38,409 nucleotides of DNA from Candidatus Neomarinimicrobiota bacterium. GTDB lineage: Bacteria; Fidelibacterota; UBA8477; JABMPR01. The first letter of the stretch is position 1. The number at the start of each line of letters is the position of its first letter. The stretch lies in NCBI GenBank assembly GCA_034716895.1, contig JAYEKW010000109.1, positions 1-38,409 on the forward strand, read 5' to 3'. Shown here piece after piece: positions 1 through 38,409 of the stretch. Position numbers and translations under genes: made by a program. The notes below the pieces were generated by a model. That model ran no database searches. It worked only from the letters and a program-made list of their open reading frames with translations, and was not told the DNA's origin.

Positions 1-25
1 GTTGCACCCGTAGCTATTCGCATTT

Positions 26-40
26 AATCCCTCCGGGATT
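26..40. repeat. Small palindrome in left-edge non-coding DNA
   Basis: Bases 26-31 and 35-40 form a perfect 6-bp inverted repeat around a 3-base loop. It lies in 142 bases of non-coding DNA downstream of the RseC-family gene. It could be a fragment of a dispersed intergenic repeat or a terminator stem, but no T-run follows on the minus strand. The window edge hides its full extent. Confidence 0.35.
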
Positions 41-142
41 GTTATATGCCTGGTAAATATTCCTAACATCGTTTGCCCACACAATTTTTCTTGCTATGGT
101 TCCAGGTACGCATTTAGGGGAAGAACCGTAAATAAAAAAGCA

Positions 143-577
143 TTAATCCTTCAGAGCAACAATCCTGAGGTACTTTTCAGGAATACTATCCGTGATCCGT
201 TGTACCATCCGACGGGCAACAAAAAAACTGATACCTAAGCCAAGCAAGGCTGTCAAAAAAGCCATCAATTCTTTTGGAAACAACGACTGAGGCAAAATAT
301 AACCTAAGATAAGACCACTCAAAAATAAGAGCAGGGGAAGTCCAAATTGAGTTAAAGCCAGGTGAAGTTCTAAATTTGACCCTTCCTCTATTCGAATTCT
401 TTGACCGATTGAAAAGTGTCCAGAATTTGGCATGGTAAGGCTTTGGCCGGACTGTTTTCCTGGAGAGCAAATCACTTTCAAACTACAGTTATCACAGGCA
501 TTTCTGACTGAGAAGGCGATAGTTATTTGGGTATCATCCAGCGCTTGGACAATACCAGTTTCCCCATTAAAAAGCAT
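143..577 (-). CDS. rseC: RseC/MucC-family membrane protein, last gene of the rnf operon
   Basis: This 144-residue protein has a short soluble N-terminal domain with three closely spaced cysteines (C28, C31, C37). Two hydrophobic helices follow at about residues 75-95 and 103-123. This is the layout of the RseC/MucC family, whose members affect the reduction of the SoxR iron-sulfur cluster together with Rnf/Rsx complexes. The gene starts 17 bases after rnfB on the same strand, so it is very probably co-transcribed with rnf. The family is called from cysteine spacing, topology and neighbourhood. What it regulates here cannot be seen; no soxR or rseA/rseB is nearby. Confidence 0.85.
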   Translation of the reverse strand: MLFNGETGIVQALDDTQITIAFSVRNACDNCSLKVICSPGKQSGQSLTMPNSGHFSIGQRIRIEEGSNLELHLALTQFGLPLLLFLSGLILGYILPQSLFPKELMAFLTALLGLGISFFVARRMVQRITDSIPEKYLRIVALKD

Positions 578-594
578 GAGTTTCCAACTTTCCG

Positions 595-1464
595 TTAGGC
601 ACTGAGCGCTTCTTTTTCATGTACAACCCGGGTTGTTATTGAGGGATCATCTTCCGGCACACTTTCCATGAGAACAATGGCCTGGGTGGGACATTTTGCG
701 GTAGGTAGTTCATGGGTTTGACCATAAAGATGATAGTCAATTCTGGCCAGATTGTTTTCCATGGTCATCAGGCCTTCATCAACACCTCGTACACACAGAG
801 AACAGCCAACACAGGCTCTGGTACAGACCTTGCGAGCATCTCTTGGACTATCCTGGTTTTTACAGGCAATGAAGACTGTATCTGAAACAGGATGCATTTC
901 AATAATATCCCGAGGACAAGCTTCGGCACAATTGCCGCAACCGGTACATTTATCTTCAATAATGACCGGCAGGCCATTTTCACTCATATACATGGCATCG
1001 AAGGGACAGGAGTCTACACATTCACCATAGCCAAGACACCCGTAGAGACAAAGCTTGTCACCACCACCGGTGATGTGGGCAGCCGTGCATTTTTCAATAC
1101 CAAGATAATCACCTTTGCTAGCGCTTTCATAGTTACCACCCTGGCATAAAACCCGGGCCACTATCTTTTCGCCCTTGGCAGCTTCCAGACCCAGGATACC
1201 GGCGATGGTTTCCCGAGCATCATCATTGCATACCGGGCAACCACCAAGGCCTATCTCGCCATTAACAATAGTGTTGGCAAAACTTGCGCAACCAGGGAGT
1301 CCGCAACCACCACAATTGGCGCCAGGGAGTGCGTCCAGTACCTGAGAAATCCTGGGATCTTCCTCTACGTGGAATTTCTTATTGGCAACGGCCAGGCCGG
1401 TGGCAAACAAAGCCCCCATACCACCCATGCTGATCATTGAGATTGTGACTGATGCAAGATCCAT
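595..1464 (-). CDS. rnfB: Rnf complex subunit RnfB, polyferredoxin
   Basis: RnfB is the iron-sulfur subunit of the membrane-bound ferredoxin:NAD+ oxidoreductase and accepts electrons from ferredoxin. The 289-residue protein opens with one hydrophobic segment (about 5-27). The characteristic 4Fe-4S motif follows at C51, C54, C59 and C76. Ferredoxin-like clusters follow at C139/C143/C149/C153 and C173/C176/C179/C183, and a further cysteine group at C201/C214/C218/C221/C224 suggests an additional cluster. The ATG at 1464 has an AGGA about 9 bases upstream. Unlike the other rnf genes it does not overlap its upstream neighbour. It is separated from rnfA by about 260 bases containing repeats. The identity is secure. 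Confidence 0.96.
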   Translation of the reverse strand: MDLASVTISMISMGGMGALFATGLAVANKKFHVEEDPRISQVLDALPGANCGGCGLPGCASFANTIVNGEIGLGGCPVCNDDARETIAGILGLEAAKGEKIVARVLCQGGNYESASKGDYLGIEKCTAAHITGGGDKLCLYGCLGYGECVDSCPFDAMYMSENGLPVIIEDKCTGCGNCAEACPRDIIEMHPVSDTVFIACKNQDSPRDARKVCTRACVGCSLCVRGVDEGLMTMENNLARIDYHLYGQTHELPTAKCPTQAIVLMESVPEDDPSITTRVVHEKEALSA

Positions 1465-1726
1465 TATTCTAATTCCTTAAGCATTGACGGCCTCGCAAAA
1501 AGTCCCTCTCGCAGGGCGCGCAGAGCCGCAAAGTGTTGATTATTATAAACATACGCCATATTTCCATAACCTATTAAAATTATTGTAGTTAAGTCGATAT
1601 TCATGTTTTTTCAAATACTTTTTGCGGTTTCGTCAAACATTAATAAAGCAAATATTATGGCCACAAAGACACGAAAACACAAAGGGCTTAAAAAGTTTAG
1701 TGTCTTTGTGACTTCGTGGCAAACAA
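1465..1726. other. Repeat-bearing gap between rnfA and rnfB
   Basis: This 262-base gap interrupts an otherwise overlapping operon. It holds no convincing ORF. Its rnfA-proximal end has a clear inverted repeat (annotated separately). Around 1500-1535 there is a GC-rich stretch with repeated gcgcagag/gccgcaaag-like words, which looks like remains of a second intergenic repeat. An internal promoter for rnfB was not recognised. Confidence 0.6.
1662..1710. repeat. Inverted repeat downstream of rnfA
   Basis: Bases 1662-1672 and 1700-1710 are perfect 11-base reverse complements (cacaaagacac / gtgtctttgtg) separated by 27 bases. Flanking gccac/gtggc words extend the symmetry imperfectly. It ends 16 bases from the rnfA stop codon. 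It may be a dispersed intergenic repeat and, as RNA, could attenuate or process the transcript between rnfA and rnfB. Confidence 0.7.
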
Positions 1727-2299
1727 TTAGATCATCCCTGCGAAACCCATGAAAGCCAGGGCTAACCCGCCGGCCACGATCATGGTGATGGCTGCTCCCT
1801 GGAAATATTTAGGAACCGGAGCCAGTTCAAGCTCTTCCCGGATACCAGCCATGATCACCAGCGCCAACGTGAAACCCACACCGGCTCCAAGACCAAAAAC
1901 CACACTCTCGAGAAAACCATAATTTCGGAGTACTGAGAAAAGGGCTAACCCCAGAATAGCACAATTGGTGGTAATTAAAGGCAGGTAAATTCCCATGGTA
2001 TCGTAAAGAGGTTTGCTCACTTTGCGGATGAACATTTCCACCAACTGTACCAATGAAGCAATCACTAAAATAAAACTGACATACTCCAGGATTTCCATTT
2101 CAAAAGGCACTAACAGGAGATGATAGATCAACCAGGTGACCACAGAAGAAATGAGCATGACAAAAGTAACAGCCAAACCCATGGATACAGCTGATGACAC
2201 CTTTTTTGAAACGCCCACAAAGGGACAGATTCCTAGAAAATAGGAGAGGACAAAATTGTTGACAATGGCTGCAGAAAAGAAAAGCAGGAAATAACTCAT
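1727..2299 (-). CDS. rnfA: Rnf complex membrane subunit RnfA
   Basis: RnfA is one of the two homologous six-helix membrane subunits (with RnfE) of the Rnf ion-pumping complex. The 190-residue length is typical. The protein starts MSYFLLFFSAAIVNNFVLSY and contains the conserved ITTNCAILG segment in mid-protein, where the membrane-embedded cysteine linked to the buried iron-sulfur centre lies. A matching NFVLSYFLGICPFVG segment lies near the N-terminus. The start overlaps the end of rnfE by four bases (ATGA), which indicates translational coupling. Confidence 0.96.
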   Translation of the reverse strand: MSYFLLFFSAAIVNNFVLSYFLGICPFVGVSKKVSSAVSMGLAVTFVMLISSVVTWLIYHLLLVPFEMEILEYVSFILVIASLVQLVEMFIRKVSKPLYDTMGIYLPLITTNCAILGLALFSVLRNYGFLESVVFGLGAGVGFTLALVIMAGIREELELAPVPKYFQGAAITMIVAGGLALAFMGFAGMI

Positions 2300-2976
2300 G
2301 CTGTTGCCCTCCGATCATTAGACCCCGGCGTAGCTGCTGTACCTTGACGTTGCGGGAATCGAAAACGGAAAAGCGAAGACGGGTCATTATACCAGTTTGC
2401 CAGAGCAATCAGGAGACCTAGTGTGAGAAAAGCACCAGGTGGTAGAATCATGACCATCCAGGGGGTGAACCAATCACCCATGACCGTGAATCCGAAAATA
2501 CTTCCTGATCCCAAAATCTCCCGGATGATCCCCAGAACCACCAGCACAAAGATAAAGCCCAGACCCATGCCCAGGCTATCAACCAGGGATCGCCCGATCC
2601 CATTTCGGGATGAAAAAGCTTCCTGGCGACCCAGGATCAGACAATTCACTACGATCAGGGGAATATAAGGTCCCAGAGTGGCACTGATCTCTGGAAAAAA
2701 GGCAGCCAGAAAACGATCGGCTACCGTCACAAAAGTAGCGATGATAACGATATAGCCTGCGATCCTGACCTGATAAGGAATAAAATTACGCAAGGCTGAG
2801 ATCATCAAACTAGACATCAATAAAACAAAGGTTGTTGCCAGACCCATTGCCAGGCCATTCATAGCCGCATTGGTTACAGCCAGAGTGGGACACAGACCCA
2901 AAAGGCTGGCTATAACAGGGTTTTCTTTCCAGAGACCTTTGACAAATTCAGTTTTCAGAGATACTGACGTGCTCAT
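2296..2976 (-). CDS. rnfE: Rnf complex membrane subunit RnfE
   Basis: RnfE is the partner of RnfA in the membrane core of Rnf. The 226-residue protein has six predicted hydrophobic helices. It carries the two family hallmarks: the NPVIASLLGLCPTLAVT segment near the start and IVVNCLILGRQEAF in the middle, each with a conserved cysteine. It overlaps rnfG upstream and rnfA downstream by ATGA junctions. The C-terminal 20 residues are polar and unremarkable. Confidence 0.95.
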   Translation of the reverse strand: MSTSVSLKTEFVKGLWKENPVIASLLGLCPTLAVTNAAMNGLAMGLATTFVLLMSSLMISALRNFIPYQVRIAGYIVIIATFVTVADRFLAAFFPEISATLGPYIPLIVVNCLILGRQEAFSSRNGIGRSLVDSLGMGLGFIFVLVVLGIIREILGSGSIFGFTVMGDWFTPWMVMILPPGAFLTLGLLIALANWYNDPSSLFRFRFPQRQGTAATPGSNDRRATA

Positions 2977-3581
2977 GATTCAGATCCTCCCTTGCTTGTC
3001 AGGATGGCTTTCATTTCAATAATGCGTTTGTTTAGGATGTCAGTGACTGCAATAGAAGAAATCGTTGCACCGGTAATGCCCTGAACTTCAAAATTTGTAC
3101 TGGGCTTGGCATTTTTTACAACCACAATTTCAGGATCAACATGAATTCCCTTAAATTGATCTGGAAACCAGTAAACATTTTGCTTATTAGAGGGATCAAC
3201 CACGATTTTGGTGCCCAAACCAGGTGTTTCGATTTGTTCCAGCACCTTGATACCAGTGAGTTGGTTTAGATCCGGGGTCAGACCAACCATGATACGGAGT
3301 TCACCCTGAAAACCACTGCCCACGGCCATAAAGGCAATTCCGACTGGCTGTTCGGAATCGTTTTTTGTGCCGATATAGATGGTTCCAGCATCAGTTTCCC
3401 GAGTTTCATAAAGGTCATGGGCTGGCAGGACTTCACCGATGGCCTTCTTCAAAGCTTGTTCACGATGGTAAGCCACTTTGGGCTTGGTGTACATATCCCA
3501 ACCGGCCAAAATACCACCTGACATCACTGTGATGAGGGTCAAAACCAGAATCATACGGGTAGATAATGATAGCTTGTTCAT
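2973..3581 (-). CDS. rnfG: Rnf complex subunit RnfG, covalent FMN carrier
   Basis: RnfG is an envelope-facing electron-transfer subunit with one N-terminal membrane helix (about residues 8-28) and an FMN-binding domain. The C-terminal GITGATISS segment (about 168-176) matches the motif whose threonine carries covalently bound FMN. The length of 202 residues is normal. It is coupled by four-base overlaps to rnfD upstream and rnfE downstream. Confidence 0.94.
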   Translation of the reverse strand: MNKLSLSTRMILVLTLITVMSGGILAGWDMYTKPKVAYHREQALKKAIGEVLPAHDLYETRETDAGTIYIGTKNDSEQPVGIAFMAVGSGFQGELRIMVGLTPDLNQLTGIKVLEQIETPGLGTKIVVDPSNKQNVYWFPDQFKGIHVDPEIVVVKNAKPSTNFEVQGITGATISSIAVTDILNKRIIEMKAILTSKGGSES

Positions 3582-4636
3582 GCGCGTATCTCCCCGAAAA
3601 ATTTTGGTCTGGTATAGCGATTTATCAGCGGTGTTAAGGCATTCAGTAAAAGAATTGAATACATCACCCCTTCTGGTAAACCACCAAAGAGACGAATGAT
3701 CACCAATAAAAAACCGGCTCCGGCACCAAAGATCCAGGCTCCCTTGGCAGTAACTGGTGAGGTTACCATATCAGTGGCCATAAAAAAGGCACCCAACATG
3801 AGACCACCGCTGAAAAGCTGGAAAACGGGAGTGGGATAAGTTTCCGGTGAGACCAGCCAAAAAACACCACTAACCAGGAATACAGAACCCAAAAAGCTTA
3901 AGGGAATGCGCCAGTCAGCGTATTTGCGTATCAGCAAATAAATTCCTCCAGCTAAAATGGCAATGGCTGAGGTCTCGCCAAGCGAACCGCTGATATTTCC
4001 AGTAAGCAAACCAGGCAATTCGCTGGTGATGGTTTCAAATTTAAACAGACCCAGAGGGGTGGCGGCGGTGATGCCATCGACCTCAGCATAACGAGCAGTG
4101 AGGGGCCAGGTCCAGGTGGTCATTGGAACCGGAAAACTGGCCTGGAGAAAGGCGCGACCCAACAGGGCTGGATTAAAGATGTTATACCCCAACCCACCAA
4201 AAACATGTTTTCCAATAATAATGGCGAAAACCGAGCCTAAAACAGCGCCGCCAATAGAGAAAGACGGGGGTAAGGTCAAGGCCAGTAATAAACCGGTAAT
4301 AGCTGCGGAGCCATCCGGGATGGTAAAAGCCTCTCCTTTGATCCGATTCACGATCATTTCTGAAACGACGGCCGCCAGAACACTGCTAAGGATGATTCCT
4401 GCTGCAGCCCACTGGAAATAGATCAAAGCCATTACAGTAGCCGGGATCAAAGCCAGAATGACATTCCACATGATCGTTGGAACGGTATCTTTAACATGGA
4501 AATGAGGTGAGGATGCCAAGATCAAGGGATGATCTGGTTTATACAATTTTGCTCTTGGATCCCTCTTTGGTTTAACTGGTTTCACGGGCTTTGGTGTTTC
4601 TTCGGGCTGAGATTGAGCAGGATTATTATCAGTCAT
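3578..4636 (-). CDS. rnfD: Rnf complex membrane subunit RnfD
   Basis: RnfD is a polytopic membrane subunit with covalently attached FMN. The chosen ATG at 4636 gives 352 residues and sits 4 bases after the rnfC stop. The reading frame is open further upstream, but only inside rnfC, so longer starts are unlikely. A charged Pro/Lys-rich N-terminal tail (residues 1-32) precedes the family-typical segment LILASSPHFHVKD. Several membrane helices follow. The GITAATPL segment corresponds to the flavinylation site of the family and keeps the threonine. The tail is longer than in many relatives and its role is unknown. Confidence 0.93.
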   Translation of the reverse strand: MTDNNPAQSQPEETPKPVKPVKPKRDPRAKLYKPDHPLILASSPHFHVKDTVPTIMWNVILALIPATVMALIYFQWAAAGIILSSVLAAVVSEMIVNRIKGEAFTIPDGSAAITGLLLALTLPPSFSIGGAVLGSVFAIIIGKHVFGGLGYNIFNPALLGRAFLQASFPVPMTTWTWPLTARYAEVDGITAATPLGLFKFETITSELPGLLTGNISGSLGETSAIAILAGGIYLLIRKYADWRIPLSFLGSVFLVSGVFWLVSPETYPTPVFQLFSGGLMLGAFFMATDMVTSPVTAKGAWIFGAGAGFLLVIIRLFGGLPEGVMYSILLLNALTPLINRYTRPKFFGEIRA

Positions 4637-4640
4637 AACA

Positions 4641-5996
4641 CTAGGCCTTGGCTTTGAGTTTATTTTGTTTTTCAGTGATCTTGACCTTACCCACCCGGAT
4701 CCACTGAACCAGTGGAATACCAGACGGACAGACAAAAGCACAGGAACCACATTCAATACAGTTAAACACCCCCCAATCTTTGCACTCATCATATTTGGCT
4801 GTTTCAGCCAGACGGGAAATACGAGTTGGAACCAGATTCATGGGGCAAACGGTAACACAGGAACCACATTGGATGCAGGGATAATGCCGAGTCTTTTTAA
4901 GTTGAGATGACTCGAGGCAGACAATACCAGAAGTAGCTTTCAGGGTTGGAACATTGAGATCATACTGAGCCAGACCCATCATGGGACCGCCCATAAACAC
5001 TTGCGCTGTTTCTCCTTTTAACCCGCCGCAGGCATCAACACAGACCTGAAAAGGGGTACCGATGCGGGCAATAATATTGCCTGGTTCTGTAATGGCATCT
5101 CCAGTGACTGTGAGCATGCGCTGAATCAGAGGCTTACCTTCTACAACGGCCTCATAGACAGCCAGAGCCGTGGCAATATTGTTTACAACGACACCGACAT
5201 CCATGGGCAAACCGCCATCCGGTACTTTGCGTCCCAGGGCAGCATCGATGAGCATTTTTTCAGCACCTTGAGGATATTTGACCTTTAAGGGCTGTACTTT
5301 GAAATTGAGGTTGAGCGCCTGAACACGCGCTTCCATAACAGCGATTGCATCGGCTTTGTTGGTCTCAATGCCAATAATCCCCTGTTTAATATCCAGGAGT
5401 TTCAGCATAATGGCCATACCCTTGAGGACCCGATCTGTTTCTTCAAGCATATTTCGATGATCGCAGGTCAGAAAGGGCTCACATTCGCAGCCGTTCAAAA
5501 TAAAGTGATCAACAGGCTTGTCTTTAGGTGGCGACATTTTGACGTGGGTTGGAAAAGCCGCACCACCCAAGCCAACGATACCAGCTTCGCGTACAATCTT
5601 TTGGAGCTCTTCAGGTGGAGTATTTTCCCAGTTTTCAGGAGTGGTAAGCAACTCCCAGTCATCCTCATCGCCATTTCGTTTAATATGGATCATGGGCACC
5701 TTGCCGCCCAGAGGGTGGGGGAATGAGCTGACAGCTACGACCTTACCAGTGATGGAAGCGTGGATGGGGCTGGAGACAAAGGCTGAAGTATCAGCAATTT
5801 TTTGACCTGTTTTGACCAAGTCACCTTTTTTAACCAGTGACTCACAGGGTGCGCCGATATGCTGTTGCAGGGGTATAAAGACTTCATCAGGCAGAGGCAG
5901 AACCCGGGAGGGGCTGGAGCAACTCATGTTTTTAAATTCGTCTGGATGAACTCCGCGACGAAAAGTGCTTAGATTCAATGTTCCAGAATTAGACAT
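4641..5996 (-). CDS. rnfC: Rnf complex subunit RnfC, NADH-binding iron-sulfur protein
   Basis: RnfC is the peripheral subunit that exchanges electrons with NAD(H). The protein has an N-terminal barrel-sandwich domain, a GLGGAAFPTHVK flavin/nucleotide-site segment resembling respiratory complex I NuoF, and an SLBB-like region. Two C-terminal 4Fe-4S motifs follow: CIQCGSCVTVCP and CIECGSCAFVCP. I chose the ATG at 5996 (451 residues). The frame extends to a TTG at 6017, but a GAGAGGA between the two favours the ATG. This is the first gene of the operon; about 290 bases separate it from the gene upstream, so its promoter should lie there. Confidence 0.95.
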   Translation of the reverse strand: MSNSGTLNLSTFRRGVHPDEFKNMSCSSPSRVLPLPDEVFIPLQQHIGAPCESLVKKGDLVKTGQKIADTSAFVSSPIHASITGKVVAVSSFPHPLGGKVPMIHIKRNGDEDDWELLTTPENWENTPPEELQKIVREAGIVGLGGAAFPTHVKMSPPKDKPVDHFILNGCECEPFLTCDHRNMLEETDRVLKGMAIMLKLLDIKQGIIGIETNKADAIAVMEARVQALNLNFKVQPLKVKYPQGAEKMLIDAALGRKVPDGGLPMDVGVVVNNIATALAVYEAVVEGKPLIQRMLTVTGDAITEPGNIIARIGTPFQVCVDACGGLKGETAQVFMGGPMMGLAQYDLNVPTLKATSGIVCLESSQLKKTRHYPCIQCGSCVTVCPMNLVPTRISRLAETAKYDECKDWGVFNCIECGSCAFVCPSGIPLVQWIRVGKVKITEKQNKLKAKA

Positions 5997-6284
5997 AGGC
6001 AATATTTTTCCTCTCAAATGAAGGTGAATTCACAAAAAGGTGGATCATGGGATGGAGCAGAGGTGTTTCCATGCTGGAAAACTATGGCAAAAATAAGACC
6101 AGCTAAGTCTGTTTAATGATAAACAAGGAAGAAAACATCATTTAGCTAAGATATTGTATCTATAGCATGTAAAAGGTCATTAATGATTAAATCAGCAGTT
6201 GATTATTGCAAGCATTATTCCCGATGAAAAACTTTTGTAAACAACCATGAGTTCAGTTGAATATTGTCCACTTTATTGCTTGAA

Positions 6285-7625
6285 TTATCGCTGCTTATGA
6301 TGCGTTGTATAGGTTAAAACCTGTTCTGTATTTGCCGGAACTGAAATTGTGAATTTCACCCGGGATGCATCCAGTTTTTCAAAGGAATGGGATTGATTCT
6401 TGATCGTCCAGTTGTCATAGCCAATTCGCTGAATAACATCTATTTCAATAGCCTCATCCTTGCGGTTTGCCAGCGTAATCTGGATATCTTCTTCACGATG
6501 CCGATTCTGCTTTGATCGCCGATCGATGACCGCGCGTTTTCCTTTAACATCAAATGCTTTTCCCACCTCAAAAGTGACCAGGTCATCTTTAGATGTATGT
6601 TTCAAATTGTCCTCACCAATTAGTTCAAGAGCACCATCTATGTCCTTTTTGAACAATCGGACGATGCCTCCAGGTAGGGCTACTCCTGTGCCCGTTACCT
6701 TGTCATTGGTAAACATGATCTTAATTGGAATATTACTGAACGCGCTACCCCCATTTTCATAAACAAAACGTTTGGCGGTTTTAATACTGGTTGGGTTAAG
6801 CCATTGAATCTGCTTTTCTTCCATATTGTTTACATCAACGAGAAAAGCAATGTCATATAGATGGTACTCGAAGAATCCCCGCTCTTCCACAACAGGCGCC
6901 ATAGTTGCCTTCATAAAACGCGCGGATTGAACTCTGTCCAGCATGGCTTCAGGACGAGCCTGGTGCAAATCACCAGCGATCAGTTTCAGTTTAGTCTTCT
7001 TATATATTTTTCCCGACTTGTTATTCAGATTGATCCACGAACTGAGATCCATTTCACACTCATCATTATTGATCACAGCCACATATTCAGCTCGCCAGGA
7101 AATGCCACTTGTCAAATAGGAAAGATCAAGATCATATTTCCCCGCTTTTTGTGAGTTGATAGACCAGGATAATGTTGGACGAACATACAGACGTTCTTTG
7201 GGAGCGGGACACTTGATTGAGCCGATATAATTGCGTTGAATGATATCTATACCAGAACGGGTTTTAAGTACCAACGTGGTTTTATCGTAACTTAGGAGTT
7301 CTCCACTGGTTTTTTTGTCGTTCTGCAAGATAGCCGTGACTTCAGCCCCCAGATATTTTTTCAAAAGTTTATTCTGGTTGACCAGATCGTAACGATAATT
7401 CTGTTCCAGAATCTGAAGCCCCTGTTTGGAACTCAATTTCACGGAAGAAGGGTTCAGGGTCTCAGCAACATTCTCGATCTCGATCTCAGAAACTCCCTCT
7501 GGAAGTTGACGTGTGAATTGCTCTTTTACCAGGGCTTGCCCATGATTGTAAACGGTGAGCTGGGTTTGGGATATTCCCAAAGAGACGAACAATAACAAAG
7601 GTAAGCTTTTTGAAAAGGTTGACAT
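6285..7625 (-). CDS. Exported DUF4139-family protein
   Basis: The 446-residue protein begins with a signal peptide (about 1-19, ending near the SLGISQ segment). The family features are the opening motif QLTVYNHGQALVKEQ and the central block around LSYLTSGISWRAEYVAVI, which match the DUF4139/mucoidy-inhibitor-like beta-rich family. The C-terminal half is beta-strand-rich with ITLANRKDEAIEIDVIQR. The molecular function of this family is not established, and it may act in the envelope. An AAGGG lies about 8 bases before the ATG. It is a single gene between the rnf operon and the divergent rarA. Confidence 0.75.
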   Translation of the reverse strand: MSTFSKSLPLLLFVSLGISQTQLTVYNHGQALVKEQFTRQLPEGVSEIEIENVAETLNPSSVKLSSKQGLQILEQNYRYDLVNQNKLLKKYLGAEVTAILQNDKKTSGELLSYDKTTLVLKTRSGIDIIQRNYIGSIKCPAPKERLYVRPTLSWSINSQKAGKYDLDLSYLTSGISWRAEYVAVINNDECEMDLSSWINLNNKSGKIYKKTKLKLIAGDLHQARPEAMLDRVQSARFMKATMAPVVEERGFFEYHLYDIAFLVDVNNMEEKQIQWLNPTSIKTAKRFVYENGGSAFSNIPIKIMFTNDKVTGTGVALPGGIVRLFKKDIDGALELIGEDNLKHTSKDDLVTFEVGKAFDVKGKRAVIDRRSKQNRHREEDIQITLANRKDEAIEIDVIQRIGYDNWTIKNQSHSFEKLDASRVKFTISVPANTEQVLTYTTHHKQR

Positions 7626-7777
7626 GATCTAATCCCTTCTGATATATGGTTTAATAACCACGAATACAATTCTCTTAATATTAGACAGATCGCCCTAATT
7701 TTGTAACAAAATCTTTGAAAGCGTCTGGAGATGATTTGCACCTTTTTCCTGCATCTAAAACGGTTAATTTTAAAGCC

Positions 7778-9169
7778 ATGAGTCTTTTTAACAACACAAA
7801 AAACCCCCGCACTCTGCCACCCCTGGCCGAACGGATGCGACCGAACACCATGGAAGCTTTTCTGGGGCAGCAGCATCTGGTTGATACAGATCGGCTGCTT
7901 GCCAAAGCACTCAAGTCGGACAGGCTTTTTTCGATCATTCTCTGGGGTCCCCCGGGAAGTGGTAAGACCACCCTGGCCAAAATCATCGCGGGTCAAAGTG
8001 AGGCTTTGTTTTTTGAATTGTCGGCTGTTTCTGCTGGCGTCAAAGATGTTCGGGTCGCGCTGGCAAAAGCTAAAGCCTCACGGGAAATGGGTAAACCAAG
8101 CATCCTGTTCATTGACGAGATCCATCGGTTTAACAAGGCACAGCAGGACGCCCTGCTCCAGGCAGTGGAACACGGTGTGATCACCCTGATTGGTGCCACC
8201 ACCGAAAACCCCAGCTTTGAAGTGATCTCTCCGCTTCTGAGCCGCTGTCAGGTCCTGAAACTAAAGCCCCACGACAAAGCAGACCTCAAATTGATCTTAG
8301 AGCACGCCCTCAAAGACGACCTCTTTCTCAGCACCCAAAAGATCATTTTTGAGAATGATGCCAAAGATTTTCTGCTCGAGTCGATCTCAGGTGACGCCCG
8401 TCGTTTACTGAATGCCCTTGAGATCAGTGTTTCTGTGGCCACTCCGGATCGGGAAGAAGATCAAACCATTACCATCACCGAAATACATGTTCGGGAAGCC
8501 CTGCAGAACAAACATCAGCTTTACGATAAAACCGGAGATTATCACTATGATACCATCTCAGCATTTATCAAAAGCGTGAGGGGCAGTGATCCTGATGCTG
8601 CTCTTTACTGGCTGTCGGTCATGCTGGAAGGGGGCGAGGATGCTCTATTTATTGCCCGCAGACTCATTGTGTTGGCATCTGAAGATATTGGAAATGCTGA
8701 CCCCCAGGCTTTAACTCTGGCAACATCCGGATTTCAGGCTGTGCATGCTATTGGTTTACCAGAAGGAGCCATTGTTTTATCTCAGGTCACAACTTATCTG
8801 GCATCCACCACAAAAAGCAATGCCAGCTATCTGGCTCTGCGCAGCGCCCAGAACACTGTTCGGGAAGAGGGCGCCCGATCAATTCCATTACATCTAAGGA
8901 ATGCACCAACCAGCCTTATGAAAGAACAGGACTATGGAAAAGGCTATCGGTACCCCCATGACGCTCCGGGACATTTTACAAGGCAGAATTATTTCCCGGA
9001 TGATCTAAAGACCAGACAGTTTTACCACCCCAGCACCGAAGGTATTGAAAAACGGATATACGAACGTCTGGTGAAACTTTGGGGCAAACGTTTTGAGAAC
9101 AAGACACCGTCCTTCGACGGGGCTCAGGAACCTTCCTTCGATGGGGCTCAGGAACCTTCTGAATCATAA
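7778..9169 (+). CDS. rarA: Replication-associated recombination ATPase RarA (MgsA)
   Basis: RarA is an AAA+ ATPase related to clamp-loader subunits and acts at stalled replication forks. The protein has the family start [18 protein letters not shown], Walker [10 protein letters not shown] (57-65), Walker [11 protein letters not shown] (109-118) and the C-terminal tetramerisation region ending near [11 protein letters not shown]. The ATG at 7778 fits the family; a TTG at 7715 in frame would add 21 unrelated residues. The last ~20 residues (PSFDGAQE twice) are encoded by a 24-base tandem repeat and are not part of the normal family, suggesting a repeat has extended the frame. lptD starts 15 bases downstream. 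Confidence 0.95.
9107..9154 (+). repeat. 24-base tandem repeat at the 3' end of rarA
   Basis: Two 24-base units (9107-9130 and 9131-9154) differ at two positions and carry the core ttcgacggggctcagg. A third partial unit (ccttctg) follows. In frame they encode PSFDGAQE twice. The core resembles repeats at 29244-29295 and 34536-34583. Confidence 0.85.
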
Positions 9170-9184
9170 GCCATACAATCTCTG

Positions 9185-12100
9185 ATGCCTGTCACCAATA
9201 GAAGTCCACGTTTCAACCCCGGCTGGATCTGTCTGATACTGCTTTTCAGCATCTCATCGCTTTGGGCTGCTCAAGGGGAAAAGCTGGAACTGATCAGGGC
9301 TGATAAGATCAAGTCATTCACGCGTAATGGTGAAACATATAGACGGCTGGTTGGAGATGTAAAATTACGGCGAGGGGATGCCATTCTAACTTGCGAACTG
9401 GCTGAATTTCAGATGGAAAAGGATGAAGCAATTCTCAGTGGTCAAGTCGTCATTATAACTCCCGATTCACGCCTCCATGGAAAAACAGCCCATTATTATG
9501 GCGACAGAGAATATGTCGAACTATTGGGAGACGCTCAGTTCGAAGATGATCCCTACCTGGTCACAGCCGAAAAGTTGGGTTATTACATTGATCTGAAAAA
9601 AGTATTGGCAACAGGGGTTCCGGTTTTAATCGATAGCGGTTCTACACTGACAGCCGATACCATTTACTATTATGAAGAGACTCAACTGGGTGATGCCCTG
9701 GGGCAAGCCAGCATGATCAACGACACTGATAGCCTTAGTGTTTACGGTGAACACTTGTTGTACTACTCCGGAAAAGATTCTCTGCTCAGTTACGGTGATG
9801 CTGAATTTATAAAATGGGCTGATGAAGATACTACCTTACGGATTGAATCAGACAGCCTTAGTCTGGAGGAAGGCTATTTCTTCGCCTGGCAAAATGTAAA
9901 ATTGACCAACGGTGATGCTGTAGGGACATGCGGGCAGGCTGTCTATATGCGGGATGATGATGTGGCCATCATGCGGGATGACCCCGAATTGCGAGAAGAC
10001 GATTATTTACTGAGTGGTGATATCTTTAATCTATATATGCAGGATGGCGAACTGACCTCGGTCTACGTCCCCGAAAACCCCCACTTTACTCAAGAGAAGC
10101 AATTGGGAGATACCAGCTATACTGACTGGTTGGACGGGGAGATCATGGCCGTTGAATTTCTGGATGGGCAACCCCATACGGTTACGTTGATGGAAATGGC
10201 GACCTCATTTTTCAATGTAATAGAAGAGGATCGATTTAAAGGTTCAAATAAAGTTAGTGGTGACACCTTGTTCATTTTATTGTCTGATTCCAGCATTTCT
10301 GACATTACGGTTACCGGGGGAGCAGAGGGCAAATTCAACCCGGCTCCCCAAGCAGCTGATATTGAGTTTCCCATTGATTATAAAGCAGAGCATATCGCAT
10401 ATAACATGCAGCATGAAACCACATTGCTCCGGGAAAACGCCAGCATTAACTATGGCGACATGTCCATGCATGCCGGTCAAGTCGGGGTGTATTGGCGCCA
10501 GAATCTCTTAAGAGCGCGCAGTCTGGTGGATACGGTTGGTTCAATGGATCTCCCCGTGTTGAAACAAGCCGGGCAAGAGGATTTCAGGGGTAAAACCATG
10601 GTCTATGACCTGCAAACCCAGCGTGGAAAAGTAATTGCCGGTCGCACGAAGATGGAAGATGGAAACTATTTTGGCGAAGAAGTCACCCGGGTCAATCAGG
10701 ATGTCTATCTCATGAAAGATGGCTATTACACGACCTGCAGCCTGGAGGAACACCCCCATTTTTATTTCTACAGCAAGCAGATGAAGCTTCTGACTGACAA
10801 GATCATCATTGCCAAGCCGGTGGTTTTGTATATTGCAGAGATTCCTGTTTTTGCTCTACCCTTTGCGGTGTTTCCTCAGAAAAAGGGACGCACATCGGGC
10901 TTTATTTTACCCTCTTATGACTATCGTCCCAATAATGGTGGTCGTGCTATCAAGGGCTTTGGCTATTACTGGGCCATGAGTGATTATTCAGATTTAAAAA
11001 TGACCGGGACCTTTTGGGATCAGTATGAGGAGTTTAACCTGAGGAGCGTATTGCGTTACAAGAAGCGCTATCGCATCAATGGTAAAATAGACGCGTCCAT
11101 GGTTTCAGAACGCAATGCCTTGAATGATCCGATAAACTGGAAATGGAAACTCAATTTCAATCATAATCAGACCATAGACCCCAGTTTTTCTATTAGAGCA
11201 AACGGAAAACTTTCTGGAGATGCAAATTTTGATAGAATCTATAATCATAATCAGGATGAACGTCTGAATACGAAATTGCATTCCGGGATATCCATCAATA
11301 AAAAGTTTGAATCGATCAAGAGCACCATTTCTCTCAGCGGAACCTATGATGAAAATCTACAGGTAACTCGTCGTATCGGTGAGTCCCCAGAGTCCGCCGG
11401 GATCAAGCTTACTGGTCCAAGACTGGCGCTGCCTTCTTTCAGGTTCAGTCGGTCTTCCTCGGCAGTTATTCCAATCAAGGGGAATGAGAAACACTGGTAT
11501 AACAGCTTTCGCTGGGGCTATAACAACACCTTTAACAATAAGCGAAATTGGAGTTATCTTTCCTATGATAATCCGGACTCAACCTCTGTAGACAGTCTCC
11601 TATGGGAAGAAGATATTGTAGATACTCGTACCTGGAATCACAGTCTGAGCCTCTCTGGAGACACTCCTGTGATGAAGGTTATTAAGCTGGTGGGCTCAGT
11701 GAGTTATAAAGATGTCTGGGGTTTTCGATACTTGGATCCTGTGTTGGATGATAACGGATATGCAATAGTGGATACAGGTTATGATGCTCTCGAGACCCGG
11801 GAGATCGAGGGATTTATCAGACGGGGAACCTTTAGCACCAGGGCTAGCCTGAACACCAAACTGTATGGCATTTTTCCTGTGCATCTGGGACCCATTCAAG
11901 CTATTCGTCATACGCTGACACCATCGATTTCGCTTAATTACACCCCGGATTTTTCTACGGATTTCTGGGGCTATACAAAAACGCTGACAGACACCACGGG
12001 TGCAGTTCATACTTTCGACCGGTTTGTTGGCAGTGACCTGGGTGCTACCCCTGGTAGAGATGCTTTGAGTATGAGCTACAGCTTGAACAACGTTTTTGAT

Positions 12101-12823
12101 TACAAAATGTTTAGAAATGATGTTGAAAGTAAGTCGCAATTCTTCACCTGGAGACTTGGCGGCTCCTATAATTTTAAAGCTGATTCATTAAAAGCATCTG
12201 ATATTAACAGTAGTTTTAAGATCAACCTGGGGAAGAATTTCAAATTAAGTCCTCGAACCACTTTCGAACTTTATGAACGAGACTCAACGGGGAATCACAA
12301 GATTAATACTTTTCGTTCACCCCGGATGACTCGTGCTGGTTTCAGCTTCGGTTTTAGACTGCAGGGGGATGCACCGGGTGGTCTGCGGTCTGCTCAAGGT
12401 GAAGATCTGATAGCAGCAGATAGCGTGGAGACCGAAATGGTTGGAGACTTTATCCAGGATCAGGCCCGGAAATCCACAGGAAGCAAGGGTGGTCAGCCAG
12501 CCTGGACAGCCAACTTTAGTTTTAGCTACTCTTACAATCATCACAATCCTCTGGAGGAGGCAAAGCAAACCTTTAACCTGGGGACCTCGTTCAAGTTCAA
12601 TCTCTCAGAGAACTGGGGGCTTACCTATAACCCCAGATTTGACCTGATAGACAAAAAGCTGGTGAGTGGATCAGTAGGCGTTACACGTGATCTACACTGT
12701 TGGAAGATGACCATCTCCTGGACACCCATGGGACGTTGGGGTGGGTTGAATATCCTCATTCGTCCCAAAGCCCAGCAACTTCAGGATCTAAAGGTTGAAC
12801 ATACTGCAAACAGAAGGTATTAG
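9185..12823 (+). CDS. lptD: LptD-like outer-membrane LPS-assembly protein (OstA domain plus barrel)
   Basis: LptD inserts lipopolysaccharide into the outer leaflet of the outer membrane. The 1212-residue protein has a signal peptide (about 1-29). A long region of LptA/OstA-type beta-jellyroll repeats follows (about 35-560, with segments such as GDVKLRRGDAILTCELAEF). The transition PVVLYIAEIPVFALPFAVFPQKKGRTSGFILP is typical of LptD. The last ~620 residues have alternating beta-barrel strands. It is much longer than the ~780-residue enterobacterial protein, as is common in Bacteroidota relatives. It follows rarA by 15 bases. The assignment is from domain order; a generic OstA-like porin is the less likely alternative. 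Confidence 0.88.
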   Translation: MPVTNRSPRFNPGWICLILLFSISSLWAAQGEKLELIRADKIKSFTRNGETYRRLVGDVKLRRGDAILTCELAEFQMEKDEAILSGQVVIITPDSRLHGKTAHYYGDREYVELLGDAQFEDDPYLVTAEKLGYYIDLKKVLATGVPVLIDSGSTLTADTIYYYEETQLGDALGQASMINDTDSLSVYGEHLLYYSGKDSLLSYGDAEFIKWADEDTTLRIESDSLSLEEGYFFAWQNVKLTNGDAVGTCGQAVYMRDDDVAIMRDDPELREDDYLLSGDIFNLYMQDGELTSVYVPENPHFTQEKQLGDTSYTDWLDGEIMAVEFLDGQPHTVTLMEMATSFFNVIEEDRFKGSNKVSGDTLFILLSDSSISDITVTGGAEGKFNPAPQAADIEFPIDYKAEHIAYNMQHETTLLRENASINYGDMSMHAGQVGVYWRQNLLRARSLVDTVGSMDLPVLKQAGQEDFRGKTMVYDLQTQRGKVIAGRTKMEDGNYFGEEVTRVNQDVYLMKDGYYTTCSLEEHPHFYFYSKQMKLLTDKIIIAKPVVLYIAEIPVFALPFAVFPQKKGRTSGFILPSYDYRPNNGGRAIKGFGYYWAMSDYSDLKMTGTFWDQYEEFNLRSVLRYKKRYRINGKIDASMVSERNALNDPINWKWKLNFNHNQTIDPSFSIRANGKLSGDANFDRIYNHNQDERLNTKLHSGISINKKFESIKSTISLSGTYDENLQVTRRIGESPESAGIKLTGPRLALPSFRFSRSSSAVIPIKGNEKHWYNSFRWGYNNTFNNKRNWSYLSYDNPDSTSVDSLLWEEDIVDTRTWNHSLSLSGDTPVMKVIKLVGSVSYKDVWGFRYLDPVLDDNGYAIVDTGYDALETREIEGFIRRGTFSTRASLNTKLYGIFPVHLGPIQAIRHTLTPSISLNYTPDFSTDFWGYTKTLTDTTGAVHTFDRFVGSDLGATPGRDALSMSYSLNNVFDYKMFRNDVESKSQFFTWRLGGSYNFKADSLKASDINSSFKINLGKNFKLSPRTTFELYERDSTGNHKINTFRSPRMTRAGFSFGFRLQGDAPGGLRSAQGEDLIAADSVETEMVGDFIQDQARKSTGSKGGQPAWTANFSFSYSYNHHNPLEEAKQTFNLGTSFKFNLSENWGLTYNPRFDLIDKKLVSGSVGVTRDLHCWKMTISWTPMGRWGGLNILIRPKAQQLQDLKVEHTANRRY

Positions 12824-12984
12824 GTTTGATTGAAATAACAGTTTATGTCTCCTGGTGGTGACAGGGCATTGTTTTAGTGAAAGCGCAAGATTTTGCGGCT
12901 CTCTTTTGCGAGCAAAAAAATAAATAGTGCACCAAAACATTCTGAAGTAACTCTAGATTAGGCGTAGATTTTTTTTCGTTCAGG

Positions 12985-13005
12985 ATTACTTTTAGTCCAA
13001 GTAAT
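12985..13005 (+). promoter_or_regulatory. Hairpin in the upp leader
   Basis: Bases 12985-12991 (attactt) and 12999-13005 (aagtaat) form a perfect 7-bp stem around a 7-base loop, ending 25 bases before the upp start. It could be an operator-like dyad or an mRNA leader hairpin. No regulator is identified. Confidence 0.35.
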
Positions 13006-13030
13006 ACAAACCATAAGTTCGGAGAGCCTG

Positions 13031-13660
13031 TTGTCCCAAGTTACTGAGTTGAAATCTCATCCTCTCGTCTCGCACAATCTAGCCATACTCAGAAGTAAAG
13101 ACACTGATAACCAACGATTTAGGGAAGTTGCTCAGCGCTTGTCATCATTGGTGCTGGTTTCTGCAACTGAAGCCTTGAACACCGTTGAGTTGGTCGTTGA
13201 AACCCCGCAGGCAGGCACGATAGAACGGGTTATTGCCGAAGATATCTGGTTGATTCCAATACTTCGAGCCGGTTTGGCTATGGTGGATGTTGGTTTAAAG
13301 CTTTTACCAGATGCCCATGTTGGCTTTGTCGGACTTTTTCGGGATGAAGAGACCTTATTGCCCCAACATTACTATAAAAATCTGCCGGATTTTTCAGAAT
13401 CAGCCAGTAGCTGCTTCCTGTTGGATCCCATGTTGGCCACAGGCGGTAGCGCTTGTGCAGCATTGGATCTGTTAAAGAGCCATGGGGCAAAGGATATCAG
13501 ATTGCTTACTTTGATCTCTGCTCCTGAAGGAATAAAAGAAGTATTTTCAAAACATTCCGATGTATCCATATTTACGGCCTCTGTAGATGAGCATTTAAAT
13601 GATCTTGGATATATCGTCCCCGGTCTTGGGGATGCCGGCGACCGATTTTTTGGTACCTGA
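13031..13660 (+). CDS. upp: Uracil phosphoribosyltransferase
   Basis: Upp makes UMP from uracil and PRPP in pyrimidine salvage. The 209-residue length is standard. Visible landmarks are IPILRAGLAMVDG-like (PILRAGLAMVD), the PRPP-binding loop LLDPMLATGGSA and the C-terminal uracil-site segment ending GLGDAGDRFFGT. The start is TTG at 13031, supported by GGAG six bases upstream (13021-13024); there is no better in-frame ATG. About 200 non-coding bases separate it from lptD, so it probably has its own promoter. A strong hairpin follows. Confidence 0.95.
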   Translation: MSQVTELKSHPLVSHNLAILRSKDTDNQRFREVAQRLSSLVLVSATEALNTVELVVETPQAGTIERVIAEDIWLIPILRAGLAMVDVGLKLLPDAHVGFVGLFRDEETLLPQHYYKNLPDFSESASSCFLLDPMLATGGSACAALDLLKSHGAKDIRLLTLISAPEGIKEVFSKHSDVSIFTASVDEHLNDLGYIVPGLGDAGDRFFGT

Positions 13661-13685
13661 GGTCTAAACTCAGCCCAAAAACAGC

Positions 13686-13721
13686 GGAGGGGAGGACAGT
13701 CCGGGCGGACGCCTCCCCTCC
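13686..13721. terminator. Strong hairpin between convergent upp and the FliG-like gene
   Basis: Bases 13686-13695 (ggaggggagg) and 13712-13721 (cctcccctcc) are perfect 10-base complements. A nested gtcc/ggac pair in the loop makes the structure very stable. It sits between two convergent transcription units, where a bidirectional terminator is expected. No T-run follows on either strand, so classical intrinsic termination is uncertain. Confidence 0.6.
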
Positions 13722-13763
13722 TATCTCGCTAGTGCAGGACAGCTGAGATATCTTTGTCAGTAA

Positions 13764-14693
13764 CTATTCGATAAAGTCGGCTTCAGCGAACTCCTCGATA
13801 CTAAATTCATTTGCTGGATCAGCATCCATCTGTAAGATGAATTCAACCACCTTCTTTTGTGCTGCCTCCACCTGCTTGCGAGAAACGGGTCCTTCTTTGG
13901 GTTCGTACATGGCCTGCTTTTTCTGAGGCAGGTTTTCCAAAATCCGGTCGCTTAATTCCTGGTCTTGCCCCTTTAAAGCCAGGGCAACATCATCCAGATC
14001 CAAGCTGTTAAAAATATCCCTAAGAACACTATCAGGAAGAACGGGTACATTATCAAAGGTGAAGTGGTGTTTTTTCACTTCCCTGGCTAGCTCGGGATCT
14101 TCCTGTGATAGATAATCAAGAAATTGTTTTTGCTCTTTTATTTCCATGGTGCCCAATAAGCCAGCCATGGCTTTACCGCCACCTTCTGAATACTCAGAGT
14201 GGGAGGGGATCTGCTTGGCTTTTTCACGGAACTCTGCAGCAACATCGAGTACTGCTTCCAGGGGAACGTCTTTGATCTTCCCCAGATCGATCATGGCTTC
14301 AGTCCGCACTTCTGTTGGCAGGCGCTGAAGGAGCCGTCTCTGCATTTCCAGGGGTACCTGAGCCAAAAGGATCGAGATTGAGCGGGTAGGCTCAGAGCGA
14401 GTAAGGTAGGCCAATTGAACCTCAGACATATTTTCAAGAAAAGCAAAGGGCTGTGATGTTGCTTCTTTTGATTCAGCAGCAAATTTTTTAGACATGAAAG
14501 AGAAATAGAACTCTTCAAGCACTTGCTTTTTTGCCTCAAAGGGTGTTTCTTTCACTTTTGAAGCATGTTGACGAACCGCTACGATTTCTTCATCATTTAG
14601 ATTTGGGAATAGTTGTCCAGCCAGACGAGCTCCCAAGATATCAAAGAGAATGGCCGCCTTATCAATTCCGGCCAATTTTATCTGATCAGCCAT
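13764..14693 (-). CDS. fliG: FliG-type rotor protein, full length, outside a flagellar locus
   Basis: FliG forms the rotor ring that the MotAB stator pushes in flagella. This 309-residue protein shows all three FliG domains. The N-domain (about 1-75) opens with DKAAILFDILGARLAGQLFP. The middle domain (about 85-165) has SEPTRSISILLAQVP where flagellar FliG has the EHPQ motif. A Gly-Gly-Gly linker lies at 171-173. The C-terminal torque domain (about 174-290) has a charged helix around R225 and D232/D234/D235 followed by ALALKG. The start overlaps the stop of the FliF-like gene by one base. It is the last gene of the operon. The switch partners FliM and FliN are absent, so the rotor may not reverse. 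Confidence 0.85.
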   Translation of the reverse strand: MADQIKLAGIDKAAILFDILGARLAGQLFPNLNDEEIVAVRQHASKVKETPFEAKKQVLEEFYFSFMSKKFAAESKEATSQPFAFLENMSEVQLAYLTRSEPTRSISILLAQVPLEMQRRLLQRLPTEVRTEAMIDLGKIKDVPLEAVLDVAAEFREKAKQIPSHSEYSEGGGKAMAGLLGTMEIKEQKQFLDYLSQEDPELAREVKKHHFTFDNVPVLPDSVLRDIFNSLDLDDVALALKGQDQELSDRILENLPQKKQAMYEPKEGPVSRKQVEAAQKKVVEFILQMDADPANEFSIEEFAEADFIE

Positions 14694-16576
14694 TATTTAC
14701 GTCCCTTCTTTTTCTTTTTTCCATTTTGCTCTTCCTCAGCCGTTTCACCATCTGTTTCTTCAACTTCGCCGGTATCCTTGAGCCACTCCTTAACAATACT
14801 GGAGGCAGAACCGGGTTTGCTCACAGCCAGCGACACAACGGATTTTTTAATACTGTCTACTTCTCCAACCAGTTCCTGATCCACTTCCGGTTCAGGAAGT
14901 TCGTCTTCTTCGACCTGATCTTCTGGCTCTTGAATTTCTTCAAGCTGATCGTCAGCCGTTTCCGGAGCAGGAGGTAGATCTTGTGGTGAACGACGACGGC
15001 CTCCCATCATGGCACCGATAAGAATAGCCAGAGCCACTAGAACGGCAGCGCCGATGATCATCAGAGGCAATAAATTTTCATTATCTTCAGGAATGATGGT
15101 GGCTTGAAGTCTTTGGTTCTCCAGATCTTCCATCTGCTGCTTAAGTTTGTCTTCTCGTTCCCGGATTGCTGTTTTTTCAGCTTCCCTGCGTTTTTGTTCA
15201 AGTTCGAGCTTTAAGCGTTGTTCTTCTTCAAGATCTACAGCAGACAGCTGATTCTTAAGGTCATCTAATTGCTCAGTGAGCAAAGCCAGGCGTAATGAAT
15301 CCTGACGGAGACGATCTTTGGCTTGCTCTTGTTGGGATTCAAATAGTTGGCGTCGTTCTTCAGCTAATCGCTCTTGCTCTTGCTGACGCAGGTCGCTTAA
15401 TTCTTTTTCACGCTGGCGAATCCGATCTGATTCATCCTGGCGGATCCGGGCCAATTCGGTTTCATGTTCTTTCTGTTTTGCTAATTCTTGTTGCCTCAGG
15501 CGAGCCATTTCAGCATTCTGGGCATCCTGGTTAACCTGCTCTTGTCTTATGCGCTCCTGTTGAGCTTCAAGGTCCTTGATCCGTTGATTCTCAGATTCTT
15601 CTTTTTGCCGGGCTTCAATGGCTGCCATCTTTTCAGCAATAGATTTCAACAGCAATTGTTCAACATCAGGCTTGTCAGCAATGGTTCCTTGAAAATTGGC
15701 AGTCATCACTTGCAGTTTATCGCCGCGTTCACGATTAAAATGGGAAGCAACCATGGCTACTGTACGTATATTTTCAATGATCTTTGGAGAAATTGGATCT
15801 TCCAGGATCACGGTCAATTCCATTTTATTTACTCTTAAAGAGGGACCTGTTGTGCTGGCAACCGTATGACGAGAAAGACTGGGAGATGTAGGGTTGGCAT
15901 AATCAACCAGATTTCCCTCATTACTCGCAATGGCAACGGGCTCAATATTTTCTTCAAGGATCACTTCCTCTTCAGCTAGAGACAAACTGGCTTCTGCGGC
16001 TACCGTTGAACTTGTGGTATCTTCAATAATGGCGACCTCAGCGAGATCTTCATCCGCTGCATAGATCACCCCATCATAGGCATCTTCTTCAACCAGGATT
16101 TCTTCTTCATAAAGTTCAAATCCGGGAGACTGAATTCCGGGAAAACCGGGAATGTCTGATGGAACAGTTGATTTAATAGGACGTTTTTTTAGAACGGTTT
16201 TGGTCTTTTGCTTACCAGGAGCAATTTTTTCTTTACTTCCCAGGGGTGGGAGACCAGGTGTTTTACTGCGAACGGATTGAGTATATATTTCTTGCTCTGG
16301 AGAGATCGTTCCTTTGATGCCGGGAGTTTCATAAATAGTTGTATATTGTTGAGTTGGTGTGGTTTCCATGACCACGTTGACATTCACAATGAAGTTCTCA
16401 TGACGTAAAATACGATAGACGGCATCACTAACCCGCTGTTGTATGGTGTTTTCCAACAGGATCTTTTGTGAAAGGACCTCTTTATTCGTGTCCGGAAAGG
16501 CAAGCACCTGCGAGATCAACACTAATGTGGTGACTACGATTCCTGTCATGATGTGTTTAAATGCCGGATACTTCAT
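14693..16576 (-). CDS. FliF-like ring protein with long coiled-coil stalk and FliG-binding-like tail
   Basis: This 627-residue protein resembles the C-terminal part of flagellar MS-ring protein FliF. An N-terminal signal or anchor (about 8-26) precedes split RBM3-like segments: IQQRVSDAVYRIL..VNVNVVME (45-71) and KMELTVILEDPISPKIIENIRTV..FNRERGDKLQVMTANF (251-295). Between them lies an acidic, low-complexity insert. A coiled coil rich in Gln/Glu/Arg (about 310-490), a transmembrane helix (about 502-524) and an acidic tail follow. The tail's SASSIVKEWLKD (590-601) resembles the helix by which FliF binds FliG. RBM1 and RBM2 are missing. The ATG has GAGGAG six bases upstream. I infer an inner-membrane ring carrying FliG. 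FliF homology is remote, from motif reading only. Confidence 0.7.
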   Translation of the reverse strand: MKYPAFKHIMTGIVVTTLVLISQVLAFPDTNKEVLSQKILLENTIQQRVSDAVYRILRHENFIVNVNVVMETTPTQQYTTIYETPGIKGTISPEQEIYTQSVRSKTPGLPPLGSKEKIAPGKQKTKTVLKKRPIKSTVPSDIPGFPGIQSPGFELYEEEILVEEDAYDGVIYAADEDLAEVAIIEDTTSSTVAAEASLSLAEEEVILEENIEPVAIASNEGNLVDYANPTSPSLSRHTVASTTGPSLRVNKMELTVILEDPISPKIIENIRTVAMVASHFNRERGDKLQVMTANFQGTIADKPDVEQLLLKSIAEKMAAIEARQKEESENQRIKDLEAQQERIRQEQVNQDAQNAEMARLRQQELAKQKEHETELARIRQDESDRIRQREKELSDLRQQEQERLAEERRQLFESQQEQAKDRLRQDSLRLALLTEQLDDLKNQLSAVDLEEEQRLKLELEQKRREAEKTAIREREDKLKQQMEDLENQRLQATIIPEDNENLLPLMIIGAAVLVALAILIGAMMGGRRRSPQDLPPAPETADDQLEEIQEPEDQVEEDELPEPEVDQELVGEVDSIKKSVVSLAVSKPGSASSIVKEWLKDTGEVEETDGETAEEEQNGKKKKKGRK

Positions 16577-16608
16577 AAGCTTCTCCTCGTTTCCAACGTC
16601 AGTTCAAG

Positions 16609-17253
16609 CTAACCGATCGTTAGAAATGTTATATCAACGCGTCTATTTTTTGCGCGATTTTCAACAGAATCATTTGCAACTTTTGGTGCTGTATCTCCAA
16701 ATCCGATAGCTCTGAATTTATCGCTTGGGATACCTTGTGATGTAAGATAGCGAATCACAGCAGCAGCTCGAGCTGATGACAATTCCCAATTTGATGGAAA
16801 AGTAGCTGAGCGAATAGGTACATTGTCTGTGTGTCCTTCCACGGCAATGGCATAAGTTGCTTTATCCATGGTGGTCACCAATTTCACCAAAAAGGCTTTA
16901 ATTGGTTGCGAAAGAGCAGCGTTACCGATATTGAAAGCCAGGTCACTGGCAATTTCCAGAGTAACGCCACGGGCATCCATACGAACCTTGACCTGTTGCT
17001 GTAATTTTTGGTCTCTAACCAGTTTTTTTACTTCCATATTGATCTGACTCAAGGAAACCTTTTTTGATTTCTTGCGGGCGCCCTGGTGTTCTCCCAGAGA
17101 TTGACCAAATTGTTCCAGTTTGACCGGATCCAGGGTGGACATGGCAAAGAGCAACACAAAGAAGGTCATGAGCAGAGTCATCATATCCGCGTAGGTGGTG
17201 AGCCAACCGCCGGTGTCGTCGCTTTTAGGCGCTTTTTTTGCCGTTACAGCCAC
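16609..17253 (-). CDS. motB: MotB-type stator subunit with peptidoglycan-binding OmpA domain
   Basis: MotB anchors the ion-driven stator to the cell wall. The 214-residue protein has a short cytoplasmic N-terminus and one transmembrane helix, TTYADMMTLLMTFFVLLFAM. Its D23 is the ion-carrying aspartate. A periplasmic linker and an OmpA-like domain follow (about 95-214, with VEGHTDNVP and ENRAKNRRVDI). It is shorter than most flagellar MotB, mainly in the linker. The start codon is GTG at 17253 with GAGGA about 9 bases upstream. It follows motA by five bases, as expected for a stator pair. Confidence 0.93.
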   Translation of the reverse strand: MAVTAKKAPKSDDTGGWLTTYADMMTLLMTFFVLLFAMSTLDPVKLEQFGQSLGEHQGARKKSKKVSLSQINMEVKKLVRDQKLQQQVKVRMDARGVTLEIASDLAFNIGNAALSQPIKAFLVKLVTTMDKATYAIAVEGHTDNVPIRSATFPSNWELSSARAAAVIRYLTSQGIPSDKFRAIGFGDTAPKVANDSVENRAKNRRVDITFLTIG

Positions 17254-17258
17254 GCTGA

Positions 17259-18065
17259 CTAATCCTCGTAAACCCTGTCACGTGGTGCTAAATAAGAGTT
17301 GAGAAATTCTCGTACCAGAATGGGGTGTTTCCGAACTTTCAACATAATGACACCGTCAATGATCATGTTCTGCGTAATATTTCGCTTGTCGATCCTGGAG
17401 CGTAGTTTGGCAGCTATCGGTAGAAAAAACAAGTTGGCGAATAATGCCCCATAAAAGGTTGTAATCAGAGCAATTCCCATGGATTGACCCAGCTTGGCTG
17501 CCGGATCAATGTCACCACCACCATCACCAGGTGCAGCACCCATGGCAAAGAGCATGGCGACCAGTCCAACCAGGGTTCCCACCATACCAAAGGCAGGGGA
17601 AAGGGTTCCCATGGTTTTAAAAACGTTGGCTTCTGCATCTTCACGAAGTTCACGGTTTATGATCCTGGTTTCCATAATACTACGAATGTCATCCTCTGGT
17701 AGACCATCTACGATCAATTGGACGCCATCCTTTAAAAAGAAATTACTGACTCCTGGAACCGCTTTTTCCAGATCGGATGTTCCCTTTCGGGCAACACCGG
17801 CCAACTCAACGAGTTCTTTCAGCGTATCAGCATCATTATGATTGTCACCCTTGAAGACAGCCCATAGGTTTGTATATAAGGATAAAACCTCTTTTACAGG
17901 GAAAGCCATCGCTGTTGCTGCTATGGTTCCACCTAAAACGATCATGAGAGACTGGACATCCACAAAGGTCATCACGCCATTAGGTAATGTTAAAGACACA
18001 CCGTAGACAGCATAACCGATCAAGCCTGAGCCGAACAATAGTCCTATAATGGTTGCAAAATCCAT
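17259..18065 (-). CDS. motA: MotA/PomA-type stator ion-channel subunit
   Basis: MotA is the four-helix stator subunit that couples ion flow to rotor movement. The 268-residue protein has TM1 (3-25), TM2 (38-56), TM3 (155-176) and TM4 (196-216). It keeps the torque-loop charges R93 and E100 (VARKGTSDLEK) and the prolines P157 and P216. T164 in GMVGTLVGLV and T202/T203 in ITTFYG match positions that are threonine in sodium-type PomA and alanine in many proton-type MotA. This points to Na+ use, as an inference. An AAGGA precedes the ATG by 7 bases. The match to flagellar-type MotA is closer than to ExbB/TolQ. Confidence 0.93.
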   Translation of the reverse strand: MDFATIIGLLFGSGLIGYAVYGVSLTLPNGVMTFVDVQSLMIVLGGTIAATAMAFPVKEVLSLYTNLWAVFKGDNHNDADTLKELVELAGVARKGTSDLEKAVPGVSNFFLKDGVQLIVDGLPEDDIRSIMETRIINRELREDAEANVFKTMGTLSPAFGMVGTLVGLVAMLFAMGAAPGDGGGDIDPAAKLGQSMGIALITTFYGALFANLFFLPIAAKLRSRIDKRNITQNMIIDGVIMLKVRKHPILVREFLNSYLAPRDRVYED

Positions 18066-18084
18066 ACGTCAGTCCTTTGCTTCT

Positions 18085-19452
18085 TTATTCCCTTGCCGAG
18101 ACAGCCGAACGCAATCGGTTCTCATTTAAAGCGCGCAGAATGTTGCGTACTTCATCATATCCGGGGTCGATCTGCAGGGCAATATTCCAATTGATAGTCG
18201 CTCGATCGATCTGATTTAATTTGTAGTAAATTGAACCTCGCCGGGCGTAGGCCAGAGCCAAATTCGGGTTGTATTCAAGCGCTTCATTGATCTCAACAAG
18301 CGCATCTTCAAATTCTTCGTTGTAGAACAGTCTTAATGAACGGGACAAATGTTTCAAAGCTTGATTGACCTGGGCATCAGAGACGTGACGAGCCAATTGC
18401 AGCGAGGCAACTGAGTCTTCCAGAACTTTGTTCCGTTGCTCCAACTGTTCCACCATACGGTTTAAGTGCTCAATTTCAGTTGAAGACATTCTTAAGGAAT
18501 CTCTCAAGACCAGAAGCTGACGTTCCTGGGCTTTATGCCAGCTGGAATCGATGACCGTACGTAGTGGTAAACCTTCTTCAGTGACAACACCGGAGATCTT
18601 GATACCTCCCCGTTGTTTGCTGGTTGATGACTTGACCCGGGGCAGGAAATAATCCAGACCAATACCTATACCTGGAGGGTTCTCACGATCTTCACCCAAA
18701 TAGGGTAAATTCTGTATATTGGAAAAACCGATATTTATGTGGTATTCCTGGGTTAGGGGAAGTTTAACACCAGCATTAATCCCAACGCCGTCCCACTCCA
18801 GAATAAAGTCCAGACCACCTCTATCAGCCATGATATTCGTGTTCAATAACAAACCTAAAAAGAAACCAATATTATTGGTTTTGGCCACCATCACAGTATC
18901 ACCAGGTGTACTGGTGGTATCCATGCTGAATTTACCAAAATTTGAACCATAGCGACCGGAGCCGACACCCAGGTAAGTTTTCAGGCTATAATCTGAAAAG
19001 CTATTTTCACGACTTAACAAGATATAGTAGGATAGGTTGCGAACCCGGTCTTCCAAATTGGTCGAATCCGAACTGCCCGTAGTAAAGCTGATATCGTTAA
19101 CGCCAATTCCTACAGCAGTTTCGCCATAGGTCAGAAGCCGATCTTGAACATGCAGTGCCAATTCAGCCTGATTGCTATTTGAACCGGCCTGGATGGCAGA
19201 CAAGCCAATGCGAAAATCTCTGGTAACATCAGTCTCTAGAAAGGCACCTTTGTTCCAGAACTCAGTTTCAAAAGCTCCTCTTGTAGATTGTCCGGCAACT
19301 CCGATGCGCAGAAGGTAAGGTTCGTTATACAGGCTTGAAGTAGGTATGTGCATCATGGGGCCCGGTCGGGAGTAATTCAAGGATGTCTGACCATTCACAA
19401 ATAGTGCGCTGGTTATAATAATCAGGGTCAAAAGTATTTTGAGTGTTTTCAT
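18085..19452 (-). CDS. Outer-membrane barrel-like protein with coiled-coil and TPR tail
   Basis: This 455-residue protein starts with a signal peptide (about 1-21, cleaving near VNG/Q). Residues about 22-290 alternate like beta-barrel strands and are rich in Gly, Asn and Tyr, for example LKTYLGVGSGRYGSNFG and INAGVKLPLTQEYHINIG. A coiled coil (about 305-355, LEQRNKVLEDSVASL) and two or three TPR units (about 365-445, LAYARRGSIYYKLNQIDRA) follow. I infer an outer-membrane barrel whose C-terminal arm reaches into the periplasm. No named family is recognised. It lies 19 bases upstream of motA and has GGAG 8 bases before its ATG. Confidence 0.7.
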   Translation of the reverse strand: MKTLKILLTLIIITSALFVNGQTSLNYSRPGPMMHIPTSSLYNEPYLLRIGVAGQSTRGAFETEFWNKGAFLETDVTRDFRIGLSAIQAGSNSNQAELALHVQDRLLTYGETAVGIGVNDISFTTGSSDSTNLEDRVRNLSYYILLSRENSFSDYSLKTYLGVGSGRYGSNFGKFSMDTTSTPGDTVMVAKTNNIGFFLGLLLNTNIMADRGGLDFILEWDGVGINAGVKLPLTQEYHINIGFSNIQNLPYLGEDRENPPGIGIGLDYFLPRVKSSTSKQRGGIKISGVVTEEGLPLRTVIDSSWHKAQERQLLVLRDSLRMSSTEIEHLNRMVEQLEQRNKVLEDSVASLQLARHVSDAQVNQALKHLSRSLRLFYNEEFEDALVEINEALEYNPNLALAYARRGSIYYKLNQIDRATINWNIALQIDPGYDEVRNILRALNENRLRSAVSARE

Positions 19453-19486
19453 CTAATGATCTCCGGGATCAGCCTTTCATCTCGCA

Positions 19487-20356
19487 TCATTCCTGTACAA
19501 ACCGTTTTGCCAGGGTTAGGTATTCACTTCCAGGATGACGGGAAACCAATTCCTGAAAAGCCAGTTTGGCTTCAGGAAGGCGATCCTTGTTCTTAAAAGC
19601 CAGGCCGATCATGACCAGGGCATCGTCCAGTTTATCTGAATACTCAAAACGTTGTACTTGTTCCAGGGCGCTAATAGCTTCGTCATAGAGACCTTTTTCA
19701 AAATAACAACGTCCCACCCAATACTGAGCATTAGCTCGCAGGGTGATATCACTACCACGTCGTACAATTGTGTTAAATTCATCAACAGCCTGATAATAAA
19801 ATTGTTGATGAAATTTGGTTAGACCTCTCCGGTAGGTGGCCTGTTCTTCAGCAATAGTTAGTTTAGGTCCCATTGGAGAGTGCTGCATAGGTCGTACGAT
19901 CACATCCACATCTTTCCAGGGTGTATCGAGTTCTGCATAAACGCGATCAGACATTTGGGAGTTACCAGGTACAAAACCGGGTTGTTGAATAGCTTTAATT
20001 TGTTGATCCACCAGGCTGGTGATACGATCTGAAAGCAATGCTTGATCGGTTTCACCGGCTGCTTTGATCATCGTGATCTCGGTCTGAAGACTGTCAATGA
20101 CCCTGGTTTGAAAGCGCAGTCGAATTTCAGTTTCAGCTAATTTTTGTTGATATCGGTTCAGCTCTTCTTCCAGAACCTGTTGTTCGAAGGGGGTTTCCGG
20201 TGTGTCACTATAGATTTGCAAAGTATCGTTTGAAAATTTACTGGTGTCCTCGATCATTAAACCAATATCGTACAGGAGATTTCCACCGGTTTGTCCTAGA
20301 AGTGGGCTGGCGACGATAATCGTCAAAATAATGATAGTGGTTCCAGTGCGCATCAT
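19487..20356 (-). CDS. Exported coiled-coil and TPR protein (CpoB/YbgF-like layout)
   Basis: The chosen ATG at 20356 gives 289 residues with a signal peptide (about 1-21, ending LLGQ). The frame is open upstream, but only through the end of the previous gene. A coiled coil (about 50-95) precedes three TPR units (about 165-285) with motifs such as NAQYWVGRCYFEKGLYDEAISALEQV. This resembles CpoB/YbgF-type periplasmic proteins. Its C-terminal half closely parallels that of the lipoprotein encoded just upstream (NAQYWIGECFYSLEDFESAI), so the two are probably paralogues. The gap to the upstream gene is 10 bases. Confidence 0.75.
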   Translation of the reverse strand: MMRTGTTIIILTIIVASPLLGQTGGNLLYDIGLMIEDTSKFSNDTLQIYSDTPETPFEQQVLEEELNRYQQKLAETEIRLRFQTRVIDSLQTEITMIKAAGETDQALLSDRITSLVDQQIKAIQQPGFVPGNSQMSDRVYAELDTPWKDVDVIVRPMQHSPMGPKLTIAEEQATYRRGLTKFHQQFYYQAVDEFNTIVRRGSDITLRANAQYWVGRCYFEKGLYDEAISALEQVQRFEYSDKLDDALVMIGLAFKNKDRLPEAKLAFQELVSRHPGSEYLTLAKRFVQE

Positions 20357-20366
20357 GAGTTTAGAC

Positions 20367-21332
20367 TTATTGTTTCCCCTGTAAAAAATCGTGGGCTTGA
20401 GTGACCAATTCACTTTCAGGATAATCAAGAATGAACTGGTTCATGTTTTCCCGGGCTTTCAGATACCGTCCTAACTGTTGATAGCTGATAGCAATTTTGA
20501 ATAAAGCATGGTCACTTTTATTGTTCTCGGGAAAGGCAAAGACCTTTTTAAATTCGTTAATGGCGGATTCAAAATCTTCCAATGAATAGAAGCATTCTCC
20601 AATCCAATATTGGGCATTATCGGCATAGGCTCCATAGGGTTCACGTTCAATAACTACCCGGAAATCCTGAATGGATTCAAGGTATTCATTATTGAAATAT
20701 CTGTTCAGAGCATCGTTGTAAGCCATGCGATAATCGGCATTGAATGTATAACCACGGGCAGGAGGCTGGGTTGGCATTGAAGGTTCTTCATTAATGACAG
20801 GTGCCGCGACAGCCACGGGTGTATCCATTTCAAGAACAGACTTGACAGGTGACTTCACAGGCTCAGGCTCCGGTTCAGGTTGATCCAACCTTGCTTCTGT
20901 GTGGGTTTGAACCGCGAGTTGCTCGATCTGTACTTCCAGAGAATCATTCAGGACTTCCAGATTTTTCATGCCTTCTTTAAGGGAATCGATTTCTCTGATA
21001 AGAACATAAATATTACCACGCAAATTGATGATATCGGGATCACGTGGTGTTGCCACAACTTCGATAATAGGTTCTTCGGCTTTTTTATCCAGTTTCGTTT
21101 GATAAAAGACAACCTGGGAATCCATAACAGCAATAGTGTTTTTCAGCTGTTCAATTTCCATGCGGGATTCACGCAATTTGACCACTTCTGCAGCCAAGGC
21201 TTTCATCTGGGACTGCAATTTCAATTGCTCGATATTGCGAGGTGGCGTAGCAGGCTTTTTGGGGGTACAAGCCACAAGTCCCATCAGGGCTATCAAGCCA
21301 AGTGTTAATAGAAAGGTCTGTTTAGATGTCAT
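20367..21332 (-). CDS. Coiled-coil and TPR lipoprotein
   Basis: The ATG at 21332 (321 residues) starts a lipoprotein signal with lipobox LVAC (C22) and has GGAAG close upstream. Longer in-frame starts lie inside the upstream gene and are unlikely. Two coiled-coil stretches (about 35-75 and 105-145) are followed by a Pro/Glu-rich linker (about 155-195). Three TPR units end the protein (about 205-318). It overlaps its upstream neighbour by 11 bases. It probably sits in the outer-membrane inner leaflet and projects TPRs into the periplasm. A scaffold role in the motor complex is inferred from context. Confidence 0.75.
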   Translation of the reverse strand: MTSKQTFLLTLGLIALMGLVACTPKKPATPPRNIEQLKLQSQMKALAAEVVKLRESRMEIEQLKNTIAVMDSQVVFYQTKLDKKAEEPIIEVVATPRDPDIINLRGNIYVLIREIDSLKEGMKNLEVLNDSLEVQIEQLAVQTHTEARLDQPEPEPEPVKSPVKSVLEMDTPVAVAAPVINEEPSMPTQPPARGYTFNADYRMAYNDALNRYFNNEYLESIQDFRVVIEREPYGAYADNAQYWIGECFYSLEDFESAINEFKKVFAFPENNKSDHALFKIAISYQQLGRYLKARENMNQFILDYPESELVTQAHDFLQGKQ

Positions 21333-22317
21333 GTTCTTCCCAGTCGATGGAATAACTATAGCCAATAAATGAACCAAAAGATTTTGGTACATAGAGTTCA
21401 AATTCGCCACTGGCACCGGGGAAAAGAGAAGTGTCAGTATTAACGCCACTAGAAAAAACGTGGTGGGATCCTTTAACAAAAGCGGTCAATTCGCGAGTGT
21501 CACCACTCCAATTGATCCTGAAGAGAAAATTTACCTTTACAAAATCAGCCCGTCTGCCGCCTATGTTTTTAACAATCCCGGAGAGAATGGTATTGCCGCT
21601 GCGATCTTTACGCTCCCTGATGCTACCGGAAAGAACCACATTGCCAGTATATTTGCTTTCTCTCGTGTCGCCTTTAACATCCTGTGTACCTGCCATGGAA
21701 GACTGGTTATTATTAATGTTCATGGGTGCACCACCGCGACGTGAACCGGGCTCAGTAACCGCAGGTGCACCGGGTTCGGTGGGAATGTTGTCAACAATAC
21801 GAACAACCTGATCACGGGAAACGGTAAGGACGCCGATGAGGGTCTTAACTTGAATATTTTCTTTGTCCTGATCGATTACATCACCAAACAATTTGGTGCC
21901 GTTCTCTAAATGAACCTCTTTACTATATATACTTAAAGGATTGGTCCAAACTTCACTCTGGGTCTGGATCTCGGTCAGTTTCTTTTTAACATACTTTAGT
22001 TCTGCAGCGAGGCGTTTGACCTCATAATTGATCTCGCCAGTGACAAAATCAGTAGAGGCACCTTGTTCAGGTTGGTTCTTTTTAAGTTGATCCAGATTAT
22101 AGATCAGGTTGTCAGCTTGCTCGCCACTTTGCCAGGCTGATTCATCCGTTGAATTGGCATCTACACCAGCAACTTCAGCACGATCTTTTACCTCGGCGTT
22201 TTTTTCTGATTTATCCCAGGATTCTTCCTCAGGTGCTGACTTGCCACCGAACATTGAACACTGTACAAATATCAGGGTTAGCGCCAATAACAGAACTTGT
22301 AAGCTGTATCGCTTCAT
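21322..22317 (-). CDS. Probable lipoprotein with a small beta domain and an FxLYD-like C-terminal domain
   Basis: This is the first gene of the motor operon. The ATG at 22317 (331 residues) has AGAGG six bases upstream. The signal sequence ends in FVQC (C20). Gln before the Cys is atypical for a lipobox, so lipidation is uncertain. An acidic linker and a short coiled coil (about 95-120) follow. Next is a compact beta motif, VHLENGTKLFGDVIDQ..VLTVSRDQVVRIVD (about 135-176). The C-terminal domain (about 226-329) has TILSGIVKNIGGRRADFVKV, typical of FxLYD/immunoglobulin-like envelope domains. Function is unknown; context suggests an envelope component of the motor assembly. Confidence 0.7.
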   Translation of the reverse strand: MKRYSLQVLLLALTLIFVQCSMFGGKSAPEEESWDKSEKNAEVKDRAEVAGVDANSTDESAWQSGEQADNLIYNLDQLKKNQPEQGASTDFVTGEINYEVKRLAAELKYVKKKLTEIQTQSEVWTNPLSIYSKEVHLENGTKLFGDVIDQDKENIQVKTLIGVLTVSRDQVVRIVDNIPTEPGAPAVTEPGSRRGGAPMNINNNQSSMAGTQDVKGDTRESKYTGNVVLSGSIRERKDRSGNTILSGIVKNIGGRRADFVKVNFLFRINWSGDTRELTAFVKGSHHVFSSGVNTDTSLFPGASGEFELYVPKSFGSFIGYSYSIDWEEHDI

Positions 22318-22393
22318 ACGCAGCCTCTTCCGACTTAACATCGCTTCCAGTTTTTGTGCGGTAGTGTATCTGTCCTGCACCGCATTCGTGTAG

Positions 22394-22422
22394 AATTTAG
22401 AGGTGTCTTAAAATCTTGTCAA
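22394..22422 (-). promoter_or_regulatory. Sigma70-like promoter of the motor operon
   Basis: On the minus strand, TTGACA (22417-22422) is followed after exactly 17 bases by TAAATT (22394-22399). This predicts a transcript start near 22387 and a leader of about 70 bases before the first gene of the FliG/MotAB operon. The -35 is a perfect consensus and the -10 matches four of six positions. Confidence 0.6.
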
Positions 22423-22586
22423 GAAAATACCACTATTATTTAGGCACTTATGGGAAAGACTTAAGGAAATGCTTTAAGTGATACTATATATTGTGGTTTA
22501 ATATCAACCAGTTTCTGTATCTTGTGGAAAAATTTTAGTAAAATGATGGGTTTGGAACAAAAAAATCAAGGGTTTATGTATTTTTT

Positions 22587-23045
22587 TCATTTTTTAAGCG
22601 AAATTCTTGCCAGGGAGAGAGCAGGCGACGAATCCAGTAATTTTGGTATGATTGCCAGTGCTTGACGATAGGGTTCCCATGAAGCCAGACTAATCGCTTG
22701 ATCTAGAGCTAGCCACTGAAATGCATCATGTTCATGGCTGAGTATAGGGTCAGCCAGGGAAACTTCAGCTAGAAATGCCGGTACCTGAATCAACTCATCT
22801 GTGTGATGGAGATAATATGTTGATACATGATCCAGGGCAAAAAAAGCGAGAGGAGAAAAACCGGTTTCCTCTCGTAATTCCCGAAGACCGGCTTGCCAGG
22901 CTTTTTCCCCAGACTCAAGCTTACCAGATACTGGCTGCCAGATGCCGGGATAGCTGTTATTGATTGACCGGTGGAGCAAAAGGAAGCGCAGTTCATTGTG
23001 CATCCGGGCAAAAGGGAAAACGTCAATATATTTTAAATCTGTCAT
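22587..23045 (-). CDS. NUDIX hydrolase
   Basis: NUDIX enzymes cleave nucleoside diphosphates linked to another group. The complete NUDIX box is present at residues 41-63 (GKLESGEKAWQAGLRELREETGF compresses to G-x5-E-x7-RELREETGF). The preceding segment DVFPFARMHNELRFLLLHRS is the usual first strand region. The ATG at 23045 gives 152 residues. A TTG at 23099, directly after the stop of the methyltransferase gene, would add 18 residues not typical of the domain. The substrate cannot be deduced. The gene is probably co-transcribed with the methyltransferase. Confidence 0.88.
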   Translation of the reverse strand: MTDLKYIDVFPFARMHNELRFLLLHRSINNSYPGIWQPVSGKLESGEKAWQAGLRELREETGFSPLAFFALDHVSTYYLHHTDELIQVPAFLAEVSLADPILSHEHDAFQWLALDQAISLASWEPYRQALAIIPKLLDSSPALSLARISLKK

Positions 23046-23099
23046 CGTAAGAATTAATCCAGGATTATCCAGGCGAGGATTTCCAATTTCGCTATCCAA

Positions 23100-23813
23100 C
23101 TACACCGTGACAAGCAAAGCCTCGCTTTTTTTGGGCAATGAGGTGGCACTTCCAGATGTTTTTTGAAAGATCACCACAGAATCACCAATAAAGTCGAGGT
23201 TAGCATCCCAATATTGAGCCAGCCATTCAAAGGTTTTTGGTGAAAAAAAGACTACATGGGTTTCGTCACGAATGTAGTACCAGTTTTTGAAATCAATGTC
23301 TTTATAGTGTATTCCGGTCATGATGCCCAGGATGCCATCAGGTTTTAGGCGGTGCCATAAACGGTCAAGTTCCAGTAGCGGTTGTTGAAGATGTTCAACC
23401 GTCTCAGAAGAGGTGATAAAATTATAGTTGGTTTCAAAAACAGCCATGTCCGGAGCGTAAAAGACATCATAAATGGACATCTTGTGACCCTGCTCTTCAA
23501 ACATTTTTTTGAGTAAAGGACCGGGACCAGATCCAAAATCTAATCCGCTTGATTTTGAAGTAAGGCGTTTTGCCATGGGCTTTTGCAATTTGCCGAGAAA
23601 AGATCGATATCGCGGGTCTTCAGAATCATTGTTATGCTGCTGATAACGCTTGAACTCTTCTTCAGGGCTTAAATATGAGTCAGGATGAGCAAAGACCAAA
23701 TCACACATGGGGCAGTGCAAATATTCACGCTTGGAATCACTATGAAAAAATCCAACACTGGGATTTGAACAGAGAGGACAAGCGGGAAAGAGATGTTTAG
23801 TGGTAGACATCAT
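23100..23813 (-). CDS. Class I SAM-dependent methyltransferase with N-terminal zinc ribbon
   Basis: The 237-residue protein has four N-terminal cysteines in two CxxC pairs (CPLC..CPMC, about 12-37), suggesting a zinc ribbon. A Rossmann methyltransferase core follows with the SAM-binding motif LDFGSGPGP (about 91-99), the acidic strand end IYDVFYAPD and the post-motif ETVEHLQQP. This combination occurs in small-molecule and glycan methyltransferases. The substrate is unknown. The start is the first of two adjacent ATGs at 23813; the second is equally possible. The gene ends next to the NUDIX gene. Confidence 0.85.
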   Translation of the reverse strand: MMSTTKHLFPACPLCSNPSVGFFHSDSKREYLHCPMCDLVFAHPDSYLSPEEEFKRYQQHNNDSEDPRYRSFLGKLQKPMAKRLTSKSSGLDFGSGPGPLLKKMFEEQGHKMSIYDVFYAPDMAVFETNYNFITSSETVEHLQQPLLELDRLWHRLKPDGILGIMTGIHYKDIDFKNWYYIRDETHVVFFSPKTFEWLAQYWDANLDFIGDSVVIFQKTSGSATSLPKKSEALLVTV

Positions 23814-23902
23814 ATAATACCATTTGTACTTCAGAGGGCGCGCATAGGTTCAAAATATCACCCTACGCTTTACACGCTACGGGAGACAAGTTTTACTGTT
23901 CT

Positions 23903-23992
23903 GTTAAGCATGAGATGTGCAAAAAGTCGCGGGAAAAAGGACATGATCTACCTCCGCTAGACAGGGCTTGGTTGCGCTATATCATGCTTAAC
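23903..23992. repeat. Long-loop inverted repeat downstream of ssb
   Basis: Bases 23903-23913 (gttaagcatga) and 23982-23992 (tcatgcttaac) are perfect 11-base reverse complements around a 68-base loop. The loop contains an inner catgat/atcatg pair. Just upstream (about 23860-23884), ctacgctttacacgctacg looks like another short repeat. It could be a small mobile hairpin element or a terminator for ssb. Confidence 0.55.
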
Positions 23993-24041
23993 GTGACACT
24001 AGTTGTGAATCATCATCATGTAGATTCGTGTAATGACCCAA

Positions 24042-24506
24042 TTAAAAAGGCAGGGGCTCGTCATCATTACCGCCACCACCAAAAGAACCGCCTCCTGGGG
24101 TTGAACCACCGCTGGGAGCTCCACCACCAGATGGGGCATTATTGCTATAGCTTCCGCTGTCTTGATTTCGGGCTCCACCAAGAGAGGTAACGATATTGGC
24201 AATTATTTCAGTGGTATTCATTTTAACACCATCTCTATTTTCCCATGAACGGGTTTGAAGGCGACCTTCTACATAAACCAAAGCACCCTTATCGAGATAA
24301 TTGGCTACAAATTCAGCTGGTTTGCCAAAGACGACAACTCGTGACCATTCGGTTTGATCCTGATAATTGCCATCACGGTCTTTACGAGATTCAGTTGTTG
24401 CCACGCTAAGATTCACAACGGCCATTTGACTTGTGGTGAATTTCAACTCGGGCTTTTGTCCCAGTCGGCCAACAAGGATTACTTTATTAACACTGTTCTT
24501 TTGCAT
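24042..24506 (-). CDS. ssb: Single-stranded DNA-binding protein
   Basis: SSB coats single-stranded DNA and recruits replication and repair proteins. The 154-residue protein has an OB fold (about 1-108: VNKVILVGRLGQKPEL, EWSRVVVFGKPAE, YVEGRLQTRSWE). A Gly/Ser/Asn-rich linker and the acidic tip DDEPLPF follow; this tip is the usual partner-docking peptide. A strong GGAGG lies four bases before the ATG and a good promoter lies about 110 bases upstream. It is a stand-alone gene. Confidence 0.97.
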   Translation of the reverse strand: MQKNSVNKVILVGRLGQKPELKFTTSQMAVVNLSVATTESRKDRDGNYQDQTEWSRVVVFGKPAEFVANYLDKGALVYVEGRLQTRSWENRDGVKMNTTEIIANIVTSLGGARNQDSGSYSNNAPSGGGAPSGGSTPGGGSFGGGGNDDEPLPF

Positions 24507-24613
24507 GTTTCCTCCACTTGACCCTGCAGGTCGTTAAAATAATAGTCTCTTAAAAAGCACTTCCACCAATCCCCGCTTTTTGGGCTACGCCAGGCAGAGA
24601 GCACAGAATACTA

Positions 24614-24643
24614 ATTATATAGTAAAAAGCTATTAAGTGTAAG
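24614..24643 (-). promoter_or_regulatory. Sigma70-like promoter of ssb
   Basis: On the minus strand a perfect TATAAT (24614-24619) is preceded after 18 bases by CTTACA (24638-24643), which matches four of six -35 positions. Transcription would start near 24607, leaving a leader of about 100 bases before ssb. Confidence 0.55.
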
Positions 24644-24709
24644 TAAAAATTCTAATTTTTGGTTAAAAGCATCCGTTTCTCTATTTTTTTACCAGCCTTC
24701 GCCTACTGG

Positions 24710-25207
24710 CTACGCCCAGACAATTTTTTCTAGATTTTCTTTGATCCATTTTTCAATATCTACTATTAGCCAGGCAGTAATACGATAACCGCGATGCTTT
24801 AGAGCAATAGCCTCCCAGACACCTCCAGTGACAAAGGTCCAGGGTTCTTGAAAATTTTCAAGCTGCGGGTCTGCCCCCCAAACAACAATGACACCCTTGC
24901 TATCTGAGACATCATAAACGGAGGACATGTCAGGAAATCTAGCTCCCTGTTCGAGATCAGCAGGTCCGATCAAAGGATTATCCATTGAAAGATTGATGTG
25001 GTCCTTTACGTTCTCATTTTGCGTTTGAGGGTCAGGCGATCGATACAAGAGTATAACCTGATGCCCAGGTTGCTTATCAAGCGACTTGATCTGCGCTCGA
25101 CAAGTGGCGATGTCTGCAGCAAATGGTCGAACCACAGCTTTAGGAAAAGCTGGTTTCAGAATGCTGACAAAATCGGGAGCACAGAAGATCAGGGGCAAAT
25201 GATTCAT
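24710..25207 (-). CDS. Shortened purine-nucleoside-phosphorylase-like protein
   Basis: The 165-residue protein matches only the C-terminal half of trimeric purine nucleoside phosphorylases (~270-290 residues). Recognisable are DHINLSMDNPLIGP (69-82) and RFPDMSSVYD (90-99). A later segment, GGVWEAIALKHRGYRITAWLIVD (128-150), parallels the STVPEV..HxGLxVLGxSxITN region. The N-terminal phosphate-binding part is absent. The positions of the catalytic Glu and Asn appear replaced (QLEN and LIVD), so ordinary phosphorylase activity is unlikely. The start overlaps the DivIVA-like stop by ATGA, so the gene is translated in the operon. It may be a repurposed or decaying protein. Confidence 0.65.
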   Translation of the reverse strand: MNHLPLIFCAPDFVSILKPAFPKAVVRPFAADIATCRAQIKSLDKQPGHQVILLYRSPDPQTQNENVKDHINLSMDNPLIGPADLEQGARFPDMSSVYDVSDSKGVIVVWGADPQLENFQEPWTFVTGGVWEAIALKHRGYRITAWLIVDIEKWIKENLEKIVWA

Positions 25208-25812
25208 TTATCGGTAAAGTCAGGAGTTATGTTGTTGTCGATTTCAGGATCAGAAGTTTCAACAGGCAGGTCTTTAACGGCCAGATCGGTCTTGGAAAAA
25301 TCAATGATACGCTCATCCTGCAAACTGATATTTTCGGGCATCAGATCAATTACATCATTGGTTTCTGAAAACGCTTCCTCCAGCAGTTCAAGGTTTGAAC
25401 GTAAAGTGCTCTTTAGTTTGATCAGTATGGCATCTCGTTTGGCAAGAAGTCTTTGAATGTCATGCTGAACGCCAGCCAGGTTTTCTTTTGCAGTGAACAG
25501 TAAAGCATCTTTCTCAGTGTTGGCCTTTCGTAGAATGGTATCGGCCTCATTATGGGCGTTACGAATAGTATCCTGCCCTGTTTTTTGAGACAAGAGGAGC
25601 GTTTCCTTCAGGCTGTCTTCTACGTTCATATAGGTTTTCAGAGCCAGGCGGATCTCTTTGTTCTCAATGTGGATCTCATTGGATTCACGAACCAAAACTT
25701 CCAATTCTTCAGCAATCTCACCTAATAGCTCATTAACCTGATCGCGATTATACCCTAAAGCAGACTGCTTAAAGTTATGTTCCCTGATATCCTGAGGTGT
25801 TAATCGTCCCAT
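25204..25812 (-). CDS. DivIVA-domain coiled-coil protein
   Basis: The 202-residue protein starts with LTPQDIREHNFKQSALGYNRDQVNELLGEI, the DivIVA/GpsB membrane-binding motif in which a division or polarity protein senses membrane curvature. A coiled coil follows (about 30-150) and the C-terminal tail is acidic. GGGGAG lies six bases before the ATG. It sits between yggS and the purine-nucleoside-phosphorylase-like gene. The exact cellular role in this Gram-negative lineage is unknown. Confidence 0.85.
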   Translation of the reverse strand: MGRLTPQDIREHNFKQSALGYNRDQVNELLGEIAEELEVLVRESNEIHIENKEIRLALKTYMNVEDSLKETLLLSQKTGQDTIRNAHNEADTILRKANTEKDALLFTAKENLAGVQHDIQRLLAKRDAILIKLKSTLRSNLELLEEAFSETNDVIDLMPENISLQDERIIDFSKTDLAVKDLPVETSDPEIDNNITPDFTDK

Positions 25813-25949
25813 GTTTTACTCCCCATTTATTGCGCTGACCCAGTCTTCGCGATAATGAAGACCAAAAGAAGCGCGGCGATTTTTCTTTTGAGATTGCTTC
25901 ATCACTTCGCTTCTCGCAAAGATGTAATTCTTAAACGATTGTCATAAAA

Positions 25950-26645
25950 TTAATATTCCCGGGCACCAAAGATGGCAGTCCCGACCCTGATATGAGTAGC
26001 CCCTTCTTCAATAGCGATCTCAAAATCACTGGACATACCCATGGAAAGCATGGGCTGCATGACACCGACGCGACGAATGATCTGGTCAGTGAGTAGTTTC
26101 ATTTCTCGAAAAGCCTGACGAATACGCTCCCGGTCATCGGTTAATGGTCCAATAGTCATTAAACCTTTAAAATCCAGATTAGGTAGCTCAGCACAGTAAT
26201 TGGCTAGATCCAGGGCTTGTACAGGGTCCACGCCTTCCTTATTCACTTCACCAGAGATGTTGACCTCAACCAGACAAGGGATTATCAGTCCTTGGGCGCC
26301 AAATCGTCGATCAACAATATCTGCTATCCGGGTTGAATCAATGGTGTGGATAATATCCACGCGCCCCGGGAGATATTTCACCTTATTGCTTTGCAGGTGT
26401 CCAATAAAATGTCGAGTGATGCCCTCGGGATCAAAAGCGGGAAATTTATCACGGACTTCCTGAGCCCGGTTTTCTCCAAAATGACGCAAGCCGGCAGTGT
26501 AGGCTGCTTGCATAGCCTCAACGGGTTTGCGTTTACTGACTCCAACAAGGGTGATTTCATCAACAGCTCGACCAGCTCGGTGAGCAGCTTGTGCCGCCTG
26601 TTCCAGGACCTGATCAAGCCGTTGATTAAATGTGGAACTGCTCAT
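25950..26645 (-). CDS. yggS: PLP-binding homeostasis protein, YggS/PROSC family
   Basis: The YggS/PLPBP family binds pyridoxal phosphate without known catalysis and balances vitamin B6 and amino-acid pools. The 231-residue protein shows ITLVGVSKRKP with the PLP lysine (K38), FGENRAQE, RHFIGHLQSNK, LVEVNISGEVNKEG, GLMTIG and the C-terminal SMGMSSDFEIAIEEGATHIRVGTAIFG. All are family signatures. GGAG lies 8 bases before the ATG. It follows gyrA by 14 bases and may be co-transcribed with it. Confidence 0.95.
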   Translation of the reverse strand: MSSSTFNQRLDQVLEQAAQAAHRAGRAVDEITLVGVSKRKPVEAMQAAYTAGLRHFGENRAQEVRDKFPAFDPEGITRHFIGHLQSNKVKYLPGRVDIIHTIDSTRIADIVDRRFGAQGLIIPCLVEVNISGEVNKEGVDPVQALDLANYCAELPNLDFKGLMTIGPLTDDRERIRQAFREMKLLTDQIIRRVGVMQPMLSMGMSSDFEIAIEEGATHIRVGTAIFGAREY

Positions 26646-26659
26646 AGAGCGTTCTCCAA

Positions 26660-29182
26660 TTATGCTTCCGGTAGTGTTTTTTCCTCACCATCAAACAGTT
26701 TTTCTTGTTCACCATCGACCGCATCACCACCATCTTCGTTTTTAACTTCTGGATCTTTTTCTTCCTGAACTCGAGTGACAGCAGCAATGGAATCTGCTTC
26801 ATCCAGTCGGATCAGCTTGACACCCTGGGTGTTACGACCAATACTGCGGATGGACGAAACGGGTTGCCGGATAAGGACACCGCGAGTGGTAATAATCATC
26901 AGGTCATCGTTGTCCACAACTTCTAATAAAGATACCATATGGCCAACCTTTGGTGTGGTCTTGATGGTGATTATGCCCTTGCCGGCCCGATTCTGAACTC
27001 GATAATTGATTACTTCTGTTCGTTTACCATAGCCATGTTCGGAAACAGCCAGGACCGTTCCCTCACGACGAACGACTATCATGCCCACAACATGGTCATT
27101 GTCACCTTTCAGTTCAATCCCTTTGACACCCATTGTCTTGCGACCGGTTGCGCGAATATTGGTCTCGCTGAAACGAATGGACATACCATTATGGGTTCCT
27201 AAAATGATGTCATTCTCACCATTAGTGATCTGAGCATCAATCAGATAATCATCTTCCCTGATATCAATGGCAAAGATACCACCTTTCATTGGACGGCTAT
27301 AAGCAGTCAGAGCCGTTTTTTTAACCAAACCCTTGGAAGTTGCCATTGTGATAAAAAGGTCATCGGCATAATCTCTGACAGCAATGTAAGCCTGGACACT
27401 TTCACCCTGGTCTACGCGCAGCAGATTGATCAAAGCGCGACCACGGGTTGCTTTGCCAGCTTGTGGAATCTCATGAACCCGCAGCCAGTGGCATTTTCCA
27501 CGATCTGTGAAGAATAAGATGTAGTCATGGGTAGATGCTGTGAAGAGGTGTTCAATAAAATCCTCATCACGGGCTTTAGCTCCGGCTGAACCACGACCCC
27601 CCCGATTTTGACGACGATAACCACTCACAGGATAACGCTTGATAAAACCGGCGTGGGTTATGGTGATTACCATCTCTTCTTCGGCGATCATGTCTTCAAT
27701 AGTGAAGTCTTTGGCATCCGGAATGATCTCAGTCCGACGCTCATCACCATAACGATCCTGCACTTCGCGCAGCTCAGTTTTGATGATATTCATTCGCATC
27801 CCGACATTATTGAGGATCTCATTCAAGCGAGCGATCACTTTCAGAATTTCGGTGTATTCATCGATGATCTTTTGCCGTTCCAGGCCGGTGAGTTTCTGTA
27901 AGCGCATGTCCAGGATAGCTTGAGACTGAATTTCACTCAGACTGAATTTACTCATCAAGGCTGCCTTGGCCTCCTTGGGGTTTTTTGATCCCCGGATAGT
28001 TTTGATAATAGCATCCAAATTATCCAGGGCAATTTTCAGACCCTCTAAAATATGAGCTCTGGATTCAGCTTCATTGAGTTCATACTGAGTCCGCTTAACC
28101 ACAACCTCATGGCGGAACTTGATAAATTCGTCGATTACTTCCTTCAGAGTCAATACTTTTGGCAGGCCGTTCACCAGCGCCAGCATGATGACTCCGAAGG
28201 TCTCCTGCATCTGGGTATGCTTATAGAGTAGATTAAGAACCACTTCAGGCACAACATCACGCTTGAGTTCGATCACCAGGCGGATACCATCCTTATCTGA
28301 TTCATCACGAATATCAGAAATACCTTCGACTTTTTTGGTGCGAACCAGCAGGACGATCTTTTCGATGAGAGAGGTCTTATTGACCTGGTAGGGAATTTCC
28401 GTAATAACGAGACTAAAACGGCCATTTTTGCGTTCTTCAATATTGGCTCGTGCGCGAACCGTGATCTTTCCCCGTCCAGTTTCGTAAGCTTCCTTGATAC
28501 CAGCGGCACCATAAATGATTGCAGCAGTCGGGAAATCAGGACCCTTGATGTGCCCCATCAGTTCAGATATAGTGACCTCAGGATTGTCGATTTGAGTCAC
28601 AATGGCATCCACCACTTCGTTCATGTTATGTGGAGGAATATTGGTGGCCATTCCAACAGCAATACCACTTGATCCATTAAGAAGCAGGTTAGGAATGACA
28701 GCAGCCAGAACCGTGGGCTCTTTCAGACTTTCATCAAAATTGGGAATAAATCTGACGGTGTCCTTTTCCAGATCCTTGAGCATCTCACTGGAGATACGCT
28801 TTAAGCGGGCTTCCGTGTAACGCATGGCCGCGGCATTGTCACCATCGATGGATCCAAAGTTTCCCTGGCCATCCACCAGGGGATAGCGCAATGAAAATTC
28901 CTGGGTCATACGCACCATGGAATCATACACAGCAGAATCACCATGAGGGTGGTACTTACCCATCACGTCTCCAACGATACGCGCACTTTTACGATAGGCT
29001 CGGTTATACCCGACTCCCAATTCCATCATTCCATAGAGAATGCGACGGTGAACCGGTTTTAAGCCATCCCGTACATCGGGCAGGGCTCGTGATACAATGA
29101 CCGACATGGAATAATCCATATAGGATTTTTTCATTTCCTCTTCGATCGATGTGTCCTGTATGCTTTGTCTCTGAATCTCCAA
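26660..29182 (-). CDS. gyrA: DNA gyrase subunit A
   Basis: GyrA cuts and rejoins DNA during negative supercoiling. The 840-residue protein has the winged-helix region with [17 protein letters not shown] and the catalytic tyrosine in [10 protein letters not shown] (about 121). The C-terminal beta-pinwheel has a GyrA box, QNRGGRG, which favours gyrase over topoisomerase IV. In the quinolone-determining region the Ser and Asp equivalent to S83 and D87 of E. coli are present. The start is a TTG at 29182, supported by GAGG seven bases upstream; no ATG fits better. Confidence 0.97.
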
Positions 29183-29243
29183 CTCAATACCTCTTTATTT
29201 CTATCTTATACAATTTTTCAATTTCCACACATGTACGCTATCC

Positions 29244-29295
29244 CGAGTACTTTGCTTCTCGATGGAGCCTGTGCTGAGCAAGGCCGAAGTACTCG
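29244..29295. repeat. Inverted repeat in the gyrB-gyrA gap
   Basis: Bases 29244-29254 (cgagtactttg) and 29285-29295 (cgaagtactcg) form an 11-base inverted repeat with one mismatch. The loop reads, on the minus strand, cttgctcagcacagg. The whole resembles a dispersed FCB-type intergenic element with a TTCG...GCTCAG core. It is transcribed between gyrB and gyrA and might affect their relative expression. Confidence 0.6.
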
Positions 29296-29330
29296 AGGTG
29301 ACGAAAAGGAACAGGTAACGTCCCTGGATA

Positions 29331-31541
<2,211 letters not shown>

Positions 31542-31549
<8 letters not shown>

Positions 31550-32660
31550 TGCTCTGAATCTTTCCAGCATCGATAACCAACAGGGTGTCACCTTCGATCT
31601 CCAAACCGTGGTTACGGAGATCAGCCAGGTCAGTAGCTGTTATAAATATTTGATGGTCACCCCTGAGGCTTTCAACGATCATCGTACTCCGCTTCACATC
31701 CAGTTCAGCAAAAAGATCGTCCAGAAGGAAAACAGGGGGCTCATTTAAAAAACGCTCGAGGAATTGACCCTCGGCAAACTTAGCCGCCACTAAAACCAAT
31801 TTATGTTCTCCCTGGGAGCCGAATTTTCGCAGATCCTTGGTGTTGAGAAAAAAGGTGAAGATATCCCGGTGTGGTCCACGCGTTGTCGTGCCCTTGCGCA
31901 GATCTTCTGCCAGAGAATCCTGAAAAGCCTGGCGATAGAGAGCTTCCGGTTCTCCTGACGTAATGCGAACATTCGAGATAAAGGCCATTTTCAATGAATT
32001 CTCCTGCTCTAGCTGCAGATAGGATTCATAAAGTAGCTTTTTAAATTCAGTGATATGTTTGGTGCGGGATGTGTGAAGCAGTGCCGAAATACTGGCTCGC
32101 TGATCATCTAGAGAGGACATGAGAATCCGGTCTATGAGGGTGCCATCATTGGCATAAGCTTGCAGCATGGCATTGCGTTGTTTCAGGATTCGGGCATAGG
32201 TCTGCAGATTTTCCAGATAGGCTGGATCTACCTGTGAAAGCAATTTATTAAAAAAGAGACGACGGATCTCAGGTGATCCAAAAGTTAACTCGCCATCCTC
32301 GGGAGTCAGGGAAACCAGAGGAAATTTGCCAATGATCTCTGCCCTGCTCTTCAGATTGTTGTTATTAACACTGACACTTTTTTTACGCGCAGATTTCACT
32401 TTTAGACGGACATTGTGTTCAGTACCAAGATGATCTGAGAAAAGACCCTTTAGTTGATAGCCTACTTGACCATGACGAGCAAGGTCGGCATCCAGACGGG
32501 TCTTAAAACTACGGGTGTAGGCTAAACTGTGAATGGCTTCTAGAATAGTGGTTTTCCCGGCACCGTTTTCGCCATACAGAATGTTGGTATATTGCCCAAA
32601 ATCCATGCTGACCTGTTCGTATTTACGGAAATCAAGCATGGTAAGTGATTTAATCAACAT
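31542..32660 (-). CDS. recF: DNA replication and repair protein RecF
   Basis: RecF is an SMC-like ATPase that helps load RecA at gaps. The 372-residue protein starts MLIKSLTMLDFRKYEQV and has Walker A GENGAGKTT (about 30-38). The central region contains SPEIRRLFFNKLLSQVDP. Near the C-terminus it has SQGEHKLVLVAAKFAEG (signature-like) and Walker B PVFLLDDLFAELD. The length and all motifs are normal. It lies between dnaN and the DUF721 gene. Confidence 0.97.
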
Positions 32661-32796
32661 GCCTGAGAATTGTAAAAGTTATTCGTGTCAATCATACCTG
32701 ATCTATTCAATATGTTATCTAAGCCAAGAAGCCTGGCGTATAGTTAATTTTTAGCACTGTAGAATCAGTTGTGCGACCGACTGTCCTGCAAAGACG

Positions 32797-33912
32797 CTAT
32801 CCCTGAAGCCTGATCGGCATCAGGAGCATGACCAATTCTTCTTTATCTGCCTGAACCTCAGGCAGGATCAAACCAGGTCCGATCTCTGAACCCAGTCTAA
32901 AGACCACTCTGTCAGTTTCGACATTCTTGAGCATGTCCTTCAAGTAGATAGAGTTGTAGCCCAGAGTCAGGTTTTCTCCATCATATTCTGCCAGAACCTG
33001 TTCCTTGGCGCTGGTACTGGCTTCGGGGTCTTCAGTAAAAACCTCCAAATATCCAGGATGTAGCTTTAAAGCCACCTGGTGTGTCGTTCGGTTGGAGAAA
33101 ATGGAGACCCGCCGTACCGTGGTGACCAAATCTTTGCTGTTTAAGGTGACGGTCTTGTCGTTGTTAGAAGGAATAACACTTCCGTAATCAGGATATTGTT
33201 CATCGATCAAACGACTAAAAATAGTGGCATTATCAGTGGCAACGCTGACATACTTTTCTCCAACAGCCAGGTTAATTGTGTCACCATCATCCAAAAAAGT
33301 TTGGATCAAGGATAAAAATTTTGGCGGAATAATGATATTTGCTTCAAAATCAGGGGAACTGAAATCCTGGGTGCTGTATTTAACCAGCCGGTGTCCGTCC
33401 GTGGCAACTGCTCGGAGTTGATCTTTTTTTAATTCGAAAAGAACACCAAGCAGGGCCGGTTTCAACTCATCTTTTGAGACTGCAAAGACAGTCTTCTCAA
33501 CCGTTCGCTTCAGTACGCTTGATTTGATCTCAAGGCTACTCGATGGACCCAGTTCAGGGGCTTCTGGAAAATCAACAGCCGGGCGACCAACAATCTTATA
33601 AGTACCTCCTGGTGTGGATAATGTGACTCGATTATCTTCAGACCATTTAAAGGTCAACTCGGTATCCGGTAGTTCATTTGTGATCTCCTGCAGCAATCTT
33701 ACAGGAAGTGCTACTGCGCCATCTTCGTTACCCAGGACATCCAGATTCAGGGTGTAGGTAATTTCAATATCAGTAGCGCGCATGGAGAGGATATTCCCTT
33801 TCACAGAAAAGAGAATGTGGTTAAGAATAGGCATGGTGGAGCGGGTGGGGCTGACGCGAGCCACCTTTTGCAGTCCGTGTAAAAGTGTTGAAGATTCAAC
33901 GGTAAATTGCAT
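32797..33912 (-). CDS. dnaN: DNA polymerase III sliding clamp (beta)
   Basis: DnaN is the ring-shaped processivity clamp of the replicative polymerase. The protein of 371 residues shows the usual triplicated layout: MQFTVESSTLLHGLQKVARVS, PILNHILFSV, RAVATDGHRLVKY and the C-terminal VMLLMPIRLQG. I chose the ATG at 33912, because GGAG lies 9 bases upstream and the family start MQFTVE follows. An ATG two codons earlier (33918) is only 3 bases from GGAG. dnaA is not next to it. Confidence 0.97.
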   Translation of the reverse strand: MQFTVESSTLLHGLQKVARVSPTRSTMPILNHILFSVKGNILSMRATDIEITYTLNLDVLGNEDGAVALPVRLLQEITNELPDTELTFKWSEDNRVTLSTPGGTYKIVGRPAVDFPEAPELGPSSSLEIKSSVLKRTVEKTVFAVSKDELKPALLGVLFELKKDQLRAVATDGHRLVKYSTQDFSSPDFEANIIIPPKFLSLIQTFLDDGDTINLAVGEKYVSVATDNATIFSRLIDEQYPDYGSVIPSNNDKTVTLNSKDLVTTVRRVSIFSNRTTHQVALKLHPGYLEVFTEDPEASTSAKEQVLAEYDGENLTLGYNSIYLKDMLKNVETDRVVFRLGSEIGPGLILPEVQADKEELVMLLMPIRLQG

Positions 33913-34588
33913 GATCATGATCTCCGAATGTCGGGGTTACTCTGTCCTTAAACTAGCAAACCAAACTAAACTTCCACAGGGGCAATTCAAAGCTTGAACC
34001 TGTCAATTTTTGCAGACATTTGAAAAACTTCGCCCAAAATCACCCCTTAAACGCCATGAGATGTGCTGAGGCAGGGGTAAGTTAGGGTAAAACAAGGAAA
34101 AATTAACAAGTAAAAAGTAAGAGGTGGTGGTCTGTTGGGTTAAAAAGGGGGCGGCTAAAATTATCCAGGCAAAAACCCTTGATCACCCACATTAAACCCC
34201 TATCTTCGCCCAACCCGAAACCAACAATCGAACAATAAAAGCAGCTCAGGCATATTATGAGAGTAAATACCATTAGTATTGGGGGGATAGATGAAACGCC
34301 TCTGGAGTTTGATAAAAACGCATGAATAAGGATATAAATATTTGCCTCTTCCGGAGCCTCTCTCACTCACAACGATTCCATCGGGATCATATATTAATAC
34401 TTTTAACCGGAGAACACATGCTCACAGCACAAACATCACCCCAAACAGAACCCATTGGGATTACATGCCTGTATGCCCGGCAAAAAAACCAGAGATAACC
34501 CTTCACTTTCACTCCAGGAGAATCCATTTTATAAGATGACCACATTTCGACAGAGCTCAATGGCCGCATTTCGACAGGGTTTTGTGAT
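33913..34588. other. Long divergent non-coding region between dnaN and priA
   Basis: This 676-base stretch holds the promoters for dnaN (minus) and priA (plus), since the two genes diverge. It has A-rich segments near 34087-34122 and one near-match to a DnaA box (ttatccagg, about 34161-34169), but no perfect TTATCCACA-like sites. It is a possible but weak origin candidate. A tandem repeat lies at its right end. A minor open frame at 34418-34498 could encode 26 residues with GGAG upstream. Confidence 0.6.
34536..34583 (+). repeat. 24-base tandem repeat directly before priA
   Basis: Two adjacent units (34536-34559 and 34560-34583) share atgRccRcatttcgacagRg. Their core, ttcgacagagctca, resembles the rarA tail repeat. 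The second unit ends five bases before the priA start codon. Confidence 0.7.
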
Positions 34589-36991
34589 ATGTATGTAGAG
34601 ATTGCTTTCCCCCTACAACTGGAGCAAGCTTTTACCTATACCGTTCCTGATGACCTGAAGGATGTTGTTCAAATTGGCCAGCGTGTGATCGCTTCCCTTG
34701 GGCGTCGCAAACAACAGGGTATGATCATTGGCATCAAGTCAAAACCACCAGCAGATTTCACTGGGAAGTTGAAAAGTTTCGAAAATATTGTTGATCCGGT
34801 TCCGGTTTTCAATAGTCCCCTCATCAGTTTGCTCAAGTGGATGAGCAGTTATTATTTCACCCCATTGGGTAAGGTTATCCAGTCCGCTATTCCCTCAGAC
34901 GCACGGTTGAGGAAAGAAGTTATCGTTCAGGTCAGCCCCCTTCTAAAAGGGACAGATGAATTCTCCAAACATCTGGCACACAAGGGTGTCATAAAATTAT
35001 CAGCTCTAAAACGAAAATTTGGTGGACAAGGTATGCTCAACCGTCTTGCTGCACTTCAACGGCAGGGGTTTGTTGAACTGGAGAATGATTTTTCTTTTAA
35101 GGGTCAACGCAACAAAGACTACCTGGTCATTCCAGATCTGGGACGAGATTCTGAAATACCCACAAATGCTCGCGCTCAGCAGAAAGCATTTGATGTACTC
35201 AATGATTATCCTCAAGGTATTTCGAAATACAAACTGAAAGCGGAATTTTCAGTAAGCTTTCCCATTATTCAAAAACTGGCCGACCGTGGGCTGGTCAAAC
35301 TTGAAGAAATGGAACCGAACATCGACCCGCTCAAAGATTATCATCGACCACCACCCAGGGAAGTCACGCTAAACCACGAGCAACAGGTGGCTTTTAGTGA
35401 ACTCAAAAGATCGCTGGACAAAAAAACATTTGCACCATATTTGTTGTTTGGTGTCGCCGGAAGCGGCAAAACTGAAGTTTATTTAAACGCCGCAGGTCAA
35501 GCCTTGAAACAAGGTCGTTCAGTCATCATTCTGGTGCCGGAGATAGCCCTGGCACCTCAGATCGCCTACCGTTTTCAGTCCCGGTTTGGTAATATTGTAG
35601 CCCTCTGGCACTCAGGACTGAAAGGAGCGGAAAGAGTTTGGACCTGGCAGCAGATTCAGAAAGACCGATTTAAAATCGTTGTTGGAGCTCGTTCGGCTGT
35701 GTTGACACCCATCCGGGATTTGGGACTGATCATTGTTGATGAGGAACAAGAGAATAGTTACAAACAACAGGACAGTGAACCACGGTACCATGCAAGGGAT
35801 GTCGCCCTGGTGCGTGGTAGGGAGGAACACGCAGTTGTTTTACTTGGTTCCGCTACACCCGCCCTGGAGAGCTACTACAACTTGAGTTTAAAACGTTACA
35901 AGGGTTTACATCTCACCAAGCGTTGGGAAAAAGCCCGGCCGCCCCAGGTGGATGTCGTTGATATGGGCCAGGAGCGAGAGGAAACCAGAGATTTTACAAA
36001 TCCCTTTTCCCGGAAATTGGTTGAAGCTATTCAAGAGACCCTGGCAAACGAAAAACAGATCATTCTCTTTCAGAATCGCCGGGGTTATGCACCGGTGATC
36101 ACCTGTCGTGATTGTAACTGGACCATGACCTGTCCTCACGATGAATTATCATTGACCTATCATAAGATAGGCAATAAGATGAGATGTCATTTTTGTGATT
36201 ATCAAGCTCCTCCACCGCAGAGTTGTCCGGAATGTCGTTCGCTGGAATTAAAATTCGGAGGCATGGGCACCCAGTTGGTGGAAGAGGCTCTGGAAGCGCA
36301 GTTTCCTGATGTGCCGGTCTGTCGCATGGATATGGATACGACCAGGGGAAAGGGTGCTCATACAAAATTGCTGGGTGATTTTGCCAGAGGTAATTACAAA
36401 ATATTGCTGGGTACCCAAATGATCGCTAAAGGTCTGGATTTTGAAAATGTCACTCTGGTGGGCGTGATAAATGCTGATTCGGGTTTACATTTCCCGGATT
36501 TTCGGGCTAGAGAACGTACTTTTCAACTGACCTATCAGGTTGCAGGACGCTCAGGTCGGGGTGAATTCCCCGGTCGGGTTGTGGTACAGACCTGGATGCC
36601 TGATGATATCTCCATTAAATGTGCTACCCGTCATGATGTAAAGTTTTTCTATAACAGTGAGCTCAATGACCGGAATCAGTTGAATTATCCTCCCTTTTCA
36701 CGTATGATTGCCTTCAGTTTTCAGGGGCGTTTTCGAGAGGGTGTACTTGAATTGACGGAAAAAGCGGCCCGGGGTCTGAAAAACCAGAAGATCGTTGAAC
36801 TACTTGGACCGGCTCCAGCCATGATCGAAAAAAGCCACCTGGGATATCACTGGAAACTGGTTTTGAAAAGCAGTAAGGAAAAAGACCCTCAGGGTTCCTT
36901 ACTCAGACAAGCCGCCCGTCACATTTTGCAAAACACCCAGGACCGTCATGTGAGGGTTACTGTCGATGTGGATCCCTACCAAATCCTATAA
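34589..36991 (+). CDS. priA: Primosomal helicase PriA
   Basis: PriA is a 3'-5' DNA helicase that restarts stalled replication forks. The 800-residue protein has the N-terminal fork-binding domain (MYVEIAFPLQLEQAFTYTVP) and Walker A GVAGSGKTE (288-296). The Walker B-type DEEQENSYKQQDSEPRYHARD and GSATPALES follow. The zinc-binding insert carries paired cysteines (CRDCNWTMTCPH..CHFCDY..CPECRS). Late helicase motifs are GTQMIAKGLDF and QVAGRSGRGE. The ATG at 34589 fits the family start; no strong ribosome site is seen. The tandem repeat abuts it. Confidence 0.97.
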   Translation: MYVEIAFPLQLEQAFTYTVPDDLKDVVQIGQRVIASLGRRKQQGMIIGIKSKPPADFTGKLKSFENIVDPVPVFNSPLISLLKWMSSYYFTPLGKVIQSAIPSDARLRKEVIVQVSPLLKGTDEFSKHLAHKGVIKLSALKRKFGGQGMLNRLAALQRQGFVELENDFSFKGQRNKDYLVIPDLGRDSEIPTNARAQQKAFDVLNDYPQGISKYKLKAEFSVSFPIIQKLADRGLVKLEEMEPNIDPLKDYHRPPPREVTLNHEQQVAFSELKRSLDKKTFAPYLLFGVAGSGKTEVYLNAAGQALKQGRSVIILVPEIALAPQIAYRFQSRFGNIVALWHSGLKGAERVWTWQQIQKDRFKIVVGARSAVLTPIRDLGLIIVDEEQENSYKQQDSEPRYHARDVALVRGREEHAVVLLGSATPALESYYNLSLKRYKGLHLTKRWEKARPPQVDVVDMGQEREETRDFTNPFSRKLVEAIQETLANEKQIILFQNRRGYAPVITCRDCNWTMTCPHDELSLTYHKIGNKMRCHFCDYQAPPPQSCPECRSLELKFGGMGTQLVEEALEAQFPDVPVCRMDMDTTRGKGAHTKLLGDFARGNYKILLGTQMIAKGLDFENVTLVGVINADSGLHFPDFRARERTFQLTYQVAGRSGRGEFPGRVVVQTWMPDDISIKCATRHDVKFFYNSELNDRNQLNYPPFSRMIAFSFQGRFREGVLELTEKAARGLKNQKIVELLGPAPAMIEKSHLGYHWKLVLKSSKEKDPQGSLLRQAARHILQNTQDRHVRVTVDVDPYQIL

Positions 36992-37025
36992 GACTATTTT
37001 AAAGCAGGGCGATAATTCGAATAAA

Positions 37026-37958
37026 ATGAATCGAAAGACTCACATTTTCCGAAAGAATGCTTCACGAAACACCCCGGCTCAAGCCAGAATTATTTTTATC
37101 GCCCTAATTCTAACTCTGTTTAATACCGTTAATGCCAACCCGCTCCAATTAAAGACAGACAATCTTACCCTGATCAGCGACAAGGGTGATTCGACTCTTC
37201 TGCGTCAAGCAATCCAGTTAATTCAAGAAGAACAGCGTATTTATCCCCTGAAATTCGGATTACGATTGGAAAAAGAACTTGATGTGTATTTCTATTATGA
37301 TATTGATGCTATTGGTTCTCGTATACATACTGTTCCCTATTGGAGCGGCGGAATTGCTCGGGCAGGCTCAGAGATCCATATCTATGGAAGGAATCGCAGT
37401 CAGTGGTTATCCACACTGAAACACGAACTGTTTCACACGTTGTTGGGACAAAATGAGATCAGTATTCCAGTTTGGTTGAACGAAGGACTGGCACAGTGGC
37501 AGGCTGGTCAAATGGATTGGGGTGGCTTTATGGAACTAGGAAACGCTACTGCCAGAGGAAAACTGATTCCCCTGGTTGATCTGGATGTTATTCTGAGTTT
37601 CAATCATAAACGGGCCAGCTTGGCGTATGGACAATCTCTGGACGCCACCAGGTTCTTGATCAAGCGTCACGGGGAGTCGATCCTTCCCTATCTATTGCAA
37701 GTAGATGGTATTGGTTTCAGACGGCGCTTTGAGCTTGAAACAGGTGAAGATCTCATTGATTTTGAAATAGCATGGCGAAAGAATTTGGAATCACGTTTCT
37801 GGTTCTTCAAGATATCTACCATTCCTACAGTTCTTTGGGCGTTATCGCCCCTGATCATTGTTTTAGCGTGGTTTCTCAAACGTCAGCGGGGTAAAAAGAA
37901 ATTGCAGGAATGGGAAGCGGAAGACCACTTCCATGATGACCCCAAATATTTTGCTTAA
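37026..37958 (+). CDS. Membrane-anchored MA-family (gluzincin-type) metallopeptidase
   Basis: From the ATG at 37026 the protein has 310 residues. An earlier in-frame ATG at 36966 overlaps the end of priA. An N-terminal signal or anchor (about 20-36) precedes the peptidase domain, with zinc motif HELFH (133-137) and downstream NEGLAQWQAG (152-161), whose glutamate would be the third ligand. LAYGQSLDATRFL (199-211) is the usual following helix. A C-terminal helix (about 264-285) and a charged tail follow. It resembles peptidase_MA-like families, whose substrates are mostly unknown. The catalytic residues look intact. It may be co-transcribed with priA. Confidence 0.8.
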   Translation: MNRKTHIFRKNASRNTPAQARIIFIALILTLFNTVNANPLQLKTDNLTLISDKGDSTLLRQAIQLIQEEQRIYPLKFGLRLEKELDVYFYYDIDAIGSRIHTVPYWSGGIARAGSEIHIYGRNRSQWLSTLKHELFHTLLGQNEISIPVWLNEGLAQWQAGQMDWGGFMELGNATARGKLIPLVDLDVILSFNHKRASLAYGQSLDATRFLIKRHGESILPYLLQVDGIGFRRRFELETGEDLIDFEIAWRKNLESRFWFFKISTIPTVLWALSPLIIVLAWFLKRQRGKKKLQEWEAEDHFHDDPKYFA

Positions 37959-38129
37959 ACCTGTTTTCAACGAGTAATTAAATGAATATCAGCACGAATA
38001 TAAAACGATATTAAACGAGCGGGAACGGACATTGAGGTTCTCGAAATGGGAATTGTTCATACGAATAATGCCCGCCACATTAATAATAAGTCACACCAAT
38101 AATTATTATTGTTATTGAGCACGGATTTC

Positions 38130-38409
38130 ATGAATAAACCAGAAGTGATAAATCAGATTACTTTTATAATTTTACTTATTCTGAACCTCTTAATCGCCCC
38201 TGTTTATGCTGGTGTGACCGGAACCATAACGGGTCATGTTAACAATGGACTAACTGGCGAGAGTTTGCCCGGTGTTCAGGTCATCATCGATGGAAGCAAT
38301 CGAGGAGCTATCTGTGATGTTTCGGGTGTATTTTACATCGTAAACATCCCGCCAGGTAAATACGATCTACGATTTGAAATGATCGGCTATTCAAAAAAAG
38401 TGGTGATGG
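38130..38409 (+). CDS. Start of an outer-membrane receptor with carboxypeptidase-regulatory-like domain (partial)
   Basis: The ATG at 38130 opens a frame that runs off the window. Its 93 visible residues contain a signal peptide (about 1-27, ending VYA) and a carboxypeptidase-regulatory-like fold: TGTITGHVNNGLTGESLPGVQV, followed by GSNRGAICDVSGVFYIVNIPPGKYDLRFEMIGY. This domain usually precedes the plug of a TonB-dependent receptor in FCB bacteria. Whether a receptor barrel follows cannot be seen. About 170 non-coding bases separate it from the peptidase gene. Confidence 0.75.
   Translation, partial: MNKPEVINQITFIILLILNLLIAPVYAGVTGTITGHVNNGLTGESLPGVQVIIDGSNRGAICDVSGVFYIVNIPPGKYDLRFEMIGYSKKVVM

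Follow-up and report, generated by a model that had tools for sequence, protein, structure and literature searches.

The window analyzed here, a stretch of 38,409 nucleotides, makes up one complete contig in the draft genome (G000; 3.45 Mb) of a Candidatus Neomarinimicrobiota bacterium. Its minus strand carries eight genes that form one tight unit (13764–22317), in agreement with the original prediction of a compact eight-gene operon. In the order of transcription they encode a lipoprotein, two TPR/coiled-coil envelope proteins, an outer-membrane barrel-TPR protein, MotA, MotB, a FliF-like protein and FliG, preceded by a promoter-like site:

22394..22422, minus strand: promoter-like site upstream of the operon (TTGACA-17-TAAATT, 10/12; a consensus match only)
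21322..22317, minus strand: gene 1, predicted lipoprotein (331 aa when counted from the refined start, MKRYSLQ; lipobox ..LIFVQC)
20367..21332, minus strand: gene 2, predicted lipoprotein (LVAC lipobox; coiled coil; C-terminal YbgF/CpoB-like TPR)
19487..20353, minus strand: gene 3, predicted secreted coiled-coil protein (YbgF-like TPR)
18085..19452, minus strand: gene 4, outer-membrane beta-barrel (about 12 strands, then coiled coil and periplasmic TPR, according to AlphaFold2 and Foldseek)
17259..18065, minus strand: gene 5, MotA/PomA-type stator subunit (MotA_ExbB; R93, E100, P157 and P216 conserved)
16609..17253, minus strand: gene 6, MotB/PomB-type stator subunit (MotB_plug and OmpA; membrane Asp23 and peptidoglycan-binding OmpA domain conserved)
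14693..16576, minus strand: gene 7, reduced FliF (RBM3, coiled-coil stalk, one transmembrane helix and a FliG-binding-type tail)
13764..14693, minus strand: gene 8, FliG (N, M and C domains; EHPQ replaced; torque helix modified)

With starts refined at the lipoprotein or signal-peptide methionines (22317, 21332 and 20353), the junctions in the order of transcription are an 11-base overlap, gaps of 13, 34, 19, 5 and 32 bases, and a 1-base overlap, which bears out the earlier statement that all spacings are overlaps or gaps of at most 34 bases. The longest open reading frame of gene 1 starts at 22380 (GTG), and position 22422, previously given as the end of the operon, is the first base of the promoter-like site and no coding start. 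The operon is flanked by housekeeping genes, i.e. uracil phosphoribosyltransferase and LptD on one side, and NUDIX, methyltransferase, SSB, DivIVA, gyrase, RecF and DnaN on the other. No Rfam family reached its gathering score in the window. Pfam and profile matches revealed no export gate, rod, hook or filament genes in the operon or the window, and neither FliM nor FliN in the operon.

The first four genes encode the putative outer parts. Orthologs of the gene 1 product in other families share approximately 39–50% identity with it, and it weakly matches the LA_0442/LA_0875 N-terminal domain. It is predicted to be a lipoprotein, as originally stated, but the FxLYD domain assigned to it finds no Pfam or NCBIfam match. 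Pfam TPR matches were obtained for three of the operon proteins. The products of genes 2 and 3, which are missing in some lineages, resemble YbgF/CpoB with E-values of about 1e-18 to 1e-20, below the family cut-offs (for gene 2 against TIGR02795, E=8e-20). For the gene 4 product, the AlphaFold2 model (pLDDT 77.6) found its best Foldseek matches in FapF, NanC and designed 12-strand barrels, and separately in TPR proteins.

By score, the operon MotA and MotB belong with flagellar stators (PomA, MotP, MotD and similar) and not with TolQR/ExbBD; the gene 5 product reaches 176 bits with PomA vs 16 bits with TolQ. The stator residues are kept across 48 MotA and 60 MotB alignment rows. Judged by sequence, the two proteins constitute a stator of the flagellar type, with a MotA of the flagellar clade and a MotB that combines the membrane Asp with a peptidoglycan-binding domain. 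The driving ion could be H+ or Na+; Rnf/Nqr-type subunits are also encoded in the window, so a sodium gradient is possible.

The gene 7 product was described in the original prediction as a FliF-like ring protein. Our analysis confirms its derivation from FliF and corrects the picture to a FliF reduced to RBM3 and the C-terminal tail. In Pfam its sole match is to the end of YscJ_FliF_C, just under the cut-off (E=1.8e-4). A profile built from 54 orthologs and searched against the PDB retrieved FliF chains over RBM3 (E=3e-6), and in the same search the last 26 residues of FliF were aligned with the C-tail of the FliF-like protein. Profile-profile comparison with the phylum's flagellar FliF gave E=9.5e-5 for RBM3 and E=0.002 for the tail (E-values for that single comparison), while hhalign of a single FliF sequence against the FliF-like alignment was uninformative (probability 3). 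The AlphaFold2 model (mean pLDDT 67, mostly 80–93 in the RBM halves) comprises a helix (29–57), two strands (62–83 and 233–259), a helix (264–277) and a strand (287–293), followed by a long helix (317–492), a membrane-type helix (502–525) and tail helices (567–601); its best 17 Foldseek matches in the PDB are all FliF (probability 1.00). The protein is accordingly divided into RBM3 (29–293, split by a variable insert), a coiled-coil stalk (317–492), a transmembrane helix (502–525) and a predicted cytoplasmic tail with a putative FliG-binding motif of the FliFc type (567–601), in which a Trp residue is invariant (54/54). The hydrophobic N-terminus resembles a signal peptide that is cleaved off; in that case a single membrane anchor would remain, and the stalk would keep the ring at a distance from the membrane. 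Between RBM3 and the membrane helix the orthologs have 43 to 208 residues; one family (43 residues) has hardly any stalk, which is therefore dispensable for the design. RBM1, RBM2 and the first FliF membrane helix are absent from the FliF-like protein, which has no match to PF01514, whereas the genome's flagellar FliF possesses RBM1/RBM2 and a PF01514 match. The loss of RBM1 and RBM2 argues against an MS-ring of the flagellar kind.

Gene 8 encodes a full-length FliG, as originally claimed, with FliG_N, FliG_M and FliG_C all above the Pfam cut-off; a FliG profile search matches FliG structures with E-values down to 6e-43. TIGR00207 is matched by 39 of 39 operon FliG sequences, although the window protein (128.8) falls below the equivalog cut-off (226.7). 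The EHPQ motif is the site by which flagellar FliG holds FliM. It is lost in all 39 operon sequences, only its first Glu being left, which is consistent with the absence of FliM. In our own mapping, all 39 sequences have Lys or Arg where E. coli FliG has Arg281. About one quarter of them keep the acidic pair 288/289 of the torque helix, which is displaced in the others; these include the window's lineage, where P265 occupies the D288 position and E264 comes just before it (MotA-FliG contacts taken from PMC7564593 and PMC12505986). In a tree of 66 sequences, which is unrooted, has long branches and does not fix age relative to the flagellum, the operon FliG proteins form one clade (support 100/100), apart from the phylum's flagellar FliG and from FliG of Thermotoga, Aquifex and Helicobacter; the tree broadly follows the families.

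The same gene order was found in 15 of 15 relatives fetched, which represent 11 families; one of them lacks a TPR gene or has its barrel frame split in places. In these relatives the identity of most members is approximately 35–50% outside the window's own order. A scan of 84,980 species yielded 80 loci in which the order is also kept as far as each contig reaches. Scattering of the genes among relatives, which the original prediction had named as evidence against it, was thus not encountered. Where host names are given, they are Candidatus Neomarinimicrobiota or Marinimicrobia (SAR406), now Fidelibacterota, with a few records that give no more than "bacterium" or "FCB group". Between 0 and 2 TPR genes are recognized per locus, and the core consists of the lipoprotein, the barrel, MotA, MotB, the FliF-like protein and FliG. 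In a wider draw of 392 genomes, the barrel was detected in 164 members of the phylum and in one genome from outside it (G325). G325 retains the lipoprotein and barrel genes at the end of a contig, in a nad/pan neighborhood like that of the Fidelibacterota genome G213 (genes named by reading the sequence), which suggests a near relative and not a distant transfer. A baeRF family 10 gene is a recurrent upstream neighbor in several families, but not in the lineage of the window. A link to type IV pili, considered on the basis of gene sizes downstream of three loci (L031, L033 and L034), was rejected; the genes at L031 encode a TPR protein, GcpE, a lipid A acyltransferase, Sua5 and an ABC transporter.

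The relation to flagella was analyzed in 120 genomes of the phylum, with the operon scored by strong matches to the barrel marker and the flagellum by the export gene FlhA. The barrel is present in 82 genomes and FlhA in 28; 21 genomes have both, 61 the barrel only, 7 FlhA only and 31 neither. Among the 77 high-quality genomes, the corresponding numbers are 15, 42, 3 and 17. Absence is called from draft genomes, the 42 being at least 90% complete and one of them (G036) consisting of a single 2.79-Mb contig; another (G034) carries a FliM fragment and a flagellar FliG, so that its FlhA may be missing from the assembly only, and without it the count is 41. FliM occurs in 27 of the 120 genomes, almost the same set as FlhA, and FliG_C matches in 90. 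The claim that filament, hook, export and switch genes are absent holds for the window and fails for the genome, where another contig (C16), separate from that of the operon, bears a canonical flagellar cluster with genes that resemble FlgB, FlgC, FliE, FliF, FliG, FliH, FliI, FliJ, FlgD, FlgE, MotA and MotB, further FliM, FliN, FliP, FliR, FlhB, FlhA, FlhF and FlhG, and further on FlgF, FlgG, FlgA, FlgH, FlgI, FlgK, FlgL and FliW (part of these names are based on profile matches, the rest on reading of the sequence and gene order only). A complete flagellar gene set elsewhere in the genome had been named in advance as an argument against the prediction; the cluster on C16 answers to this in letter but does not overturn the prediction, because the operon FliG forms a clade of its own and 61 of the 82 operon genomes have no FlhA. 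Comparative sequence analysis thus indicates that the operon is a conserved system separate from the flagellum of the genome.

We consider it rather probable that Fidelibacterota possess, encoded by this operon, a second rotor-stator machine that is not flagellar. The central idea of the original prediction, a flagellar-type rotor and stator joined to envelope and outer-membrane proteins, is borne out by the identities of the proteins and by the phylum-wide gene order, mostly in genomes without FlhA/FliM. In the machine we propose, MotAB, anchored to peptidoglycan by MotB, would let H+ or Na+ in and push a FliG ring, which would turn the FliF-derived ring via its conserved cytoplasmic tail; this ring, lifted by the stalk, would act with force on the TPR/coiled-coil proteins and, via these, on the outer-membrane barrel and lipoproteins. 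Ion-driven rotation of the FliG ring is proposed by analogy, from homology to the flagellar motor, and transfer of force to the outer membrane from the gene order, while formation of the ring and the FliG-FliF-MotA contacts are predicted from both. Points against the machine are the displaced acidic pair in the FliG of the window's lineage, the overall pLDDT of only 67 for the FliF-like model and the family with hardly any stalk. As the operon comprises no export gate, rod, hook, filament or FliM/FliN, the output would remain confined to the envelope, and reversal of the motor via CheY/FliM is improbable. For its job we prefer, with low confidence, mechanical work on the outer membrane, such as moving, opening or ordering an assembly, over swimming or locomotion.

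The original prediction pointed to gliding by its comparison with Myxococcus Agl-Glt; in this reading the operon would be a motor for gliding or other surface motility, designed like Agl-Glt or Bacteroidota Gld, with outer-membrane parts that carry or move adhesins. The parts lists agree in outline (stator, TPR, outer-membrane barrel, lipoproteins), SprA is nearly universal in the phylum, which makes export of adhesins possible, and the operon is found in many genomes without FlhA. On the other hand, homology to Glt or Gld does not extend beyond generic TPR (among Glt proteins we found only a marginal match of GltC in a TPR stretch, E=0.0065, far below the cut-off), and no adhesin was recognized among the neighbor genes tested. 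Fidelibacter multiformis IA91T, the only cultured strain of the phylum that we found, has a complete genome of 2.79 Mbp with 45.6% GC, cannot make its own peptidoglycan and was described as non-motile (PMC11652737), the latter as reported for culture conditions. Genome G036, a single contig of 2,788,509 bp with about 45.0% GC in a 400-kb sample, is probably that of IA91T; it contains all eight operon genes (locus L027), with no match to FlhA or FliM. The probable presence of the whole operon in a non-motile strain weakens the gliding reading, which we now regard as rather unlikely. The idea that the operon is a remnant of a flagellum, or a spare stator/rotor set for the flagellum of its genome, could invoke the flagellar cluster on C16, but it fits poorly with the 61 of 82 operon genomes without FlhA, the separate FliG clade, the missing RBM1 and RBM2, and the reading frames and residues that are intact across the phylum; we deem it very improbable indeed.

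Envelope maintenance in the manner of Tol-Pal, in which the inner membrane, peptidoglycan and outer membrane are linked during growth and division by pulling rather than spinning, would accommodate the two YbgF/CpoB-like TPR proteins (below cut-off as they are), the Pal-type OmpA domain of MotB, the family-wise branching of the FliG tree, and the finding of full-length TolB-like matches in only about 4 of 120 genomes. We nevertheless think this reading unlikely, because MotA is of the PomA/MotA type and not TolQ, the ring domain and FliG have no Tol-Pal counterpart, and the operon marker is missing in about one third of the genomes. Two genomes (G030 and G039) have both a TolB-like protein and the operon, which speaks against strict replacement. 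The operon itself encodes none of TolQR, TolA, TolB or Pal, and its interpretation as a Tol-Pal replacement was rejected, the matches of the TolB model being mostly generic propellers. Finally, the operon could energize a type IX secretion system in place of GldL/GldM: SprA is present in 116 of 120 genomes (77 of 77 of high quality), in which no GldL exceeded the cut-off and GldM had no match (models without a positive control). But SprA is just as common without the operon, so there is no signal of co-occurrence, and we found no sequence link from the operon to proteins of the secretion system, which leaves this role quite improbable. Coupling by correlation was dismissed in any case, a nearly universal SprA being uninformative.

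Compared with these alternatives, the rotor-stator machine working on the outer membrane remains the reading we prefer. No published description of such a gene set was found in the open-access literature searched (subscription papers and preprints lay outside the search). The families of the parts are known; as far as we could check, their combination, their partners and their phylum-wide conservation apart from flagella are new. We see an even chance that the operon represents an undescribed class of rotary machines, in which MotAB would drive a FliG/FliF-ring rotor without a secretion apparatus and with its output to the outer membrane, inherited mostly vertically since early Fidelibacterota, and with a FliG lineage that lies farther in the tree from the phylum's flagellar FliG than the latter does from FliG of other phyla. 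The question of rotor proteins in non-motile species has been raised, but not answered (PMC12199754), and the operon offers a concrete phylum-wide candidate answer: a rotor and stator in one operon, with new envelope partners and usually without a flagellum. If this is true, the flagellar rotor-stator module is able to live as an independent engine, which bears on the modular assembly of the flagellum, on whether a rod is needed to deliver torque to the outer membrane, and on the biology of SAR406, which is widespread in the ocean and has hardly been cultured. Most bacteria of the phylum, which live in the ocean and the subsurface, are uncultured. The existence of a cultured strain that probably carries the operon makes the machine testable.

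Among known systems, Tol-Pal shares with the operon an inner-membrane ion channel, a peptidoglycan-binding domain, YbgF-like TPR proteins and anchoring to the outer membrane, whereas the operon has MotAB instead of TolQR, plus the ring and FliG. GldLM of the type IX secretion system resembles it as an ion-driven inner-membrane motor that acts on outer-membrane assemblies in a phylum of the FCB group, and SprA is present here too. To our knowledge, Gld systems have no FliG/FliF rotor, and we know of no FliG or FliF ring in Agl-Glt. Agl-Glt is similar in that its ion-driven stator is coupled to proteins of the periplasm and outer membrane (PMC9389320), but its stators belong to the generic ExbB/TolQ-like clade (PMC12505986). 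With the flagellar motor the operon has in common a MotA/PomA-type stator with the ion-binding Asp and a peptidoglycan-binding domain, the N, M and C domains of FliG, and RBM3 and the FliFc tail of FliF. It differs from that motor in lacking the export gate, rod, hook, filament, FliM, FliN, RBM1/RBM2, the first FliF membrane helix and EHPQ, in occurring mostly in genomes without FlhA, and in adding an outer-membrane barrel, TPR proteins and lipoproteins as partners.

Family f3 of the Fidelibacterota carries a FliF-like protein with almost no coiled-coil stalk (loci L035 and L036), in which the stretch from the RBM3 ring domain to the membrane measures 43 residues. This near-stalkless variant is a natural experiment on the stalk's function. 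The genome of the window also encodes a canonical flagellar cluster, on another contig, C16 (loci L003, L004 and L178), where it is preceded by response-regulator-like genes and followed by genes of nucleotide-sugar type. SprA of the type IX secretion system was found in 116 of the 120 phylum genomes scanned, and the GldL and GldM models gave no match over the cut-off in the same 120 genomes, in searches run without a positive control.

Directly upstream of the operon's lipoprotein gene, several families possess a gene of baeRF family 10, which is archaeo-eukaryotic release-factor-like (L026, L027, L030, L031); the window's lineage has no such gene at this position. The start of the operon, together with a nad/pan neighbourhood, is common to the phylum member G213 (L156) and to G325 (L155), a genome classed outside the phylum, and the classification of the latter may deserve re-examination.

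The window also contains the following genes:

595-4792, Rnf/Nqr-type subunits (two Rnf-Nqr, NQR2_RnfD_RnfE, FMN_bind, Fe-S protein)
25204-25812, DivIVA-family protein (E=3e-27)
26660-36991, origin-type cluster (gyrA, gyrB, dciA, recF, dnaN, then priA)

The host of the DivIVA-family protein is a diderm, FCB-group genome. The Rnf/Nqr-type subunits would form a sodium or proton pump, which could set the ion used by the operon's stator.

Follow-up and report, generated by a model that had tools for sequence, protein, structure and literature searches.

A candidate non-flagellar rotary machine with a predicted outer-membrane barrel in Candidatus Neomarinimicrobiota

Eight genes on the minus strand of a contig from Candidatus Neomarinimicrobiota (Fidelibacterota, SAR406), a phylum whose marine and subsurface members are for the most part uncultured, form one tight operon, with a lipoprotein gene first and FliG last (13764-22341 of the window, i.e. 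the whole 38,409-nucleotide stretch of contig JAYEKW010000109.1 analysed here). We propose, with a probability of about 0.5, that they encode a non-flagellar, ion-driven rotary machine which spans the envelope and in which a bare S-ring is coupled to an outer-membrane barrel. That the operon contains a motor core without a flagellum is highly probable.

Results

An operon of motor and envelope genes

Gene 1 (21322-22341) encodes an envelope lipoprotein with a signal and a lipobox cysteine (FVQC); its start is the ATG at 22341 or at 22317, and the window's own protein matched no Pfam family. It is followed by CpoA (gene 2, 20367-21332), a lipoprotein (LVAC), and by the secreted CpoB (gene 3, 19487-20353, the longest frame extending to 20428), both with a probable coiled coil and CpoB/YbgF-like TPRs, and then by a predicted outer-membrane barrel-helix-TPR protein (gene 4, 18085-19452). 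The motor genes are MotA, a stator subunit of the flagellar class (gene 5, 17259-18065; PF01618, 1.9e-24), MotB with a plug region and a peptidoglycan-binding OmpA domain (gene 6, 16609-17253; PF13677 and PF00691), a reduced FliF (gene 7, 14693-16576) and a FliG with N, M and C domains and without the EHPQR FliM-binding motif (gene 8, 13764-14693; PF01706, 4.9e-25, PF14842 and PF14841). The original prediction had linked the envelope genes to MotA, MotB and FliG, which do lie downstream, and had left out the FliF-like protein and the gene 1 lipoprotein. None of FliM, FliN and the export gate was found within the eight-gene operon, and genes for a rod, hook, filament or adhesin are likewise absent from the main operon.

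The lipobox pattern was found in 23/70 lipoprotein rows, 18/31 CpoA rows and 4/62 CpoB rows (called starts vary), so that the term lipoprotein can be used with confidence in the window's genus and with less confidence outside it. A promoter-like site 5' of the operon (TTGACA-17-TAAATT, 22394-22422, minus strand) scored 10/12 in a consensus scan; it is weak evidence, since the scan gave 21 sites in the region versus 14.7 (sd 3.5) in shuffled sequence. Downstream of FliG, a terminator-like hairpin (GGAGGGGAGG/CCTCCCCTCC) with a T run was seen by eye on the same strand (13677-13721), and the motif scan of the region reported no such terminator.

Stator and FliG residues

The equivalents of MotA R90, E98, P173 and P222 were present in 78/78 rows (window and loci) and the ion-binding aspartate of MotB in 71/71. 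MotA was closest to the flagellar class (PomA 5.9e-52 versus TolQ 0.0061, all below the NCBIfam cut-offs). With its torque residues, prolines, aspartate, plug and OmpA domain, the operon MotAB pair fits the class of flagellar ion transporters. FliG has K264 in 58/58 rows and a lysine or arginine at 281 in 58/58 (window and loci). H126 and Q128 of the EHPQR motif were each found in 0/58 operon rows, EHPQ being kept in 10/11 FliG sequences from FlhA-bearing genomes; the FliM-binding motif is lost from operon FliG. The acidic pair D288/D289 has moved, position 287 being E in 54/58 rows and position 288 being D in 9/58. With R297 in place in 0/58 as well, the stator-rotor contact would differ from that of E. 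coli. In a FliG tree, the 31 operon rows formed one clade (100/100), separate from 13 flagellar rows.

A putative reduced FliF

The gene 7 protein is laid out as an RBM3/beta-collar part (residues 28-297), a long coiled coil (306-493), a membrane helix (502-524) and a FliG-binding-like C-terminal tail. PF08345 was found in 19 of 21 FliF-like members (best 1.8e-15), the window's own protein lying slightly below the cut-off. All 17 Foldseek matches of the model at E<=0.001 were FliF rings, and VIA-align gave a Z of 15.2, for a model with a mean pLDDT of 66 and a pTM of 0.29. In hhalign, the alignment of FliF-like proteins reached E 7.6e-6 against E. coli FliF and only E 0.027 against the flagellar FliF of the window's own genome. 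Over RBM3, the profile aligned with FliF chains of known structure. Homology to FliF rests mainly on PF08345, the profile against solved chains, Foldseek and VIA-align. The search of the profile against solved chains also lists unrelated coiled-coil or membrane-helix chains (calnexin 0.0032, VAMP2 0.045). RBM1 and RBM2 are absent from the reduced FliF by model and profile comparison, and the model leaves no space for them because RBM3 starts at about residue 28, just past the signal. A loose hydrophobic-W regex was matched in the last 90 residues of 60/60 rows. By fold, gene 7 encodes a pared-down FliF in which RBM3/collar, a coiled coil and a membrane helix are followed by the FliG-binding-like tail.

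A predicted outer-membrane barrel

The original prediction saw a likely outer-membrane barrel in the 18085-19452 protein, and this was borne out by an AlphaFold2 model (mean pLDDT 76, pTM 0.48) in which residues 46-271 span 12 strands, not a soluble fold, ahead of a 75-residue helix (303-377) and TPRs (381-454). Foldseek placed outer-membrane barrels at all of ranks 1-19, with a best E of 9.6e-6 and query-length TM values of only 0.15-0.31. VIA-align matched the model to KdgM with a Z of 17.8 (2.2 A over 162 residues); its lists for this model are mostly TPR rows, and the absence of a family from them is not informative. The model supports a closed up-and-down outer-membrane barrel with an even strand number, which would place the helix and the TPRs in the periplasm.

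CpoA and CpoB are dispensable

C-terminal TPRs exceeded the Pfam cut-offs in all three neighbouring proteins (18085-19452, 19487-20353 and 20367-21332). Each had also been credited with a coiled coil: a helix was indeed modelled in the first, and the corresponding parts of the other two gave weak coiled-coil matches below cut-off. The near-parallel TPR sequence that had been noticed in CpoA and CpoB is confirmed (25% identity over 151 residues, E=2e-16), and the word "duplicated" holds only for an old relationship. A recent tandem duplication is ruled out by this identity together with a tree of first- versus second-position TPR proteins (51 rows each), where neither position is one clean branch because each shows 2 label changes; some rows of that tree come from duplicates of one contig, and the program cautioned that columns were few and branches long. 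Against TIGR02795 (tol_pal_ybgF), CpoA scored 5.9e-20 (72.1 bits) and CpoB 1.5e-18 (67.5 bits), neither reaching the cut-off of 90.1 bits for CpoB/YbgF membership. The NAQYWxG motif marks members of the CpoB/YbgF family, the E. coli CpoB version being NANYWLG, and a regex for this type of motif matched 17/31 CpoA rows and 23/63 CpoB rows.

Among 55 loci with lipoprotein, FliF and FliG matches, 23 had CpoA and CpoB, 21 the CpoB type only and 11 neither. Another TPR lipoprotein lay upstream in 31/40 loci without CpoA versus 0/21 with it, counting only loci with >2 kb between the contig start and the lipoprotein gene. The operon can do without either protein, and neither CpoA nor CpoB is a fixed part of it.

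Gene order is conserved

A contig profile search matched 142 relatives, and the order counts rest on the 80 listed, whose titles name either this phylum or nothing more specific than "bacterium", "uncultured bacterium" or "FCB group bacterium". Among these 80 of 142, the operon is known so far from Ca. Neomarinimicrobiota or from relatives whose title gives no phylum. Gene order was intact, as far as contigs reach, in 80/80 of these named loci, and MotA came next after the barrel gene in 79/80; in the single locus without MotA the contig stops 33 bases past the barrel gene. The same 80 of 142 loci gave matches to MotA in 79, MotB in 74, FliF in 66 and FliG in 60, each absent part lying <=244 bases from a contig edge, and the lipoprotein gene was matched by HMM in 75, the remaining 5 loci starting <=204 bases from the contig edge. 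An identical order was seen in 33 previously mapped operon loci and in 7 further loci; 16/34 loci L023-L056 are on contigs that are also among the 80. Fixed linkage to MotAB and FliG, which had been claimed for all three TPR proteins, thus holds for the barrel protein and fails for CpoA and CpoB. The envelope parts present everywhere, contig edges aside, are the lipoprotein gene and the barrel-TPR protein (80 named loci).

Distribution in the phylum

The census covered 245 phylum genomes, 94 of them rated good; FliM, FliMN_C and TolB_N were searched over 60 relatives. The barrel protein was found in 164/245 genomes and was absent from 81/245 and from 23/94 good ones, matches weaker than 1e-20 being TPR-only and left uncounted. 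FlhA occurred in 42/245, a sub-cut-off match in G032 (8.7e-5) being left out of the count. When the two tables were compared by eye, 33 genomes had barrel and FlhA, 131 barrel only and 9 FlhA only, and 55/94 good genomes had the barrel without FlhA. Since FlhA had no match in 131/164 barrel carriers, the barrel protein is not a part of the flagellum. FliM was found in 16/60 relatives, nearly the same genomes as FlhA, and FliMN_C in 15/60. Separately from the operon, the window's genome carries a flagellar FliG, FlhA and FliM as well as a second MotAB. CheA, present in 32/245 genomes, 29 of these with FlhA, was found in 2/131 genomes with the operon and without FlhA (tables compared by eye); it tracks the flagellum, not the operon. 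SprA was found in 223/245 genomes (93/94 good ones) and GldM in 2/245 with the TIGR03517 profile, which may overlook distant GldM; the two matches (G143, G205) may be contamination or transfer. TolB_N was found in 11/60 relatives, with a best E of 1.4e-7, though over the Pfam cut-off.

A divergent relative, L052, carries in one string FliG fused to a FliF-like part, MotA, MotB, a CHU_C/FG-GAP protein that exceeds the PF13585 cut-off (1.1e-8), and a TPR-bearing PorV-like barrel (match below cut-off). This arrangement comes from a single genome among the 245, and the motor there is only distantly related. In the FliG fusions, the FliF part had no Pfam match; five fusion N-terminal parts aligned with A4 in hhalign at E 2.3e-9 over both RBM3 halves, in one comparison only. 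The putative machine is inherited widely in this major marine phylum and persists in genomes without a flagellum, and FliF-FliG fusion side branches exist.

Discussion

It is strongly supported by homology and by the invariant residues that the MotA/MotB stators would be anchored to peptidoglycan through the MotB OmpA domain and would push FliG as ions pass. The FliG N-domain would hold the C-tail of the reduced FliF. A bare RBM3/collar ring, which the fold supports, may then turn in the periplasm as an S-ring that has neither RBM1/RBM2 nor a rod, an export gate or a FliM/FliN ring; its size, its stoichiometry and its rotation are what we infer. Operon linkage and topology suggest that torque would pass from ring and coiled coil through the TPR/coiled-coil proteins to the barrel-TPR protein and the lipoprotein. 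Because it is a predicted barrel with fixed linkage to the motor, the barrel-TPR protein is, by linkage and fold only, a strong candidate for the link from motor to outer membrane.

The output is a more tentative matter. The likeliest is that outer-membrane or surface complexes would be moved against the cell wall, as in gliding, without chemotactic switching. L052, in which a FliF-FliG fusion and MotAB are linked with a type IX-secreted adhesin, favours such surface movement. Somewhat more speculative is the fuller picture of a flagellar-type motor without secretion or switching, whose bare S-ring would turn an outer-membrane barrel complex and thereby move surface adhesins around the cell or along it. 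Against surface movement, genome G036, probably that of Fidelibacter multiformis IA91T (G+C of 46.6% at locus L042 versus 45.6% reported for IA91T), has the whole operon, and IA91T is described as non-motile. Against gliding, some carriers are by title marine single cells or plankton MAGs, given the habitats that we presume for their genome name codes, and gliding would have little obvious use there.

The main rival is a Tol-Pal-like role, in which the motor would pull or turn the barrel and lipoproteins against peptidoglycan, serving envelope integrity or division constriction without motility. Tol-Pal with CpoB does share with the operon CpoB-like coiled-coil TPR proteins (two of them here), a peptidoglycan-binding OmpA domain (on MotB), lipoproteins and an ion-driven motor; TolB_N is found in just 11/60 relatives, and the presumed IA91T genome is that of a non-motile strain. 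The near absence of CheA from operon genomes without FlhA (2/131) is weak evidence for it, because Flavobacterium gliding is not known to involve CheA either. We nevertheless hold this role to be rather unlikely: MotA is nearest the flagellar class, with TolQ at only 0.0061, the operon has an integral barrel and a full rotor (FliF-like ring protein and FliG) where Tol-Pal has none, CpoA and CpoB are dispensable and the barrel protein is missing from 81/245 genomes, 23/94 good ones included. TolA and TolB were matched by none of the eight operon proteins in Pfam/NCBIfam profile searches.

A motor for type IX secretion, replacing the missing GldL/GldM motor, would accommodate the presence of SprA in 223/245 genomes with GldM in just 2/245, as well as the PorV-like barrel (below cut-off) and CHU_C substrate of the L052 relative. 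Bacteroidota GldLM, which serves gliding and type IX secretion, likewise joins an ion-driven motor to outer-membrane complexes; here, however, the motor is MotAB-FliG-FliF, and some SprA carriers lack the operon. Genomes of the streamlined family f7 (e.g. G027, G045 and G051; 96-98% complete) have SprA without barrel protein or GldM, and secretion there is therefore independent of this motor, which rules out an obligate type IX motor. As the operon's barrel protein also had no PorV match in the Pfam/NCBIfam profile search, we find this role improbable. Least credible, at a few chances in a hundred, is the idea that the genes are surplus or decaying pieces of a flagellar motor, or that they supply the flagellum with another set of stator and rotor. 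Each of the four motor proteins is a flagellar homologue and some carriers, the window's own genome included, have FlhA, but the catalytic residues are invariant, the FliM motif is lost, the FliG clade is separate at 100/100, the order with barrel and lipoprotein is fixed, and the 131/164 carriers without FlhA rule out a flagellar remnant.

The proposed rotary machine shares with the flagellar motor the invariant MotA/MotB residues, a three-domain FliG, the FliF RBM3/collar fold and, putatively, a FliG-binding-like tail. It differs in that the operon has no FliM/FliN or export gate and most carrier genomes no FlhA, that RBM1/RBM2 are missing from its FliF, in which a coiled coil is usual, and that barrel, TPR proteins and lipoprotein stand where the flagellum has rod, hook and filament. 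The Myxococcus Agl-Glt gliding machine likewise joins a motor of the MotAB class to TPR proteins and an outer-membrane barrel; no FliG/FliF rotor is known for it. Its AglRS are placed in a generic, TolQR-like class in one study (PMC12505986), whereas MotAB here is of the flagellar class. The GltC TPRs gave a weak incidental match to an operon protein (0.0047). The injectisome (non-flagellar type III secretion) is likewise a flagellar relative in other use; it kept export and dropped the motor, whereas the operon keeps the motor and export is absent.

In the accessible portions of the open-access literature searched, including PMC12505986, PMC5596340, PMC4454575, PMC11652737 and PMC10359470, we found no description of this operon. 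If our reading is true, flagellar rotor and stator would work as an engine complete in itself, with export, switch and propeller all absent; that literature gave no described example of such a minimal or repurposed motor. Motility has been scored in metagenomes by fliG, fliM and fliN, two of the three being required (PMC10359470); this two-of-three rule would guard against the operon, and a motility call on fliG only would misjudge many of these genomes. The widespread ocean lineage SAR406 would gain a mechanical activity at its surface and, in a cultured member, a testable genetic target.

Organization and conservation of the operon

The genes all lie on the minus strand, in the order lipoprotein (21322-22341), CpoA (20367-21332), CpoB (19487-20353), barrel-TPR protein (18085-19452), MotA (17259-18065), MotB (16609-17253), FliF-like protein (14693-16576) and FliG (13764-14693). 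They are tightly packed: from the coordinates, adjacent genes overlap by at most 11 bases or sit at most 34 bases apart. A consensus scan placed a promoter-like site upstream, and a hairpin and a T run were read by eye 3' of FliG. Ten other proteins of the window were scanned and matched housekeeping or unrelated families, such as LptD, UPRTase, SSB, gyrase and PriA. The sequence confirmed the three TPR proteins at the positions where the original prediction had placed them.

Relatives of the barrel protein were sought across 84,980 species, one genome each. The scan returned 142, of which 80 were listed, mostly under the titles Candidatus Neomarinimicrobiota or Marinimicrobia, the others being 'bacterium', 'uncultured bacterium' or 'FCB group bacterium'. 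Operon parts in these loci were identified with HMMs built for this analysis. The order lipoprotein-(CpoA)-(CpoB)-barrel-MotA-MotB-FliF-FliG was unbroken in all 80 loci listed among the 142 relatives, bearing out the proposed fixed linkage to the motor genes. The lipoprotein was detected in 75 of the 80, MotA in 79, MotB in 74, FliF in 66 and FliG in 60, and wherever a part went undetected, a contig edge lay no more than 244 bases away. The same order was found in 33 loci (L023-L051 and L053-L056), about half of them on contigs also among the 80, and in 7 further loci. Within the phylum, 164/245 genomes carry the barrel protein (E≤1e-20).

The barrel-TPR protein and its variable neighbours

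The model of the barrel-TPR protein (62 rows, pLDDT 76, pTM 0.48) consists of 12 strands, a single 75-residue helix and then TPRs. Foldseek returned outer-membrane barrels at ranks 1-19, headed by OmpG, FapF and NanC. The best VIA-align match was KdgM (Z 17.8, 162 residues, 2.2 Å; FapF, 15.7), in a list that also holds many TPR rows from the C-terminal part. Model and fold searches thus gave an outer-membrane barrel, as originally proposed, rather than a soluble domain. In standard barrel topology, 12 strands leave both ends facing the periplasm, so that the helix and the TPRs point at the motor.

CpoA and CpoB are variable. Lipoprotein, FliF and FliG were all matched in 55 loci; of these, 23 have both CpoA and CpoB, 21 CpoB alone and 11 neither. 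Median MotB length in these classes (L060-L139) was 219, 263 and 297 residues, respectively, as if a longer linker assumed a spacing role where CpoA and CpoB are missing. A different TPR lipoprotein is encoded upstream of the operon in 31/40 loci without CpoA versus 0/21 with it. This gene (L093:7971-8558 and 31 other loci) was seen only where CpoA is absent, up to about 250 bases away from the first operon gene in 24 loci and about 1.7-1.9 kb from it in 8; it is likely a replacement part.

Stator and rotor proteins

MotA is nearest to the flagellar class (PomA 5.9e-52 versus TolQ 0.0061), a MotAB class described in PMC12505986, which also gives the E. coli stator-rotor contacts R90/D288-D289 and E98/R281. 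Residues were counted in the window and in the long-enough loci among the 80 listed. The equivalents of MotA R90, E98, P173 and P222 were kept in 78/78 rows and the MotB aspartate in 71/71. In FliG, K264 was found in 58/58 rows, and position 281 was lysine in 50/58 and arginine in 8/58. The acidic pair is displaced, with glutamate at 287 in 54/58 and aspartate at 288 in 9/58, and R297 was kept in place in 0/58. Within the EHPQR motif, E125 was kept in 58/58 rows and H126 and Q128 in 0/58; EHPQ was kept in 10 of the 11 FliG of FlhA-bearing phylum genomes and in the flagellar FliG of the window's own genome. A tree of the C-terminal part of FliG resolved three clades, one of 31 operon FliG (100/100), one of 13 flagellar FliG (99/98) and one of five FliG fusions (92/76), with long-branch warnings chiefly for the fusions and E. 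coli. Decay of flagellar parts was considered and rejected: the invariant MotA and MotB residues and the separate FliG clade indicate, at the sequence level, that the operon motor diverged long ago as a lineage of its own and is maintained by selection.

Pfam YscJ_FliF_C matched 19/21 FliF-like members, at best with 1.8e-15; for the window's own protein the score is just under the cut-off. Among solved structures, the FliF-like profile picked up FliF rings through their RBM3 part (5.8e-5 and 8.4e-5). In the model (49 rows, mean pLDDT 66, pTM 0.29), a helix (28-57) leads into a long strand (62-83), and a loop of low confidence, reaching to about 231, is followed by a second long strand (235-259), a helix (264-277) and a strand (287-293). 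Two further helices (306-445 and 451-493) precede the membrane helix (502-524), and the C terminus is again helical. All 17 Foldseek matches at E≤0.001 were FliF rings, and VIA-align gave Z 15.2 with 8z5v_A (131 residues, 6.5 Å) and 14.8 with 6scn_A (102 residues, 1.9 Å). The coiled coil is long in the window's genus, and some families (L032, L037) have almost none. A loose hydrophobic-W regular expression modelled on the FliF tail matched 60/60 FliF-like tails.

Independence from the flagellum

The flagellar export gate FlhA was found in 42/245 phylum genomes. From tables read by eye, 33 genomes carry barrel and FlhA, 131 have the barrel without FlhA, 9 have FlhA without the barrel and 72 lack both; among the 94 good genomes (≥90% complete, ≤5% contaminated), the first two classes number 16 and 55. 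FliM (16/60 relatives) and FliMN_C (15/60) occur in nearly the same genomes as FlhA, and 31 of the 45/60 relatives with a strong barrel match (E≤1e-50) have neither FliM nor FlhA over the cut-off. The window's own genome carries canonical FliG, FliM, FlhA and a second MotAB on a separate contig. By these sequence comparisons, the operon is not a flagellum and is independent of it, its motor being homologous to the flagellar motor. CheA was detected in 32/245 genomes, 29 of which also have FlhA, and in only 2 of the 131 barrel carriers without FlhA (G105, G244). Because FliM/FliN are missing and CheA is rare, any rotation is probably not under chemotactic switching.

The operon fliG (window:13764-14693; same gene in L060-L139) is present in genomes without flagellar export genes, and it is therefore unsafe, in this phylum, to call motility from fliG alone.

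Divergent fusion relatives

In four loci (L057:5580-9149, L158:4531-8812, L159:2923-6132 and L160:7098-10799), FliG with a fused N-terminal FliF-like part precedes two coiled-coil TPR proteins, with no MotAB adjoining. Seven of these 8 TPR proteins matched the barrel-TPR protein of the operon, or the HMM built on it, with E 4e-7 to 5e-17, presumably in the helix-TPR part. Pfam gave no match for the FliF-like part of the fusions; hhalign related the five fusion FliF-like parts to the operon FliF at E 2.3e-9.

One string of genes in G050 (contig C94, L052:4308-13202) encodes two response regulators, a FliF-FliG fusion, MotA, MotB, an FG-GAP protein and a PorV-like barrel with TPRs (PorV match below cut-off). 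The FG-GAP protein has 1120 residues; besides the FG-GAP repeats it contains an Ig-like domain, and its match to the CHU_C type IX signal (1.1e-8) is over the cut-off. Among 245 genomes, G050 was the only near match. This gene string is possibly a surface-motility cluster. It represents one distant case, and no other observation points more strongly to a surface adhesin being driven by such motors.

Possible function of the motor

Sequence or models give flagellar-class stators, FliG, an S-ring-like FliF and an outer-membrane barrel with periplasmic TPRs, in fixed linkage. We propose that the S-ring-like FliF would assemble into a ring, that this ring would rotate, and that torque would pass via the TPR and coiled-coil parts, the output being perhaps movement of outer-membrane or surface complexes. 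A Tol-Pal-like role instead of motility carries real weight, because the whole operon occurs in G036 (L042, contig C1, a single contig of 2,788,509 bases), which is probably the cultured Fidelibacter multiformis IA91T, a strain that PMC11652737 describes as non-motile, and also in genomes with plankton-type titles.

TolB_N was found in only 11/60 relatives (best E 1.4e-7), and the canonical Tol-Pal system may be absent from much of the phylum.

Marinimicrobia do not appear in the main text of PMC12505986, and in the literature searched, as far as it was accessible, we found no description of a FliF-FliG-MotAB operon outside the flagellum; there is a real chance that this machine is a new category. 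The type IX translocon protein SprA is present in 223/245 phylum genomes and GldM in 2/245, so that the usual type IX motor was not found in the phylum. Genomes of a streamlined family (f7) have SprA and lack the barrel protein, and the operon motor is therefore not needed for secretion there.
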